From: Microtetraspora fusca
GTDB taxonomy: Bacteria > Actinomycetota > Actinomycetes > Streptosporangiales > Streptosporangiaceae
Reading direction: 5' to 3'
DNA: 64,000 nucleotides
Assembly: GCF_001570365.1 (NCBI RefSeq)
Contig: NZ_BBYK01000041.1
Location: forward strand, 371,970 to 435,969
Of the stretch, positions 1 to 64,000 are shown in pieces. Position 1 is the first letter of the stretch. Every line of letters begins with the position of its first letter. The position numbers and the translations under genes are program-made. The notes beneath the pieces were generated by a model. That model had not been told where the DNA came from, searched no databases, and saw only the letters and a list, made by a program, of their open reading frames with translations.

Positions 1-897
1 CATGATCAGATACAGGTACGCCCGGTAAAGGGCGTCGCGGATCGGCGCCTCCGGATCCGCGGGCACGATCCCGCCCGCCTCCCGATAGCCCGCCAGCATC
101 GGGTCGTCGTCCCGCAGGTCCTCGAACAGCGTGGGCGTGACGAAATCGGCGAGCGGATCGCCCCAGAACGCCCGTTCATGGTCGATCAGGGCCTGGATCC
201 GCGGCGCCCCGCCACCGGCGTCTCCCGTGCCGGTGAGGAAGACGTTGCCCGGCCAGACGTCGAAGTGGACGAGCGCGGGCCGGGTCACCCGGTCCAGCGC
301 GTACGCGTTGGCGTGGACCAGGCCGGCGATCTCCAGGAGCGAGGCGGGCAGCGGCGTCCCGTAGCGCACCGCGTCGTCGAGGATCGCCCCCACCATGGCG
401 AGGAACGCCTCCCGCCAGCTCCGCCCGGTCAGCCCCGCGTACGGGTAGCCGAAGACGCCGTCGCCGGGGATCGTGTGCAGGCGGGCGAGGTGGCGGCCGA
501 GCTCGAACCGTAGGTCGCTCTCCTGTTCAGGAGAGAGCGAGGCGCGGTTCCAGGGCACGCCGTCGAGCGCCGTGAGGATCAGATAGTCGCCGCCGACCAT
601 GGGGTCGTCGTAGCGCGCGTGCAGCAGGGTCGGGAGGGGCAGGCCCGCGGCCGAGGCCAGGTGGTAGACCATGGCCTCGGTCCGCAGCAGGTCCCGCTCG
701 TACCTCAGCAGCTCCAGGTCCGGGGGAGGTCCGACCTTGAGCACCACGTCGCGGCCGTCGTCCAGCCCGAGCCGCCACACGGCGTTGGCGAAGCCGTCGG
801 GCAGCTCCCGCGCGGACACGACGCCCGCCCCGAGCGCGTGGAGCACCAGGGTGCTGAGCTGAGCGGGGGAGAGCCTCCGCTTCGTCCTGCTATCCAT
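1..897 (-). CDS. Aminoglycoside-phosphotransferase-family kinase (3' end outside window)
   Basis: The protein has the APH/choline-kinase-like fold signature. A Brenner-type catalytic loop reads LVHFDVWPGNVFL (HxDxxxxN) and a metal-binding segment reads IDHERAFWGDP. A lysine in an N-lobe strand (DVVLKVG) is the likely ATP contact. The family transfers phosphate from ATP to aminoglycosides, macrolides or small metabolites; the substrate cannot be read from sequence. The ATG at 897 is chosen because it lies 19 bp after the stop of the upstream epimerase gene. The C-terminus runs off position 1. Co-transcription with the NRPS-linked operon makes self-resistance or product modification possible, but this is inference. 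Confidence 0.8.
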   Translation of the reverse strand, partial: MDSRTKRRLSPAQLSTLVLHALGAGVVSARELPDGFANAVWRLGLDDGRDVVLKVGPPPDLELLRYERDLLRTEAMVYHLASAAGLPLPTLLHARYDDPMVGGDYLILTALDGVPWNRASLSPEQESDLRFELGRHLARLHTIPGDGVFGYPYAGLTGRSWREAFLAMVGAILDDAVRYGTPLPASLLEIAGLVHANAYALDRVTRPALVHFDVWPGNVFLTGTGDAGGGAPRIQALIDHERAFWGDPLADFVTPTLFEDLRDDDPMLAGYREAGGIVPADPEAPIRDALYRAYLYLIM

Positions 898-916
898 TTG
901 TATTTCCTGAAGGGGG

Positions 917-1795
917 TTAGAGGGCGGTTATCGTCCAGGCCGCCTCGTGCGTGTCCCCCGGCTTGAGCACGACGAGGTCGGTCCCCGAGTTGAAGGCGTC
1001 CGGCGGGCAGCTCATCGGCTCCACGGCCACGCCCCGGTGGCCGAGCCCGGTGCCCGTGCAGACCTGCGCCCACGGCATCGTCGCCGTGTCCCAGGAGATC
1101 TCGACCCCGCCCTCCGGCCCGCGCAGCCGCACCCGGCCCTCGGTCAGGCCGGTGAACGCGTGATCGATCGCGGTGGCCCCGATCGGGCGGGGCCGCCGGA
1201 AGTCGTACGGCGTGGCGGAGACGTCCGCCAGCTCGCGCGGGCGGAGCAGGTCGTCCGTCAGCAGCACCCGCCCGGCGGGCAGGTCGAGCTCGTACGCCTC
1301 GACGTCCGGGCCGGCGAGCAGCCAGGGGTGCGGGCCGCAGCCGTACGGCGCGGCGGTGTCGCCGACGTTCTCGGCGGTGAGGGTGGTGGTCAGCCCGTGC
1401 GCGGAGACCTCGTGGCGCACCTGGAGGGCGAGGCGGAAGGGGTAGCCGGGCGTCGGCTCGACGGTGTGGGTCAGCCGGACGAAGCCGTGGTCGTCCTCGG
1501 CCCGCAGCAGCTCGGCGACCGTCCAGGCGACGTCGGCGACGAGCCCGTGCAGGGCGTTCCCGCGGTCGGGCTCGTTGACGGGCAGCTCGTGGCGCGCGCC
1601 CTCGAACTCGTACGCCGCGCCCGCCACCCGGTTGGGCCACGGAGCGAGGATCGTGCCGCTGTAGAAGGGGATGGGCCCGTCCTCCGGCCAGCTCGTCACC
1701 AGGTCGCGGCCGCCGTGCCGGAGCACCCGCAGGGCGGCGCCCAGGGGGCTGATCTCGGCGTGGTAGCCGCCGCCGATGATTTCGTACTGGGCCAC
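917..1795 (-). CDS. Aldose 1-epimerase (galactose mutarotase-like)
   Basis: This 292-residue cytosolic enzyme has a normal length for the family. Hallmarks are an ILAPWPNR segment near residue 50, a NALHGL histidine motif near 80, and a GCGPHPWLL histidine motif near 150. Family members interconvert alpha and beta anomers of free aldoses such as glucose and galactose. The GTG at 1795 is preceded by AAAGGA at a workable distance. It lies 73 bp downstream of a GH1 beta-glucosidase, which releases beta-glucose, so mutarotation of that product is a sensible role. It is followed after 19 bp by the phosphotransferase gene. Confidence 0.85.
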   Translation of the reverse strand: MAQYEIIGGGYHAEISPLGAALRVLRHGGRDLVTSWPEDGPIPFYSGTILAPWPNRVAGAAYEFEGARHELPVNEPDRGNALHGLVADVAWTVAELLRAEDDHGFVRLTHTVEPTPGYPFRLALQVRHEVSAHGLTTTLTAENVGDTAAPYGCGPHPWLLAGPDVEAYELDLPAGRVLLTDDLLRPRELADVSATPYDFRRPRPIGATAIDHAFTGLTEGRVRLRGPEGGVEISWDTATMPWAQVCTGTGLGHRGVAVEPMSCPPDAFNSGTDLVVLKPGDTHEAAWTITAL

Positions 1796-1868
1796 AGGGG
1801 GTGTCCTTTCGCCGGAGGGACGGTCATATCAGCGTAAGCGAGCCAAAACCGCGCGGTCGGGCCGTCCG

Positions 1869-3191
1869 TCAGCGGACCTCGCCCGACTTGATGACGTCGC
1901 GGTACCAGAGGGCGCTGCCCTTCGGCGTGCGGCGCTGGGTCGCGTAGTCGACGTGCACGATGCCGAACCGCTGGCTGTACCCCTCGGCCCACTCGTAGTT
2001 GTCCAGCAGCGACCACACGTGGTACGCCTCCACCCGGGCGCCCTCCGCCATCGCGTGGTGCATCGCGCGCAGGTGGCCGTGCAGGTAGGCGATCCGCTCG
2101 TCGTCGCGCACCCGCCCGTCGGCGTCCGGTTCGTCCACGGTCGCCAGGCCGTTCTCGGTGATCACGAGCGGCACGCCGTCGTAGTCCCGCCTGAGCCGGA
2201 CCAGGATGTCGTGGAAGCCCTCGGGGTAGATCTCCAGCCACTCGGCCTGCGCCCTCGGGTTGCTGATCACCCGCTCGCCCGCGCCGTCCACGAAGATCGG
2301 CGTGTAGTACTGCACGCCGAGCAGGTCGATCGGCTCGCTGATCACGGCGAGGTCGCCCTCCCGGATGTGCTCGGGCATCGGGCTCCGCTCCGCGATCCAG
2401 GCCAGGGTGTCCTCGGGGTAGCTCCCCTTGAGGATCGGGTCGAGGTAGAGGCGGTTCTCCACACCGTCCTGGTGCCGCGCCGCCGCGAGCGCCTCCGGGC
2501 TCTCGTCCGCCGGATAGCTGGGGTGCAGGTTGAGCGCCGGGCCGATGCGCCGCCCCGGGTGGGCGGCGTGCAGCCGCCGCGTGGCGAGCCCGTGGCCGAG
2601 CAGCAGGTGGTGCAGCGCGACGAAGGCCCGCGCGTCGTCCTGCACGCCCGGGGCGTGGCTGCCGTTCCGGTAGCCGCACTCCACGACGGTCTTCGGCTCG
2701 TTGATGGTGAGCCAGTCCCTGACGTGCAGTGCGTCGAACACGATCTCGGCGTAGTCGGCGAAGCGCTCGGCCGTGTCCCGGTTCTCCCAGCCGCCCCGGT
2801 CCTGGAGCTCCTGCGGCAGGTCCCAGTGGAACAGCGTGGCCATGGGCCGGATGCCCCGCTCCACCAGGCCGTCGACCAGCCTGCGGTAGAAGTCCAGACC
2901 CTTCTGGTTGGGCGCTCCGGAGCCGGTCGGCTGGATCCGCGGCCACGCGACGGAGAACCGGTAGCTCTGCAGTCGCAGCTCGGCCATGAGGTCGAGGTCC
3001 TCGGCGTAGCGGTGGTAGTGGTCGGCCGCCGTCTCCCCGGTGTCGCCGTCGCGCACGTTGCCCGGCACCGCGCTGAAGGTGTCCCAGACGGACACGCCGC
3101 GGCCGTCCTCGCGGGTGGCCCCCTCGATCTGGTACGCGGCGGTGGCGGCGCCCCAGACGAAGTCCGAGGGAAATCTCACCGGTGAATTCAT
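1869..3191 (-). CDS. GH1 beta-glucosidase (NRPS-linked copy)
   Basis: This 440-residue glycoside hydrolase family 1 enzyme hydrolyses beta-linked glucosides by a retaining mechanism. The N-terminal signature FVWGAATAAYQIEG, the acid/base motif WLTINEPK and the nucleophile motif LVITENGL are all present. No signal peptide is seen, so it acts in the cytoplasm. The ATG at 3191 (MNSPVRFPSDF) is preferred over an in-frame upstream start at 3317 because that extension would overlap the E2 gene and lacks homology. It lies 16 bp behind E2 in the operon. A second GH1 gene is in the ceb operon at 29475. The likely substrate is cellobiose, cello-oligosaccharides or a glucosylated peptide product; the last is speculative. 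Confidence 0.93.
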   Translation of the reverse strand: MNSPVRFPSDFVWGAATAAYQIEGATREDGRGVSVWDTFSAVPGNVRDGDTGETAADHYHRYAEDLDLMAELRLQSYRFSVAWPRIQPTGSGAPNQKGLDFYRRLVDGLVERGIRPMATLFHWDLPQELQDRGGWENRDTAERFADYAEIVFDALHVRDWLTINEPKTVVECGYRNGSHAPGVQDDARAFVALHHLLLGHGLATRRLHAAHPGRRIGPALNLHPSYPADESPEALAAARHQDGVENRLYLDPILKGSYPEDTLAWIAERSPMPEHIREGDLAVISEPIDLLGVQYYTPIFVDGAGERVISNPRAQAEWLEIYPEGFHDILVRLRRDYDGVPLVITENGLATVDEPDADGRVRDDERIAYLHGHLRAMHHAMAEGARVEAYHVWSLLDNYEWAEGYSQRFGIVHVDYATQRRTPKGSALWYRDVIKSGEVR

Positions 3192-3207
3192 CAGGCTCGT
3201 CCAATTC

Positions 3208-4443
3208 TCATGTCGTGAAATGTCCGGGGGTTTCGAGCGCCGTTCGGATCGCGGCGAGGAATTTCGCGGCCTCGCGTCCGTTGACGAAACGGTGGTCGTA
3301 GGAAAGCCCCAGTCCACAGACCTTCCGTACGGCGAAGCCGGCGCCGTCCTGGACCACCTCGGAGCGGGGCGCGGTGAGCGCCAGCGCGCACGTCTGGCCG
3401 GGAAAGACGATGGGGGTCGCCACGGCGACGCCGTCGTGCGTGTGCAGGGTGAGCGTGATCACGCCGCCTCGGAGATCGCTCTCCCGGAAGGCCCCCTCCA
3501 ACGCCGTACGGCGGAAGCCGGTGAGGTCACGGGCGATCTCGGCGAGGGAGCGGCCGCCCGCGTCCCGGACCACCGGGATGAACAGGCCCCGGCCCACGTC
3601 CACCGTCACGCCCACGTCGGCGGCGGTCGCGCGCCGGGCGCGCAGGCCCTCCGCCGGAGCGGCGAAGAAGAGCGGGAAGGCGTCGAGCAGCCCTCCGACG
3701 GCCTTGACGACCAGCTCCGGCAACCCGACGAGGGCCCGGAGCCGCCGGGTGAGGTCGCGGGTGAGCGGCAGCGCGTCGGTCACGTCGACGTTCACCAGGG
3801 TGAAGGCCGAGGGGATCTCGCGCCGGGACCGCTCGACGACCTCCGCCGTCCTGAGCTGCGCCAGGGACAGGGAGATCAGCTCCCCCGCCGCGCCCCCGTC
3901 GGGCTCTTTCCTGTCCTCGCCGCCGCGGATCGCCGGGAGGCCGGGCGTGGGCGACCGCCCGGGCTCCGCCGGCCCTCCGGGCGGCGGAGCCTCCCGCGAG
4001 CCCCCGGCGGCGAGGTGCTCCAGATCCGCTCGTCTGACGACCTTCCTGCCGAGCGCGCGGATCTCGTCCGGGGAGACGCCCAGCTCGTCGATCAGCTTCC
4101 GGGCGGGAGCGGTGATGACGATGTCGCCGGGCATCGCGGCGTCCGGCGCCGTGCCGGGGGAGTGCCCGGCACCGGGTTCTACGCCGGGTTCGGCATCGGT
4201 CGCTTCGGCGCCGCGGGCGAGCAACCGCGCGATGGCCTGCCCGGGGACGCACTCGGCTCCCGCCTGGAGCAGCCGCCGCAGCACGCCCGCCTCCTCGGCG
4301 GCCAGCTCCTCGACCGCCTTGGACGTCTCCACCGTCACCAGCGGATCCCCGGCCCGTACGGCGGCGCCGTCCTCGGCCAGCCACTCCAGCAGCACGTACG
4401 CCGAGTCGTTGTTGTTGAGCTTGGGCACCCGGAACTCGCTCAC
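3208..4443 (-). CDS. 2-oxoacid dehydrogenase E2, lipoyl acyltransferase
   Basis: This 411-residue dihydrolipoamide acyltransferase is built as lipoyl domain, E1/E3-binding domain and catalytic domain. The lipoyl-lysine motif is VETSKAVEE near residue 42. The peripheral binding domain lies near 130-165 (TAPARKLIDELGVSPDEI). The catalytic motif near the C-terminus reads YDHRFVNG, with Asn where many E2 enzymes have Asp; Asn also occurs in active E2 proteins such as that of Azotobacter. It moves an acyl group from E1-bound thiamine to CoA or another thiol. The GTG start at 4443 overlaps the E1beta stop (GTGA). No E3 gene is in the window. Linkers are rich in Pro/Ala/Gly, as usual. Confidence 0.92.
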   Translation of the reverse strand: MSEFRVPKLNNNDSAYVLLEWLAEDGAAVRAGDPLVTVETSKAVEELAAEEAGVLRRLLQAGAECVPGQAIARLLARGAEATDAEPGVEPGAGHSPGTAPDAAMPGDIVITAPARKLIDELGVSPDEIRALGRKVVRRADLEHLAAGGSREAPPPGGPAEPGRSPTPGLPAIRGGEDRKEPDGGAAGELISLSLAQLRTAEVVERSRREIPSAFTLVNVDVTDALPLTRDLTRRLRALVGLPELVVKAVGGLLDAFPLFFAAPAEGLRARRATAADVGVTVDVGRGLFIPVVRDAGGRSLAEIARDLTGFRRTALEGAFRESDLRGGVITLTLHTHDGVAVATPIVFPGQTCALALTAPRSEVVQDGAGFAVRKVCGLGLSYDHRFVNGREAAKFLAAIRTALETPGHFTT

Positions 4444-5417
4444 GACACCGCCTCACGTACGGCGGCGCGGATGCGGTCGGCCTGGACCAGGACGTCGCGT
4501 TCGAGGTGGGGAGCGGCGGGGATCACCGCGTCCGCCGAGTTGACCAGGGTGATCGGGCGGCGCAACCTGCCCCACAGGCGTGGATAGAGCACCCGGGCGA
4601 CCTCGGCGCTCCAGCTGCCGCCCTCGCCGCCGTCGTCGATCACGCAGACGTGCCGGGCGTTCTCCAGCCCCGGCAAGTGCGGAACCGGATAGAGCCGGGC
4701 GGGCACCAGCAGCTCGCAGACCACCTCGTCCTCCACGAGGAGCGTCCGCATGGCGTCGAGCGTCCGGTGGACCAGCCCCCCGTGCGTGACGAGCGTGCAG
4801 TCGGGCTCCGCCGCGCCGCCGACGAAGACCCGCGCGGTCTCCCCGGTCAGCTCGAACCGGAACAGGTCGTCCAGCCGGTGCATGTGCCGGGTGTAGAGCA
4901 CCTTGTCCTCGAAGAACAGGCACGGGCGGCTCAGCGCGAACATCCGGGCGAACAACTCGCCCGCGTCGTGGAACGGCGTCATCTCGAACAGCGAGAGGCC
5001 GGGCACCCCGATGAAGTGCTTCTGGAGGCTCTGGCTGTGCGTCGGGCCGTATCCGCGGTTGCCGCCGGTCGGGCAGCGCACGATGAGCGGCACGGGCACC
5101 GCCCTGCCGTACATGGCGGTGGACTTGGCGGCGAAGTTCGCGATCTGGTCGAACGCCAGCGTCACGAAGTCGGAGAACATGATCTCGACGACGGCCTTGT
5201 CCCCGGCGAGGGCCAGCCCCGCGCCGACGCCGACGATGCCCCCTTCGCTCAGCGGCGTGGACCTCACCCGGGAGCCGAACCGGTCGGACAGCCCTCGTGT
5301 GATCTTGAACGCGCCGCCGTACGGGTCGGAGACGTCCTCGCCGAGCAGGTGCACGGCGGGGTCCGACTCCATGAGGTCGTGCAGCGCCTGGTTGAGGTGT
5401 TCGGACACCCGGGTCAC
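4440..5417 (-). CDS. 2-oxoacid dehydrogenase E1 beta subunit
   Basis: This 325-residue transketolase-like beta subunit pairs with E1alpha to decarboxylate a 2-oxoacid on thiamine diphosphate. The N-terminal part carries LLGEDVSDPYGGAFKIT and STPLSEGGIVGVGAGLAL. The central part carries FSDFVTLAFDQIANFAAK and the GPTHSQS motif. The GTG at 5417 overlaps the E1alpha stop as GTGA, and its own stop overlaps the E2 start, so all three are translationally coupled. The motifs fit the pyruvate/acetoin/branched-chain group and do not fix the substrate. With the adjacent E1alpha frameshifted, this subunit may lack a partner in this strain. Confidence 0.92.
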   Translation of the reverse strand: MTRVSEHLNQALHDLMESDPAVHLLGEDVSDPYGGAFKITRGLSDRFGSRVRSTPLSEGGIVGVGAGLALAGDKAVVEIMFSDFVTLAFDQIANFAAKSTAMYGRAVPVPLIVRCPTGGNRGYGPTHSQSLQKHFIGVPGLSLFEMTPFHDAGELFARMFALSRPCLFFEDKVLYTRHMHRLDDLFRFELTGETARVFVGGAAEPDCTLVTHGGLVHRTLDAMRTLLVEDEVVCELLVPARLYPVPHLPGLENARHVCVIDDGGEGGSWSAEVARVLYPRLWGRLRRPITLVNSADAVIPAAPHLERDVLVQADRIRAAVREAVS

Positions 5418-6407
5418 GACCGCCGTCCCGTCGCGCCGGCGGCGATCCGGCTCGACTCCTCCGCGAGCGCGGGCGGAACCGCGAGCGCGGGCGGAGCCGC
5501 GGGGGCCGCGAGCGGGCGCGCGGCGACCTCGGCGACGAGCCGGTCGACGAACGCCCGCTGCTCCCGGTCGATCCGGGCGAACCGCTCCGGGTCGGCCGCG
5601 GCGTAGCGGGCGTGCCAGTCGGACCGGCGCGCCCGCTCGATCTCCGCCAGGGAGCGCGTGTCGTCCCCCTTGCTGTGCGGGCCGATCCGGTGCGTGACGA
5701 ACTCGGCGACCAGCGGCGACGGCTCGGAGCGTACGGCGGCGACGAGCGGGGCGAGCTCGGCCCGGATCTCCTCGACCTCGGTGGACGTGATCCGGTGGTG
5801 GCGGACGCCGAACGCGGCGGCCCGCGCGCCGATCGTCCCGGCGAGCTGCGCGGACGTCGGCGTCGACTGCGCGATGCCGTTGTGCTCGACCACCACGAGG
5901 AGGGGGAGCCGCCACAACGCGGCCATGTTCAGCGCCTCGTACACGGCGCCCTCGCCCCACGTGCCGTCGCCGACGTACGCGCAGGCGAGCGCTCCGGAGC
6001 CGGCGCTTCAGCGCCACGCCGGTCGCCACGGGCAGGCTCTCGCCCTGGACGCCGGTGGACAGGAACCGCCGGTGGTAGACGTGCTGGCTGCCGCCGACTC
6101 CGCCGCACAACGCGCCCTCGCGCCCCATGATCTCCGCGAGCAGCCCGTACGGCTCGGCGTGGCGGGCGAGGAAGTGCCCGTGGCCCCGGTGGTTGCTGAA
6201 CACGAAGTCCTCGTCGAGGAGCAGCGGGGCGAGCGCGACGGGGATGTACTCCTGCCCGAGGCAGGTGTGCGTGGTGCCGCTGACGGCGCCCTGCTCGAAC
6301 AGCCGGAGCAACGCCAGCTCGAAATGCCGGATGAGCAGCAGCGACCGCAGGTCCTGATCCGAGGGGGGTGGCCGCAGGCTCTGAGGAGATGCAGCGGTGA
6401 CGATCAC
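5414..6407 (-). pseudogene. 2-oxoacid dehydrogenase E1 alpha subunit, interrupted by a frameshift
   Basis: The first ~135 codons carry E1alpha motifs: NHRGHGHFLARHAEP and GGVGGSQHVY. The reading frame then runs into nonsense arginine-rich protein. The rest of the enzyme is in another frame and resumes immediately: the thiamine-binding motif GDGTWGEGAVYEALNMA, EHNGIAQST and the C-terminal HRIGPHSKGDD. The frames join if one base near 6002 is skipped, in a GC-rich stretch, which would give about 330 residues. This is either a real inactivating mutation or a base-call error. GTG 6407 is preferred as start because AGGAG lies 10 nt upstream. ATG 6467 is an alternative but begins just after the operator and has no good ribosome site. 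Confidence 0.85.
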
Positions 6408-6473
6408 GGGTGATGCGCTCCTGGGGGCGTCGGCGATCGAACGTGCGCTCAACCGGGCATTGGCCATGTCTTT

Positions 6474-6487
6474 TGGGAGCGCTCCCA
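6474..6487. promoter_or_regulatory. CebR-type operator (TGGGAGCGCTCCCA)
   Basis: This perfect 14-bp palindrome is identical to the two copies upstream of cebE in this window and to the CebR operator known from Streptomyces. It starts 4 bp after the -10 hexamer of the leftward E1/E2/beta-glucosidase promoter, so bound repressor would cover the transcription start. Confidence 0.88.
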
Positions 6488-6491
6488 CCGG

Positions 6492-6520
6492 AGCGTAGAT
6501 TCGCGCCTGTTCGCTGTCAA
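6492..6520 (-). promoter_or_regulatory. Promoter of the E1alpha-E1beta-E2-beta-glucosidase operon
   Basis: On the minus strand TTGACA (6520-6515), a 17-bp spacer and TACGCT (6497-6492) match the vegetative actinobacterial sigma-factor consensus closely. Transcription would start inside the operator at 6474-6487. The rest of the 6488-6634 region is relatively AT-rich and shows no convincing gene. Confidence 0.75.
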
Positions 6521-6634
6521 TCCCGGTCGGAGAGTCGGAGGGTGTTGAATCCGCACGATCCGCCCGCTGAAGTGCGTAAATATTAGAATCTTTCACAGTA
6601 ATTCACTAATAACGGCGTGAAACCTGCATGACTC

Positions 6635-6664
6635 TTGACGAATCAAAGTCGTCATCTCTAGCCT
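6635..6664 (+). promoter_or_regulatory. Candidate promoter of the NRPS operon
   Basis: TTGACG (6635-6640), an 18-bp spacer and TAGCCT (6659-6664) form a plausible rightward promoter. The operator at 6674-6687 would cover about +4 to +17. A second TTGACG at 6668-6673 with TAACTT at 6689-6694 has a short 15-bp spacer and would enclose the operator. The untranslated leader from about 6671 to 6920 otherwise shows no gene. Confidence 0.5.
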
Positions 6665-6673
6665 CCATTGACG

Positions 6674-6687
6674 TGGGAGCGTTCCCA
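6674..6687. promoter_or_regulatory. Variant CebR-type operator (TGGGAGCGTTCCCA)
   Basis: This differs from the perfect palindrome by one base (T for C at position 9). It lies exactly 200 bp from the perfect copy at 6474, close to 19 helical turns, so both sites should face the same side of the DNA. It sits downstream of the candidate NRPS promoter. Confidence 0.75.
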
Positions 6688-6920
6688 CTAACTTCCGGCA
6701 GTCCGGGACCGAACACGAGCGGCGGCGGCCTCAGCGCCCCCGCGGATCGGCCCGGCGCCGGCGGCATCACCATGGCTCCCGCCGGTGTGGCACCACGATC
6801 CGGCTCGCCATGACGACTCCAGCACCACTACGCGCGAACGCCACCCGGGCCGGATTCACCGCCGCCCGCTTCGCGGCGTCATCGCGGCCCGCCGACGGAT
6901 CCGGTCGCAAGGGGAATGTC

Positions 6921-6962
6921 ATGTCAAGAACGCTGGAACCCGCCGAGACGGCGGCGCCATGA
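6921..6962 (+). CDS. Possible 13-residue leader peptide coupled to the first NRPS gene
   Basis: The ATG at 6921 encodes MSRTLEPAETAAP and its TGA overlaps the ATG of the NRPS gene as ATGA. The good ribosome site AAGGGGA (about 6909-6915) sits 5 nt before this short frame, while the NRPS ATG at 6959 has no clear site of its own. Translation of the large gene may therefore depend on ribosomes that finish this short frame. The peptide has no obvious attenuator codon run. It could also be chance. Confidence 0.4.
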   Translation: MSRTLEPAETAAP

Positions 6963-9900
6963 CGCGGAGCGCCCTCTCGCCGGCGAAGCAGGCGCTGCTC
7001 GCGCAGCGGCTGAACGCCGCGAAGGCCGCCGCCGTGACGGTGCCGCCGCGCCCGGCCGGAACCCGCCCGCCGCTCTCCCACGCCCAGGAACGCCTCTGGT
7101 TCCTGGAGCAGTACGCCCCCGGCACCACCGCGTACACCGTCGCGTTCGCCGTACGGCTGGCGGGCGAGATCGACGAGGACGCCCTCGACCGGGCGCTCAT
7201 CGAGGTCGCCCGCCGCCACGAGAGCCTGCGGACGAGATTCGTCACCACGGACGACGGCACGCCCGAGATCGTCGCCGACGCGGAACCGGTGGCCGAACTG
7301 CGGCTGTCGGAGGACGCCGGCAGCGTGCGCGAGGAGATGGCGCGGCCCTTCGACCTGGAGACCGGCCCGCTGCTGCGCGCCCTCCTCGTCCGGCTCGGCC
7401 CGGCGGAGCACGTTCTGCTGCTCACGATGCACCACGCCGTCACGGACGGCTGGTCCTGCGACATCGTGATGGAGGAGCTCCTCGCCCTGCACGAGGCGTA
7501 CCGGACCGGAACGGACGCCGGGCTGGCGCCCCCGCCCCTCCAGTACGGCGACTACGCCGTGTGGGAGCGGGGACGCTCCCACGACGACGACATCCGCTAC
7601 TGGCGGGACCGGCTGGCCGGGCTGCCGCCGCTGGAACTGCCCACCGACCTGCCGCGCCCGCCCGAACAGGGCTGGGACGGCGCCGCGCACGGCCTGGAGC
7701 TGGACCGCGAGCTCTGCGACGCGCTCGCCGAGCTGGGCCGCGCGCACGGCGCGACGCCGTACATGACGCTGCTCGCGGCGTTCCAGGTGCTGCTCTCCCG
7801 CCTCTCCGGCCAGCGCGACTTCGCCGTCGGATCACCCGTGTCGGGGCGGGAGCTGCCCGAGCTGGAACGTGTGGTCGGGCTCTTCGTCAACTCGCTGCCG
7901 ATGCGGGCGGACCTGTCCGGCGACCCTCCCTTCACCGAGCTGCTCGCCCGCGTACGCGAGACCGCGCTCGACGCGTACGCGCACCAGGAGCTGCCCTTCG
8001 ACCGGCTCGTGGGCGAGCTGGGCGTCGAGCGCGACGTCAGCAGGTCGCCGGTGTTCCAGGTGATGTTCGCCCTGCAGAACTACCGCTCCGCGCCGCTGCG
8101 GACCCAGGGCCTGGCCATGTCGGCCCACCCGATCGAGGTGTCCGCGAGCCGGTTCGACCTCGCCCTCTACCTGATGGAGACCGGGGACGGGCTGCGCGGC
8201 AACTTCACGTACCGGACCGAGCTGTTCACGCCCGAGACCGTCCGGAGGACGGCCGCCTGCTTCGAGCGGCTGCTCCGGTCGATCGTCGCCGACCCCGGCG
8301 CGCGGACGTCCGAGCTGGAGATGGTCCCGCCGGAGGAGCTCCGTGAGGTGCTGGCCTTCGGCGCGGCCGCGCCGGCGCTTCCGGAGCCCGGCGCCCCGGA
8401 CGGCGCGCTCCTGCACGAGGTGATCGCCGCGCAGGCCGCGCGCACCCCCTCCGCCACGGCCGTCGTCTCCGGGGACGTCTCCCTCACGTACGCGGAGCTG
8501 GACCGGCGGGCCGAGCGAATCGCGCGCCGCCTGCGGCGGCTCGGTGTGGGGCCGGACGACCGGGTCGGCATCTGCCTGGAGCAGTCCGCCGGCCTCGCGG
8601 TCGCGGTCCTCGGCGTGCTCAGGTCGGGCGCGGCCTATCTGCCGCTCGACCCCGAGCACCCGCCCGATCGGCTCGCGTACGTGCTGGCCGACGCCGGCGC
8701 CCGGATCGTGGTGACCGGCGGCGACCTGCGGGACCGGCTTCCCGCCGACGTGACCTCCGTCCTCCTCGCGCCCGACGGGATCGTGGACGACGCCGACGAC
8801 GAAAGTGACGGAGCCGCCGCCGTCCGGGGCGCTCCCGGCGACCTGGCGTACGTGATCTACACCTCCGGGACCACCGGCCGGCCCAAGGGCGTCGCGATCC
8901 AGCACCACGAGGTCCTCGTCTACCTCGCGGGCGTCCGGGAACGGCTCCGCGTAGAGCCGGGTTCGTCGTTCGCCCTGCTGCAGTCGCTCGCCTTCGACTT
9001 CGGCGTGACGGTGTTCTACCTGTGCCTGATGACCGGCGGGACGCTGCACCTCGTCCCGTCCCGTACGGCCGGGCCCGAGCTGGCCGACGCGTTCCGCCGG
9101 GTCCCGATCGACTATCTCAAGATCACCCCGTCGCATCTGGCCGCCCTGCTCGCCGACGCCGACCCCGCCGAGCTGCTGCCGCGCAAGCTGCTGCTTCTCG
9201 GCGGGGAGGCCGCGCCACGCGGCTGGGCGGCCGAGCTGGCCGCCCTGGGCAGGTGCCGGGTGGTCAACCACTACGGCCCCACCGAGGCGACGGTCGGCGT
9301 GACCACCTACGAGGTCGCCGCGGAAGGCGAGGATGTCCCCTTGCTCGGACGCGGCGGCGCGGCGGGCCTGCCGATCGGGTCGCCGCTTCCCGGGGCGCGC
9401 GTCCATGTGCTCGACGAGCGGCTGCGCCCGGTCCCGATCGGCGTCCCCGGCGAGATCCACCTGGGCGGGGAGCGTCTGGCCCGCGGCTACCTCGGCCGGC
9501 CGGGACTCACCGCCGACCGTTTCGTCCCCGACCCGTACGGCCCGCCCGGCGCGCGGATGTACCGCACCGGCGACCTCGGCAGGTGGCTGCCCTCCGGAGA
9601 GCTGGAGTTCCTCGGCCGCCGCGACCTCCAGGTGAAGATCCGCGGCTACCGGGTCGAGCCGGGCGAGGTGGAGTCGGTGCTCGTGGAGCACGCCGACGTG
9701 GCCCAGGCGGTCGTCGAGCCGCGCGGCGAGAGGCTCGTCGCCTATCTCGTCGGCCACCCCGACGCCGGGCCGGACGCCGTCGCCGCCCGTCCGGACGCGA
9801 CGGAGCTGCACGCGTGGCTGGCCGACCGGCTGCCCGCGTACATGATCCCGGCCGCGTACGCCTGGCTGGACGAGCTGCCGCTCAAATCGCACGGCAAGGT

Positions 9901-12613
9901 CGACCGCGCCCGGCTTCCCGAGATCGGCGCGCAGACCCCGGCCGCCGCGTACACCGCCCCGGCCACTCCCGCCGAGGAGGCGGTCGCGGGCGTCTGGGCC
10001 GAGGTGCTCGACCTGGAGCGGGTGGGCGCGCTCGACGACTTCTTCGCGCTCGGCGGCCACTCCCTGCTGGCCATGCGGGTCGTCGCCCGGCTGCGCCGGG
10101 CCTACCCGCGGCGGGCGGTCACGGTCCTCGACCTGTTCAAGCACCGGACGGTCCGCGCGCTGGCGCTGCTCCTCGAATCCGAGGACTCCGGGCCGCGCGC
10201 GCTGCTGCACCGGCTCACCCCGGCGCGGAAGGCCACGTCCACGCTGGTCTGCGTGCCGTACGGCGGGGGCAGTGCGGTGGTCTACCAGCCGCTCGCCGAC
10301 GCCCTGCCCGCCGGCTGGGCGCTGTACTCCGTCGCGGTGCCCGGCCACGAGCTGGGCGAGGAGGCCCGGCCGTTCGACGAGGTCGTCCGCGACTGCGTGG
10401 CCGAGATCGTCGAGATCACGGACCAGGCCCCGGGGCCGCTCGTCCTCTACGGGCACTGCGGGCTCGGCGTCATGCTCGTCACCGAGATCGCCCGCCGGCT
10501 GGAGGCGGCCGGACGCCCGGTGGAGGTCGTCTACCTGGGCGGCATCTTCCCCTTCGCCCGGCCGGGCCGCGGTTTCGGCCGGCTCGGCACGCTGATGGAC
10601 CGGCTGACCAGTGACCAGGGCAGGGTCAACGCCCTCACCGCGGCCGGGCTCGACGTCGAGGACCTCGGCCGCGACCAGATCCGGCTGATCGTGGAGAACC
10701 GCCGTCAGGGAACCCGCGCGGCCGAGCGGTACTTCACCAGGCTCTTCGAGGAGGAGGGCGGACGGCTGCGCGCCCCGATCATCTCGGTGGTGGGGGAGCG
10801 GGACCCGGCGGCCGAGTTCTACCAGGAGCGCTACCTCGAGTGGCACCGGCTCACCGGCACGGCCGCCTGCGCGGTGATCGACGAGGCCGGGCACTTCTTC
10901 ATGCGGTACCGCGCCGCCGAACTCGCCGAGATCGTCACCGGCACCCACGAGGCCATCGAGTCGGGCCGCACCGCCCCGCTGGAGCGGTCACCGGACGGCG
11001 ACGACCGGACGTGGTGGCTTGAGGCTGTGTCCCGCGAGCCGGCCGATCCGGTCGAACCGGCGGCTTCGGACGAACCGGACGAACCGGCCGCCGCAGGACC
11101 GGCGCGGCGGCAGGGCCCGCCGCCCAGCATGCGGCGGTTCCTCGTGGTCGCGGCGGGACAGCTCATCTCGATCACCGGCTCGGCGCTGACCGAGTTCGCC
11201 ATCCCCATCTGGATCTATCTCACCACCGGGTCGCTCGCCCGGTTCGCGCTCTTCGCCGTGCTCGGCCTGGTGCCCGGAATGCTGGCCGCGCCGCTCGCCG
11301 GCGCCATCGTGGACCGGTACGACCGCAGGAAGGTCATGCTCGCCGGCGACGCGGGGGCGGGCGGCACCCAACTGGTGCTGGGGATCCTGCTCTGGACCGG
11401 CAACCTCCAGATCTGGCACATCTATCCCCTGCTGGCCGGCCTCTCCGTCGCGCTCACCTTCCAGCGCCTCGCGTACGGCTCGGCCATCCCGCAGCTCGTG
11501 CCGAAACGGTTCCTCGGGCACGCCAACGGCGTCGTCCAGATGGTCACCGGAACGGCGCAACTGGTCGTGCCGCTGATCGCGGTCGGCCTGATGTCGGCGA
11601 TCGGGCTGGAGGGCATCCTCGCGATCGACGTCGTCAGCTACGCGCTGGCCACGCTGGCCGTCCTCGTCGTCCGGTTCCCGGCGGCGATGGCGTGGCGGCG
11701 GCGGGAGAGCGTGCTGGCCGAGATGGCGGGCGGCATCCGGCACTCCTGGGGCAACCGGGGGTTCCGCGCGATGCTCGTCTACTTCGCGGTGCTGAACGTC
11801 TTCCTGTCCCCGCTGTTCCTGATGATCTCGCCGCTGGTGCTGTCGTTCGCGTCGCTGGCGGACGTGGGCCGGGTGTCGTTCGCCGCCGGCCTCGGCGTCT
11901 TCCTCGGCGGGCTGGCGATGACCGTGTGGGGCGGCCCCCGGCGCCGCCGCCTGTACGGCGTGCTCCTGGCGACGCTCGCGCTCGCGGTGTTCTGCCTGCT
12001 GACCGGGCTGCGCGCGAACCTGGTGACGATCGCGGCCGGCGCGTTCGGGATGTCGCTCTCGCTGACCCTGCTGAACGGCGTCTACGCCACGATCATCCAG
12101 GTCAAGGTGCCGCAGCGCTTCCACGGCCGGGTCATCGCGCTCAACACTCTGGTCGCCTGGTCCACGCTGCCGATCGGGTTCGGCCTCGGCGCGCCGTACG
12201 GCGCCGCGGTGTTCGAGCCGCTCCTCGCCCCGGACGGACCGCTCGCGGGCACGGCCGGCCTGCTCCTCGGCACCGGCGATGGACGCGGGATCGGCTTCAT
12301 GTACGCCTGCTTCGGCCTGGCGATCGCCGCGATCGCGCTGGTCGCCATGCGGACCAGGGCGCTGCGGCGGTTCGACGCGGAGGTGCCCGACGCCCTGCCG
12401 GACGACCTGGTCGGGTTCCAGGCCCTGGGGAAGCGGGCCCGGCGCGGGACCGCCCCGGCGTCCCGCTCCGACTCCACGCACGATTCCGGCTCCACGCACG
12501 ATTCCGACTCCACGCACGATTCCGGCTCCACGCACGATTCCGGCTCCGCGCCCGATTCCGGCTCCACGCACGATTCCGGCTCCGCGCACGAGGCCGAGGA
12601 GGTGCCCGTATGA
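6959..12613 (+). CDS. NRPS C-A-T-TE fused to an MFS exporter
   Basis: This 1884-residue protein has domains in the order condensation (about 25-460, HHAVTDG near 158), adenylation (480-980, YTSGTTGRPKG near 634), carrier (LGGHSL, Ser ~1035), thioesterase (~1085-1350) and a 12-helix-type MFS transporter (~1391-1820). The thioesterase nucleophile motif reads GHCGLG, so Cys (~1167) replaces the usual Ser; GERDP and EAGHFF supply the likely Asp and His. The pocket residues, aligned by eye to GrsA, read D-F-T-K-L-G-H-V-G-K. This resembles Asp codes. The transporter starts MRRFLVVAAGQ and has IVDRYDRRKVM, an MFS motif-A-like loop. A Ser/Asp/His/Thr repeat tail follows. ATG 6959 is preferred over an in-frame GTG at 6785 because homology begins just after it. 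The next gene overlaps by ATGA. Confidence 0.93.
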   Translation: MTRSALSPAKQALLAQRLNAAKAAAVTVPPRPAGTRPPLSHAQERLWFLEQYAPGTTAYTVAFAVRLAGEIDEDALDRALIEVARRHESLRTRFVTTDDGTPEIVADAEPVAELRLSEDAGSVREEMARPFDLETGPLLRALLVRLGPAEHVLLLTMHHAVTDGWSCDIVMEELLALHEAYRTGTDAGLAPPPLQYGDYAVWERGRSHDDDIRYWRDRLAGLPPLELPTDLPRPPEQGWDGAAHGLELDRELCDALAELGRAHGATPYMTLLAAFQVLLSRLSGQRDFAVGSPVSGRELPELERVVGLFVNSLPMRADLSGDPPFTELLARVRETALDAYAHQELPFDRLVGELGVERDVSRSPVFQVMFALQNYRSAPLRTQGLAMSAHPIEVSASRFDLALYLMETGDGLRGNFTYRTELFTPETVRRTAACFERLLRSIVADPGARTSELEMVPPEELREVLAFGAAAPALPEPGAPDGALLHEVIAAQAARTPSATAVVSGDVSLTYAELDRRAERIARRLRRLGVGPDDRVGICLEQSAGLAVAVLGVLRSGAAYLPLDPEHPPDRLAYVLADAGARIVVTGGDLRDRLPADVTSVLLAPDGIVDDADDESDGAAAVRGAPGDLAYVIYTSGTTGRPKGVAIQHHEVLVYLAGVRERLRVEPGSSFALLQSLAFDFGVTVFYLCLMTGGTLHLVPSRTAGPELADAFRRVPIDYLKITPSHLAALLADADPAELLPRKLLLLGGEAAPRGWAAELAALGRCRVVNHYGPTEATVGVTTYEVAAEGEDVPLLGRGGAAGLPIGSPLPGARVHVLDERLRPVPIGVPGEIHLGGERLARGYLGRPGLTADRFVPDPYGPPGARMYRTGDLGRWLPSGELEFLGRRDLQVKIRGYRVEPGEVESVLVEHADVAQAVVEPRGERLVAYLVGHPDAGPDAVAARPDATELHAWLADRLPAYMIPAAYAWLDELPLKSHGKVDRARLPEIGAQTPAAAYTAPATPAEEAVAGVWAEVLDLERVGALDDFFALGGHSLLAMRVVARLRRAYPRRAVTVLDLFKHRTVRALALLLESEDSGPRALLHRLTPARKATSTLVCVPYGGGSAVVYQPLADALPAGWALYSVAVPGHELGEEARPFDEVVRDCVAEIVEITDQAPGPLVLYGHCGLGVMLVTEIARRLEAAGRPVEVVYLGGIFPFARPGRGFGRLGTLMDRLTSDQGRVNALTAAGLDVEDLGRDQIRLIVENRRQGTRAAERYFTRLFEEEGGRLRAPIISVVGERDPAAEFYQERYLEWHRLTGTAACAVIDEAGHFFMRYRAAELAEIVTGTHEAIESGRTAPLERSPDGDDRTWWLEAVSREPADPVEPAASDEPDEPAAAGPARRQGPPPSMRRFLVVAAGQLISITGSALTEFAIPIWIYLTTGSLARFALFAVLGLVPGMLAAPLAGAIVDRYDRRKVMLAGDAGAGGTQLVLGILLWTGNLQIWHIYPLLAGLSVALTFQRLAYGSAIPQLVPKRFLGHANGVVQMVTGTAQLVVPLIAVGLMSAIGLEGILAIDVVSYALATLAVLVVRFPAAMAWRRRESVLAEMAGGIRHSWGNRGFRAMLVYFAVLNVFLSPLFLMISPLVLSFASLADVGRVSFAAGLGVFLGGLAMTVWGGPRRRRLYGVLLATLALAVFCLLTGLRANLVTIAAGAFGMSLSLTLLNGVYATIIQVKVPQRFHGRVIALNTLVAWSTLPIGFGLGAPYGAAVFEPLLAPDGPLAGTAGLLLGTGDGRGIGFMYACFGLAIAAIALVAMRTRALRRFDAEVPDALPDDLVGFQALGKRARRGTAPASRSDSTHDSGSTHDSDSTHDSGSTHDSGSAPDSGSTHDSGSAHEAEEVPV
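12470..12591 (+). repeat. 18-bp tandem repeat encoding a Ser/Asp/Thr/His tail
   Basis: Nearly seven 18-bp units encode repeats of the type DSGSTH at the C-terminus of the NRPS-MFS protein. The codons are almost identical between units (GAT TCC GGC TCC ACG CAC), so copy number is likely to vary between strains. It forms a flexible cytoplasmic tail after the last membrane helix. Confidence 0.85.
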
Positions 12614-14151
12614 CGGGCGCGCCCGCGTACACCGTCCCTGACCTGCTGCGCATCCGCGCCGAACAGGAGCCGGACGGCGTGGCGATGATCGTCGACGGCC
12701 ACGGGGCCATGACGTTCGCCGAGTGGGAGCGGCGCTCCGCCCTCGTGGCGTACGGGCTGACCCGGCGCGGCGTCGCGCCCGGCGACCGGATCGGGCTCCT
12801 CTTCGGCAGCCGCGACTGGATCGACTACGCCGTGGCGTTCTGCGGGGTGCTGAAGGCCGGGGCGGTGGCCGTGCCGCTGTCCGACCGGCTCGCGCCCGCC
12901 GAGACGCGCTACATGCTGGAGCACTGCGCCGCAGTGGCCGTGCTACATGGCCGCGACCTCGTCGCGCCGCCCGGCGGTCGCTGGACGGCCGCGCCCGCCG
13001 ACCTGGAAGCCGGTTCGGAAGCGGCGCGGGGAGCCGGGCCGGGAACGGGCTCCGCGCCGGCGCCGCCCGCCGAGGCGCGGGTCCGGCCCGGCGACCTGGC
13101 TCAGATCCTCTACACGTCGGGCACCACCGGGCGGCCCAAGGGGGTCGGCGCCTCCCACGCCAATCTGGCGTACGGATGCGTCACCCGGCCGCACCGGCGC
13201 AGGTTCGCGCACTCGCGGCACCTGCTGCACGCCTTCCCGATCGGGACCAACGCCGGGCAGACCATGCTGCTGAACGCCCTGGACGCGCGGCCCGCCGTGC
13301 TCACCCCCGCGAGGTTCACGCCGGGCCGGTTCGCCCGGCTGATCGAGACGTACCGGCCGGGCACCGTGTTCATGGTGCCGTCCATGGCGATCGAGCTGCT
13401 CAACGCGGGGCTGCCCGAGCGGCACGACATGTCGAGCGTGCTGCTGCTCGGCTCCGCCGCCGCGGCGCTGCCGCCCGCGCTCTCGGAGCGGCTGGCGGCG
13501 GCGTTCCCCAACGCGACGCTGACGAACTACTACACGTCCACCGAGGCCGCCCCGGCGCAGACCATCATGATCTACGACCGGGAGCGGCCCGCCGCGCTCG
13601 GACGGCCCGCGTTCGGCGGCGCGCTGCGCGTCACCGACGAGGCGGGGAACCCGCTGCCGCCCGGCGAGGTCGGCGAGATCTGGATGCGGTCGCCCACCGC
13701 CCCCCGCTCCTACTACGGCGACGCCGCCGCGAGCGCGCAGGCGTTCCGGAACGGCTGGGTGCGGATGGGCGACCTCGGTCACGTCGACGCGGACGGCTAC
13801 CTCTACCTGGTCGACAGGGAGAGCGACGTGGTCAAGACCGGAGCGTTCAAGGTCTCCACGCTCCAGGTCGAGGCGGCGCTGTACGAGCATCCGGGGGTCG
13901 CGGAGGCGGCGGTCTTCGGCGTGCCGCACCCGGTGCTCGGGACCGCGCTCGCCGCCGCGATCGTGCCCAGGGACGAGGGGATATCGGCGGCCGAGGTGCG
14001 CGAGTTCCTGAGGGACCGGGTGGCCGGGCACGAGCTGCCCGAGCGGGTGATCGTCCTGGACGACCTGCCCCGGAACCGGTCCGGAAAGGTGATCAAGAGG
14101 GAGTTGCCCGCGCTGCTCGGCGACTCCAGGCTCCATACGGAAGGCGACTGA
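12610..14151 (+). CDS. Stand-alone acyl-adenylating enzyme (acyl-CoA/acyl-ACP ligase family)
   Basis: This 513-residue AMP-forming ligase contains the P-loop ILYTSGTTGRPKG near residue 163, the motif TNYYTSTEA near 300, MGDLGHVD near 390, and the C-terminal catalytic lysine in NRSGKVIKREL. It lacks a carrier domain. It would activate a carboxylic acid as the acyl-adenylate and load CoA or a carrier protein. Candidate partners are the free carrier at 15733 or the C-T protein at 14153, which has no adenylation domain. ATG 12610 overlaps the preceding TGA. It resembles fatty or aromatic acyl ligases more than amino-acid A domains because the NRPS-type pocket motifs are absent. The substrate is unknown. 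Confidence 0.85.
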   Translation: MTGAPAYTVPDLLRIRAEQEPDGVAMIVDGHGAMTFAEWERRSALVAYGLTRRGVAPGDRIGLLFGSRDWIDYAVAFCGVLKAGAVAVPLSDRLAPAETRYMLEHCAAVAVLHGRDLVAPPGGRWTAAPADLEAGSEAARGAGPGTGSAPAPPAEARVRPGDLAQILYTSGTTGRPKGVGASHANLAYGCVTRPHRRRFAHSRHLLHAFPIGTNAGQTMLLNALDARPAVLTPARFTPGRFARLIETYRPGTVFMVPSMAIELLNAGLPERHDMSSVLLLGSAAAALPPALSERLAAAFPNATLTNYYTSTEAAPAQTIMIYDRERPAALGRPAFGGALRVTDEAGNPLPPGEVGEIWMRSPTAPRSYYGDAAASAQAFRNGWVRMGDLGHVDADGYLYLVDRESDVVKTGAFKVSTLQVEAALYEHPGVAEAAVFGVPHPVLGTALAAAIVPRDEGISAAEVREFLRDRVAGHELPERVIVLDDLPRNRSGKVIKRELPALLGDSRLHTEGD

Positions 14152-14152
14152 G

Positions 14153-15739
14153 ATGTCAGTGACGCTCGTCGGCGAGGGAGAACAGGCCTCCCTCGCGCAG
14201 CACGGCATGTGGATCACGGAGCGGATGGGAGCGGGCGGCCGGGTCTATCACATGCCGGTCGCCATGTGGTTCGACGGTCCCCTCGACACCGACCGGCTCC
14301 TGGCCGCGTGCGACGCGGTCGTCGAGGCGCATCCCGCGCTCGCGATCGCCCTGGTCGAGCGGGACGGCGCGCCGGCGAGGGTGCCGGCCGCCGTGGCGCC
14401 CCCCGTCCGGTTCGAGGACGTGTCGGGGCGCGACCCGGCCGGGCTGATCGAGCGTGAGACGGCCCTCGCGCTGGACCTGGGCACCGGGCCGCTGGCCCGG
14501 TTCACGCTCCTCCGCCTCGCCCCGGAGCGGCACGTCCTCGTGTTCGTCGCCCACCACGCCGTCTTCGACGGCATGTCCAAGGACATCCTGGTCCGGGACC
14601 TCGCCGCCGCCTACGCCGGCCGTCCGCTCCCCGCCGCGTACGGCGACGCCGTGGCGGAGGAGAACGCGCTGGTCGCCGAGCTGCTCGACGCGGCCGCCGA
14701 GTTCTGGCGGAGCCGCTGGCGGGACCGGCCGGGACTCGCGCTTCCCGGGCTCGTCGCGCCCTCCGTCAGGGCGGCGGCGGGAGAGGTCGTCGACTTCTCC
14801 ATCGGGCCGGACGTCGCCGCCGCCGCGGAGCGGATCGGCGTCACCCGGTTCGAGCTGGTGCTGGCCGCGCTGCACACCCTGCTCCGCGCGTACGGGAACG
14901 ACGGGGCGGCCGTGGCGGTGGACCTGTCCACCAGGACCGAGCGGACCCGGGACCACATCGGGCTGTTCGTCAACGAGCTGCCGGTGACCGTCCCGTCCGC
15001 GGGCGCCTTCGACGGCACGTTCGCGGATCTGGCCCGCGCGGTGCGGGAGGAACTGCGCGCCGTCTACCGCTTCCGGGGGGTCCCACTGGCCAGGGCGGTC
15101 GGCGGGGTGAGCCCGCGCACCGCGCTCACCCCGGTCTCGGTCAGCTACCGCAGGCGCGACGGGGACGATCCCGCGTTCCCCGGCCTGCGCGTCTCGGTGG
15201 ACCGGATGATGTTCAACCAGGCGGTCCGGGGCACGTTGCACCTCCAGATCGTGGACGGGCCGGACGGCATCGCCGCCCGCTTCCAGTACAACCCGGAGAT
15301 CCTCGGGCGGGCGCACTGCGAGAGCGTGACCGGTCACCTGCTGGCGCTGCTCGACGCGATCGCGGCCCGGCCCGGCAGCGACATCGCCGATCTGCCCGTG
15401 CCCGAGCCGGTGCCCGAGCCGGTGGCCGAGCCGGTGCGGGAGCCCGCGGGGGAGGCCACCGCGGACGCCTCGCTTGCCGGGGCCGCGCCGCCCGCTGGGG
15501 AGGTCTTGCCGTACGCCCGGGAGGTGGGCGAGATCTGGTGCGAGGTGCTCGGCCGTGACGTCGGCCCGGACGAGGACCTCTTCGACCTCGGAGGGCACTC
15601 CCTGTCGATCACCGAGATCATCGCGAAGGTCCGCGAGCGGCTGGACGTCGAGCTGTCCTTCGACGTGTTCTTCGACGCCCCGACGATCAACGGCGTCGCC
15701 GAGGAGATCGCCCGCCTGAAGGAGGAGGAGGGATGCTGA
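14153..15739 (+). CDS. NRPS condensation-carrier (C-T) didomain
   Basis: This 528-residue protein has an intact condensation active site, HHAVFDG near residue 134, and a C-terminal carrier domain with LGGHSLS (Ser ~483). A Pro/Glu/Val-rich linker (about residues 413-435) joins them. It lacks an adenylation domain, so its carrier must be loaded in trans, probably by the adenylating enzyme encoded just upstream or by another A domain in the cluster. The ATG follows the preceding stop by one base. It forms an amide or ester bond between an upstream acyl/peptidyl thioester and its own loaded unit. Free C-T proteins are known from dissociated assembly lines such as those making pyrrolamides. Confidence 0.88.
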   Translation: MSVTLVGEGEQASLAQHGMWITERMGAGGRVYHMPVAMWFDGPLDTDRLLAACDAVVEAHPALAIALVERDGAPARVPAAVAPPVRFEDVSGRDPAGLIERETALALDLGTGPLARFTLLRLAPERHVLVFVAHHAVFDGMSKDILVRDLAAAYAGRPLPAAYGDAVAEENALVAELLDAAAEFWRSRWRDRPGLALPGLVAPSVRAAAGEVVDFSIGPDVAAAAERIGVTRFELVLAALHTLLRAYGNDGAAVAVDLSTRTERTRDHIGLFVNELPVTVPSAGAFDGTFADLARAVREELRAVYRFRGVPLARAVGGVSPRTALTPVSVSYRRRDGDDPAFPGLRVSVDRMMFNQAVRGTLHLQIVDGPDGIAARFQYNPEILGRAHCESVTGHLLALLDAIAARPGSDIADLPVPEPVPEPVAEPVREPAGEATADASLAGAAPPAGEVLPYAREVGEIWCEVLGRDVGPDEDLFDLGGHSLSITEIIAKVRERLDVELSFDVFFDAPTINGVAEEIARLKEEEGC

Positions 15740-16008
15740 GGGAACGCCTGGCCGAGCTGGTGTCCCGGGCCAGCGGCGGAGAGCTCGCCGCCGCCGACGT
15801 CCTCGCCTCGGACCGGAGCCTGCCCGCCCTCGGGGTCACCTCGCTCGTCTATCTACGGCTGATCGACGCGATCGAGGTCGAGTTCGGGTGCGACGTCGAT
15901 CTCGACGGCCCCTTCCTCGACACGCTGGACGGCCTCGCCGACCACCTGGCGAACCGGCTGGCGGGCCGGCTGGCGGACGCGCCCGGCGGCCGGGCCGGGG
16001 ACCGATGA
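15733..16008 (+). CDS. Free-standing acyl/peptidyl carrier protein
   Basis: This 91-residue protein fits one carrier domain. The helix-2 motif reads LGVTSLVYLRLIDAIE with the putative phosphopantetheine-bearing Ser at residue 37; the usual D-S-L is T-S-L here. The sequence after the motif (VEFGCDVDL) looks more like acyl carrier proteins than NRPS carriers. ATG 15733 overlaps the end of the C-T gene and is preceded by GGAGGAGGG. It may hold a starter acyl unit loaded by the nearby ligase or delivered by the E2 acyltransferase of the divergent operon. Both partners are inferred from context only. Confidence 0.8.
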   Translation: MLRERLAELVSRASGGELAAADVLASDRSLPALGVTSLVYLRLIDAIEVEFGCDVDLDGPFLDTLDGLADHLANRLAGRLADAPGGRAGDR

Positions 16009-17435
16009 CCCCGCTCACCCCGGAGACGGTCGAGTTCGCCGGCGCCCGGGGCGGTGAGGCTCCGCTGACCTGGGGCCAGCGGATGATCTGGAGCTCCACC
16101 CGGTGGCTGCCCGACGGCGACCCGTACTTCAACCTGTCCTGGACCCTGCCCGTCGCCGGAGCCGTGGACCTGCCCGCCGTGCTGCGCGCCCTCCGCCGTC
16201 TGATCGAGCGGCACGAGACCCTGCGCACGGCCTACGTGAAGACGGGGGAGGGCACCGTCCAGCGGGTGGCCTGCGCCGGACGGCTCACCGTCGGCGTGTA
16301 CGAGACCGCGTCCCGGCCGATGTCGGCGGCGACGACCCTCGCCGCCGAACTGGCCGCGACCGCGTTCGACTACGCCCGGGAGCTGCCCGTACGGTGCGCC
16401 GTCGTGATCAGCGGGGGACGGCCGCGCGCGGTCGCGCTCGCGCTGTCCCACCTGGCGGTCGACGGCTGGTCGCTCAACCTGCTCGCCACCGAATGGCCGC
16501 GGCTCCTCACCGGCGACGACCTGCCCGCGCCGGGACGGCAGCCCCTCGACCAGGCCGCGTACGAGAGCGGGGACGAGGCGGCCGCGCGGTCCGCGCGGGC
16601 GGTGCGGCACTGGCGGGCCGGCCTGGCGCGCGCGCCGCGCTCGATGTTCGACTTCCCCGGGAGGGAGCCGGAGGAGCCGCGGTTCGTCCGGTACGGCATG
16701 CGGTCTCTCGCGACGGCGGTCGCCGCCGAGACGCTCGCGGCCCGCTGCTCCGCCACCACCGCCAGCGTGCTGACCGTGGCGAGCGCCGCGCTGCTGGCCG
16801 CCGTGACGGGACACCGGACGGCGGCGCTCCAGCTGATCGTCTCCAACCGGCACGACCCGTGCGTTCGCGACATGGCCGCCCCCGCCGCGCTCGACGGGCT
16901 CTTCGTCCTCGACCTGGCCGACGGCACCTTCGCCGACGCCGTACGCCGGGGGCACGGGCAGGCGATGGCCGCCTACCGGAACGGCCACTACGACCTGTCG
17001 GCGGTCGACGCCGTACGGGCCGAGGCCGCGCGGGAACGCGGCGCGGACCTCGACCTGGACGCGTTCTTCAACGATGTCCGGCCGGACGGCCGCTGGCGGG
17101 ACCTGCCGCCGGTCGACCGCGGCGACCCGGCCGCGCTCAGGGAGCGGACCAGGACGTTCTTCGTCGGCGGCTATCCCAAGGTCAAGGCGCACGTCTTCTT
17201 CGCGACCGGCCCCGCGTCGGCGACGTGCGAGTTCTTCGTCCTGGTCGACACGGCCTTCCTGCCCGGCGAGACGGCCGAGCGGATGCTGCTCGGCCTGGAG
17301 ACCCTGCTGGTCCGGGCGGTCGCCGAGGAGGTGCCGCTCGACCGGGTGGCCGAGGTCTGCGGCCTCGCCCCCGTACGGCGGCCCGCCGGCTGGACCCGGG
17401 TCGGCGACGACTGGATCGAGAACACGGAGAGGTGA
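16005..17435 (+). CDS. Condensation-domain protein with altered first histidine (SHxxxDG)
   Basis: This 476-residue protein has the length and strand order of a single C domain. Its core motif reads SHLAVDG (Ser ~148), so the first His of HHxxxDG is Ser while the catalytic second His, Asp and Gly remain. The region around PFDLE in typical C domains is replaced by AFDYARELP. It may catalyse condensation of an unusual pair, act as an acyltransferase, or be a scaffold. The ATG overlaps the carrier gene stop (ATGA), so it may work directly with that carrier. Function is uncertain beyond the superfamily. Confidence 0.75.
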   Translation: MTPLTPETVEFAGARGGEAPLTWGQRMIWSSTRWLPDGDPYFNLSWTLPVAGAVDLPAVLRALRRLIERHETLRTAYVKTGEGTVQRVACAGRLTVGVYETASRPMSAATTLAAELAATAFDYARELPVRCAVVISGGRPRAVALALSHLAVDGWSLNLLATEWPRLLTGDDLPAPGRQPLDQAAYESGDEAAARSARAVRHWRAGLARAPRSMFDFPGREPEEPRFVRYGMRSLATAVAAETLAARCSATTASVLTVASAALLAAVTGHRTAALQLIVSNRHDPCVRDMAAPAALDGLFVLDLADGTFADAVRRGHGQAMAAYRNGHYDLSAVDAVRAEAARERGADLDLDAFFNDVRPDGRWRDLPPVDRGDPAALRERTRTFFVGGYPKVKAHVFFATGPASATCEFFVLVDTAFLPGETAERMLLGLETLLVRAVAEEVPLDRVAEVCGLAPVRRPAGWTRVGDDWIENTER

Positions 17436-17436
17436 C

Positions 17437-17625
17437 ATGACGGACTCCCGGATGCGCGTGGTCGTCAACGACGAGGAGCAGTACTCCGTCTGGTGGAGCG
17501 ACCGCGAGCCGCCGGCCGGCTGGACGGCGACCGGCTTCGAGGGCACCCGCGAGGAGTGCCTGGACCACATCGACACCGTGTGGACCGACATGCGGCCGTT
17601 GAGCGTCAGGGGCCGGGACCGGTGA
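17437..17625 (+). CDS. MbtH-like protein
   Basis: This 62-residue protein has the MbtH signature: NDEEQYSVW, PPAGW, EECLDHI and WTDMRPLS. Such proteins bind NRPS adenylation domains and are needed for their folding or activity. The residue after SVW is Trp rather than the common Pro. It is one base beyond the preceding stop, and its own stop overlaps the next GTG. It is expected to serve one or more of the three A domains in this cluster. Confidence 0.95.
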   Translation: MTDSRMRVVVNDEEQYSVWWSDREPPAGWTATGFEGTREECLDHIDTVWTDMRPLSVRGRDR

Positions 17626-19082
17626 CCGTGCCGGACCGGCGCGAGGCGCTGCGCAGGCGGCTCGCCGATCTGCCGCCGGACCGCCGCGAGGCGCTGCTGC
17701 GCTCCCTCGGCCGCCTCCCGGACGCGGAGCCCGCCGGGCGGGCCTGGCCGCTGTCGCCCGGCCAGGAACGCCTGTGGTTCCTCAGCCGGTTCGCCCCGGG
17801 GGACACCGGCTACCACACCCCCTGGTGCGTACGGCTGCGCGGTCCGCTGGACCCGGGCGCGCTCGAGGCGGCCTTCACCCGGATCGCCGAACGCCACGAG
17901 GTGCTGCGGACCCGCTTCCGGATGGTGGCCGACACGCCCGCGCAGATCGTGCTGCCGCCGTCACCGGTCCCGGTCGAACGGATCGCGATCCCCGGCGTTC
18001 CGGAGGATCCGGAGCAACCGGACACGGAGGGCGCGGAGGGCGCGGAGGGCGCGGAGGGCGCGGAGGGGGCGCTGGCCGCCTTCGTCAACCGGCCGTTCGA
18101 CCTGGAGAACGGGCCGCCGCTGCGCGCCGGGCTGATCCGGCTGGGGGAGGACGACACGCTGCTGTGCATCGTCCTGCACCACATCGTCGTGGACGGCTGG
18201 TCGCTGGACGTGCTCATGCGCGAGCTGGCCGAGTGCTACGCGGCGCGGCGGGAGGGGCGCGAGCCCGAGCTGGAGGAGCTGCCCACGCAGTACCCGCGTT
18301 ACGCCGCCCGGGAGCGAGAACGCGACCACACCGCCCACCTGGCGTACTGGACCGGGCGGCTGACCGGCGCGCCCGCGCTCGGCCTGCCGGCGGACCACCT
18401 CCGGCCGCCCCGCCGGACGGGGAACGGCGGCAGGGAACACCTGCTGCTGCCCCCGGATGACGTCGCCCCGCTGGAGCGGCTGGCCAGGGAGTCGCGCTGC
18501 ACGTCCTTCATGGCGCTGCTCGCCGCGTACCAGGCCATGCTGGGCGGGGCGGCGGGGCAGCACGACTTCTGCGTGGGCGTGCCGGTGGCCGGGCGGTCCG
18601 CCGGCGAGCTGGCCCCCCTGATCGGCTATTTCGGCAACACGCTGGCGCTGCGCGCCGACCTGTCCGGAGACCCGACCTTCCGTGAGCTGCTGCTGCGCGT
18701 CCGCGAGGTCACGCTGTCGGCGATGCGGCACGCGGACGCGCCGTTCGAGGCCGTGCTCGCCGCGCTGCGGGTGCCGCGCGACATCAGCCGGCCGCCGCTG
18801 TGCCAGGCGATGTTCAACCTGCACAACCTGCCGAAGGGTGACCTGCTCAGGACCTCGATGGGCGATCTCGACGCGGAGCACCATCCGGCGCCGCCGACCG
18901 CCCACACGAAGGCCGAGATCTCCGTGGACGTGTGGCGCGGCCCGGAGGGGCTCGGCGGGGTCCTCGACTACAGCCGCGACCTCTTCACGCCCGCGACCGC
19001 GCGGCGCTTCGCCGACGCCTTCGCCCACGTCGTACGGCGGGCCGGGGCGGACCCGGACCGCCGACTGTCCGAATTGGCGTGA
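17622..19082 (+). CDS. Stand-alone NRPS condensation domain
   Basis: This 486-residue protein has an intact HHIVVDG motif near residue 186 and typical C-domain blocks: LSPGQERLWFLSRF near 45, RHEVLRTRF near 90, IGYFGNTLALR near 335 and SRPPLCQAMFNLHN near 390. A short N-terminal arginine-rich helix precedes the domain and could be a docking element. Four GAE repeats (9-bp DNA units, about 18029-18065) make an acidic loop. The GTG at 17622 overlaps the MbtH stop; a GTG at 17628 is an alternative. It would act between carriers held on other proteins. Confidence 0.9.
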   Translation: MTVPDRREALRRRLADLPPDRREALLRSLGRLPDAEPAGRAWPLSPGQERLWFLSRFAPGDTGYHTPWCVRLRGPLDPGALEAAFTRIAERHEVLRTRFRMVADTPAQIVLPPSPVPVERIAIPGVPEDPEQPDTEGAEGAEGAEGAEGALAAFVNRPFDLENGPPLRAGLIRLGEDDTLLCIVLHHIVVDGWSLDVLMRELAECYAARREGREPELEELPTQYPRYAARERERDHTAHLAYWTGRLTGAPALGLPADHLRPPRRTGNGGREHLLLPPDDVAPLERLARESRCTSFMALLAAYQAMLGGAAGQHDFCVGVPVAGRSAGELAPLIGYFGNTLALRADLSGDPTFRELLLRVREVTLSAMRHADAPFEAVLAALRVPRDISRPPLCQAMFNLHNLPKGDLLRTSMGDLDAEHHPAPPTAHTKAEISVDVWRGPEGLGGVLDYSRDLFTPATARRFADAFAHVVRRAGADPDRRLSELA

Positions 19083-19127
19083 TTGTCGTAATTAGCGAAG
19101 TTCGATGAGTTCAAGCCTGGAAGGCAC

Positions 19128-21056
19128 ATGAAGGTGAACGACGGGGTGACCGGTGAGAGCGGCGTGACGGCGCTCGGGCTGATCCGGCGATGGCGCGACC
19201 GCACTCCCGACGGCGTCGCGGTGAGCGGCGCCGGAGGCGAGCTGACCTTCCGGGAGCTGGACGACCGGATCGGCCGGCTGGCGGACGAGCTGCTGCGGCG
19301 GGGCGTGGGACCCGAGACCCCCGTCGGGCTGTGCCTCGACCGGACGCCCGCGATGATCGTGGCCATGCTGGCCGTATGGGCGGCCGGCGGCGCCTACGTG
19401 CCGCTCGACCCGGCCTTCCCGGAGGAGCGGCTCCGGCTCATGCGCGAGGACGCGGGCGTCGCGCTGGTGCTGACCCAGCCGTCCGTGGACGCCCGCCTGC
19501 TCGACGGCGTACGGGACGTCGTACGGCTCACGCCGGACGGCACGCCCCTGGACCCGGCGACCGGCCCGGCCCCGAGCACGAGCCCGGACGCGATCCCCGC
19601 CGCGCCGTCGTCCCCGGCGTACGTGATGTACACCTCGGGATCCACGGGACGGCCCAAGGGGGTCGTCGTTCCCCACCGTGCGGTCGCGAATCTGCTGGAG
19701 TCCTTCGCCTCCCTGCTGGAGCTGTCTCCCGGGGACGCCTGGCTCGCGGTCACCACGCTGTCCTTCGACATCTCGGTCCTGGAGCTGCTGCTGCCCCTGG
19801 CCTGCGGCGCCCGGGTGGTCGTGGCCTCCGCGCACGAGACCGCCGACGGCCGCGCGCTGCGGGCCCGCGCCGTCGCCGAGGCGGTCACGGTGATGCAGGC
19901 GACCCCGGCGAGCTGGCGGATCCTGCTCGAATCCGGAGGAGTGCCCGAGGGGATCAGGACCCGGCTCTGCGGCGGGGAGGCCCTGCCGCGCGACCTCGCC
20001 GACGCGCTCCTCGACGGCAGCGCGCGGCTGTGGAACGTGTACGGCCCGACCGAGACGACGGTGTGGTCCACCGCCGGGCGGGTCGCGCCGTCGCCCGCGC
20101 CCGTCGACCTGGGGGAGCCGATCGGCCGGACGACCGTACGGGTCCTCGGCCCGGACGGGCGGCCGGTTCCGCCGGGCGAGGCCGGCGAGCTGCACATCGG
20201 CGGTGCCGGGGTGGCCGTCGGATATCGCGGGATGCCCGCCCTGACGGCCGCGCGCTTCCTGCCCGACCCCTTCTCCGGCGTCCCGGGCGCCCGCATGTAC
20301 GCCACGGGCGACCTGGTCAGCGTCCGGGACGGGCGGCTGCACTACCTCGGCCGGGCCGACCAGCAGGTCAAGGTCCGCGGCTTCCGGATCGAGCTGGGCG
20401 AGATCGAGACCGCCCTGCGCGCCGCGCCCGGGGTCGCGAACGCCGCGGCCGGTGTCTGCGACGGCCCGGACGGCCTGCCCCGCCTGGTCGCGTACGTCGT
20501 CCCGGGACCGCAGGACCCGGCCGAGCGGGACGATGCCACCGATGGGGCCGGGTCGTGGGCGGCGCTGCGCGAGGGGCTGCGCCGGAGCCTGCCGGAGTAC
20601 ATGGTGCCCGCGCACCGCGTGGTGCTGGACGCCCTCCCGCTCACCCCCAACGGCAAGCTCGACAGGAAGGCGCTGCCGCCGCCCGAATGGACCCGCGCCC
20701 GGACGGCTCCGTACCGGCCTCCCGCGTCCGCGCTGGAGGAGGAACTGGTGGCGATGTGGGGCGAGGTGCTCGGCGTCGAGGAGCCGATCGGCGTGGACGA
20801 CGACTTCTTCGAGCTGGGCGGGCACTCGCTGACCGCCACCCGGATCATCGCGCGGATCCAGGCCCGGTTCACCGTCGCGGTGCCGATCGCGGTGCTGTTC
20901 GAGCACCCGACGATCGCTGAGCTGGCCGTGGAGATGAACCGCCTGGACGACGATGACCTCGACCTCGTGGAGGTGGCCGCGCTCCGCGACGAGCTGGACG
21001 GCCTCGACGCCGATGAGCTGGCCGCCCTCTTCGACGAACTGGCGCCGGACGCATGA
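19128..21056 (+). CDS. NRPS adenylation-carrier (A-T) didomain, glycine-like pocket
   Basis: This 642-residue protein starts directly with an A domain (about 15-500; [11 protein letters not shown] near 168, NVYGPTETT near 305, [10 protein letters not shown] near 510). A carrier domain (LGGHSL, Ser ~567) and an acidic helical tail ([13 protein letters not shown]) follow, which may be a docking segment. The pocket residues aligned by eye to GrsA are D-I-L-Q-L-G-V-V-W-K, one position from common glycine codes. It lacks its own C domain and may use the free C protein upstream. The 45-bp gap before it (19083-19127) is the largest inside the NRPS operon and is locally AT-richer. Confidence 0.92.
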
Positions 21057-24000
21057 GGCCCCCGGCCTCCCCGGTGCGGGCCCCGCTGTCCCCGGCACAG
21101 GAGCGGCTCTGGCTCCTTCAGCGCCTCTATCCGGACGACGCCTCCTACACCATGTACCTCGTCCGGCGGCTGCGCGGGCCGCTCGACCGCGCCGCCCTGG
21201 AGGACGCGTTCGCACGGGTCGTCGCCCGGCACGAGAGCCTGCGTACGCGCTTCGCCGAGGTGGACGGGGTGCCCTGGGCCGTCGCTGCGCCACCCGCGAC
21301 CGCCGTCCGCGCGCCCGGAGCCGATGGGCCGGTCCGCTGGCTGGACGCGGCGGATCGGGAGGCGGCCGAGCGCCTGGTGTCCGAACGCGTCAACGCGCCG
21401 TTCGACCTCGCCGACGGCGTGCCGCTGCGCGTCGCCGTGATCCGGATCGCCCCGGACGATCACGTCCTGTGCGTCACGATGCACCACATCATCGGCGACG
21501 GCTGGTCCCTGAACGTGCTCCTCGACGACCTGGCGGAGTGCTACACCGCCCGGCTGGGCGGCCGCGAACCCCGGCTGCGGCCGTTGCCGGTCCAGCCCAC
21601 CGACTACGCGCGCTGGCAGCGCCGCCGGGCCGAACGCGCCGTGCCGTACTGGCAGGAGCGGCTCGCCGACCCGCCGGCGCCGGAGCCGCCCTTCCCCACG
21701 GTCGGCGCCGCTGAGACGGAGCGGACCGGCGCCGCGCGACAAGGCGCGTTCCACGTCGTCCGCCTCGGAGAGGAGACGACGCGCGGCCTCGAACGGCTCG
21801 GGCGCGAGCACCGGACCACCCTGTTCACCGTGCTCATGGCGGCCTACCAGGTCCTGCTGCACCGCCACACCGGGCGGACCGACCTCCTGGTCGGCACGGC
21901 CGTCGCGGGCCGCGAGCGCGTCGAGCTGGAGCCACTCATCGGGTATCTCGCCCAGACGGCGGTGCTGCGCGGCGACCTCGCCGGCGACCCGGCGTTCACC
22001 GACCTCCTCGCCCGCACCAGGGCCGAGGCGCTGAACGCGATGAGCCGGCCGTCCGTGCCCTTCGAGCGGATCGGCCATCCGGCCGACGCGCTGATGCCCA
22101 CCATGCTGATCCTGCACAACCAGGACACCGGCCCGGCCGGGCCGTTCGGCGACCTGGCCGTGAGCCTGTTCCCGGACGGCTTCCGCCAGGCCAAGGCCGA
22201 CCTGCTCGTCGAGGCATGGCGGGACGGCCCCGAGCTCGCCGTCTCCTTCTGCTACGACGTCTCCCGGGTCGGGGCCGGGGAGGCCGGTCGGGAGACCGTC
22301 CGGCGGCTCGCCGACCGTTTCCTGCTCCTGCTCGGCTCCGTCGCGGGTGAGCCGCATCGGCGGATCTCGGAGCTGCGCCTCTGGACGGAGGCCGACCTGG
22401 CGGACATCCACGCGCTCGCCGGCGACGGCGCGGACCCGGGCGGACCGCTCGTGCCCGAGATGCTCTCCGAGGCGGCACGGCGCACGCCCGACGCCGCGGC
22501 GGTGATCTGCGGCGACACGGCGCTGAGCCACCGGGAGCTGCACGCGCGGGCGGAGGCGCTGGCCGCGGCCCTCGGCGCGGGCGGTGTCCGGCCCGGGGAC
22601 GTCGTCGGCGTGTGCCTGCCCCGCTCCGTCGACGCGATCACGGCCCTGCTCGCCGTCTGGCGGGCCGGCGCCGCCTACCTGCCGCTCGACCCGGACGACC
22701 CGGACGAACGGCTCGCCTTCTCCCTCGCCGACTCCGGGGTCACCCACGTGATCACCCGGCGCGAGCCGCCGGACGGGTTCACCGCGATCGACCCCGGGGC
22801 CACCGCCCGGACCGGCTCCCCGATCGCGCCGCCGGCCCGGCCCGCGGACCTGGCGTACGTCATCACCACCTCCGGCTCGACCGGCCGCCCGAAGGGGGTC
22901 GCGGTCGAGCACGCCGCCATCGCCTCCCGCGTGCGCTGGATGCGCGAGGAGTACGGGCTCACGCCGGGCGACCACGTGGTCCAGTTCGCGTCGCTGAGCT
23001 TCGACACGCATCTGGAGGAGGTGTTCCCGGCGCTCGCCGCCGGGGCCGCGCTGGTCCTGCTGCCCGAGGGCGCGGCCACGCTCCCCGACCTGCTCGCGTC
23101 TCCCATCGGCCGCCGGGTCACCGTGCTCGACCTGCCCACCGCCTACTGGCACCACCTGGTCGAGGAGATCGACCAGATCGCCTGGCCGCCGTCCCTGCGC
23201 CTGGTGATCCTGGGCGGCGAGCAGGCGTCCGGCGCGGCCGTGGCCCGCTGGCACGACCGGTTCGGAGCCGGGGTCCGGCTCGTCAACACGTACGGTCCGA
23301 CCGAGGCCGCCGTCATCGCCACCGCGACCGAGCTGGCCCGCGACGACGGCGGCCCGGCCGTACGGCCCCCGATAGGGCGGCCGGTGGGCGCCACCGCGGT
23401 CCACCTCCTCGACGGCCGGGGCGCGCCGCTCCCGAAGGGGGCGGTGGGGGAGCTGGTCATCGGCGGGGCGGGGGTCGCCCGGGGCTACCTGGGCCGTCCC
23501 GCGCTCACGGCCGCCGTCTTCGTGCCCGACCCCGGCGGCCCGCCGGGAGCGCGCCGCTACCGCACCGGGGACCGGGCCCGGTGGCGCGAGGACGGCAGGC
23601 TGGAGTTCCTGGGCCGGATCGACGACCAGCTCAAGGTGCGCGGCTTCCGGATCGAACCCGGCGAGGTCGAGGCCCGGCTGCTCGCCCATCCCGAGGTCGG
23701 CCAGGCGTTCGTCACCGTCCGCGCGGAGCGGCTCGTGGCCTACGTGACCGGAACCGCCGGGCACGAGGAACTGCGCGCGCACGTCGCGCGGGCGCTGCCG
23801 CGCCATCTCGTCCCGACCGCCTGGGTGACCCTGGACGCGCTGCCCCTCACCGCGCGCGGCAAGATCGACCGGGTCGCGCTCCCGGAACCGGAGCGCGCCT
23901 CCTCGCCCGCGGACGTCCCCCCGCGCACGGACGCCGAGAAGCTGGTGGCCGGCATCTGGGAGGAGTTGCTCGGCGTCCCCGGCGTGGGCGCCTTCGACGA

Positions 24001-24211
24001 CTTCTTCGCCCTCGGCGGCCACTCCCTGTTCGCCACCCGGGTCGCGGCGCGGCTGCGCCGTACGACGGGGGTGGAGGTCCCGGTGCGGACCGTCTTCGAG
24101 GCCCGGACGGTGGCCGAGCTGGCGTCCGCCGTGGAGGACCTGCTGATCGCCGAGCTGGACGGGATGACCGACGAGGAGGCCGAGCGTCTCCTCGCCTCCC
24201 CCGAGACCTGA
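21053..24211 (+). CDS. NRPS C-A-T module, lysine/basic amino-acid-like pocket
   Basis: This 1052-residue module has C (about 10-440, HHIIGDG near 143), A (465-950) and T (LGGHSL, Ser ~991) domains. The A3 loop reads [11 protein letters not shown]. The aligned pocket residues are D-T-E-D-I-G-T-V-I-K. The acidic E and D fit a cationic side chain, and the code resembles ones I recall for lysine or beta-lysine; this is by eye and tentative. It lacks a terminal thioesterase, so the product may be released by the Cys-TE of the first protein or passed on to it. The ATG overlaps the A-T gene stop. A short acidic C-terminal helix ([12 protein letters not shown]) resembles that of the A-T protein. Confidence 0.92.
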
Positions 24212-24230
24212 CGTCCCGGGGGAGGCGAGG
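24190..24230. terminator. Hairpin terminator spanning the last NRPS stop codon
   Basis: Two 18-bp arms (24190-24207 and 24213-24230) match at 17 positions around a 5-nt loop that contains the TGA. There is no U-run, as usual in actinobacteria. It lies between two convergent operons and could stop transcription from both sides. Confidence 0.8.
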
Positions 24231-24240
24231 TGTGCGAGGG

Positions 24241-27200
24241 TCAGGCGGGTTCGGGGGCGGGCTCGGGGGCGGTCAGCTGCTCCAGGGCGGCCGCGGCCCG
24301 CTCGCGGTACTCGGCGACCCGGGCGAGCTTGATGTCCTCGTACCCGCGGATCGCCTCCGGCAGGGCCGCGATCTCCGCGACGGCGTCGGCCGTCGCGGGG
24401 GTGAGCCGGGCGAGGGCGTCGCGCACCAGCGCGCGGTATTCGCCGACCAGCTCCCGTTCGACCCGGCGCACCCGGGCGTAGCCGAAGACGTCCAGCGCGG
24501 TGCCGCGCAGGACCCGGGCGGCGCGCAGCCCGTGGAACAGCGCGCCCGCCGAGCGCTGCAGTTTGATCTTGCGCTTCATGCCCAAGGCGCGCAGCAGCGG
24601 CGGGTGCAGCAGTACGGAGACGACCGCGTCCGCGCCGAACTCGTCCTCGCGCCTGGCCTTCTCGGCCGGGTCCAGGTGCAGCCGGGCGACCTCGTACTCG
24701 TCCTTGTACGCCATGAGCTTGTGCAGGGACCGGGCGTAGGCGAGGCCGATCCGCGCCCCGGCCTCCTCGCCCGCCCGCTCGGCGGCCAGGGCGGCCACGC
24801 GCCGCACGTCCTCGGCGTACGTGCCCGCGTAGGCGGCGTTCTGGTAGCCGGTCAGGTCGGCGATCCGCGCGGCGAGGACCCGCTCCAGAGTCTCGGTCTC
24901 CGATCCCGCGTCCGGGGTCGTCGCCGCTGCCGGGAACGCGGCGGCGAGGACGGCGTCGCGGTCCACGACGGCGGCCCGTCCCCAGCGGAAGGCCGCGAGG
25001 TTCTGCTCGACGGCCGCCCCGTTGAGCCGGATGGCCCGCTCGATCGACTCGGCCGAGACCGGGAGGCAGCCGTGCTGGTACGCCGCGCCGACGAGGAGCA
25101 TGTTGGCCGGCATGTGGTCGCCGAACAGCGCCTCGGCCAGCCCGTGGGCGTCGAAATAGAGGTTGTCCGCGCCGCGCGTGGCGGACTCGATCCGGGTGAG
25201 CGCGTCGGCGGGGGAGCCGGGCACCGCGACGCGCCCGGTGACCATGGCGGCGGTCGGCACCAGCGCCGTGCTGACCACGGCGACCGTGCGGTCGGGCGAC
25301 GCGACGGCGAGGTTGGCGTCGGCGGCCGCGCCGAGCAGGTCGAAGCCGATCAGCACGTCGGCGGTGCCGGGCGTCGCGCGGAGCGATCCGACGACCGGCC
25401 CGGTCGAGACGCGCAGGTCGCTGACGACGGGGCCGCCCTTCTGCGCCAGCCCGGTCTGCTCCAGCCCGGCCGCGTGCAGCCCGTCCATGTGGGCCGCCAT
25501 CTGCAGGATCTGCGAGACCGTGACGACGCCCGTGCCGCCGATGCCCGGCATCCTGACCAGCACCGACTCGCCGTCCAGGCGGCGGGCGGGCTCCGTCACC
25601 TCCACCGGCGGCCGCGGCACGAGCCGTGGCGCGGACGCGCGCGGCTTCCCCGAGTCACGAGGCTCGACGAGGAGGAACGAGGGGCAGTCGCCCTTGAGGC
25701 AGCTCAGGTCGGAGTTGCAGGACGGCTGGTGGATGCGGGTCTTGCGGCCGTACTCGGTCTCGACGGGCAGGACGGACAGGCAGGTCGAGACGTCGCCGCA
25801 GTCGCCGCAGCCCTCGCAGACCCGCTCGTTGACCACGACCTTCGCGGCCGGGGTGGGCAGCTTGCCCCGCTTGCGCAGTCGGCGCTCCTCGGCGGCGCAC
25901 CGGTCGTCGTGGATCAGCACGGTCACGCCCTCGGCGGCGGCCAGCTCCCGCTCGACCTCGGCGAGGTCGTCCCGATGCCGGACGGTCGCGATGGGCGCCA
26001 GCCGCACCCCCCGGTAGCTCTCCGGCTCCGGCGTGGTGATCACGATCCGGCGGACGCCCTCGACGGCCAGCGACCGGGTCAGCGCCGGGACGTCGAGCCG
26101 GCCTTCGGCGCGCTGGCCGCCGGTCATGGCGACCGCGTCGTTGTAGAGCAGCTTGTACGTCATCGTCACCCCGGCGGCGACGGCGGCGCGGATCGCCAGG
26201 GAGCCGGAGTGGTGGAAGGTGCCGTCGCCCAGGTTCTGCACGAAGTGCCGGTCGTCGGTGAAGGGGGCCAGGCCGATCCACTGGGCGCCCTCGCCGCCCA
26301 TCTGGGTGATGCCGACGCGGGTGCCGCGCCCGTTCCCGTCCAGGGCGATCATGGCGTGGCAGCCGATGCCGACGCCGACCAGCGTGTCGTCGGAGGTGCG
26401 GGTCGAGGAGTTGTGCGGGCACCCCGAGCAGAAGTAGGGCGTGCGCGCGGCCACCAGCGGCAGCGTACGGCGGGGCGCCTTACGGGGAGCCAGGGACTGG
26501 AGCCGGACGGCCGCCGCCCGGGGCAGCCGGTCCGCGCCGACGCAGGCGGCGAGCGCCCGGGCCACGTCCTCGGCGCCGAGGGTGCCGCGGGCGGTGAGCA
26601 GCTCGCGGCCCACCACGGCGGGGGCGCGCTCGCCGCCGTAGAGCGCCTGCTTCAGCTCCCCCTCCAGGAACGGCACCTTGTCCTCCACGACCAGCACCTT
26701 GTCCAGGCCGGCGGTCATGGCGGCGAGGTGGTCGTGGGCCAGCGGGAACGGCATCGCGAGCCGGATCAGCCGCAGGCCGAGGTCCCCCATCGCGTCCTCG
26801 TCCAGGCCGAGGTCGGCCAGCGCCCGCCGCACCACCGCGTACGACGTGCCGGACGCGAGGACGCCCAGCGTGGCGCGCGGCGCGTCGAAGGTCACCCGGT
26901 TGAGGCCGTGCTCGCGGGCGTAGCGGCGGGCCAGCTCCAGCCTGCGGGTCAGCAGGTCGTGCTCGGCGTCCAGGGCGGCGGGGCCGACCAGGAGGGGCGA
27001 CGCGCCGCGGTCGGCGTGGTCCGGCGCCGGCACGCCCTCCCGGAGCGGGCCGAGATCGACGGTGGCGGACGCGTCGGCGACGTCCGCGACGATCTTCAAC
27101 CCGGTCCACAGCCCGCTGAGGCGGGACAGGGCGACCGCGTGCAGGCCGAACTCGATGATCTCGGCGACCGAGCCCGGCGCGAGCAGCGGCATCGACAGGC

Positions 27201-27711
27201 TCTGGCACATCGGCTCGCACGAGCTGGGCACGGTCGAGGACTTGCAGCCCGGGTCGTCGCCGATCCAGGCGACGGCGCCGCCGAGCGCCGCGGTGCCCGC
27301 CAGCGTGCCGTGCCGGATGGCGTCGGCGGCCCGGTCCAGGCCGGGGTTCTTGCCGTACCAGAAGCCGGTCACGCCGTCGTGCCGGCGGCCCGGCACTTGA
27401 GCGAGGAGCTGCGTCCCGGCCACCGCCGTGGCCGCGAGCTCCTCGTTGAGCCCGGGCCGGAACACCACGCCCGCCGGTTCGAGGAAGCGGGCGGCCCGGC
27501 CCATCTCCAGGTCCACCCCGCCCAGCGGCGAGCCCTGGTAGCCGGAGACGAAGACGCCCGTGTTCAGGCCGCGCTCCCGGTCCAGGCGGCGCTGCTCCAG
27601 CGTCAGGCGGACCAGGGCCTGGATGCCCGACATCAGCACCCGGCCGTCCGCGGCCGAGTACCTGTCCTCAAGCGACACCTCTGCCGGACCGGCTGCGGAA
27701 TTGGGGCGCAC
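24241..27711 (-). CDS. Fused indolepyruvate:ferredoxin oxidoreductase
   Basis: This 1156-residue fusion of alpha- and beta-type subunits decarboxylates aryl or branched 2-oxoacids to acyl-CoA and reduces ferredoxin. The N-terminal part has the pyrophosphate-binding SGYQGSPLGGVD near residue 55. The middle has the thiamine segment (YFCSGCPHNSST, GVGIGCHAM). A ferredoxin-like cluster region (CEGCGDCGDVSTC, then further Cys) lies near 670. The gamma-type domain (MPGIGGTGVVTVSQIL) lies near 740. The GTG at 27711 is chosen because AGGAGG lies 5 nt upstream; an upstream in-frame ATG has no homology. It is divergent from an Lrp regulator, which probably controls it. It belongs to amino-acid catabolism and seems independent of the NRPS locus. 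Confidence 0.92.
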   Translation of the reverse strand: MRPNSAAGPAEVSLEDRYSAADGRVLMSGIQALVRLTLEQRRLDRERGLNTGVFVSGYQGSPLGGVDLEMGRAARFLEPAGVVFRPGLNEELAATAVAGTQLLAQVPGRRHDGVTGFWYGKNPGLDRAADAIRHGTLAGTAALGGAVAWIGDDPGCKSSTVPSSCEPMCQSLSMPLLAPGSVAEIIEFGLHAVALSRLSGLWTGLKIVADVADASATVDLGPLREGVPAPDHADRGASPLLVGPAALDAEHDLLTRRLELARRYAREHGLNRVTFDAPRATLGVLASGTSYAVVRRALADLGLDEDAMGDLGLRLIRLAMPFPLAHDHLAAMTAGLDKVLVVEDKVPFLEGELKQALYGGERAPAVVGRELLTARGTLGAEDVARALAACVGADRLPRAAAVRLQSLAPRKAPRRTLPLVAARTPYFCSGCPHNSSTRTSDDTLVGVGIGCHAMIALDGNGRGTRVGITQMGGEGAQWIGLAPFTDDRHFVQNLGDGTFHHSGSLAIRAAVAAGVTMTYKLLYNDAVAMTGGQRAEGRLDVPALTRSLAVEGVRRIVITTPEPESYRGVRLAPIATVRHRDDLAEVERELAAAEGVTVLIHDDRCAAEERRLRKRGKLPTPAAKVVVNERVCEGCGDCGDVSTCLSVLPVETEYGRKTRIHQPSCNSDLSCLKGDCPSFLLVEPRDSGKPRASAPRLVPRPPVEVTEPARRLDGESVLVRMPGIGGTGVVTVSQILQMAAHMDGLHAAGLEQTGLAQKGGPVVSDLRVSTGPVVGSLRATPGTADVLIGFDLLGAAADANLAVASPDRTVAVVSTALVPTAAMVTGRVAVPGSPADALTRIESATRGADNLYFDAHGLAEALFGDHMPANMLLVGAAYQHGCLPVSAESIERAIRLNGAAVEQNLAAFRWGRAAVVDRDAVLAAAFPAAATTPDAGSETETLERVLAARIADLTGYQNAAYAGTYAEDVRRVAALAAERAGEEAGARIGLAYARSLHKLMAYKDEYEVARLHLDPAEKARREDEFGADAVVSVLLHPPLLRALGMKRKIKLQRSAGALFHGLRAARVLRGTALDVFGYARVRRVERELVGEYRALVRDALARLTPATADAVAEIAALPEAIRGYEDIKLARVAEYRERAAAALEQLTAPEPAPEPA

Positions 27712-27799
27712 GCGAACCTCCTGGCTCCGTTGGGGGAGCCCAAGCACAGCAACGCGTTCCCGACATGCGCAAGCATCTGGCGAGTAGAAGCGGAAAAGA

Positions 27800-27814
27800 C
27801 GCAAAAGGTTTGCG
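27800..27814. promoter_or_regulatory. Candidate Lrp/AsnC operator
   Basis: A 15-bp perfect inverted repeat (CGCAAA, AGG, TTTGCG) overlaps the -35 region of the Lrp gene and lies between the divergent ior and lrp genes. The GCAAA/TTTGC arms are the kind of half-site used by Lrp/AsnC proteins. Confidence 0.5.
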
Positions 27815-27837
27815 GGAAAGCCGCGTTTCGCTAAGGT
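27809..27837 (+). promoter_or_regulatory. Candidate promoter of the Lrp-family gene
   Basis: TTTGCG, a 17-bp spacer and TAAGGT precede the ATG at 27867. The predicted start near 27844 leaves a short leader with GAGGAG. Confidence 0.45.
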
Positions 27838-27866
27838 TCGTTTCGCCCGAGCCGAGGAGTTCTGCC

Positions 27867-28379
27867 ATGTCCGAAATCGATGACATCGACCACCGCATCC
27901 TGCGGCTGCTGCGCGAGGACGGGCGCAGGACCTTCTCGGAGATGGCGGCGGAGATCGGCCTGTCGGTGGCCGCCGTCAAGCGGCGGGTGGACCGGCTGCG
28001 CGAGCTCGGCGTGATCACCGGCTTCACGGTGCAGATCGACTACGCAAAGCTCGGCTGGGGCATCGAGGCGTTCACCGAGCTGAGCTACCCCGGCACGACG
28101 CCGGTCAGCGAGATCGTCCGGACCGCGATCGACGTCCCCGAGGTCCAGGAGGTGTACACGATCGCCGGCGATCCCGACGCGCTGGTCCACGTCCGGGTCC
28201 GCGACCTCGGGCATCTCCAGCACGTGATCGACCGCCTGCGCCGGGCGGGCAACGTCACCGGAACCAAGACGCTGATGGTGCTGGGCTCGTGGACCCGCGA
28301 CGCGCCGGCGCACCGGGTGGCCTTCGGAGCGCCCCCGGGCGCCGCTTCCGGCACGCCGTCCCGGGGGCCCCGCGTGTGA
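27867..28379 (+). CDS. Lrp/AsnC-family transcriptional regulator
   Basis: This 170-residue regulator has an N-terminal winged helix (DIDHRILRLLREDGR, then SVAAVKRRVDRLRELGVI) and a C-terminal RAM/AsnC ligand-binding domain (EVQEVYTIAGDPDALVHVRVRD). The ATG at 27867 is preceded by GAGGAG. An in-frame ATG at 27765 would add 34 residues lacking homology. Family members sense amino acids. The divergent ior gene makes aromatic or branched-chain amino-acid catabolism the likely target. The last 25 residues are a low-complexity Gly/Ala/Pro tail. Confidence 0.93.
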   Translation: MSEIDDIDHRILRLLREDGRRTFSEMAAEIGLSVAAVKRRVDRLRELGVITGFTVQIDYAKLGWGIEAFTELSYPGTTPVSEIVRTAIDVPEVQEVYTIAGDPDALVHVRVRDLGHLQHVIDRLRRAGNVTGTKTLMVLGSWTRDAPAHRVAFGAPPGAASGTPSRGPRV

Positions 28380-28410
28380 TGAGGACCGCAGGGCCCCGCG
28401 TGTGATGAGG
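28365..28410 (+). repeat. Direct duplication of 20 bp at the 3' end of the Lrp gene
   Basis: Identical 20-bp copies at 28365-28384 and 28391-28410 have a 26-bp period. The first includes the stop codon of the Lrp gene, and the second repeats it outside the gene. It looks like a recent local duplication. Confidence 0.8.
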
Positions 28411-28424
28411 GGGCCGTACGGCCC
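28411..28424. terminator. Short GC palindrome between convergent lrp and cebR
   Basis: GGGCCGTACGGCCC is a perfect 14-bp palindrome in the 47-bp gap between convergent stop codons. It may act as a weak bidirectional terminator, although a perfect palindrome leaves little room for a loop. Confidence 0.35.
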
Positions 28425-28426
28425 GG

Positions 28427-29446
28427 TTACGCCGAGGCGCGGATGACGAGGTGGGTGTCGAGGATGACCACGGGCTGCTCCAGCGTGTCGCCGTTGATCC
28501 GCGCGACCAGGAGCTGCACCATCTGGCGGCCCATCGCCTCGGTCGGCTGGTGGACGCTGGTCAGCGGCGGCTCCGTGTGCAGCGCGAACCGCGAGTCCTC
28601 GAACCCGATCAGCGCCACGTCGCCGGGCACGCTGAGGCCGCGCTCCTTCAGCACGTGCAGCGCCCCGACCGCCATCGGGTCCGACGCGGCGAAGACCGCG
28701 TCGAGGTCCGGGTGGCGTTCGAGGAGCTCCCGCATCGCCGCCTCGCCGCTCGCCTCGGAGAAGTCGCCGTACGCCACCCGCTCACCGGTGCCGGTCGCGA
28801 TCAGCGCGTCGCGGTAGCCGGCGAGACGGTCGACGCCCACGCCCATGTCCTGCGGGCCGGCGATCGTGGCGATGCGGGTGCGGCCCTTGCCGAGCAGGTA
28901 CTTGGCGGCCTGCCGCGCCCCCGCCCGGTTGTCCATGTCCACGTAGCTGTACGGCGTGGGCCCGACCGGCCGGCCACCCATCACCGTCGGCACGCCCATC
29001 GCCTCGAGCCGCTCGGGCAGCGTGTCGGCGCCGTGCACGGAGGTGAGCAGGACGCCGTCCACGTGCTGGCCGGTGAGGTAGTCCGCCAGCCGGTCGTGCT
29101 CGGCCCGGTTCTGCGCCATCGTCAGGATGAGCTGGAGGCCCGTCTCGGAGAGGGCCGAGCCGATTCCGCGGATGATGCCCGCGAAGAACGGCTCGTCGAA
29201 GACCCGCTGCTCGGACTCGGAGACCACCAGCGCGATGGTGTCGGTGCGGTTGGTGACCAGGGTGCGCGCCGCGCGGTTGGGCACGTAGCCCAGATCCTTG
29301 ATCGCCGTCAGCACGGCGTCGCGGGCCTTCTCGCTCACCTTCGGCGAGCCGTTGATCACCCGTGACACCGTGCCGCGTCCCACGCCCGCGCGGGCGGCGA
29401 CTGCCTCCAGAGTCGGGCGCGCCCCCTGTCGGCGGTCCCCGTTCAT
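28427..29446 (-). CDS. cebR: LacI-family repressor CebR, cello-oligosaccharide sensor
   Basis: This 339-residue LacI/GalR-family protein has an N-terminal helix-turn-helix (LEAVAARAGVGRGTVSRVIN), a hinge (YVPNRAARTLVTNRTDTIALVV) and a periplasmic-binding-protein-like sensor domain. The helix region closely resembles that of Streptomyces CebR. CebR represses cellobiose/cellotriose uptake genes by binding TGGGAGCGCTCCCA and is released by cello-oligosaccharides. That exact site occurs three times in this window, plus one variant. The ATG at 29446 follows GGAGGGG. The gene is last in the ceb operon, in the same direction, so the repressor would also be induced with its targets. Confidence 0.9.
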   Translation of the reverse strand: MNGDRRQGARPTLEAVAARAGVGRGTVSRVINGSPKVSEKARDAVLTAIKDLGYVPNRAARTLVTNRTDTIALVVSESEQRVFDEPFFAGIIRGIGSALSETGLQLILTMAQNRAEHDRLADYLTGQHVDGVLLTSVHGADTLPERLEAMGVPTVMGGRPVGPTPYSYVDMDNRAGARQAAKYLLGKGRTRIATIAGPQDMGVGVDRLAGYRDALIATGTGERVAYGDFSEASGEAAMRELLERHPDLDAVFAASDPMAVGALHVLKERGLSVPGDVALIGFEDSRFALHTEPPLTSVHQPTEAMGRQMVQLLVARINGDTLEQPVVILDTHLVIRASA

Positions 29447-29474
29447 CGTTGCCCCCTCCTGACTTTTCTCGGGC

Positions 29475-30911
29475 CTATTCTGCTGCGCCCGGCAGCCCAC
29501 CGTGTCGCGCCGTCTCCGCATACCACAGAGCGCTGTCCTTCAGGACGCGCCGCTGGGTGGGATAGTCGACGTACACCAGGCCGAAACGCTTCCCGTAGCC
29601 CCACGCCCACTCGAAATTGTCCATCAGCGACCACGCGAAGTAGCCCTGCAGCGGGACGCCGGCCTCGATGGCAGCATGACATGTCCGCAGATGGGCGTCG
29701 ATGTAGGAAAGCCGCTCCAGGTCATGGACGCGGCCGTCCCCGGTCAGCTCGTCGTCGAACGCCGCGCCGTTCTCGGAGATGACCAGCGGGACGGACGGGT
29801 AGTCCCGCGCCAGCCGGGTCAGGAGCTCGTACAGGCCCGAGTCGTCGATCTCCCAGCCCATGGCCGTCACGGGACGGCCGCCGTTGACGAAGCCGACGTG
29901 CTCGCTGCCCACCCACGGCGACCCGGAGTCGGTCGGCGCCGCCGCGGCCGACCGGGCCCCGCCGGGCGCGCCCGACACCGTGAACCTGCTGTAGTAGTTG
30001 ACCAGCAGCACGTCGAGCGGCGCGCCGATCAGGGCGAGGTCGCCGTCCTGGACGAAGTCCGTGTCGGTGACCGCGCGCAGGTCCTCCAGCACGTCCTCCG
30101 GGTACGTGCCCTTGAGCAGCGCGTCCAGGAAGAAGCGGTTCTGCAGCCCGTCGATGCGGCGGGCGGCGTCCCGGTCGGCCTCGCTGTCGGTGGCCGGCGA
30201 GACCGCGTACAGGTTCACGCACCCGCCGATCCGGGAGTCGGCCCGCTGCGCCCGCATCGCCTGTACGGAGAGGCCGTGGGCGAGGTTCAGGTGGTGGGCG
30301 GCGCGCACCGCCGCGGCCGGCTCGCGCCGTCCCGGCGCGTGCTCGCCCGAGGCGTAGCCCAGGAAGGCGGCGCACCACGGCTCGTTGACCGTGCTCCAGT
30401 TCCTGACCCGGTCGGCGAGCGCGTCGTGGACCAGGGCCGCGAAGTCGGCGAAGCGCGACGCCGTGTCCCGCGCGGGCCAGCCGCCCGCGTCCTCCAGGGC
30501 CTGGGGGAGGTCCCAGTGGTAGAGCGTCAGCCAGGGATCCACGCCCTGGGCGAGCAGCTCGTCCACGAGCCGCTTGTAGAAGTCGAGCCCCTTGGCGTTG
30601 ACCGCCCCGGCCCCGTCCGGCTGGATGCGCGGCCAGGACACCGAGAACCGGTACGCGGTGAGGCCGAGGTCGGCCATCAGCCGCACGTCCTCGCGGTAGC
30701 GGTTGTAGTGGTCGATCGCGACGTCGGCGTTCTCGCCGCCCACGACGTGGCCCGGCCGCTTGACGAAGGTGTCCCAGACGGACGTGCCCCGTCCGTCCGC
30801 GGCGACCGCGCCCTCGATCTGGTAGGCCGAGGTCGCCGCGCCCCAGACGAACCCTGTGGGGAACATCAGTCCGGGGCTGCGGGTCTCGGCCCGAGTCTCC
30901 TGCGTGGTCAC
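29475..30911 (-). CDS. bglC: GH1 beta-glucosidase of the ceb operon
   Basis: This 478-residue GH1 enzyme has FVWGAATSAYQIEG, the acid/base motif WSTVNEPW and the nucleophile motif LVISENGA. No signal peptide is present. It should hydrolyse imported cellobiose and cello-oligosaccharides to glucose in the cytoplasm and so remove the CebR inducer. The GTG at 30911 overlaps the cebG stop as GTGA. The 29-bp gap to cebR suggests a single transcript. It differs in sequence from the GH1 enzyme at 1869 but shares the same fold and probable regulator. Confidence 0.93.
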   Translation of the reverse strand: MTTQETRAETRSPGLMFPTGFVWGAATSAYQIEGAVAADGRGTSVWDTFVKRPGHVVGGENADVAIDHYNRYREDVRLMADLGLTAYRFSVSWPRIQPDGAGAVNAKGLDFYKRLVDELLAQGVDPWLTLYHWDLPQALEDAGGWPARDTASRFADFAALVHDALADRVRNWSTVNEPWCAAFLGYASGEHAPGRREPAAAVRAAHHLNLAHGLSVQAMRAQRADSRIGGCVNLYAVSPATDSEADRDAARRIDGLQNRFFLDALLKGTYPEDVLEDLRAVTDTDFVQDGDLALIGAPLDVLLVNYYSRFTVSGAPGGARSAAAAPTDSGSPWVGSEHVGFVNGGRPVTAMGWEIDDSGLYELLTRLARDYPSVPLVISENGAAFDDELTGDGRVHDLERLSYIDAHLRTCHAAIEAGVPLQGYFAWSLMDNFEWAWGYGKRFGLVYVDYPTQRRVLKDSALWYAETARHGGLPGAAE

Positions 30912-31792
30912 GCTTTGACCGCACCTTCCATGAGTCCACCGATGATCTGTCGGCCGAAGAGGACGAATACGAGAATGAGCGGGAGGATGGACATGGCCGT
31001 CCCGCTGAAGATGAGCACGTAGTCGGTGCCGTACTTCGCGTTGAGCGAGTTGATCGCGACCTGGACCGTCGGGTTGTCGGGGGTCAGCGCGATGAGCGGC
31101 CACATGAAGTCGTTCCAGGTCAGCATGAAGGTGTTGATGCCGAGCACCGCCATGCCGGGCCGTACGGCGGGCAGGATGACGTTCCACCAGATCCGCATCG
31201 TCGAGGCGCCGTCCACGCGGGCCGCCTCCACCAGCTCTCCCGGCACGGCCTGCTCGGTGTACTGCGTCATCAGGAAGACGCCGAAGCCGTTCAGCAGGTA
31301 CGGGAGGATCACCGCCTTGAGCGTGCCGATCCATTCGAGGTTGACCATGACCCGGTAGAGGGGCACGATGCCCATCTGCTGCAGCGGCACCATCATGGTG
31401 ATGAGGACGAGCAGCAGGAGCAGCTTGCCGCCCTTGAAGCGCAGCCGCGCGAAGGCGAAGCCGGCGAAGGTCGAGATCAGCACCACCGACACCGTGACCG
31501 TGATCGCGATGATCAGCGAGTTGGTGAGGCCGGTCAGGTAGTGCGCGTCCTCGTTGGCGAGCACGCGCCGGATGTTCTCCCCGAGGTTCCCGCCGGGCAG
31601 GAACGGCGGCGGGATGTCGGTCGCCTCCTTGTTGGTACGCGAGGCGATGACGATCATCCAGTAGATCGGGAAGGCCGAGATCACGATGGTGACGACCAGA
31701 ACGATCTTGGTCCACGGCGTGGCCGACCACATGTCGGACCGCTTGCGTCCCGGCTGGGCGCGACGCCGGTCTCCCGCGGTGAGCGTGGTCAC
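30908..31792 (-). CDS. cebG: Cello-oligosaccharide ABC permease CebG
   Basis: This 294-residue inner-membrane permease of the MalG type has about six hydrophobic helices. The EAA loop for ATPase contact reads EAARVDGASTMRIWWNVILP. The GTG at 31792 overlaps the cebF stop. It forms the channel with CebF. Energy must come from an ATPase encoded elsewhere, since none is in this operon; the MsiK-like ATPase at 51388 is the candidate in this window. Confidence 0.92.
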   Translation of the reverse strand: MTTLTAGDRRRAQPGRKRSDMWSATPWTKIVLVVTIVISAFPIYWMIVIASRTNKEATDIPPPFLPGGNLGENIRRVLANEDAHYLTGLTNSLIIAITVTVSVVLISTFAGFAFARLRFKGGKLLLLLVLITMMVPLQQMGIVPLYRVMVNLEWIGTLKAVILPYLLNGFGVFLMTQYTEQAVPGELVEAARVDGASTMRIWWNVILPAVRPGMAVLGINTFMLTWNDFMWPLIALTPDNPTVQVAINSLNAKYGTDYVLIFSGTAMSILPLILVFVLFGRQIIGGLMEGAVKA

Positions 31793-32763
31793 TTGTTGCC
31801 CCCGATCCGCCGGATGAGCAGGAAGTTGACGAGCGATCCGACGAGGATCATCAGGAAGAGCAGCCACGCGGCGCCGGACGCGTACCCGTAGTCGAACTCG
31901 CGGAAGCCCTGCTCGACGATGAACATCGAGACGGTCTGGAACTGGCTGTTGGTGCCGCCGTGGACGTTGCCGCCGAAGAACGTGGTCGGCTCGGCGAAGA
32001 GGGTGAGGCCGCCGATGGTCGAGTTGAGCACCACGAAGATCATGGTCGGGCGCAGCATCGGCACGGTGATCTGCCAGAACTGGCGCCGGCGGGAGGCCCC
32101 GTCGATGGACGCCGCCTCGTAGAGGTCCTTGGGGATGGTCTGCATCCCGGCCAGGAAGATGATCGAGTTGTAGCCGGTCCACCGCCAGTCGATCATGGTG
32201 GAGATGGCGATCCACGAGGGGATCCGCTGGGCCTTCCAGTCGATCGGGTCGGCGCCGAACAGCTCCAGGATCCAGTTGATCAGACCCCAGTCACGGCCGT
32301 AGAGCTGGGTGAAGACGACGGCCACCGCGACGACCGAGGTGACGAGGGGCAGCAGGACGCCCATCCGGACCAGCAGCCGGCCCCTGATCCGCTTGTTCAG
32401 GGCGTTCGCGAGCAGCAGCGCCAGCAGGATCTGCGGCACGGTCGCGATGAGGAACATGCCGATCGTGTTGACGACGGCGTTCCAGAAGGCGCCGTCGGAC
32501 AGGAGCGCGGTGTAGTTGCCGAGCCCCGTCCATTCCTCGGTCCCCGTGAGGTCGTACTTGAAGAGCGAGTACCACAGGGTGAAGCCGAGCGGGAAGATCC
32601 CGAATACCAGGAAGAGGAGGAAGTACGGCGAGACGAGCAGGTACGGCGCGGCCTTCAGGTCCAGCCAGGACAGGAAGCCCAGGCCGGAGGAGCGCCGCGG
32701 GCGGCTCCTCGGGGGCGGGATCGGCGCCTGGCTGGCGCGTCCCGCGTCGACGTTAACGCTCAT
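31789..32763 (-). CDS. cebF: Cello-oligosaccharide ABC permease CebF
   Basis: This 324-residue MalF-type permease has a cytoplasmic N-terminus rich in Pro/Arg/Ser followed by about six membrane helices (first near 40-60, YLLVSPYFLLFLVF). The EAA loop reads EAASIDGASRRRQFW. The ATG at 32763 follows AAAGGTGACCC. It pairs with CebG and receives sugar from CebE. The stop overlaps the cebG GTG, giving coupled synthesis of the two permeases. Confidence 0.92.
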   Translation of the reverse strand: MSVNVDAGRASQAPIPPPRSRPRRSSGLGFLSWLDLKAAPYLLVSPYFLLFLVFGIFPLGFTLWYSLFKYDLTGTEEWTGLGNYTALLSDGAFWNAVVNTIGMFLIATVPQILLALLLANALNKRIRGRLLVRMGVLLPLVTSVVAVAVVFTQLYGRDWGLINWILELFGADPIDWKAQRIPSWIAISTMIDWRWTGYNSIIFLAGMQTIPKDLYEAASIDGASRRRQFWQITVPMLRPTMIFVVLNSTIGGLTLFAEPTTFFGGNVHGGTNSQFQTVSMFIVEQGFREFDYGYASGAAWLLFLMILVGSLVNFLLIRRIGGNK

Positions 32764-32847
32764 GGGTCACCTTTCAGCGGAAGCAGGCGACCGGCCCGCC
32801 GGCGGGGTGCCGCTGCGGCGGGCCGGTGCTGATTCGGCGAGCGGGGA
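32764..32847 (-). promoter_or_regulatory. Possible attenuator hairpins between cebE and cebF
   Basis: The 84-bp gap contains inverted repeats in the sense strand: GGCGGG...CCCGCC around an inner GCTGAT...ATCAGC, then a second GC-rich stem. Such hairpins can protect the cebE message and lower cebF-cebG expression, giving the excess of binding protein typical of these systems. No separate promoter is evident. Confidence 0.4.
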
Positions 32848-34197
32848 TCAGCCCGCCGCCTTCACGGCGTCGTCGACGAGCTTCTTCCAGCCCTGCGCGT
32901 ACGGCACGGAGCCGTCGTCGATCGCCGAGACGACCGACTCGATCGCGTTCTTGACCTGGGCGTGCTTGATGCCGAGGAAGATCGGCTGGAGCGACGAGGC
33001 CGACTTCGCGAAGATGTCGCCGACCGGAGCGTTGTTGAAGTACTCGTTCGTGGCGCTCTGGACCGCCGCGTCCTGCTGGGCGAGGGTGTTGCTCGGCATG
33101 TTGCCGGCGTAGTTGAAGACGCTGACCTCGCCCTCCTGGCCGGTCAGGTAGTCGAGGACGGCCGCGGCCTCCTTCGGGTGCTTGCTCTGCTTGGGCACCG
33201 CGAGCCAGGAGCCGCCCCAGTTGCCGCCGCCGCCCGGCACCGCCGCGACGTCCCACTTGCCCTTGAAGTCGGGGCCGGCCGCGTCGTCGCCGCTGACCAC
33301 GCCGAGCATCCAGGCCGGGCAGCCGAGCGTCGCGAACTGCGACTTCTTCATGCCCGTCTTCCACTCGTCGGTGAAGTTGCGGAGCTTGGCGGTGAGGCCG
33401 TCCTGGCTGATCTTCGCGGCGAAGTCGTAGGCCGCCTTGACCGCCGGGTTCTTGTCGACGATCAGGTTGTTGTCCTTGTCGAAGTAGGTGACGTTGCCGT
33501 TCTTGGCGCCCTCCTGCACCAGCACGACGTTGTAGAGCGTGTTGGTGCCGTCGACGAACTTGGTGTCCTTGACCTTGGCCTGGAACTCCTTGCCGACCTT
33601 GACGAAGTCGTCCCACGTGGGCCAGAGCTTGCTGACCTCGTCCCGGTCGGCCGGCAGGCCCGCCTTCTCGAAGAGGTCGCGGCGGTAGCACAGGCTCATG
33701 CCGCCGATGTCGGTGCCGAGGCCGAACAGCTTGCCGTCGGAGGTCATGCCGCCGTCCCACTTCCAGGCGGCGAAGTTGGCCTGGCGGTCCTTGAGGCCGT
33801 ACTCGCCGAGGTCGGCCCACCACTCGGGGTGCGCCTTGGCGAGGCCCATGCCGCCCTCGTCGATGCCGACCACGTCACCGGCGCCGGTTCCGGACTGCAG
33901 CCACTGGATCATCTGCGGCCAGTAGACCTGCTCGAACTGGTCGGTGAGGTGCTCCTCCTTGATGATGATGTCCTTGTGGGAGGCGTTCCACTTGTCGATC
34001 GCCTCCTTGTAGCCGAAGTTCTTGCCACCGCCGAAGGTCTGCACCTTGATGGTGACCGGCTCCGCCGCCGCGGCGGAGCCGCCGTCGCCGGCCGGCTTCT
34101 CGTCGTCGCCGGTGGTGCAGGCGGCCGTGACGCCCAGGGCGAGCGTCGCCACAGCGGCGAGCGCGAGCAGCCTGCCGCGGCGGGAGGTGTGCATCAT
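32848..34197 (-). CDS. cebE: Cello-oligosaccharide-binding lipoprotein CebE
   Basis: This 449-residue extracytoplasmic binding protein has a lipoprotein signal peptide (MMHTSRRGRLLALAAVATLA, lipobox VTAAC, Cys ~27) followed by an acidic Gly/Ala linker and a type-1 bacterial sugar-binding domain. It captures cellobiose/cello-oligosaccharides outside the membrane and hands them to CebF-CebG. The ATG at 34197 could be replaced by the next Met codon. The gene heads the operon and its promoter carries two CebR palindromes. Confidence 0.92.
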   Translation of the reverse strand: MMHTSRRGRLLALAAVATLALGVTAACTTGDDEKPAGDGGSAAAAEPVTIKVQTFGGGKNFGYKEAIDKWNASHKDIIIKEEHLTDQFEQVYWPQMIQWLQSGTGAGDVVGIDEGGMGLAKAHPEWWADLGEYGLKDRQANFAAWKWDGGMTSDGKLFGLGTDIGGMSLCYRRDLFEKAGLPADRDEVSKLWPTWDDFVKVGKEFQAKVKDTKFVDGTNTLYNVVLVQEGAKNGNVTYFDKDNNLIVDKNPAVKAAYDFAAKISQDGLTAKLRNFTDEWKTGMKKSQFATLGCPAWMLGVVSGDDAAGPDFKGKWDVAAVPGGGGNWGGSWLAVPKQSKHPKEAAAVLDYLTGQEGEVSVFNYAGNMPSNTLAQQDAAVQSATNEYFNNAPVGDIFAKSASSLQPIFLGIKHAQVKNAIESVVSAIDDGSVPYAQGWKKLVDDAVKAAG

Positions 34198-34286
34198 TCC
34201 GGACCCCTCTCAGGTGGTATCCCGAAGTCATGGGAGGTGCATCCCGGGCCGTTCCCCGACTGCTCGGTCCGAGATAGGTAGGTTGT

Positions 34287-34300
34287 TGGGAGCGCTCCCA
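34287..34300. promoter_or_regulatory. CebR operator, cebE promoter-proximal
   Basis: A perfect TGGGAGCGCTCCCA palindrome 87-100 bp upstream of the cebE ATG, placed 3 bp after the candidate -10 hexamer. The layout matches that of the site at 6474. Confidence 0.92.
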
Positions 34301-34303
34301 CGA

Positions 34304-34333
34304 AGGTTGCTCCATCGGTGATGTCGGCGTCAA
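34304..34333 (-). promoter_or_regulatory. Candidate cebE promoter
   Basis: On the minus strand TTGACG (34333-34328), an 18-bp spacer and CAACCT (34309-34304) precede the operator. The -10 match is imperfect. The rest of the 34198-34527 gap shows only the second operator and no gene. Confidence 0.5.
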
Positions 34334-34416
34334 TACGCCGAAACATAACCGTTACGCCGTGGCCAATTTGGCTCATGGAACAGGATCTTAGGGAACAAAG
34401 CGCCTAATCAGACGTC

Positions 34417-34430
34417 TGGGAGCGCTCCCA
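34417..34430. promoter_or_regulatory. CebR operator, upstream auxiliary copy
   Basis: A second perfect TGGGAGCGCTCCCA, 130 bp upstream of the first. It lies between the sulfatase stop and the cebE promoter. The two copies could support looping by a LacI-type repressor. Confidence 0.9.
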
Positions 34431-34527
34431 TCCCATAGAGCCCAAAATGCTCACGCAGCGTGACCCGGTCCCCGCATCGGGGCGCCGTGGCCGGCGGTCG
34501 CCGGCCACGGCGGTGTGGGCGGCGGTG

Positions 34528-35991
34528 TCAGCGGGGAACCGCCCGCAGCAGGGCGCGGCTCTCCGCGTCGGCCGTCCGGCAGGTGGCCCCGGAACAGCCC
34601 CGCAGCAGCGCGAGCCGGGCGGAGAACGTCCCCACCAGGTACGGGTCCGCGGTGGCGGCGAGGTTCCGCAGCTCGTACGGATCGGTGGCCAGGTCGTAGA
34701 GCTGCCGCTCGCCGGTGCCGTACTCGACGTAGCTGTACCTCTCGGTGCGCAGCACGCTGTAGGTCGGCGCCGCGTACGGCGCGTACGGCGGCTGGAAGAA
34801 CTCCACGAGGACGGCGTCGCGCCAGGGCACGTCCTCCCCGCGCAGCAGCGGGACCAGCGAGCGCCCCTCGGCGAACGACGGCGGCGTCGCCCCGCCCAGC
34901 TCCGCGAAGGTGGGCGCGAGGTCCACCGTCGAGCAGAGCCGGTCGATCGTCGAGCCGGGCGCGATGCCGGGGCCGCGCACGACCAGCGGGATCCGGATGT
35001 CCTCCTCGAAGGGCGTGGTCTTGCCCGGGTGCAGCCGGTGCTGCCCCAGATGGAAGCCGTTGTCGGAGGTGAAGAAGATGTACGTGTTGTCCAGCTGTCC
35101 CGCCTGCTCCAGCGTCGAGACGAGCGAGCCCACCATGTCGTCCACGCCGAGCATCGCGCGCATCCGGTCGCGGTGCAGCTCGTCGATCCGGCGCACCGCC
35201 TTCGGCGTCAGCGGGGGTTTCTCGCGTAGCCAGAGCGGCTCCGCCGACATGTCCAGCTCGTCGAAGGACGGCGTCCGCGGCGCCAGCTCGTCCTGGAAGG
35301 CGTCCGCGTGCCGCGGCGCGTAGTTGGCCGGCTGGTGCGGCGCCACCGGGGCGAGATAGAGGAAGAACGGCTGGTCGCCCGACGAGGAGACGAACTCGTC
35401 GGCCTTGTGGCTCAGCACGTCCTCCAGGTAGTCCTCCGGTGTGTAGCCGTGCTGGGTGACCACGCCGTCGTCGTTGAGCGCGTAGCCGTACTCCTGGTAG
35501 AGCCGGGTGACGGGGACGGCCCAGCGGTCCCATCCGGGCGGGATGTAGTGCCGCGACGCGCCGAGCGGGTACTGGTTGAGGTACTTCCCGAGGAGCCCGG
35601 TGCGGTAGCCCGCCGACCGCATCCACGTGCCGACCGTGGACTCCTCCAGCGTCCGGAACTTCGGGAAGCCGCCGGTCGGCGGGCGGTTGCTCTCCACCTG
35701 GTGGCTGTGCATGTACTGCGACCGCAGGATCGACGACCGAGACGGGCAGCACCACGGGTTGGTCGCGAAGAACCGGGAGAAGACCGCGCCCTGCTGGACG
35801 AGCAGGTTCCAGATGTTGGGGAACCGCTGCAGGTCGGTCGCGTCCAGGTCGTCGGTCAGGATGAGCACGACGTTCGGCGGGCGCGTGGAGGTGCTCTGCG
35901 GTTGGGCGGCGGCACCGGAGAACGCCGTACACATGAGGAGCGCCACGGCGAGCCAGGGACACCACCGACGGGGCTTTCTGGGGAGCGGCAT
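34528..35991 (-). CDS. Secreted sulfatase, type I (formylglycine-dependent)
   Basis: This 487-residue sulfatase has an N-terminal signal peptide (PWLAVALLMCTAFSGAAAQ). The metal-binding start of the mature domain reads VVLILTDDLDATD. The CxPSR motif is NPWCCPSRSS, whose Cys would be converted to formylglycine. A downstream FFTSDNGFHLGQH supplies further metal ligands. The closest family resemblance by eye is to N-acetylglucosamine-6-sulfatase/choline-sulfatase-like enzymes. It acts outside the cell on sulfate esters; the substrate is unknown. It is transcribed toward cebE but separated by 330 bp and two operators, so it is probably not in the ceb operon. Confidence 0.9.
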   Translation of the reverse strand: MPLPRKPRRWCPWLAVALLMCTAFSGAAAQPQSTSTRPPNVVLILTDDLDATDLQRFPNIWNLLVQQGAVFSRFFATNPWCCPSRSSILRSQYMHSHQVESNRPPTGGFPKFRTLEESTVGTWMRSAGYRTGLLGKYLNQYPLGASRHYIPPGWDRWAVPVTRLYQEYGYALNDDGVVTQHGYTPEDYLEDVLSHKADEFVSSSGDQPFFLYLAPVAPHQPANYAPRHADAFQDELAPRTPSFDELDMSAEPLWLREKPPLTPKAVRRIDELHRDRMRAMLGVDDMVGSLVSTLEQAGQLDNTYIFFTSDNGFHLGQHRLHPGKTTPFEEDIRIPLVVRGPGIAPGSTIDRLCSTVDLAPTFAELGGATPPSFAEGRSLVPLLRGEDVPWRDAVLVEFFQPPYAPYAAPTYSVLRTERYSYVEYGTGERQLYDLATDPYELRNLAATADPYLVGTFSARLALLRGCSGATCRTADAESRALLRAVPR

Positions 35992-36104
35992 GGGTCAGAT
36001 CATTACCTGGCCGCTATCAGCGGAAACGTACGGCCTGTGCCCAGGCAGGCGCAGGCCGTGACGAATCCGTCCAGATCTCACCGAGCGGGGATCGCCCGCC
36101 GGGA

Positions 36105-36923
36105 TCAGCCGAAGGTCGCCGGGTCCGGGCCGAGGCGGCGGCCCGCGTCCATGGAGGCGATCTCGGTCATGTCCGCGGGGTCCAGCTGGAAGTCGAAGAC
36201 GTCGATGTTCTGGCGGATCCGCTCCGGCGTGACCGACTTCGGGATGACGACGTTCCCGAGCTGGATGTGCCAGCGCAGCACCACCTGGGCCGGGGTCCGG
36301 TCGTGCTTGGCCGCGATCCGCGTCAGCACGGGCTCGTCGAGCAGGCCCTTGCCCTGGCCGAGCGGGCTCCACGCCTCGGTCGCGATGCCGTGCGCGGAGT
36401 CGTAGGCGCGCAGCGCGTCCTGCGCGAGCTGCGGGTGCAGCTCGATCTGGTTGACCGCCGGCACCACGTCCGCCTTGTCGAGCAGCCGGTCCAGCGTCTG
36501 GACGGTGAAGTTCGAGACGCCGATCGCCCGCACCCGGCCGTCGGCGTAGAGCTTCTCCAGGGCCTTCCACGTCTCGACGTACTTGTCCTGGGCGGGGGCC
36601 GGCCAGTGGATCAGGTAGAGGTCGAGCACGTCCAGGCCGAGCCGCTCCATGCTGGCGTCGAACGCGCGCAGGGCGCTGTCGTAGCCGTGCTCGTCGTTCC
36701 ACAGCTTGGTCGTGATGAACAGCTCGTCACGCGCGATCCCCGACTCGCGTACGGCCCGGCCGACGCCCGCCTCGTTGTGGTAGAGCTTCGCCGTGTCGAT
36801 GCTGCGATATCCGGCGGAGAGGGCGGTGGCCACCGCGCTCTCCGCCTCGTCGTCGGCGACCTGCCACACGCCGAAGCCGAGCTGCGGCATGGTGACGCCG
36901 TTGTTGAGGGTGATGGTGTTCAT
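36105..36923 (-). CDS. Aldo/keto reductase
   Basis: This 272-residue NADPH-dependent reductase has the AKR (alpha/beta)8 pattern. The catalytic tetrad is visible as Asp in SIDTAKLY, Tyr in the same motif, Lys in FITTKLW and His in LIHWP. IPKSVTPERIRQN near the C-terminus binds the 2'-phosphate of NADPH. It resembles 2,5-diketo-D-gluconate reductase-type enzymes. The ATG overlaps the stop of the TetR gene (ATGA), so the pair is co-transcribed. Confidence 0.92.
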   Translation of the reverse strand: MNTITLNNGVTMPQLGFGVWQVADDEAESAVATALSAGYRSIDTAKLYHNEAGVGRAVRESGIARDELFITTKLWNDEHGYDSALRAFDASMERLGLDVLDLYLIHWPAPAQDKYVETWKALEKLYADGRVRAIGVSNFTVQTLDRLLDKADVVPAVNQIELHPQLAQDALRAYDSAHGIATEAWSPLGQGKGLLDEPVLTRIAAKHDRTPAQVVLRWHIQLGNVVIPKSVTPERIRQNIDVFDFQLDPADMTEIASMDAGRRLGPDPATFG

Positions 36924-37519
36924 GCACCCATGCTGCCCGACCAGCTTTCGGCGAGCGGAAGCAGGACCCCGTCGACGGCGTCGGCCATGAAGGCGTCGTC
37001 CAGCGGCTCGCCCAGGACGATCAGCCGCCGCCAGATGAGAGCCTCCGCGACGGAGAACAGCGCGCGCGGGTCGACGGGCCCCGGAAGGTCCCCGCGCTCG
37101 ACGGCCCTGCCCAGCAGGAAGTCCAGGCCGGACAGGTCCCGGCCCGGCATGTGGTCGCGCACCGCCCCGGCGAGCTCGGGGCTGGACAGCATCGCGGAGA
37201 CCAGCCCGATGATGAGCTGGTGCCTGCGCCCGATCGCCTCGCAGATGGCGCCGAGCGCCGCGAGCAGGTCGCCGCGAAGTGAGCCGGTGTCCGGGGCGGG
37301 AGGCAGGTCGATGTCCAGCCGGTTGCAGACGAGATCGACGACCAGGTCGGCCTTGCCCGTCCACCGCCGGTAGATCGTCGCCTTGCTGGCCCCGGCCCGC
37401 CGGGCGATGTGGTCCACCGACATCCGGTCGTACCCGGTCTCGGCGAGCAGCTCCAGCGTGGCGTCCAGGATCGCCTGCTCGCGGGCGGGGTCGAGTCGTC
37501 GCGAGGTGGCGTTCTCCAT
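36920..37519 (-). CDS. TetR-family transcriptional regulator
   Basis: This 199-residue repressor has an N-terminal TetR helix-turn-helix (ILDATLELLAETGYDRMSVDHIARRAGASKATIYRRW, split here by family blocks rather than gaps) and a helical ligand-binding domain. It is co-transcribed with the aldo/keto reductase. The only strong palindrome nearby is in the SDR promoter at 38487-38511, so the SDR is a likely target. Its own upstream gap (37520-37570) has no clear copy of that site. Confidence 0.92.
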   Translation of the reverse strand: MENATSRRLDPAREQAILDATLELLAETGYDRMSVDHIARRAGASKATIYRRWTGKADLVVDLVCNRLDIDLPPAPDTGSLRGDLLAALGAICEAIGRRHQLIIGLVSAMLSSPELAGAVRDHMPGRDLSGLDFLLGRAVERGDLPGPVDPRALFSVAEALIWRRLIVLGEPLDDAFMADAVDGVLLPLAESWSGSMGA

Positions 37520-37570
37520 GGGCTCCCTGTCGCTGATGTCCGGTCGCGGATCCGCGCCGCCGGCGTCGGT

Positions 37571-38473
37571 CTACTCTGCTGCGCCTCGTGGCCGGGGGGT
37601 CGCGGCGAGGTCCGGGAATTGTACGTCGGTGAGCTCCTCGGAGACGGTCCAGAGGCGTCGCGCCAGCGCCTCGTCCCCGGCCGCCGCGCTGATCGCGGGC
37701 CGCTTCAGCTTCGGCCCGAGGAACTCCCCGCCCCGGATCTCGGGCGACGTCGCGGCGTACAGGGAGGGCAGCGCCCCGGCCTCCGGCGGCTGCATGGCGA
37801 CCCGCATCAGTGTCTTGAGCAGCCCGCTCAGCGGGCCCAGCTTCACGATGTCCGTCGCGGTCGCGCCCGGGTGCGTGGCCACGCTCAGCAGCCGGGCCCC
37901 CGCCCGCCGCTGCAACTCGAACGCGAACAGCAGGTTGGCCAGCTTGGACCGTCCGTAGGCGCTCATCCGCCCGTATCCCTGGCGCAGTTCCAGGTCGTCG
38001 AAGTCGAGCCGGCCCGCCTTGTGGGCGTCGCTCGCCACCGTGACGACCCGGGGCCACGGCCGGGCGAGCAGCAGTGGCATCAGGAGGCCGGTCAGCGCGA
38101 AGTGCCCGAAATGGTTGGTCCCGAGTTGCATCTCGAACCCGTCGGCGGTGGTCGTCCTCGGGATCATGCCGACGCCGGCGTTGTTCACCAGCAGGTCCAG
38201 CGCGTCCAGCCGGGACCCGATCGCCTCGGCGAACGCGCGCACCGAACCGAGGTCGGCGAGGTCGAGCCGCTCGAACTCCGCGTGCGCGCCGGGCGCCCGC
38301 TCGAGGATCCGCCCGACGGCCGCCCGTCCCTTGTCCGGGTCGCGGCTCGCGACGATGACGCGGGCCCCGTGCCGGGCAAGTTCGAGCGCGGTCGGGAAGC
38401 CGATGCCCGAGTTCGCTCCGGTGACCACCGCGGTGCGGCCGGTCAGGTCGGGGATGTCGTCAACGCTCCACAT
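37571..38473 (-). CDS. Short-chain dehydrogenase/reductase
   Basis: This roughly 300-residue SDR has the cofactor motif TGANSGIG near residue 20, NNAG near 95, and the catalytic Tyr-Lys pair in MSAYGRSKLAN near 170. It resembles retinol-dehydrogenase/WW-domain oxidoreductase-like SDRs that use NADP(H). The ATG at 38473 is chosen because AGGAGG lies 6 nt upstream; the ATG at 38479 directly abuts that site. A perfect 25-bp palindrome lies just upstream, implying tight repressor control. Confidence 0.92.
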   Translation of the reverse strand: MWSVDDIPDLTGRTAVVTGANSGIGFPTALELARHGARVIVASRDPDKGRAAVGRILERAPGAHAEFERLDLADLGSVRAFAEAIGSRLDALDLLVNNAGVGMIPRTTTADGFEMQLGTNHFGHFALTGLLMPLLLARPWPRVVTVASDAHKAGRLDFDDLELRQGYGRMSAYGRSKLANLLFAFELQRRAGARLLSVATHPGATATDIVKLGPLSGLLKTLMRVAMQPPEAGALPSLYAATSPEIRGGEFLGPKLKRPAISAAAGDEALARRLWTVSEELTDVQFPDLAATPRPRGAAE

Positions 38474-38486
38474 GGCCATCCTCCTG

Positions 38487-38511
38487 AGTGTACGAAACGG
38501 TTTCGTACACT
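38487..38511. promoter_or_regulatory. 25-bp palindromic operator upstream of the SDR gene
   Basis: Perfect 12-bp arms AGTGTACGAAAC and GTTTCGTACACT surround a single G. It lies 14 bp upstream of the SDR start. Size and symmetry are typical of TetR-family operators, and a TetR gene is immediately downstream of the SDR gene. Confidence 0.85.
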
Positions 38512-38623
38512 ACATGGTGTCGCCCCGGTCCGCGACACCCGCGCCCGGCGTCGGCGCGTGTTCACCCGGTGTTCGCGAGCGCGTCGGAGGGGCGCCGCCT
38601 GCCGCGCGTAGCGTCGTCGCGTC

Positions 38624-39703
38624 GTGAACGGGTCTTCACCGGACGTGGGCAGCGCGGGTCGGCGCCACGCCGTCGAGCAGGGGCCGGCCATCGCGTGGGT
38701 GGAGTCCCCGCTGCAGTTGTTGTGCGTCGCCGAGGCGCACCACGCCGGGCTGCTCGCCCCCGAGACGCTCGTCGTGCCCAGGGCCGGCCAGCGCGCGCTG
38801 CGGCTCACCGGCCGTGAGCTGCGCCGGATCGGGCTGCCCGAGGGGCTGCGGCTCGCCGAACCCTCCGCGGCCATGCCGCGTCCCGGCCGCGTCTGGGCCG
38901 TCGGCGACGCGTTCTCCGGGCGGGTCCAGGCGCGCGTGCTCACCACCCGCCTCCACCGGGTCGTGCTCGTGGACGACGGCCTCGCCACGATCCGCCTCCT
39001 CGAACTGCTCACCGCCCGCCGTCCGCTGCTGCGCGCCCGGGCCACCCACGAGGGCGCGGCCGGGATCGCCCGCTCGATCCTCGGCGCCGCCGCCGGGATG
39101 CGGCTGCGGAGCCGCAGGCTCACCGTGTTCACCGCCCTGCCCGTCCCCGCGCCGCTGGCGGGAGCCGTCCGTGATCTGGGCGCCGAGCTGGTCCGGCACG
39201 ACTTCGGATGGCTGCGGTCCCGGCCCGCCGGCCCCGCGCCCGAGGAGCGCACCGTCGTGCTCGGCACGTCCCTGGTGCGCAACGGGCTCATCCACCGCGA
39301 CCGCTACCTGCGGTGGCTGCGCGAACTCGGCGAGCCGGTCGCCTACTACCCCCATCGGCGGGAGGATCCCGAGGACCTCGCCCGGGTCGCCAGGATCGAC
39401 GGTCTCACCGTCCACGACTCCGGGCCGCCGGTCGAGCTGACGCTGCGCGACCTGCGCCCCGGGCAGCGCGTGGTCAGCCTCCCCTCCACCGCGGTGACCT
39501 CGCTGCGCGTCCTGCTGTCCGGGCGCGGTGTCTCCGTCGAGGCCGTCGAGGTGCCCGACGAGTGGTGGACGGAGGCCGCCGGGCCCTCGCTGCGCGCCCA
39601 CCTCCAGATCTTCACCGACGTGCCGGCCCCCGCCGCCGAGGGGGAGAGCCCCGCCCGCGGCCTGCCGGGACATTCCCCCGCCCCTGGAAAGGTAGCTCCT
39701 TGA
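38624..39703 (+). CDS. Putative sialyltransferase-like glycosyltransferase
   Basis: This 359-residue cytosolic protein has no close assignment. The N-terminus WVESPLQLLCVAEAH, VLVDDGLAT near residue 120, YYPHRRED near 240 and SLPSTAVTS near 285 match, in order, the D/E-D/E-G, HP-like and S/T motifs of bacterial sialyltransferases and polysialyltransferases (GT52/GT38 group). It probably transfers a nonulosonic acid to a surface glycan. Context agrees: a CMP-nonulosonate synthesis gene lies at 45947. GTG 38624 is the chosen start with only a weak ribosome site. The next gene overlaps its stop. Confidence 0.6.
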   Translation: MNGSSPDVGSAGRRHAVEQGPAIAWVESPLQLLCVAEAHHAGLLAPETLVVPRAGQRALRLTGRELRRIGLPEGLRLAEPSAAMPRPGRVWAVGDAFSGRVQARVLTTRLHRVVLVDDGLATIRLLELLTARRPLLRARATHEGAAGIARSILGAAAGMRLRSRRLTVFTALPVPAPLAGAVRDLGAELVRHDFGWLRSRPAGPAPEERTVVLGTSLVRNGLIHRDRYLRWLRELGEPVAYYPHRREDPEDLARVARIDGLTVHDSGPPVELTLRDLRPGQRVVSLPSTAVTSLRVLLSGRGVSVEAVEVPDEWWTEAAGPSLRAHLQIFTDVPAPAAEGESPARGLPGHSPAPGKVAP

Positions 39704-40968
39704 TCCGCGTGCTCGCCGTGGCCGACTCCGACTCGTACCTGAAGTGGGCCGCCGGCCTCCTCGACGCCATGCCCTCCGACTGGGTGACCGAGCTGCTGGT
39801 CGTGCGCTCCCCGATCGCGCCGTCCGAGAGCCAGATCCAGGCGGCGGTGAGCGGGACGCGGATCGGCCGCGCGGGACGGCCGGCCGTATCCGAAGGCCCG
39901 GAGGGGGAGATTGGGGGCGGCCTCCCGTCCGTGCTCGCCGCCCGGCGGCTGCGCCGCGCGGCCGAACGCTTCCGGCCCGACGTCGTGCTGCTGGCCTGCA
40001 CCGGCCCCGTCGTGGACGTCCTCGCCGCCGAGGTCCTCGCCGACCTGCGACCGCGCCCCGCGTTCGTGTCCGGCCTGCCCGGCATCTCGGTGCCCGCCAC
40101 CGAGAAGGCGTGGCTGTACCGGAGCGGATGCGAGCTGTTCGTCGTGCACAGCGGCCGGGAGGTGCGGGAGTTCGCCGCCATTGGGGCGGCGCTCGGAGGC
40201 GGCGGGTCGGCCGCCGGGGGAGGGGTGGCCCTGGCCCGCCTGCCGTACCTGGACCTCGGCGGTCCCGCGCCGGCGGAGCGCGACCGGGTGATCTTCGCGA
40301 CCCAGGCGAAGGTGCCGCGGCGGCGCGAGGAGCGCGAGACCGTGCTGCTCGCCCTCGCCGCGCTGGCCGAGGCGCGTCCCGACCTGGACGTCGTGGTCAA
40401 GCTCAGGGGACGCGACTCCGAACGCCAGACGCACAACGAGCGGCACCACTACGAGCGTCTCTGGCTCGCGATGGCGGGGGAGGGCCGGGTCCGGATCGAC
40501 GCGCTGCGGTTCGCCACCGGGCCGATGCACGAGCATCTCTCCCGCGCCGCCGGGTTCGTCACGGTCAGCTCGACCGCAGCCCTGGAGGCGATCGCCGCCG
40601 GCGTGCCGCTGCTCGTCCTGTCCGACTTCGGGGTGAGCGCGGAGATGATCAACCTGGTCTTCGAGGGAAGCGGGTGCCTCGGCACGCTCGACGACCTGGC
40701 CAAGGGCGGGTTCCGTGTCCCGGACGGGGAATGGTGTCGCTCCAACTACTTCCACGACGACGCGGAGAGCGACTGGCTCGACCGCATCCGCGAGCTGGCC
40801 GCGGCCGCCGGCGCGGGAAGCCTCGCCCCCGCCCGCTCCCTGCTCGGCGGGCCGGAGCACGCCGCGGCCCGCCGCCGCGCCCGGCTCCGGCTGGAGGTGC
40901 CGCCCCGGGTCCTGCGGTACGGCTACCGCGCCAGGCGCCGCGTCCGCCGCTACCTGAAGGTGCTCTGA
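39700..40968 (+). CDS. Putative glycosyltransferase (DUF6716-like)
   Basis: This 422-residue protein starts RVLAVADSDSYLKWAAGLL. It appears to be a GT-B-type enzyme: LPGISVPATEKAW and VHSGREVREF in the N-terminal half, VIFATQAKVPRRREER mid-protein, and VTVSSTAALEAIAAGVPLL in the C-terminal half. I recall such proteins named DUF6716 putative glycosyltransferases. The TTG at 39700 overlaps the preceding TGA, and GAAAGG lies 7 nt upstream. The basic C-terminus (RARRRVRRYLK) may contact membrane. It probably acts in the same surface-polymer pathway as its neighbour. Confidence 0.65.
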   Translation: MIRVLAVADSDSYLKWAAGLLDAMPSDWVTELLVVRSPIAPSESQIQAAVSGTRIGRAGRPAVSEGPEGEIGGGLPSVLAARRLRRAAERFRPDVVLLACTGPVVDVLAAEVLADLRPRPAFVSGLPGISVPATEKAWLYRSGCELFVVHSGREVREFAAIGAALGGGGSAAGGGVALARLPYLDLGGPAPAERDRVIFATQAKVPRRREERETVLLALAALAEARPDLDVVVKLRGRDSERQTHNERHHYERLWLAMAGEGRVRIDALRFATGPMHEHLSRAAGFVTVSSTAALEAIAAGVPLLVLSDFGVSAEMINLVFEGSGCLGTLDDLAKGGFRVPDGEWCRSNYFHDDAESDWLDRIRELAAAAGAGSLAPARSLLGGPEHAAARRRARLRLEVPPRVLRYGYRARRRVRRYLKVL

Positions 40969-41001
40969 TCTCGGATCACGAGGCTCCGCCCCTCAGCCGG
41001 A

Positions 41002-42438
41002 TCATCGCGTGGCGCCGGCCGTACGGCGGCGGAGGAGACGCGGCAGGGCGACGGCGAACACCCCGACACCGGCGGAGCCGGCCAGGGCGACCGCGAAGAG
41101 CACCGTGGAACGCCAGGGCCAGCCGGCCCCGGAAAGACGCAGCTGTCCGACGGGATATTCGGAGAACTTGGCGGTGATACGGGCGGTCACGTCGCCCGAA
41201 TGGGCGGCGAGGTCACGGAGCATCGGGTCGAAACCGAACTCTCCGTCCCGCCGCCCGCCGCCGGGCGGCTCCGGTGTGAGACCTCGCCCCGACGCCCAGC
41301 TCGCGAGCGCCGGCGTCACGTCGCCGCGCACCCCCGGAACCACGAACCGGTCCAGGCGCGGCACCGCCGTACCCGCCGGTTCGGTGAGCAGGGTCACGCC
41401 ATGCCGCGTGGTGATGGTTCCGATGGCGCTGATCGGGATCGCGCGGGAGCTGAAGGAGACACCGGAGTAGACCTCGAACGCCGCGGCGGCGTCGATCTCC
41501 CCCACTCCGTCCTCCAGCCCGATGCCGATCGTGGGGCGCCGCCAGGGGAACGCCGCGTTCAGCGCGTACGGCAGGTCGGACAGGGCGAGGTGGTTCGGGG
41601 TGATCGCGGTGGGTCCGTCCAGGCTCCAGCCGGGATAGTGGAGCGCGCCGCCGATCCGCCGGGCCTCATCCGCACCCGCGAGCCTCTCGACCAGGCGGAG
41701 CGCGCCGACGGTGCCGGAGGTGATGCCGGCCGTGGTGGTGATCGTGCCGTCCTCCACGTAGCGTTCGCCGCTCTGCCATCGCACTGCGGGGTGGTTCCGC
41801 TTCAGGGAGTCGATGTTCGCCCAGAAGGAGGTCGCCCGGCGGCCGTCGAGCACACCGGTGGCCGCGAGGAGTTCCGAGCCCGCGCAGACGCCCAGCAGGC
41901 GGGAGCCGTGCCGCGACCGTGCGGCGATCCACTCGCGCAGCGGCTCCTCCGCCGTGCCGGTGGGATCGACGACGGCGGGCACCACCACGACGTCCGGTTC
42001 GGGAACGGCGCCGGTCCCGACCTCGTCCAGGGTGTGGTCGGGCAGCAGATGTACGCCGCCGGAGAGCGGGGACGGGGCTCGCCGCGCCGCCACGGTGTAG
42101 ACGGCGAACCGTCCCGATCGGGCGAACACCTCGTAAGGGGCGAGAACGTCGGCGGAGACCGAGCCGGCGTTGCTGAGCACGACCGCGACGGTGATCCGTC
42201 CGCCGGGTATCGCCTTGGCGGCCGGCCAGCCCCGGGCGGGCGGGCGTCGGTCGAACTCGGGGTAGCTCTGACCCATCGTGGTGGCGACACCGGCGGCGCA
42301 GATCCCGCCCAGGGAGGCGAGGAACACGGAGGCGCCCAGCAGGACACGCCCGATCCGGCGCACGACGGGCCTGTTCGGACGCACGCTCGGACGGCTTCGG
42401 ACAGGGGACACAGGAGGCTCTCTTCTTTGTACGGCCAT
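41002..42438 (-). CDS. Membrane-anchored DJ-1/PfpI-family protein
   Basis: This 478-residue protein has an N-terminal membrane helix (near 30-55), an extracytoplasmic DJ-1/PfpI domain with the nucleophile-elbow motif LLGVCAGSELLA near 185, a second PfpI-like half (GEIDAAAAFEVYSGV near 305) and a C-terminal membrane helix near 450. The family includes amidases, glyoxalases and ligand-sensing domains. It shares its domain with the downstream-facing GlxA-type regulator next door, so the two may form a sensor pair. The function is unknown. The ATG lacks a strong ribosome site. Confidence 0.75.
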   Translation of the reverse strand: MAVQRREPPVSPVRSRPSVRPNRPVVRRIGRVLLGASVFLASLGGICAAGVATTMGQSYPEFDRRPPARGWPAAKAIPGGRITVAVVLSNAGSVSADVLAPYEVFARSGRFAVYTVAARRAPSPLSGGVHLLPDHTLDEVGTGAVPEPDVVVVPAVVDPTGTAEEPLREWIAARSRHGSRLLGVCAGSELLAATGVLDGRRATSFWANIDSLKRNHPAVRWQSGERYVEDGTITTTAGITSGTVGALRLVERLAGADEARRIGGALHYPGWSLDGPTAITPNHLALSDLPYALNAAFPWRRPTIGIGLEDGVGEIDAAAAFEVYSGVSFSSRAIPISAIGTITTRHGVTLLTEPAGTAVPRLDRFVVPGVRGDVTPALASWASGRGLTPEPPGGGRRDGEFGFDPMLRDLAAHSGDVTARITAKFSEYPVGQLRLSGAGWPWRSTVLFAVALAGSAGVGVFAVALPRLLRRRTAGATR

Positions 42439-42522
42439 GAATGCATGGCGAAATTCACGGCAGCACAGATCGGCAGTACGCGCGATCGGCGCCGTGCAAG
42501 GGGAGTCAGGGGGGTGCGCCGC

Positions 42523-43494
42523 TCAGCGGGCGTGCTTGCGCGCCTCGGACGGGGGCATCCCGTACCGGGCGGAGAACAGGCGGCGGAAGTGGCGGACGTC
42601 GCGGAAGCCGCAGCGGCTCGCCACGGCGTCCACGCCGAGGTCGGTGTCGGCCAGCAGTCTCGACGCCCGTTCCAGGCGCAGTTGCTGCTGGTATTCCAGG
42701 GGGCTGATGCCGATCGCCGCGGCGAACGCCCGGCTCAGGCCCCGCGGGGACAGGTGGGCCACGGCGGCCAAATCGGCGAGGGTGTGCGGGGTGTCCAGGT
42801 GCTGGGCGAGATGATCCTGCACCCGATGGACGGCCGGATGCAGGTGCGAACGGTGCCGGAGAAAGGGACTGATCTGGGACGCCGAGCCGTTCCGCCGCAG
42901 GTAGACCACCAGTTCCCGGGCGGCCGCGGCGGCGAGTGCGGGGCCGTGATCGCGTTCCACGAGCGACAGCGCCAGGTCGATCCCGGACGAGATCCCCGCG
43001 CTGGTGCTCACCGGGCCGTCGTGGACGTACAGGACCCCGTCCTGGACCCGGGCCGCCGGGTATCTCCGCCGCATCGCCTCGACGAGCGACCAGTGGGTGG
43101 TGCACCGGCGTCCGTCCAGCAGCCCGGCCTCGCCCAGCGCCGCCGCGCCGGTGCACACTGAGGCGATCCGGGCGCCGCGGTGATGTGCCGTACGCAGCCA
43201 CTGTGTCACCGAGTCGGGAACCAGCGGCTCGCCCGGCCGGAGATCCTTCACCCGGTGTCCCGGCACCAGCACCAGGTCGCCGGGCTCGGTCGACGGCAGA
43301 CGGGCGAATCCGGCCAGCCGCAGTCCCTGTGCCGACACCGCCTCTTCGGCGTCGGACACGTACTCCAGCCGGTAGTCGGCGCCCAGGTGCGCCGCGGCGT
43401 CGAAGACCTGCACCGGACCACCCAGATCCAGCAGGTTCACGTCCGGAAGGACCAGCACCACGACCCGGCCCGTGCTCGCCACTCGCTCACTCAC
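42523..43494 (-). CDS. GlxA-family regulator (DJ-1/PfpI domain plus AraC helix-turn-helix)
   Basis: This 323-residue transcription factor has an N-terminal DJ-1/PfpI-like domain (VLPDVNLLDLGGPVQVFDAA; SVCTGAAALGEAGLL near 115) and a C-terminal AraC-type double helix-turn-helix (LADLAAVAHLSPRGLSRAF and VDAVASRCGFRDVRHFRRLF). GTG 43494 is chosen; an in-frame GTG about 30 bp upstream is an alternative. It is followed after 84 bp by the related membrane PfpI gene, a probable target or partner. Confidence 0.9.
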   Translation of the reverse strand: MSERVASTGRVVVLVLPDVNLLDLGGPVQVFDAAAHLGADYRLEYVSDAEEAVSAQGLRLAGFARLPSTEPGDLVLVPGHRVKDLRPGEPLVPDSVTQWLRTAHHRGARIASVCTGAAALGEAGLLDGRRCTTHWSLVEAMRRRYPAARVQDGVLYVHDGPVSTSAGISSGIDLALSLVERDHGPALAAAAARELVVYLRRNGSASQISPFLRHRSHLHPAVHRVQDHLAQHLDTPHTLADLAAVAHLSPRGLSRAFAAAIGISPLEYQQQLRLERASRLLADTDLGVDAVASRCGFRDVRHFRRLFSARYGMPPSEARKHAR

Positions 43495-43643
43495 GGCGCC
43501 TACGCTAACCGCTCGCACCGGGCTCCGGGAGGGTCGTACGGACCCGCATACCGGACGGATCAGGCACTCGCCCGCGCCCCGAGAGCGCAGCGACGACCGC
43601 CGTCCACTGGGGGAGCGGATCCGGATGGGGGCGTCGCCGGGGC

Positions 43644-44939
43644 TCAGCGGGAGAAGAGGCGGCGCAGCCGGGAGGCCCGGCCCTCTCCCCGGCCCTCGCC
43701 CCGGGCGTCCGGCGGCGTCTCGGCCGGTGGCGGTGCGGGTAGCAGGCCCAGCGACGACAGGCGGCGGCGGGTGAAATAGCGCTCCGGTCCGTTCGCCCCG
43801 ACGTACGCGGCGGCGACCTCGCGCAGGCCCGGGTACGCCGCGGCGCGCATGCAGTACCCGACCGCTCCGACCAGCGCGTCCAGATCCACCGGCGGCGGCT
43901 CCGCCAGCGAGCCGTCCGGGAGGAGCCGGGGCAGGGACGCGTCCACGACGGTCGCCGGGATCCGGTTGGCGTTCTCGTACGGCGAGAGCCGTTCGAGCAC
44001 CAGATCGGCGCCCACGGTCGCGACCGGGATGCCGAAGAGGCGCCGCGCGGTCACCAGAGCCGTGGAGAAGCAGCCGACGACCAGGCGCGGGCGGTGGACG
44101 GCGAAGCAGACCTCCGCCGAGGCCGAGCCGTCCGCGACCAGCAGTTCGACGCCCAGTTCCTCGGCCACCGGCCGCAGCTCGCGGGCGTGCCGCCGCCCCG
44201 CGGCCGGGTGCGGCTTGAACACCACCGCGCGGTGCCCGCGCGCGGCGAGGCCGCGCAGCATGGCCGCGTGCAGCTCGGCCTCCTCGGCGGCGCTCAGGAT
44301 CCCGAGGGCGGAGAGGTACTGGCCGAGGACGACGGCCTCCCAGCGTTCCCCGTTTCCGGGCTCGTCGGCCGCCCGCTCGACCACGCCGTGGAACGCGGAA
44401 TCGGACACGATCTCCGGAGGCACGCCGTACTCGGACAGGAGCAGGGGAGCGAGGCCGGGGACGAGGTCCAGGTGGAGCAGACGGGTGACCCGCCCGCCGA
44501 TCTCCCCGGGCAGGGGGAAGCGGGTGGGCCCGTAACTCATCAGGTCGTCCGAATAGACCGTGATCGGCACGTCCCGCAGCAGCCCGGCCAGGGTGCGGGC
44601 GGGCGGCACCGCGATCGACTCGACGACCAGCTCGTCCGGATCGCCCAGGCGGGCCGCCAGGAGGCGGCCCAGCATCGGGGCCTCCACCGAGCGCGCCTTC
44701 CACTCGGAGGGGTGCAGCGGGGCGATGACCGCGTTCCACGACACCACCTCGTCGAACCGGTCGCGGATCCGCGCGAACTCCGGCGACTCGTCCGGCGCCG
44801 GGGTGATCTCGGGGATCGCCGCGTTGTTCGACACCAGCAGGATCCGCCGGCCGGGGCCGAGGCGGCCCTCGTCGCAGGCCGCCGCGAGGGTCATCGCCCC
44901 GAGCGGCGTCGAGGCGCAGAGCAGCGTGGTCCGTGCCAT
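43644..44939 (-). CDS. Polysialyltransferase-family glycosyltransferase
   Basis: This 431-residue protein has the bacterial polysialyltransferase motif order: VYSDDLMSYGPTRFPLP near 155, VFKPHPAAGRRH near 255 (HP motif) and VVGCFSTALVTARRLFG near 305 (S motif). Such enzymes use CMP-sialic acid or related CMP-nonulosonates to extend surface polymers. ATG 44939 (MARTTLL) is preferred over an in-frame extension that would overlap the GT2 gene. It lies 13 bp behind that gene in the operon. The C-terminus is a charged Gly/Glu/Arg tail. Confidence 0.85.
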   Translation of the reverse strand: MARTTLLCASTPLGAMTLAAACDEGRLGPGRRILLVSNNAAIPEITPAPDESPEFARIRDRFDEVVSWNAVIAPLHPSEWKARSVEAPMLGRLLAARLGDPDELVVESIAVPPARTLAGLLRDVPITVYSDDLMSYGPTRFPLPGEIGGRVTRLLHLDLVPGLAPLLLSEYGVPPEIVSDSAFHGVVERAADEPGNGERWEAVVLGQYLSALGILSAAEEAELHAAMLRGLAARGHRAVVFKPHPAAGRRHARELRPVAEELGVELLVADGSASAEVCFAVHRPRLVVGCFSTALVTARRLFGIPVATVGADLVLERLSPYENANRIPATVVDASLPRLLPDGSLAEPPPVDLDALVGAVGYCMRAAAYPGLREVAAAYVGANGPERYFTRRRLSSLGLLPAPPPAETPPDARGEGRGEGRASRLRRLFSR

Positions 44940-44952
44940 GTCCCTCCCCAGG

Positions 44953-45906
44953 TCAGTCGATCCGCGCGGCCGCGTCCCCGGCGACCGGACCGCGCGCGAG
45001 CGACGCGACGAGGGCGCGGCGCTCCGGGTCCATGCCGGCGAGGGCCTCGTCGGGCACGCGCCGCAGGATCGCGGCGGCACGCTCCTCGAACGCCGCCCGC
45101 AGCTCCTGCGTGAACCGGTCGAGTAGCTCCACGTGGTGCACGAGCAGCCCGGTGAGGTTGCGCGCCGCCTTGAGCAGGAACTCGGGCTCGACCTCGTCGA
45201 GGATCGTCTCGTACGCGGTGAAGAAGTCGAGCTGCCGCTCGTCCCCGATCGCGGTCAGCGACCCGGGCACCCCGCGCCGGTAGAAGACGCCCGCCAGGGA
45301 CACCACGGCGAACGAGCGGGCCCTCCGGTGCAGCCGCCAGATCCACGGCCGGTCCTCCGCCGTGCGCAGGCCCTCCGGGAAGGCGAGCAGCGATCCGAGA
45401 TCGCGCCGGTAGATCCCGGCCCAGGCGTACGCGTAGTCGACCATGGTCCGGGCGTCGAACGGCAGGATGGCCTCGCGCGGGTCGAGCACGGCGTCCCGCC
45501 TGCGCGCCGGCGCGCGGAGCAGCTCCCGCCTGCGCCCCTCGACCTGGACGTGGTCCACCCGCACGAAGTCGCACCTGAGCGCGTCGATCGCGGCGGTCAG
45601 CTCGGCCAGGTAGCCGGGCGCCACCCAGTCGTCCCCGTCCAGGAACGTGACGTAGCGCCCGGAGGCGGCGGCGAGCCCGGAGTTCCGCGCGGCGGCCACC
45701 CCGGCCGGCGCGGCGTTGCGCAGCAGCCGGAACCCCGGCAGGTCGGCGCGGAAGTCCTCGGCCACCGCCGCCGTCGCGTCCGCCGAGCCGTCGTCGACCA
45801 CGACCACCTCCATGTCCGGGACCGGGCCGCGGGTGAGCGACGTCAGCGTGTCCGCCAGGTACGGCTCGCCGTCGCGGACCGCCACGATCACCGAGAGCTC
45901 GGGCAC
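44953..45906 (-). CDS. Family 2 glycosyltransferase
   Basis: This 317-residue GT-A enzyme starts LSVIVAVRDGEPYL and carries VVVDDGS near 40 and the DxD-type motif FLDGDDW near 90, which bind the nucleotide-sugar and metal. No membrane segment is seen. It probably adds a hexose or similar sugar to the glycan made with the neighbouring polysialyltransferase. It lies 40 bp behind the NeuA-phosphatase-NeuB fusion gene in one operon. Confidence 0.92.
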   Translation of the reverse strand: MPELSVIVAVRDGEPYLADTLTSLTRGPVPDMEVVVVDDGSADATAAVAEDFRADLPGFRLLRNAAPAGVAAARNSGLAAASGRYVTFLDGDDWVAPGYLAELTAAIDALRCDFVRVDHVQVEGRRRELLRAPARRRDAVLDPREAILPFDARTMVDYAYAWAGIYRRDLGSLLAFPEGLRTAEDRPWIWRLHRRARSFAVVSLAGVFYRRGVPGSLTAIGDERQLDFFTAYETILDEVEPEFLLKAARNLTGLLVHHVELLDRFTQELRAAFEERAAAILRRVPDEALAGMDPERRALVASLARGPVAGDAAARID

Positions 45907-45946
45907 GGGGCCGCCCCCCTCGCCGGTCCGCCGGTCGTCGGTTCCG

Positions 45947-48013
45947 TCACTGGGCGGCGACGCGGCGCAGGCGGGCGCGCGGCGCCTCCTCGCCCGGGAA
46001 GACGCGCTTGACGCCGTCTCCCATCGCGGACTCGATGACGCGGATGTCCCGGACCAGGTGCTCCAGGCCGCTCGGCTCCAGCGAGGCGGCGTGGTCGGAG
46101 CCCCACATCGTCCGGTCCAGGGTGATGTGCCGCTCGACGGCCACCGCGCCCAGGGTGACCGCGGCCAGGGAGATCTGCAGGCCGCGCTCGTGGCCCGAGT
46201 AGCCGACCGGCACGCCGTACCGCTCCCGGAGCGTGACGATGGTGCGCAGGTTGGCCTCCTCCGGAGGCAGCGGGTAGGTGGAGGTCGCGTGCATCATGAC
46301 CAGACCCGAGGTGCCGAGGATCTCCACCGCACGGTCGATCTCCTCGAGCGTGGACATGCCGGTCGAGAGGATGATCGGCTTGCCGGTGGCCGCGAGGGCG
46401 CGCAGCAGCTCGTGGTCGGTCACGCTGGCGGACGCCACCTTGTGCGTGACGACGTCCATCTCCTCCAGGAACTCCACGGAGGGGACGTCCCAGGGCGAGG
46501 CGAACCAGTCGATGCCGCGCGTGGCGCAGTGCCGGGCGATCTCGGCGTACTCGTCCCGGCCGAACTCGGTCCGGATCTTGTAGTCGAGGTAGGTCATCTC
46601 CCCCCAGGGCGTCTGCCTGATCTGGCCGCGCTGCTCGGGCGGCACACAGATCTCGGGGGTCCGCTTCTGGAACTTGACCGCCTGGCAGCCCGCGTCGACC
46701 GCGACGTCGATCAGCCTGCGCGCGATGTCGACGTCGCCGTTGTGGTTGATGCCGATCTCGCCGATCATGTACACCGGCAGGCCGGGGCCGACCAGCTCCC
46801 CGCCGATCCGAACCGGCTCGCCCTTGACCCGCAGCTCCGGCCGGGGCATCCGGCGCGGCGTCCGCTCGGCGGCGTCCGAGCCCGCGGGCCGCGCCGCGAG
46901 CACCCGGTCGCACAGTTCCCGTACGGCTCCCGCCCCGCCGGCGTGGCCGAGCACGACCCGGGCGGCCGCCCGGACCCGCGGATGGGCGTCGGGGACCGCG
47001 ACCGGCCAGCCGACCAGCGCCATGCAGCCGAGGTCGTTGACGTCGTTGCCGACGTACGCGACGCGGTCCGGGTCCAGCCCCTCGATCGCCAGCCAGTCGC
47101 GCAGCGCGGTCTCCTTGGCGTTGAGCCCCTGCAGCACCGGGACGCCGAGCTTGCGGGCGCGGGCCGCCACCACGGGGTTGCGCTCGGTCGAGAGCACGAG
47201 CAGCCGGACGCCGGAGCGCTTGAGCAGCGCCACGCCCATCCCGTCGGACCTGCTGACGACGACCATCTCGCGACCGTCGGAGTCGACGTACGCGCGGTCG
47301 TCGGTGTGCACGCCGTCGAAGTCGGTGACCACGGCGTCCACGTCGATCGGCAGCGGCTCGTCCACGAACGGCGCGAGCGCCCGCACGATGTCCAGGTCCT
47401 CGGGGGTGTCGACCTCCACGGCGTGCCGGGCCGGGACGGGCTGGACGGCCACCTGGCCGAAGAAACGGTGCCCATGTTCGCGCAGCCCCGCCGTACGCAT
47501 GATGTAGAAGGCGCCGGTCTCGCGGTAGTGCGGCTCGCGGTCCTGCCGCCGCGGTCGGACGGCGGGGTCGTGGTTGACGCCCGCGCCCGCGCCGGTCCAC
47601 ACGAACTCGTAGGTCTCCATGCCGGAGAAGACGACGTCGGCCTCGCCGTCGAGGACGCGGCCGACGGCGGCGTCCAGGTCGTCCGGGTCGACGAACGCGC
47701 TGGTGCACTGCACGAGGAGGACCACCTCCGGGTCCTCAGGCAGCGCGTCGAGCGCGTGCAGCACCGCCGACTCGCTGGACGCGGTGGCCCCGCTCAGCTC
47801 CGCCGGACGCTCGACGACGCGCGCCCCCGCCTCGCGCGCGGCCGCGGCGATCCCCTCGTGGTCGGTGCTGACCACGACCTCGTCGACGAGCGCGGCCCGC
47901 AGGCACGCGCCGACGGCCCGGGACACCAGCGGGACGCCGCCCACCCTCTCCAGGTTCTTCAGCGGCACGCCCACCGAACCGCCACGGGCGGGGACAACGG
48001 CCAGGACTCGCAC
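45947..48013 (-). CDS. Trifunctional CMP-nonulosonate synthetase / HAD phosphatase / nonulosonate synthase
   Basis: This 688-residue fusion has three enzymes. Residues ~1-225 are a NeuA-type cytidylyltransferase (VVPARGGSVGVPLKNL; QCTSAF). Residues ~230-385 are a KdsC-like HAD phosphatase (VVTDFDGVHTDD; AYVGNDVNDLGCM). Residues ~405-680 are a NeuB-type synthase (MIGEIGINHNGDVDIA; AVKFQKR; STGMST; GYSGHE) that condenses PEP with a hexose or N-acylhexosamine. The phosphatase suggests a 9-phosphate route, as for Kdn (from mannose-6-phosphate) or Neu5Ac-9-phosphate. The product CMP-sugar would feed the nearby sialyltransferase-like enzymes. The C-terminal SAF/antifreeze domain common in NeuB is absent. 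It heads the leftward glycan operon. Confidence 0.92.
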   Translation of the reverse strand: MRVLAVVPARGGSVGVPLKNLERVGGVPLVSRAVGACLRAALVDEVVVSTDHEGIAAAAREAGARVVERPAELSGATASSESAVLHALDALPEDPEVVLLVQCTSAFVDPDDLDAAVGRVLDGEADVVFSGMETYEFVWTGAGAGVNHDPAVRPRRQDREPHYRETGAFYIMRTAGLREHGHRFFGQVAVQPVPARHAVEVDTPEDLDIVRALAPFVDEPLPIDVDAVVTDFDGVHTDDRAYVDSDGREMVVVSRSDGMGVALLKRSGVRLLVLSTERNPVVAARARKLGVPVLQGLNAKETALRDWLAIEGLDPDRVAYVGNDVNDLGCMALVGWPVAVPDAHPRVRAAARVVLGHAGGAGAVRELCDRVLAARPAGSDAAERTPRRMPRPELRVKGEPVRIGGELVGPGLPVYMIGEIGINHNGDVDIARRLIDVAVDAGCQAVKFQKRTPEICVPPEQRGQIRQTPWGEMTYLDYKIRTEFGRDEYAEIARHCATRGIDWFASPWDVPSVEFLEEMDVVTHKVASASVTDHELLRALAATGKPIILSTGMSTLEEIDRAVEILGTSGLVMMHATSTYPLPPEEANLRTIVTLRERYGVPVGYSGHERGLQISLAAVTLGAVAVERHITLDRTMWGSDHAASLEPSGLEHLVRDIRVIESAMGDGVKRVFPGEEAPRARLRRVAAQ

Positions 48014-48158
48014 GGGGCACTCCTTCTACCTGCGACGACGCCCCCGAGGCCCCGGGGGTGTCCCAGAACCTAGTCAGGGGGATGTCACGCAGGGGGTGCC
48101 CGAGCTGAACGCGCAGGGGCGCCTGACTTAACTTTCCGTACGCTTCGTGCTTCGGGCG

Positions 48159-49616
48159 TCAGGAGCGGGCGCCGGAGCCGGGGTCGGAGGGCAGGTCGGA
48201 GTCCGGCCCAGAGTCCGGCCCAGAGTCCGGCCCAGAGTCCGGCTCGGAGTCCGGCTCGGCGTGCGGCTCCGGCCCGGAGGTCGCCGGCAGCCGGACCACG
48301 AACAGCGCGCCGCTGTCGGTGTCCTCCACCCGGATCGTCCCGTGGTGGGCCTGGATGACCTCGCGGGCGATGGCCAGGCCGAGGCCGGTGCCGCCCTGGC
48401 CCCTGCCGCGGGCCGAGTCGATCCGGGTGAACCGCTCGAAGATGCGCTCGCGATCCTCCGCCGGGATCGGCTCGCCGTCGTTGCCGACGGCGAGCACGGC
48501 GTCGTCGCCCTCGCGGCGGACATCCACCGTGATCAGGCTCTTGGCGTGCCGCTCCCCGTTGTTCAGCAGGTTGACCAGCACCCGGGACAGGTGGGTGCTC
48601 ACGCCGTTGACGGTCACCCCCGGCGTGATCCGTGCGTCGATCTCGACCGGTGCCGAACGGCGGCGGTTGATCTCGTGCGCGACCAGCGTGCCCAGATCCA
48701 CCTTCTCCCGTATGGAGCGGTCGGTGGTGCCGATGCGGGCGAGGAACAGCAGGTCGCTCATGATCGCCTCAAGGCGCTTGGTGTCGCGCAGCGCCGCCCT
48801 CATGGCCTCTGCGTGATCCTCCGGGTGCGGCATCGCGCTTTCGAGCTGCGCGCAGATGCCGGTGATCGGGGTGCGCAGCTCGTGCGAGGCGTCCGCGGCG
48901 AACTGCCGCTGCTGGGTGACCGACCGCTCCAGCCGCTCCAGCGCGTCGTTGACGGTGCCGGCGAGCCGGGCGATCTCGTCCTTGCCCGGGGGTTCGAGCA
49001 CCCGCGCGCTCAGGTCGCTGCCGCTGATGTGGGCGAGCTGGGTGCGGATGGCCTCGACCGGGCGCAGCGCCCGCCCGGCCACCTTCCACGACACCCAGGC
49101 GATGACCGCGGTGAGCAGCGCGACCACGCCGGCGATGAGGAGTTCGAGCAGGTGGGTCGCGATGAGCAGCGGCTGGGGGCGGACGGCGACGACGACCGGA
49201 GCGTTCGGCTGCGCCCCGGTCCGCAACTCGACCCCGTTCCCGCACCTTCCCCCCGGGAGGGCACAGGTGGTGAACTCGGCGAACCGGTCGTCCGCCCGTG
49301 GCCACGTCCGGGCCAGGGAGGGCAGGCCGCGCGCGGTCGAGGTGGACGCGATGATCTGCCCGGACGGTGCGACGACCTGGATCAGCTCGGATCCCCTGAA
49401 CGTCCGGATGGGGTCCTCCAGCCCGCCCTCACGTACGTCGGCGGCGATCTTGGAGGCGAGCTGCCGAGTGTCCTCCCACAGGTGCGCGTTGACGGCACGC
49501 CGTACCGCGATGTCGGCGCCGATCCCGAGCGGGATCAGCACGAGCAGCGCCACGACGGTCGTCAGCAGTGTCAGGCGAGCGTGTATGGACAGCTCGCGCA
49601 GCCAGGGGAGGGACAT
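48159..49616 (-). CDS. Sensor histidine kinase without adjacent response regulator
   Basis: This 485-residue kinase has a membrane helix near 13-35, an extracytoplasmic sensor of about 120 residues with two Cys in TTCALPGGRCGNG, a second helix near 155-175, a HAMP linker, a HisKA box (FAADASHELRTPITG, His ~239) and an ATPase domain (LVNLLNNGERHAK, GNDGEPIP, GGTGLGLAI). A Ser/Asp/Pro/Gly repeat tail follows. The ATG at 49616 is preferred because the first helix follows it; the ribosome site is weak. No response regulator lies on either side, so its partner must be encoded elsewhere. Confidence 0.9.
   Translation of the reverse strand: MSLPWLRELSIHARLTLLTTVVALLVLIPLGIGADIAVRRAVNAHLWEDTRQLASKIAADVREGGLEDPIRTFRGSELIQVVAPSGQIIASTSTARGLPSLARTWPRADDRFAEFTTCALPGGRCGNGVELRTGAQPNAPVVVAVRPQPLLIATHLLELLIAGVVALLTAVIAWVSWKVAGRALRPVEAIRTQLAHISGSDLSARVLEPPGKDEIARLAGTVNDALERLERSVTQQRQFAADASHELRTPITGICAQLESAMPHPEDHAEAMRAALRDTKRLEAIMSDLLFLARIGTTDRSIREKVDLGTLVAHEINRRRSAPVEIDARITPGVTVNGVSTHLSRVLVNLLNNGERHAKSLITVDVRREGDDAVLAVGNDGEPIPAEDRERIFERFTRIDSARGRGQGGTGLGLAIAREVIQAHHGTIRVEDTDSGALFVVRLPATSGPEPHAEPDSEPDSGPDSGPDSGPDSDLPSDPGSGARS
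48199..48258 (-). repeat. 12-bp tandem repeats encoding the kinase C-terminal tail
   Basis: Four to five near-identical 12-bp units encode PDSG/PDSE repeats after the ATPase domain. They are likely disordered and variable in number. Confidence 0.8.
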
Positions 49617-50037
49617 TTTTTGAGGGTACTGACCGTGATCCCAGGCGGATTCGTGACACCGGAAAGATCTGACTAAACCTGGTAAAAGTGTCATATCTAG
49701 GGCGCAGGACTCCGGGGACGCCTGCTTCCGCTTGGGGCGGGGCGGGTGTCCGGGGAGTCCGGTGATCGGCCGCGAAGTGGGGTCGGTTGAAAGATCGGCG
49801 ACGGAACACCTGAAACTTGCGGCAAGCGTTGTGGTGCCGCGGCCGTCGCCCGGACGCGAGCGCGTACCGCGGTCTCCGCCCCGGTGCGGCGAGAAGTGCC
49901 GGGGCCGCGTTCCCGTCAGGGGAGTCCCGTACCACGCCATCGCCGTACCCGTGCCGTCATTTCACGAAAAACCGACTTTAGGCCGATAAAATGGACAAAC
50001 CTGAGCGCGCGAACTCGGCTTGCCAGGGGGCGCCATC
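49617..50037. other. 421-bp gap without a supported gene
   Basis: It lies between the divergent kinase and DUF488 genes. It holds no coherent open frame and no response-regulator remnant that I can see. A run GATAAAAT at 49985-49992 could be a -10 element for the DUF488 gene, without a clear -35. Confidence 0.6.
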
Positions 50038-50451
50038 ATGACGAACCACCGGACCGGACATCGCGCATCGTCCGCCGCCCGGAAGAGGGCGCGGCCATCG
50101 GTCGGCTGCCGGCGCGTCTACGAGGACGCGTCGCCGTCGGACGGCGTACGGGTGCTGGTCGACCGGGTGTGGCCGCGCGGGATGCGCAAGGAGGAGGCGC
50201 ACGTCGACGAGTGGCTGCGGGATGTCGCGCCGTCCACGGGGCTGCGGCAGTGGTACGGCCACGAGCCGAGCCGCTTCCCGGAGTTCCGCCGGCGCTATCT
50301 CGCCGAGCTGGGCGATCCCGAGCACAGGGGGGCGCGGGAGCATCTGCGGGACCTCGCCGGCCAGGGAGAGCTGACCCTGCTCACCGCGACGCGCGACATC
50401 GGGCACAGCCAGGCGGCCGTCCTCGCGGAGTGGCTGACGGGGAACACCTGA
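50038..50451 (+). CDS. DUF488 family protein
   Basis: This 137-residue protein has the conserved DUF488/YeaO-type blocks: RVLVDRVWPRGMRKEE, DEWLRDVAPSTGLRQWYGH and FPEFRRRYLAEL. The biochemical role of the family is not established. The ATG at 50038 is preferred over 50020 because AGGGGG lies 7 nt before it. The basic N-terminal 25 residues are not conserved in the family, to my knowledge. A strong hairpin terminator follows 40 bp after the stop. Confidence 0.88.
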   Translation: MTNHRTGHRASSAARKRARPSVGCRRVYEDASPSDGVRVLVDRVWPRGMRKEEAHVDEWLRDVAPSTGLRQWYGHEPSRFPEFRRRYLAELGDPEHRGAREHLRDLAGQGELTLLTATRDIGHSQAAVLAEWLTGNT

Positions 50452-50491
50452 CCCCGCCCCGCGCGGCCCTGCGGACGCCCGGCCGACAGTG

Positions 50492-50516
50492 CGGTCCGGC
50501 CTGAGAGGCCGGACCG
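50492..50516 (+). terminator. Hairpin terminator after the DUF488 gene
   Basis: Perfect 10-bp arms (CGGTCCGGCC and GGCCGGACCG) surround the loop TGAGA. It has the shape of an actinobacterial terminator lacking a U-run. Confidence 0.8.
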
Positions 50517-50601
50517 AGATGCGGTCTGTGAGCGGGACCGTGCGGGTCGGCCTGCGGGCCGGTCGGCGCGCCGCTCCGAGTGCCGGTCCGGGAGCCGGGC
50601 G

Positions 50602-50627
50602 TCGGCAGCATGTTCGACATCTGCCGA
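50602..50627 (+). promoter_or_regulatory. Stable hairpin or operator in the leader of the ACT-domain gene
   Basis: TCGGCAG pairs with CTGCCGA, and the inner ATGT pairs with ACAT across a TCG triloop, leaving one bulged C. Eleven base pairs make it a candidate structured RNA element. It could equally be a DNA-binding inverted repeat. Confidence 0.6.
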
Positions 50628-50640
50628 AAACACGCCTGAA

Positions 50641-50687
50641 ACCTCTTTCCGGCACAGTTTGGGGAAGTGTTGGGCCGGAAGAGAGGT
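50641..50687 (+). promoter_or_regulatory. Hairpin that sequesters the ribosome-binding site of the ACT-domain gene
   Basis: ACCTCTTTCCGGC (50641-50653) pairs with 50674-50687 over 13 bp with one bulged G and a 20-nt loop. The right arm contains GAGAGG, the ribosome site 7 nt before the ATG at 50694. Translation would need this stem to open. With the hairpin at 50602-50627 it forms a candidate two-stem regulatory leader. Confidence 0.65.
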
Positions 50688-50693
50688 AACGGG

Positions 50694-51353
50694 ATGCTGC
50701 TGCGGCTACGCGTTTCACTGCCGGACCGGCCGGGGGTGCTGGGCCAGGTGGCGCGGGCCTTCGGCGTCATGGGTGCGGACATTCTGCAGGTCACGGTGCT
50801 CGAACGGGACGCGGGACGGGCGATCGACGACTTCACCGTGTCCTGGAGCGGGGTGCTCAGCGCGGAGGAACTGCGCGAGCGCGTGAGCGTCGTCCCCGGC
50901 ACCAGGGTCGAGGCCGCCTGGCGGACCCGCGAGGTGCCCGGGGCCAATCCGGACTACGACCTGCTCGGCCATGTCGCGGCCGACCCGGGCCGGGCGCTGC
51001 CGACCCTGGTGGACGCCGTGCCCGACCTGGTCAGCGCCGACTGGGCGGTCGCGGTGAGCGCCGCGGACGGCGCCCTCGTCCACGGGAGCTGGCAGGCGCC
51101 GGAGACATTGTCCTGGCCGGAGGCGTGGGCGGACCGGGGGACGGAGCTGACCGCGATCCGGTCGGCGGCGGTCACGCTGCACGGCCCGCTGCACGTGCTC
51201 AGCGTGCCGCTGCCGCCCCTGCCCGGCGTGGACATTCTGCACCTGGTGGTGGCGAGGATCCAGGGACCCGCCTTCCACCGGGTCGAGCTCGACCGGATGA
51301 CCCGGCTGATGGAACTGGTCAAGGTCCTCGTCCGGGCCGGGGTCAGGGCGTAG
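50694..51353 (+). CDS. ACT-domain protein
   Basis: This 219-residue protein starts with an ACT-type ligand-binding domain: LLRLRVSLPDRPGVLGQVARAFGVMGADI is split by the usual beta-alpha-beta blocks, with DRPGVLG as the effector loop. ACT domains bind amino acids and regulate enzymes or act as sensors. The remaining ~130 residues lack a catalytic motif that I recognise. ATG 50694 is chosen because GAGAGG lies 7 nt upstream; an in-frame ATG at 50667 is inside the predicted hairpin loop. The gene appears monocistronic. Its leader is predicted to fold over the ribosome site. Confidence 0.8.
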   Translation: MLLRLRVSLPDRPGVLGQVARAFGVMGADILQVTVLERDAGRAIDDFTVSWSGVLSAEELRERVSVVPGTRVEAAWRTREVPGANPDYDLLGHVAADPGRALPTLVDAVPDLVSADWAVAVSAADGALVHGSWQAPETLSWPEAWADRGTELTAIRSAAVTLHGPLHVLSVPLPPLPGVDILHLVVARIQGPAFHRVELDRMTRLMELVKVLVRAGVRA

Positions 51354-51387
51354 GGACGCGAGGGGCGGGAGAGCCCGGCCCGGGGTA

Positions 51388-52662
51388 CTACCGCCGCGGC
51401 GGGTCGATCCGGCTCCCGGTCTGCGTGAACAGCATGAGCCGGGACACGTCCACCGCCACCCGGCCGTGCTCGCCCGCCCGCCAGACGGGCCGCCCGCCGA
51501 GCCGTACGACCAGGTCCGCCCGGCGGTGGGTGCCGCCGATCGACGGCGCGGGCGTGTGCTCGGCCCCGCTGTCCCCGGAGCCCCAGAGGCGGCGCATCAT
51601 CGACCGGGCGCGGCTGCCGCCTCCGCCGTTGGCGTACGCGTTGTGCCGCGGGTCGGGCGGCTCGGGCACGTTGACCGCCGGGATCCCGGCCTCCAGGTAC
51701 GCGAGCCACTCGTGGCCGTGGTACTCCAGGGTCCGGACCCGCCCGAAGAAACTGGGCCCGTCGGTCTGCTCGGGGACCGGCGTCAGGGCGTCCGGGCGGA
51801 TGCCCACGATGATCTGCGAGCCGGTGTGCTGGGACACCGCGTAGGCGCGTGGATCGCTCCAGGGCATCGTGATCTGGTGCGGGCCGAAGTCGAGCATGAC
51901 GAACTGGTTCTGCGGGGTCCGCACCGTCGCGGCGAGCAGGTTGAGCTGCTGCGAGCTGAGGAACGCGGCGGTGAACGCGGTGGCCGGATCGTTGTAGACC
52001 TGGGCCGGCGTGCCGATGTCCTGCAGCACGCCCCGGTTCATGATGGCGATCCGGTCGGCCAGGGTGAGCGCCTCGACCTGGTCGTGCGTGACGTACACGG
52101 TGGTGACCCCGAGCGCGCGCACCAGCGACGAGATCTCCATGCGCATCTCGGTGCGCATGCCCGCGTCGAGGTTGGACAGCGGCTCGTCCATCAGGAACAG
52201 GGACGGCTGGCGGACGATCGCGCGTCCCATCGCGACCCGCTGGCGCTGGCCGCCGGAGAGCGTGGCCGGACGCCGGTCGAGGGTCTCGTCGATGTGGAGG
52301 GCGCGGGAGAGCTCGACCACCCGCTCGCGGGTCATGCCGGGATCGGCCTTGGCGATCTCCAACGGGAAGGAGATGTTGCCCCGGACGGTCCGGTGGGGAT
52401 AAAGGGCGCCGTTCTGGAAGACCATGGCCACGTCGCGGTCCCGGGGCGGGAGGTGGTTGGCGAACTTCCCGCCCAGCCACAGGTCGCCGGACGTGATCTC
52501 CTCCAGCCCCGCGACCATTCGCAGCAGGGTGGACTTGCCGCATCCGGAGGGGCCGAGGAGCACGAGCAGCTCGCCTTCCTCCGCCCGCAGGTTCATTCGA
52601 TCGACGGCGAGGAAACCGCCGGGATAAACCTTCGTCACATTGTCGAGGACCACGGCACTCAT
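51388..52662 (-). CDS. Sugar ABC transporter ATPase (MsiK/UgpC-type)
   Basis: This 424-residue ATPase has Walker A GPSGCGKST near residue 38, the Q-loop VFQNGALYPH, the signature LSGGQRQR near 134, Walker B LFLMDEP and the H-loop VTHDQ. The C-terminal regulatory (OB/TOBE) part is longer than usual because of a Gly/Ser/Arg-rich insertion (NAYANGGGGSRARS region). No permease gene is adjacent. Both sugar importers in this window (cebEFG and the alpha-glucoside system) lack an ATPase, so it could energise one or both, as MsiK does in Streptomyces. ATG 52662 (MSAVVLDN) is preferred over an upstream start lacking homology. Confidence 0.92.
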   Translation of the reverse strand: MSAVVLDNVTKVYPGGFLAVDRMNLRAEEGELLVLLGPSGCGKSTLLRMVAGLEEITSGDLWLGGKFANHLPPRDRDVAMVFQNGALYPHRTVRGNISFPLEIAKADPGMTRERVVELSRALHIDETLDRRPATLSGGQRQRVAMGRAIVRQPSLFLMDEPLSNLDAGMRTEMRMEISSLVRALGVTTVYVTHDQVEALTLADRIAIMNRGVLQDIGTPAQVYNDPATAFTAAFLSSQQLNLLAATVRTPQNQFVMLDFGPHQITMPWSDPRAYAVSQHTGSQIIVGIRPDALTPVPEQTDGPSFFGRVRTLEYHGHEWLAYLEAGIPAVNVPEPPDPRHNAYANGGGGSRARSMMRRLWGSGDSGAEHTPAPSIGGTHRRADLVVRLGGRPVWRAGEHGRVAVDVSRLMLFTQTGSRIDPPRR

Positions 52663-53249
52663 GACGGCACCCCGGCTGGCCGCCCGTTCATGCAACCGCA
52701 CGGGCAACGCCCGTCGAATCGCTCAACGCGCTCGCTCATGTGGAGACTCGCTTCTCCTCTGGCACCGGTGCCCGGACCCCGGATATCGGTGTGATTGATG
52801 AGGTAGTACATCGTGTCTGGCCACGCGTGTCCATACATGTACGTGAGAAAGAGGGCACCTCCTCGTTACTCACCGGTATCGGATTGTTGCCGCATTAACG
52901 GTAAATAGCCAGGTATATGGCGATAATCGACAGCTTTTGGTTACCTAGAGAAAGGTCGCCCTGTCGTTTCCGGCGACTCGAGGGGCCGGCTGAATCTGTC
53001 CCGTGCCTTCTGTCCGTCGCCGGTCCGCGCCTCTCGCGCCGCCCTCTGCATGGGCCTCCTCGTGCTTCCTGTCACGCGCCCGGCGAGAGGCCGGCCCGCC
53101 GGTCAAGTGGCATATGTAACGAATTTGCAGAAACTTTCTGCAAGGGGTTTCATGTCCGTTCACATCGCTGTTACGTTCCGGCGTACACCCGGCGTGCCGG
53201 CCTCCCCACCGCGACGCCGTTCCCCCCTGAGCCATGAGGAGTGCACAAC
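52663..53249. other. 587-bp divergent intergenic region
   Basis: It lies between the ATPase and alpha-glucoside operons. It is locally AT-richer around 52860-52950. It contains the perfect 12-bp palindrome GGCACCGGTGCC (52761-52772) in the ATPase leader and the 19-bp palindrome at 53125-53143. An open frame at 52917-53237 shows no family resemblance and is probably not a gene. Confidence 0.6.
53125..53143. promoter_or_regulatory. LacI-type operator of the alpha-glucoside operon
   Basis: TTGCAGAAACTTTCTGCAA is a perfect 19-bp inverted repeat with a central C, about 107 bp upstream of the binding-protein start. The LacI regulator at 58141, encoded in the same operon, is the likely ligand. Confidence 0.75.
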
Positions 53250-54542
53250 ATGCGGCGAGTCATCTCGGCCGCGGCGGCTGCCGCGGCCCTCGCTCTCGCG
53301 GTGTCCGCCTGCGGGAGCAGCGACTCCGGCGACGCCGCGGCGCCCGCCGAGTCCGCCGTCGCCGACCCCGCGCAGATCAGTGGAGAGATCACCTGGTGGG
53401 ACACCACCCGCCCGGACAGTGAGGGCCCGACCTTCCAGAAGCTCATCAAGGAGTTCGAGGCCGCGTACCCGAAGATCAAGGTCAAGTACGTCAACGTCCC
53501 GTCGGACCAGGCGCAGGGCCAGTTCCAGACCGCGGCGCAGTCGGGCACCGGGGCTCCCGACGTGATCCGCTCCGAGGTCGCGTGGACCTCGCAGTTCGCG
53601 TCCCTCGGTTACCTGCAGCCGCTGGACGGCACCCGCGCGGTGGACAACGAGAGCGACTACCTGGCCGGCCCGCTGAGCAGCACCAAGTACAACGGCAAGA
53701 CGTACGCGGTGCCGCAGGTCACCGACACCCTGGCGCTGCTGTACAACAAGCGGATCCTCAAGGAGGCGGGGTACGAGGAGGCGCCCAAGACGGTCGAGGA
53801 GCTGAAGAAGGTCGCCCTCGACGTCAAGGCCAAGACCGGGGTGAACGGCCTGGCGCTGAACGTGGACTCCTACTTCCTGCTGCCGTTCATCTACGGCGAG
53901 GGCGGCGACCTGCTCGACGTGCAGAACAAGAAGATCGTCATCAACTCCCCGCAGAACGCGAAGGCGATGGCGGAGGTCACCGATCTGGTCGCCTCGGGGG
54001 CGGCGGCCAAGCCCGCGCTTCAGGACAGCTACGTGAACGCGATGACCGCGCTGAAGGACGGCAAGGCCGCGATGATCTACAACGGTCCGTGGGCGCTGTC
54101 GGAGGTCTACCAGGGCAAGGAGTTCAAGGACAAGACCAACCTCGGCATCGCGCCGGTCCCGGCGGGGTCGGTCAAGGCGGGCGCGCCGACCGGCGGCTGG
54201 AACCTGGCGATCTACGCCGGCTCCAAGAACATCGCCGCGTCGTACGAGTTCGTGCGCTTCATGAGCTCGGCCTCCTCCCTCGCCACCGTCTCCGGCGACC
54301 TCGGCCTGCTGCCCACCCGGGCGTCGAGCTTCCAGGACCCGAAGGTCCAGGGCAACCCCGACGTGGCGGTCTTCAAGCCGATCCTCGACACCGCGGTCGG
54401 CCGTCCCTGGATCCCGGAGGGCGGCCAGCTCTTCCAGCCGCTGCTCGAGGGCTACCAGGCGCTGCTCGCCGGCACCAAGCCGGAGGACATGCTCAAGCAG
54501 GTCGACGAGCAGTACCACGGCATCATGAAGGACTGGAGCTGA
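53250..54542 (+). CDS. Sugar-binding lipoprotein (MalE-type)
   Basis: This 430-residue extracellular solute-binding protein has a lipoprotein signal (MRRVISAAAAAAALALAVSA, then Cys) and the type-1 sugar-binding fold: ITWWDTTRPDSEG near 55, GAPDVIRSEVAW near 110 and AAMIYNGPWAL near 275. ATG 53250 is preferred over GTG 53241 because GAGGAG lies 8 nt upstream. Downstream permeases and a GH13 enzyme suggest maltose/alpha-glucoside uptake. Confidence 0.92.
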   Translation: MRRVISAAAAAAALALAVSACGSSDSGDAAAPAESAVADPAQISGEITWWDTTRPDSEGPTFQKLIKEFEAAYPKIKVKYVNVPSDQAQGQFQTAAQSGTGAPDVIRSEVAWTSQFASLGYLQPLDGTRAVDNESDYLAGPLSSTKYNGKTYAVPQVTDTLALLYNKRILKEAGYEEAPKTVEELKKVALDVKAKTGVNGLALNVDSYFLLPFIYGEGGDLLDVQNKKIVINSPQNAKAMAEVTDLVASGAAAKPALQDSYVNAMTALKDGKAAMIYNGPWALSEVYQGKEFKDKTNLGIAPVPAGSVKAGAPTGGWNLAIYAGSKNIAASYEFVRFMSSASSLATVSGDLGLLPTRASSFQDPKVQGNPDVAVFKPILDTAVGRPWIPEGGQLFQPLLEGYQALLAGTKPEDMLKQVDEQYHGIMKDWS

Positions 54543-54545
54543 CCC

Positions 54546-55562
54546 GTGGCCGCCTCGACCGGACCCGTCACTGAGACGGCCGGGGGCCCGGACCGGGCGG
54601 CGGGCGCCGGAGGCGCCCCCGCCCGGCGCGGGGCCGAGCCGGGCCGGATCCGCCTGGCCATGGCCCGGCACTGGTACGCGTGGGCGATGACCGCCCCGGT
54701 GATCGTCGTCGTCGGCGTGCTGGTCGGCTGGCCGCTGGCCCGCGGTGTGTACCTGTCCCTGACCGACGCCACCGAGGCCAACGTCGGCCGCACCATCGGC
54801 GTGAACGTCATCCCGGCCACCTACCAGTTCGTCGGCCTGGACAACTACCTGTCCATCCTGTCCAGCGGGCTGTTCTGGGAGCGGCTCGGCTGGACCGTGG
54901 TGTGGACCGCCGTCTGCGTCGGTCTCCACTACGGCATCGGCCTCGCCCTGGCGATGATGCTGCACCGCAAGGTCCGCGGCCGCTCCGTCTACCGCGTGCT
55001 GCTGATCCTGCCCTGGGCCATCCCCGGCTTCGTCTCCGCCTTCATCTGGCGCTACCTGTTCAACAGCGACTTCGGCGTCATCAACGCGATGCTCAAGGCG
55101 GCCGGGTTCGGCGCGGTCGGCTGGCTCGACGACCCCTTCACCGCCAAGATCGCGGTCATCGCGGTCAACGTCTGGCTCGGCGTGCCGTTCATGATGGTCG
55201 CCCTGCTGGGCGGCCTGCAGTCCATCCCGGCCGAGCTGTACGAGGCGGCCGAGGTGGACGGCGCCACCCCGTGGCAGCGCTTCCGCCACATCACCGTCCC
55301 GGGGCTGCGCTCGGTGTCCAGCACCGTCGTGCTGCTCGGCACGATCTGGACGTTCAACATGTTCCCGATCATCTACCTCGTCACCAAGGGTGGGCCGGGC
55401 AACTCCACCGAGATCCTGGTGACCTACGCCTTCCGCGAGGCCTTCACCGGCGTGCGCGACTACTCCGGCTCGGCCACGTGGGGCGTGCTCATCCTCGCCC
55501 TGCTCGTCGTTCTGGCCGCTATCTACCGCCGCGCGCTGCGCAGGCAGGGGGAGGTCTGGTGA
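54546..55562 (+). CDS. Sugar ABC permease (MalF-type)
   Basis: This 338-residue permease has a long Gly/Ala/Arg-rich cytoplasmic N-terminus, then about six membrane helices (first near 50-70, MTAPVIVVVGVLVGWPL). The EAA loop reads EAAEVDGATPWQRFRHITVP. The GTG at 54546 follows the preceding stop by 3 bp. It forms the transport channel with the next gene's product. Confidence 0.92.
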   Translation: MAASTGPVTETAGGPDRAAGAGGAPARRGAEPGRIRLAMARHWYAWAMTAPVIVVVGVLVGWPLARGVYLSLTDATEANVGRTIGVNVIPATYQFVGLDNYLSILSSGLFWERLGWTVVWTAVCVGLHYGIGLALAMMLHRKVRGRSVYRVLLILPWAIPGFVSAFIWRYLFNSDFGVINAMLKAAGFGAVGWLDDPFTAKIAVIAVNVWLGVPFMMVALLGGLQSIPAELYEAAEVDGATPWQRFRHITVPGLRSVSSTVVLLGTIWTFNMFPIIYLVTKGGPGNSTEILVTYAFREAFTGVRDYSGSATWGVLILALLVVLAAIYRRALRRQGEVW

Positions 55563-56425
55563 GCACCGTCACGGCGACCCCGAAGGCACGTCCCCGCGGC
55601 GAACGCGGCCCGCTGGCGTCGATCCTGCTGCACGGCGCGCTGATCGCGGCGACGCTGATCTCGCTCTTCCCCGTCGTCTGGCTGGTGCTGACCTCGCTCA
55701 AGCCCCGCGACGGCTGGCTGTCCTCCGAGCTGGAGATCTTCAACCAGCCCTCCCTGGACAACTACGTCCGCGTGCTGGGCGAGACCGAGTTCCCGACCTG
55801 GCTGCTCAACTCGGTGCTGGCCGCCGCGCTCACCACCGTGCTCGGCGTGATCGTCGCCTCCACCACCGGATACGCGATCAGCCGGTTCCGCTTCCCCGGC
55901 CACCGGGGGGTGATGTGGCTGCTTCTGATCACCCAGATGTTCCCCGTGGCCATCCTGATCGTGCCGCTGTACAACCTCATGGCCGGACTCGGGCTGCTCA
56001 ACCAGATCCCCGGCCTGGTCATCGCCTATCTCACCGTGGCCGTGCCGTTCTGCGCGTGGATGATGAAGAGCTACTTCGACACCATTCCGCGTGAAATCGA
56101 CCAGGCGGGAATGGTGGACGGTCTCACACCGTTCGGCACGTTTTGGCGGGTGGTGCTCCCGCTGGCCCGCCCCAGCCTGGCGGTGACCGCGTTCTACTGC
56201 TTCATGACCGCCTGGGGCGAGGTGGCCTACGCCACGGTGTTCATGTCGCAGGAGGAGAAACGCACCCTCGGCGTCGGCCTCCAGCAGTTCGTCGGGCAGC
56301 ACTGGTCCGACTGGGGACTGCTCACCGCCTCGGCCGTGCTGATCGCGATCCCCGCCGCGGCCGTCTTCTTATTCGTCCAGCGGCATCTCGTGACCGGCCT
56401 CACCGCGGGTGCCACCAAGTCCTGA
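55559..56425 (+). CDS. Sugar ABC permease (MalG-type)
   Basis: This 288-residue permease has about six helices and an EAA-like loop (QAGMVDGLTPFGTFWRVVLP). GTG 55559 overlaps the preceding TGA. A TTA leucine codon lies near the C-terminus (in AVFLFVQ, about 56371); TTA is rare in such GC-rich genomes and depends on the bldA tRNA in Streptomyces, so expression might be growth-phase linked. Confidence 0.92.
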   Translation: MSTVTATPKARPRGERGPLASILLHGALIAATLISLFPVVWLVLTSLKPRDGWLSSELEIFNQPSLDNYVRVLGETEFPTWLLNSVLAAALTTVLGVIVASTTGYAISRFRFPGHRGVMWLLLITQMFPVAILIVPLYNLMAGLGLLNQIPGLVIAYLTVAVPFCAWMMKSYFDTIPREIDQAGMVDGLTPFGTFWRVVLPLARPSLAVTAFYCFMTAWGEVAYATVFMSQEEKRTLGVGLQQFVGQHWSDWGLLTASAVLIAIPAAAVFLFVQRHLVTGLTAGATKS

Positions 56426-56501
56426 CCCACCGTCGGCGTCCCGGAGCGACCGGTACGCCGGCGGAGATATTTCGCAAGATTCGCAAGATCGGGGGAACCC
56501 A

Positions 56502-58130
56502 ATGACCGAGCTCGTCGAGGACGTCGCCGCGTCGGAGACCGCGACCCGTTGGTGGCGCGACGCCGTGATCTACCAGGTGTACGTCCGCAGCTTCGCGGAC
56601 GGCAACGGCGACGGCGTCGGCGACCTGCTCGGCGTGCGCAGCCGGCTGCGCTACCTGGCGGAGCTGGGCGTGGACGCCATCTGGCTCACACCGTTCTTCA
56701 CCTCGCCGATGGCCGACTTCGGGTACGACGTGGCCGACTACCGCGACGTGGACCCGATCTTCGGCTCCCTCGCGGACGCCAAGGCCCTGCTCGACGACGC
56801 GCACCGCCACGGTCTGAAGGTGATCGTGGACGTGGTGCCGAACCACACGTCCGACCGGCACGCCTGGTTCCAGGAGGCGCTGGCGGCGGGACCGGGCAGC
56901 CCCGAGCGTGAGCGCTACATCTTCCGCGAGGGGCGCGGCCCGCGCGGCGAGCTGCCGCCCAACGACTGGGAGTCCATCTTCGGCGGCGCCGCCTGGACCC
57001 GGGTGCCCGACGGGCAGTGGTACCTCCACCTGTTCGCCCCCGAGCAGCCCGACCTGAACTGGGAGCACCCCGAGGTCCACGCCGAGTTCGCCGACATCTT
57101 CCGCTTCTGGCTCGACCTCGGCGTGGACGGCTTCCGCGTCGACGTCGCCCACGGCATGGTCAAAGCCGACGGCCTGCCCGACGTCGGCCACAGCGACCAG
57201 GTGCGGCTGATCGGCGCGGACATCGTCCCGTTCTTCGACCAGGACGGCGTCCACGAGATCCACCGATCCTGGCGCCGGATCCTCGACTCGTACGAGGGGG
57301 AGCGGATCGGCGTCGCCGAGGCGTGGGCGCCCTCACCGCAGCGGCTGGCCAACTACGTCCGGCCGGACGAGCTGCACCAGGCGTTCAACTTCCACTTCCT
57401 GACCACGCCGTGGGACGCGGCCGCGTTCCGCGAGGTTATCGGGGTCTCCCTCGAGACCGTGACGCTCGTCGGCGCGCCCTCCACCTGGGTGCTGTCCAAC
57501 CACGACGTGAAGCGGCACGTCACCCGGTACGGCGGGGGCGAGATCGGGCTGCGCCGGGCGCGGGCGGCCACCCTGCTCATGCTCGCGCTGCCCGGCTCGG
57601 CCTACCTCTACCAGGGCGAGGAGCTCGGCCTGCCCGAGGTGCTCGACCTGCCCGAGGAGTACCTCCAGGACCCGCAGCGGCTACGCGACCCCGACAGCGG
57701 CCGGGACGGCTGCCGCGTGCCCATGCCGTGGACGGCCACCGACGAGCCGCCGTTCGGTTTCGCCCCTCCCGGCATCTACGAGAGCTGGCTGCCGGTGCCC
57801 CCGGCCTGGCGCGGCCTGAGCGTCGAGGCCCAGCTCCGGGACTCGGCGTCCACGCTCAGCCTGTACCGGTCGGCGCTGCGGATCCGGCAGGAGCACCCGG
57901 CGCTCGGCGACGGCGCGATCTCCTGGCTGGACTCCCCGGCCGGCACGCTCGCCTTCACCCGCGACGGCGGCTTCGCCTGCCTGATCAACATGACCGCCGA
58001 GTGGGTCGAGGTGGAGCGTCCCCTCGGCGCGGCCGGGCCGCTCCTCGCGAGCGCCGACCCCGTGATCTCCGGCGATCGGGTCCGGCTGGCTCCCGATTCC
58101 ACCACGTGGTGGACCCTCGAGAATGTCTAA
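56502..58130 (+). CDS. GH13 alpha-glucosidase/oligo-glucosidase
   Basis: This 542-residue alpha-amylase-family enzyme has the four conserved regions: VVPNHTS, GFRVDVAHG (nucleophile Asp), VAEAW (acid/base Glu) and LSNHDVKRH (transition-state Asp). The early QVYVRSFADGNGDGVGDL segment is typical of oligosaccharide-cleaving GH13 subfamilies. No signal peptide is present, so it works on imported alpha-glucosides. ATG 56502 follows GGGGGA. Two TCGCAAGAT copies lie just upstream (about 56471-56489) and may bind a regulator. Confidence 0.93.
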   Translation: MTELVEDVAASETATRWWRDAVIYQVYVRSFADGNGDGVGDLLGVRSRLRYLAELGVDAIWLTPFFTSPMADFGYDVADYRDVDPIFGSLADAKALLDDAHRHGLKVIVDVVPNHTSDRHAWFQEALAAGPGSPERERYIFREGRGPRGELPPNDWESIFGGAAWTRVPDGQWYLHLFAPEQPDLNWEHPEVHAEFADIFRFWLDLGVDGFRVDVAHGMVKADGLPDVGHSDQVRLIGADIVPFFDQDGVHEIHRSWRRILDSYEGERIGVAEAWAPSPQRLANYVRPDELHQAFNFHFLTTPWDAAAFREVIGVSLETVTLVGAPSTWVLSNHDVKRHVTRYGGGEIGLRRARAATLLMLALPGSAYLYQGEELGLPEVLDLPEEYLQDPQRLRDPDSGRDGCRVPMPWTATDEPPFGFAPPGIYESWLPVPPAWRGLSVEAQLRDSASTLSLYRSALRIRQEHPALGDGAISWLDSPAGTLAFTRDGGFACLINMTAEWVEVERPLGAAGPLLASADPVISGDRVRLAPDSTTWWTLENV

Positions 58131-58140
58131 AGTTGTGCCC

Positions 58141-59163
58141 ATGACCAACGCGCGGCTCGCCGACATCGCGGTCCAGGCAGGCGTCAGCGAAGCGACGGTG
58201 AGCCGGGTGCTCAACGGCAAGGCGGGCGTCGCCGCGGCGACCCGGCAGGCCGTGCTGACGGCGCTCGACCTGATGGGATACGAACGCCCGCAGCGGCTCC
58301 GACAGCGCAGCAACGGTCTGATCGGCCTGGTGATCCCCGAGCTGGGCAACCCGATCTTCCCCGCGTTCGCGCAGGCGGTGGAGAAGGCGCTGACCCAGCA
58401 CGGGTACACCCCGATCCTGTGCACGCAGGAGCCCGGCGGCGCCCCGGAGGACGAGTTCACCGAGATGCTGCTCGACCGGGGCGTCTCGGGCATCGTGTTC
58501 GTCTCCGGGCTGCACGCCGACACCACCGCCCGGATGGACCGGTACACCCGGCTCACCGACCGCGGCCTGCCGATCGTGCTCGTGGACGGCTACAACGAGA
58601 GCATCGACGCCCCGTTCATCTCGCCGGACGACCGGCTCGCCGCCCGCCTGGCCGTCCAGCACCTGGTCGATCTCGGGCACGAGCGCGTCGGGCTCGCGCT
58701 CGGCCAGCGGCGCTTCGTCCCGGTGATCCGCAAGATCGAGGGGTTCCGCCAGGCGATGGCGCAGCTTCTCGGGCTCGGCGACGTGGACGACCTGATCCAG
58801 CACTCGCTGTTCTCCGTCGAGGGCGGGCAGGCCGCCGCGTCCGCGCTGATCGAGCGCGGCTGCACCGGCATCGTCTGCGCGAGCGACCTGATGGCCCTCG
58901 GCGCGATCCGCGCCGCGCGCGAGCGCGGTCTCGCCGTACCGGCGGACGTGTCGGTGGTCGGGTTCGACGACTCGCCGCTGATGGCGTTCACCGACCCGCC
59001 GCTCACCACGGTGCGCAAGCCGATCGGCGCGATGGCCTCCGCCGCCGTCGAGACCCTGCTCGAGGAGATCGGCGGCACGCCCGCCAAGCACCTGGAGCTC
59101 GTCTTCCAGCCCGAGCTCGTCGTGCGCGGCTCCACCAGCTCGGGCCCCCTGGTCAACCGCTGA
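58141..59163 (+). CDS. LacI-family regulator of the alpha-glucoside operon
   Basis: This 340-residue LacI-type repressor has the helix-turn-helix LADIAVQAGVSEATVSRVLN at its N-terminus and a sugar-sensing domain (GLIGLVIPELGNPIFPAFA; VVGFDDSPLMAFTDPPLTTV). An ATG at 58123 overlaps the GH13 gene and is an alternative start that adds six residues. Its position inside the operon suggests autoregulation through the 19-bp palindrome at 53125. Its recognition helix differs from that of CebR (SEATVSRVLN versus GRGTVSRVIN). Confidence 0.92.
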   Translation: MTNARLADIAVQAGVSEATVSRVLNGKAGVAAATRQAVLTALDLMGYERPQRLRQRSNGLIGLVIPELGNPIFPAFAQAVEKALTQHGYTPILCTQEPGGAPEDEFTEMLLDRGVSGIVFVSGLHADTTARMDRYTRLTDRGLPIVLVDGYNESIDAPFISPDDRLAARLAVQHLVDLGHERVGLALGQRRFVPVIRKIEGFRQAMAQLLGLGDVDDLIQHSLFSVEGGQAAASALIERGCTGIVCASDLMALGAIRAARERGLAVPADVSVVGFDDSPLMAFTDPPLTTVRKPIGAMASAAVETLLEEIGGTPAKHLELVFQPELVVRGSTSSGPLVNR

Positions 59164-59197
59164 CCCGCGCCACGGCGCGGCGTGCCCCGGAGGTCAC

Positions 59198-60133
59198 GTG
59201 ACAACGATCCAGCACGACGTGGTCGTGCTCGGCGGCACCGGCGTGGACACCACCGTCTACGTGCCCGAGCTGCCCCTGCCGTACCGGGACACCTACCACG
59301 TGCCGCCGGTGGTCGACCGGATCGGCAACACGGGCTCCGGCGTCGCCCTCGGATGCCGGGCGCTCGGGCTGCGGGTGAAGCTGGTGGACCTGATCGGCGA
59401 GGACCCGCAGGGCCGGCTGGTCCGCGACCACCTCACCGCCCGGGGCGTCGATCTCGCCTGGGCGCCGTCCGCCGCGGGCACCATCCGCAGCGTCCTGCTG
59501 GTCGGGCCGGACGGCCGCCGCCTCTCGCTGCACGACCCGCGCGCGACGCCGGGGGAGCGGCTGCCCCACGACCTCTACCTGCCCGCCGTACGCGCGGCCC
59601 GGCACGTCCACGTCTCCATCGTCGGCTCCTGCCGGCACGTCTACCCCGACATCCCGGACGGCGTGACCACCTCCACCGACCTGCACGACTGGGACGGGAC
59701 GAACCCCCACCACGAGGACTTCGCGTACGCCTCGGACGTGGTCTTCATGTCGGCGGCGGCCCTCGGCGACCGCAGGGACGCGGTCATGCGCGCCATCATG
59801 AGCCGGGGGCGGGCCTCGCTCGTCGTCTGCACGGACGGCGCCGACGGCTGCCACGTCCTCGCCGCGGAGTGGGACGGCGTCCGGCACTTCCCGGCGCAGC
59901 CGCTGCCCGGGCCCGCGGCCGACAGCAACGGCGCGGGCGACGCGTTCGTCTCCGGCGTGCTCTACGGTCGCCTGCGCGGCCTCCCCCTGGAGGAGTGCGT
60001 ACGGCTCGGCGCCCTCGCCGGGGCGCACGCCTGCACCGCCGCCGGCACCCACGAGGACCCGATCACCCTCGCCGCGCTCCTGGAGCGGGCAGGGGAGGAC
60101 GGGCAGAAGAATGGGCTCGTGACCAACGGGTGA
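59198..60133 (+). CDS. PfkB-family carbohydrate kinase
   Basis: This 311-residue ribokinase/PfkB-type kinase has the N-terminal Gly motif NTGSGVALGCRALG near 45 and the C-terminal catalytic motif DSNGAGDAF near 245, with Asp as general base. It phosphorylates a sugar or nucleoside with ATP; the substrate is not clear. GTG 59198 follows GGAGG. The 34-bp gap after the LacI gene suggests it is the last gene of the alpha-glucoside operon. The 115-bp stretch to the convergent eda gene shows no gene. Confidence 0.9.
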   Translation: MTTIQHDVVVLGGTGVDTTVYVPELPLPYRDTYHVPPVVDRIGNTGSGVALGCRALGLRVKLVDLIGEDPQGRLVRDHLTARGVDLAWAPSAAGTIRSVLLVGPDGRRLSLHDPRATPGERLPHDLYLPAVRAARHVHVSIVGSCRHVYPDIPDGVTTSTDLHDWDGTNPHHEDFAYASDVVFMSAAALGDRRDAVMRAIMSRGRASLVVCTDGADGCHVLAAEWDGVRHFPAQPLPGPAADSNGAGDAFVSGVLYGRLRGLPLEECVRLGALAGAHACTAAGTHEDPITLAALLERAGEDGQKNGLVTNG

Positions 60134-60248
60134 GGAGGTCACGAGCCCGGATTTCCATGAACGTGTTCACCGGGTTGCGGTCACGAACATGGCCGTCAGC
60201 TCCGCCGAGGGAGGATGGCTCGGCTGACGAGGTTCTGGGACGGCCCGG

Positions 60249-60860
60249 TCAACGCAGCGCGGACGCCTCGAGGGCGAGCTTCTCGATGCGGCCGTAGTCG
60301 CCGGCGGCCAGCGCGTCGGCCGGGGTGAGCCAGGTGCCGCCGACGCACCCGACGTTCGGCAGCGCGAGGTAGGCGGGCGCGGTCGCCGGCTTGATCCCGC
60401 CGGTGGGGCAGAAGCGCACGTCGGCCAGCGGGCCGGACAGCGCCTTGAGGTATGGGACGCCGCCCGCGACCTCGGCCGGGAAGAACTTCATCTCCGTGAC
60501 GCCGCGCTCGCGGACCGCCATGGCCTCCGACGCGGTGGCCACGCCGGGCAGGAACGGCACGCCGCCGTCGAGCAGGGCGTCCAGGAGCGACGGGGTGGTG
60601 CCCGGGGAGACGAGGAACCGCGAGCCGGCCGCGACCGCCGCCGCGATGTCGCCCGCCGAGCGCACCGTGCCCGCGCCGACCACCGCGTCCGGCACCTCGT
60701 CCGCGATCCGCCGGATCGCGTCGAGCGCGGCGTCCGTGCGCAGGGTGACCTCGATGACCGGAAGCCCGCCCGCGACGAGCGCGCGGGCCAGCGGCACCGC
60801 GGTCGCGGCGTCGTCCACGACGACGACCGGCACGACAGGCGCAAGATCGAGCAGACTCAT
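60249..60860 (-). CDS. eda: 2-dehydro-3-deoxyphosphogluconate (KDPG) aldolase
   Basis: This 203-residue class I aldolase splits KDPG into pyruvate and glyceraldehyde-3-phosphate. Motifs are VIEVTLRT with the general-base Glu near residue 40, VGAGTVRS near 65, and the Schiff-base Lys in EMKFFPAE near 130. CPTGGI follows. ATG 60860 has GGAGGA 4 nt upstream; an in-frame extension to 60953 would overlap glk. It completes the Entner-Doudoroff operon. Confidence 0.95.
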
Positions 60861-60871
60861 AGATTCCTCCA

Positions 60872-60894
60872 GGCGCGAAGGTAACATTCGCGCC
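60872..60894 (-). promoter_or_regulatory. Inverted repeat between glk and eda
   Basis: Perfect 8-bp arms GGCGCGAA and TTCGCGCC with a 7-bp spacer lie in the 43-bp glk-eda gap, just before the eda ribosome site. It could be an mRNA-stabilising hairpin, an attenuator or an operator. Confidence 0.6.
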
Positions 60895-60903
60895 GATACT
60901 CGG

Positions 60904-61881
60904 TCATACCAGCTCAACATTACTTGCCCTCTGGGCGAGCCAGGCGGCGGCACCGACCAGAGCGGGCTGCTCCGCCACGATCAGCGACGTGGCGATCGCG
61001 GAGATGTAGCCGGACAGCGCGGGCACGGTCATCTCGAACCGCGCCCGGAACGTGCTCGCCCTGGCCCGTTCGGAGATGCGCGGCAGCACCCCGCCGCCCA
61101 GATAGACCCCGCCGCGCGCGCCCAGCGTCAGGGCCACGTTCCCGGCGAAGCCGCCGAGCAGCGCGAGGAAGACCTCCACGGTCTCCACCGCGAGCGCGTC
61201 GTCCGACGCGACGATCTCGGACGCGGTCACGGCCTCCGGCGTGACGCCGCGCACCATCGACAGCCCGCGATGGAGCCGGGGCAGCCCGGTGCCGGACAGC
61301 AGGTGCTCGGCGTCCACGTACGGCACGCCGTCCGCGCGCAGCGCGCGCACGATGTCGATCTCCAGGTCGGTGACGGCGGGGACCGCCGCGTGGCCGCCCT
61401 CCCCGGGCACGGCGATCCATCCGGACCCGGCGGGGACCAGCCCGGCCACCCCGAGCCCGGTCCCGGGGCCCAGCACCGCGCGTACTTTGCGCACCGTCCC
61501 GTCCACGGGCTCGGGCCCGCCGAGGGACAGCAGGTCGTCCCCGGCCAGGTGCGGCAGTGAGATCGCCAGGGCCTCGAAGTCGTTGAGCAGCTCCACGTAC
61601 GGGACGCCCAGCTCGGACACCGTCCCCGCCCAGTCCGCGTTGGTCAGCGCGTACCGGTCGTCCTGCACCGGCCCGGCGATCGCCAGGCACGCCGCCTCCG
61701 GCCGCACTCCGCCCCCATGCCGATCGAGATAGGCGGCTACGGCATCCGGCAGGCTCGGGTGCTCCGCGACACGCAGGGCGGCGACGCTCTCGGGCTCGTC
61801 CCCCGGCCGGTTCACCAGGCCGAAGCGCGCGTTCGTGCCGCCGACGTCGGCGACCAGCCACGGCGTCGCCGGGGGCGTCAC
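60904..61881 (-). CDS. glk: Glucokinase
   Basis: This 325-residue ATP-dependent glucokinase is of the bacterial Glk (E. coli-like) type. Motifs are [14 protein letters not shown] at the N-terminus, the glucose-binding LLNDFEAL near 110 and [10 protein letters not shown] near 155. GGGVLP lies near 265. GTG 61881 overlaps the edd stop as GTGA. It phosphorylates glucose released by the beta- and alpha-glucosidases in this window, giving the substrate for the next pathway steps. Confidence 0.93.
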
Positions 61882-63770
61882 CCGCGGCTCCCCGCGTCGA
61901 CGGTGTCTCCGGACCCGGCTCCCATGACGCTGGAGGTCGCGCCGAACACGCTCGCGCCCCGCTCCGCCGGTCCGACCGTACGGCGGAACGCCTGGAACAG
62001 CTCCCGGCCGGTCCCGGCCCACTGGGCGTCGGAGAGCGGCGCGCCCTCGGGAGTACGGCCGGACAGGTCGGCCAGGACGGTCAGCGTCCCCGCCGCGGAG
62101 TCCAGCCGGATCAGGTCGCCGTCCCGGACCAGGGCGATCGGCCCACCGTGGGCCGCCTCGGGGGACAGGTGGATCGCCGCCGGCACCTTCCCGGAGGCGC
62201 CCGACATGCGGCCGTCGGTCACGATCGCCACCTTCTGCCCCCGGTCCAGCAGGACCGCGAGCGGAGGCGTGAGCTTGTGCAGCTCGGGCATCCCGTTGGC
62301 GCTCGGCCCCTGGTAGCGGACCACCGCGACGAAGTCCTGGCCGTCGAGCTCGCCCGCCTCGAACGCGCGCAGCAGGTCGATCTGGTCGTCGAACACCCGG
62401 GCCGGGGCCTCGATGACGAGGTGCTCCGGTTTGACCGCCGACACCTTGGACACCGCGCGGCCGAGGTTGCCGTCCAGGATGTGGATGCCGCCGTCGGGCG
62501 AGAACGGCTCGGCGACCGGGCGCAGCACCTCCGGGTCGCCGCTGCCGGCCGTACGCTCCTCCCAGACCAGCGACCCGTCCTTGAGCGAGGGCGCCGACCG
62601 GTACAGGTCGAGGCCCCGCCCCGCGACCGTGAGCACGTCGCCGTGGAGCAGGCCGGCGTCGAGCAGCCCGCCGATGAACACGGCCATGCCGCCCGCGGCC
62701 TGGAAGTGGTTCACGTCCGCCTGGCCGTTGGGGTACATCCGGGTCAGCAGCGGCACGACCCTGGACAGGTCGGCCAGGTCGTCCCAGGTCAGCGTGATCC
62801 CGGCGGCGGCCGCCATGGCGACCAGGTGCAGCGTGTGGTTGGTCGAGCCGCCGGACGCCAGCAGCGCGACGCACGCGTTGACGATGGCCTTCTCGTCGAC
62901 CACCTCGCCCAGCGGCGTGTACTCGTCGCCGTGCGCGGTGATCTCCACCGCGCGCCGGGCCGCCGCCTCGGTCAGCGCGTGCCGCAGCTCCGTGTGCGGA
63001 TTGACGAACGTCGCGCCGGGCAGGTGGAGGCCCATCACCTCGATGAGGAGCTGGTTGGAGTTCGCCGTGCCGTAGAAGGTGCAGGTGCCCGGTGAGTGGT
63101 ACGACTTCGCCTCGGCGTCGAGCATCTCCAGCCGGGTGATCTTGCCCTCGGCGAACTCCTGCCGGGTGCGCGCCTTGATCTTGTTGGGCAGGCCCGAGGT
63201 CATCGGCCCGGCGGGCACGAAGATCGCGGGCAGGTGCCCGAAGTGCAGCGCCCCGATGAGCAGCCCCGGCACGATCTTGTCGCAGACGCCGAGCAGCAGC
63301 GACGAGTCGAACATGTCGTGCGACAGCGCGATCGCGGTCGCCATGGCGATCACGTCCCGGCTGTAGAGCGACAGCTCCATGCCGGCCCGGCCCTGCGTGA
63401 TGCCGTCGCACATGGCGGGCACGCCGCCCGCCACCTGCGCCACGCCGCCCGCCGCCCGGACCGCCCGCTTCAGCTCCGGCGGGTACGTCTCGTACGGCTG
63501 GTGCGCCGACAACATGTCGTTGTAGGACGTGACGATGGCCACGCCCGGCTTCGCCGTACCGCGCAGGTCCGCCTTGTCGTCCGGCGCGCAGGCGGCGAAG
63601 CCGTGCGCGAGGTTGGCGCAGCCGAGCTGTCCGCGCGCCGGGCCGCGGTCGCGCAGCTCCCGCCCCGCCGCCGCGGTCCGCTCCAGGTAGGCCGAGCGCC
63701 CCTCGCGGCTGCGCTCCCGGATCCTGTCGGTGACCGTCGAGACGACGGGGTCGATCGCGTGCGCGTTCAC
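61878..63770 (-). CDS. edd: 6-phosphogluconate dehydratase
   Basis: This 630-residue IlvD/Edd-family iron-sulfur enzyme converts 6-phosphogluconate to KDPG. The conserved cysteines occur in [16 protein letters not shown] and [20 protein letters not shown], which carries the catalytic Ser, lies near residue 520. The GTG at 63770 overlaps the zwf stop. It is the signature enzyme of the Entner-Doudoroff route. Length is normal for Edd. Confidence 0.95.
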
Positions 63771-64000
63771 AGGTCCTCCTCGTGCCAGGTCCGGCCGCTG
63801 CGGGCCAGCAGCTCACGGGCGCCCGCCGGGCCGGCCGTCCCGGCGGGGTACGGCTCGGGCACGGCCCCGGAGCCCTCCCAGGTCTCGATGATCGGATCGA
63901 TCCAGCGCCAGGCGGCCTCGACCTCGTCGCGCCGCATGAACAGGGTCGGGTTGCCCGCCATCACGTCCATGAGCAGCCGCTCGTACGCGTCGGGCACCCG
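63767..64000 (-). CDS. zwf: Glucose-6-phosphate 1-dehydrogenase, C-terminal part (5' end outside window)
   Basis: Only the last ~77 residues are present. They carry the C-terminal blocks of G6[26 protein letters not shown] is split across the end, followed by [10 protein letters not shown] and a final [14 protein letters not shown] region. The enzyme oxidises glucose-6-phosphate with NAD(P). It overlaps edd by GTGA, so zwf-edd-glk-eda form one operon whose promoter lies beyond position 64000. Confidence 0.93.

Follow-up and report, generated by a model that had tools for sequence, protein, structure and literature searches.

The window, i.e. the whole 64,000-nucleotide stretch of Microtetraspora fusca DNA that was analysed, contains two divergent gene sets, with NRPS genes on the plus strand and E1/E2, beta-glucosidase (GH1) and aldose 1-epimerase genes on the minus strand, and further on a cebE-cebF-cebG-bglC-cebR type operon (Table 1). 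C, A, T and TE domains were found within one gene set, which identifies the locus as an NRPS biosynthetic cluster. The first NRPS gene carries C-A-T-TE and the MFS exporter in one frame, and most of the 79 related loci described below match via both parts. In four genomes of the genus, open frames run through the best matches to this gene. Between the NRPS genes and cebR (24241–28379) lies a gene for an indolepyruvate ferredoxin oxidoreductase, overlapped by a divergently read gene for an Lrp/AsnC regulator.

The E2-like protein of the window reached 129 bits against the housekeeping pyruvate dehydrogenase NCBIfam cut-off of 449, and the intact E1 subunits of a relative (L019) likewise stayed below NCBIfam cut-offs (alpha 181 vs 394, beta 151 vs 321). 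The E1 alpha gene is one frame in all 19 relatives compared and two frames in the window, which may be an assembly error or a real mutation; the frameshift was counted against the regulon reading proposed below. Among the scanned ORFs of 917–24211 there was no txtR-like activator, as would mark a thaxtomin-type cluster. A-domain residues, read by GrsA numbering, gave the codes DFTK[LI]GHVG and DILQLGVVW, each in 20/20 loci, and DTEDIGTVI in the C-A-T protein of the window, which presumably resemble Asx-like, Gly-like and possibly basic specificities, respectively. A literature search for such codes returned no match, and in the accessible part of PMC4599437 MFS or dehydrogenase terms were not found. 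To name the peptide product a toxin is unsupported.

Table 1. Genes, predicted promoters and CebR boxes of the window.
Feature	Position	Strand	Basis or remark
Aldose 1-epimerase	917..1795	-	domain scan
GH1 beta-glucosidase	1869..3317	-	TIGR03356, 566 bits vs cut-off 478.5
E2-like acyltransferase with lipoyl domain	3208..4443	-	Pfam 2-oxoacid_dh, Biotin_lipoyl; below NCBIfam cut-offs
E1 beta, approximate start	4440..5420	-	Pfam Transket_pyr and Transketolase_C
E1 alpha, 2-oxoacid-dehydrogenase-like, two frames in assembly	5414..6407	-	Pfam E1_dh on N-terminal part
CebR box, E1 side	6474..6487	.	exact TGGGAGCGCTCCCA
Predicted E1 promoter	6492..6520	-	-35 TTGACA 6515-6520, 17 bp, -10 TACGCT 6492-6497; box 4 bp on
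Predicted NRPS promoter	6635..6664	+	-35 TTGACG 6635-6640, 18 bp, -10 TAGCCT 6659-6664; box 9 bp on
CebR box, NRPS side	6674..6687	.	TGGGAGCGTTCCCA, one base off
NRPS C-A-T-TE fused to MFS exporter	6959..12613	+	domain scan
Acyl-CoA-ligase-like AMP-binding enzyme	12610..14151	+	below curated cut-offs
NRPS C-T	14153..15739	+	domain scan
Stand-alone carrier protein	15733..16008	+	by sequence and homologues, without Pfam scan
Divergent condensation-domain protein (ORF; true start later)	15888..17435	+	domain scan
Condensation-domain protein (ORF; true start later)	17493..19082	+	domain scan
NRPS A-T	19128..21056	+	domain scan
NRPS C-A-T	21053..24211	+	domain scan
LacI-family repressor, CebR/CelR orthologue	28427..29446	-	homology, helix, PDB match
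bglC, GH1 (approximate start)	29475..30870	-	domain scan
cebG permease (approximate start)	30908..31790	-	domain scan
cebF permease	31789..32763	-	by sequence and position, without domain scan
cebE, cello-oligosaccharide-binding protein	32848..34197	-	PDB 5ixp and 8bfy
First CebR box before cebE	34287..34300	.	exact match
Second CebR box before cebE	34417..34430	.	exact match

The first-pass annotation had reported three exact copies of a 14-bp palindrome and a one-base variant, and a motif search of the window confirmed all four positions. When up to two mismatches were allowed, these 4 matches compared with a shuffle mean of 0.65, and 4 were reached in 1 of 100 shuffles. The 9.02-Mb genome contained 10 exact and 4 one-mismatch places of the 14-mer, with 0.126 exact places expected from base composition and 2 matches per strand in the reversed-sequence control. 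The earlier identification of the 14-mer as the known CebR operator was supported by comparison, as it matches the CebR/CelR consensus in the accessible text of PMC5332605.

The genome-wide scan for further copies, also suggested at first pass, placed several exact boxes at cellulase genes. Of the seven outside the window, four adjoin GH5-CBM2 (L004), GH9 (L006), GH48-CBM2 (L007) and GH6-CBM2 (L010) genes. The others are at a gene that matches GH6 weakly and stands opposite a GGDEF gene (L005), at a LacI paralogue gene (L008) and at a HATPase gene (L009). At the last of these (1501–2125), the box stands ca. 17 bp 5′ of the probable GTG start of an HATPase_c_2 (anti-sigma-like) gene. The one-mismatch places were the NRPS-side box at 6674, a box at a distance of 139 bp from that of the GH48 gene (L013), a place beside the genes for a LacI protein and a solute-binding protein (L014), and a place close to an SDR gene, which may be chance (L012).

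The two boxes of the NRPS locus lie between the E1 alpha gene (minus strand) and the first NRPS gene (plus strand), for which the probable starts, read from the sequence, are GTG 6407 and ATG 6959. Each box follows just past a predicted -35/-10 promoter, in line with their earlier placement in the divergent promoter region of the NRPS and E1/E2/beta-glucosidase operons, and the 14-bp consensus palindrome of the CebR/CelR regulon, exact on the E1 side and one base off on the NRPS side, is found at both predicted promoters. Because the box comes right after the -10 element on either side, a bound repressor would, by this geometry, cover the start site. A 13-residue ORF (6921–6962) overlaps the probable NRPS start by ATGA, and similar upstream sequence is present in L015 and L016.

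Relatives were collected by a protein search with the TE-MFS part of the NRPS, which yielded 79 loci; among named species, the closest relatives of the locus were found in Microtetraspora malaysiensis, M. niveoalba and M. glauca. The gene order and intergenic region of the window were shared by 19 loci (L015–L020, L022–L028, L036, L037, L071, L074, L079, L084; L021 was left out, as its stretch ends before the intergenic region), which belong to Microtetraspora, Microbispora, Streptosporangium, Planobispora and one other Streptosporangiaceae strain. The box pair is kept in 18 of these 19, the conservation expected of a CebR/CelR regulon member. The remaining locus, L028, keeps the NRPS-side box and lacks an E1-side one close to the promoter, with others at 1323 and 4206, and was counted against the regulon reading. 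Elsewhere, two-mismatch matches occur in L046, L072, L078 and L082, and one-mismatch matches in L067 and L076. Matches to TGGGAGCGCTCCAG in Herbidospora (L054, L056, L061, L064, L080, L093) align with apparent condensation-domain coding sequence and were dismissed as chance.

For geometry and identity, 22 pairs related by descent were compared, i.e. the 18 relatives, the window, and three reversed loci that a search for the pair pattern had brought in (L170, L173, L176); the shared descent and the origin of these three were counted against the regulon reading. Promoter elements and spacers are identical in 22/22, and the gap from -10 to box is in all of them 3–5 bp on the E1 side and 6 or 9 bp on the NRPS side. 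Over the aligned loci, the boxes are more conserved than the sequence that separates them, with a mean column identity of 1.00 on the E1 side and 0.955 on the NRPS side against 0.625 in between. Despite this variable intervening sequence, the boxes are 197–200 bp apart in all 22 pairs, as might be expected if one repressor assembly held both boxes in a DNA loop and shut the promoters as a unit. In other architectures, however, the spacing is 176–217 bp (293 in L217) and out of helical phase, each box stands at its own start site, so that a loop is not needed, and constant spacing may reflect descent; looping is considered unlikely.

The CebR-like repressor that the first-pass annotation had seen in the window is the product of the last gene of the ceb operon, which has two exact boxes 5′ of cebE, and a CebR orthologue is accordingly encoded in a ceb operon with boxes of its own, as in the CebR/CelR regulon. 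The best PDB matches of CebE were 5ixp and 8bfy, the latter named cellobiose-binding. The 28427–29446 protein in turn best matched 5ysz (E-value 1.8e-122), which we take to be T. fusca CelR and in which the recognition helix GRGTVSRVINGS is identical. By homology and position this protein is the best candidate for the repressor of the boxes, with the reservation, counted against the regulon reading, that it passed none of the NCBIfam cut-offs. In 23 genomes chosen from the NRPS loci, a CebR orthologue was present in every one (78–98% identity; next best ≤58%), with the same recognition helix in 23/23. The NRPS cluster adjoins cebR in 14 of the 23 genomes and is on a different contig in nine (L023, L025, L026, L027, L043, L050, L051, L079, L084); the L028 cluster is on the same contig as cebR. 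From the unlinked genomes four were fetched (L219–L222), and in 4/4 cebR ends a ceb operon with two exact boxes 130–131 bp apart.

The genome encodes 22 LacI proteins, and one other than the 28427–29446 protein might act at the boxes. A paralogue with 44% identity to CebR (L008, 1501–2549) has an exact box directly before its gene and a different helix, and two paralogues have the similar helix SRATVSRVVNG; paralogues with a box or similar helices were counted against the regulon reading. Against such a substitution, GRGTVSRVINGS occurs, among the readable paralogues (L131 was not readable), in the 28427–29446 protein only, the same helix is found in 5ysz, and the protein stands behind two exact ceb-operon boxes here as in the four unlinked genomes. 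Action of another LacI-family protein is on this evidence highly improbable, and CebR is retained as the candidate repressor.

To look beyond the close relatives, two TGGGANCGNTCCCA boxes 175–204 bp apart were searched for with no gene query in 345 genomes of the order. The pair was found in 73 genomes and 11 of 70 genera, at no fewer than about 75 places, with no control match among the matches listed. Within the genus it is present in three of four genomes, which was counted against the regulon reading. A class-wide sample of 394 genomes gave 13 with the pair; counted by hand, 12 belonged to the 41 genomes of the same family and one to the other 353. In all, 52 distinct places, a non-random part of the set, were read: 30 from the order scan, 20 (2 of them repeats) picked so as to take in further sequence groups, and 4 more from the class scan. 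Of the 52, NRPS/E1-E2 clusters account for 34 and cellulose genes for 17, and one (L207) lies elsewhere. L207 (= L232) has three exact boxes exactly 95 bp apart (9070, 9165, 9260) before a gene that, by our own reading of its sequence, resembles a family 2 glycosyltransferase gene.

The pair is also found in clusters that are rearranged relatives of this one, which makes the case wider than first noted. It separates E1/E2 from a C-domain gene in L196, L198, L200, L203 and L204, and stands beside a large NRPS gene in L197, L199, L205 and L215, with E1/E2 some kb off on the other side, which in L197 starts with a carrier protein and a glycosyltransferase-like gene. It is also beside a large NRPS gene in L209, where E1/E2 are absent from the stretch, before ligase- or carrier-led NRPS operons in L201 and L206, before C-A-T-TE-MFS genes in L208 and L227, and before an NRPS operon running up to the ceb operon in L083/L216. 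In two Planobispora genomes (L234, L235), one extra perfect box precedes another C-A-T-TE-MFS gene, ca. 160–230 bp from where the homology begins.

Paralogous class II clusters, of which 13 were complete, encode the ligase, C-T, E1, E2 and C-A-T-TE-MFS proteins all in one direction, and a box with up to two mismatches was found in 0/13, with the restriction that the fetched stretches may end before the promoter. Six genomes were for this reason searched whole: TGGGANCGNTCCCA was absent from the class II contig in five, and in the sixth (G010) the sole copy on that contig was at a distance of ca. 180 kb. The boxed cluster is present elsewhere in four of these genomes (G010, G012, G024, G026).

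The two boxes of a pair are unequal, with a perfect E1-side box and an NRPS-side box one base off in 22/22 pairs of the type in the window. Both boxes are perfect in all 15 cellulase pairs of the family; in L228, which adjoins a GH9 gene and does not belong to the family, one of the two is imperfect. Among 20 other NRPS-cluster pairs, exactly one box is imperfect in 15, both are perfect in L200, L201 and L217, and both imperfect in L050 and L051. Where the sides could be told (all but L210), the imperfect box precedes the main NRPS or C-domain gene in 14/14 pairs, though in L197, L199, L202, L209 and L215 the opposite side is also NRPS-like. These counts come from loci of common descent, most of them found with a pattern in which only two central bases may vary. 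The NRPS-side box has three one-base states, TGGGAGCGTTCCCA, TGGGAACGCTCCCA and TGGGAGCGATCCCA, which may suggest that the weakness itself is selected.

The departure of the NRPS-side box from consensus could instead mean that it is a weak remnant, in which case only the E1/E2/GH1/epimerase side would be a CebR target, for sugar catabolism, and the NRPS would be controlled otherwise. A 2012 survey, which in its accessible text does not name NRPS, reported CelR sites near pyruvate dehydrogenase genes of Streptosporangium roseum (PMC3377646). The supposed remnant nevertheless keeps its place 6 or 9 bp past the -10 in all 22 pairs and persists in L028 without an E1-side partner, perfect boxes stand at other NRPS genes (L200, L201, L234, L235), and E1/E2 accompany NRPS genes in class II clusters too. 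A one-sided target is consequently quite unlikely.

Taken together, the NRPS locus most probably (at a probability of roughly 0.8) belongs to the CebR (CelR) cellulose regulon, with both promoters under CebR control and released by cello-oligosaccharides; control of both promoters is well supported by comparison. Without cello-oligosaccharides, CebR on the 6474 box would block the E1/E2/GH1/epimerase promoter, and on the 6674 box the NRPS promoter. Cellobiose or cellotriose, imported by CebEFG, would free the DNA of CebR, upon which the NRPS with its fused exporter and the acyl ligase would be co-expressed with the E1/E2 enzymes and the cellulases. As the switch of the cellulose genes would act on both cluster promoters, in this soil actinomycete and in many relatives, the bacterium probably makes the peptide in response to sugars that cellulose breakdown sets free.

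In S. scabies, according to the accessible text of PMC5332605, imperfect boxes have been argued to let the thaxtomin genes answer cellotriose earlier than cellulase genes with perfect boxes. An NRPS box off consensus, next to a perfect E1-side box, suggests a similar graded release, with more leak or earlier release at the NRPS promoter. More tentatively, rearranged NRPS clusters of Streptosporangiaceae may have been wired directly into the CebR regulon with two thresholds, i.e. a weakened operator at the synthetase and a consensus operator at E1/E2, so that a trace of cellotriose would give peptide before full cellulase induction, the weakness being selected. If true, growth on cellobiose or cellotriose would be a direct route to wake a silent peptide, the boxes would be a natural operator series in which to test how one-base changes set induction thresholds, and cellulose breakdown would be linked to chemical competition in soil.

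Direct CebR control of a biosynthetic cluster has so far seemed peculiar to one plant pathogen, and similar wiring is here conserved across soil genera. In S. scabiei, according to the accessible part of PMC8914351, no cello-oligosaccharide-responsive cluster other than thaxtomin seemed directly controlled, though two cryptic clusters that lack a predicted site were raised in the cebR mutant. CebR sites are listed for thaxtomin only in the available text of PMC12527672, and in the portions of the open-access literature consulted direct control was found for thaxtomin only. The rotihibin NRPS cluster of S. scabies resembles the present one in that its protein levels rise with cellobiose, but it is reported to be independent of cebR (PMC8552735, accessible part). 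CelR of Thermobifida fusca and relatives has the same consensus site, and its gene likewise shares an operon with genes for a cellobiose ABC transporter and a beta-glucosidase, whereas the targets named in the accessible text are for the most part cellulases, further carbohydrate genes, transporters or signalling proteins (PMC3377646).

The closest likeness is to the thaxtomin cluster, also an NRPS cluster with a LacI-family cellobiose sensor and the same 14-bp consensus (PMC5332605, PMC8914351, PMC12527672, as far as accessible), in which boxes of the biosynthetic genes are likewise off consensus and cellulase boxes mostly perfect (PMC5332605). The thaxtomin cluster has its boxes at -786/-899 from txtR/txtA and within txtB, and their effect passes through the activator TxtR (PMC5332605), whereas the boxes here are at the predicted start sites of core genes, with no pathway activator seen. 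The genes also differ, with E1/E2 and a TE-MFS fusion, and the hosts are other genera, in several of which the arrangement is conserved.
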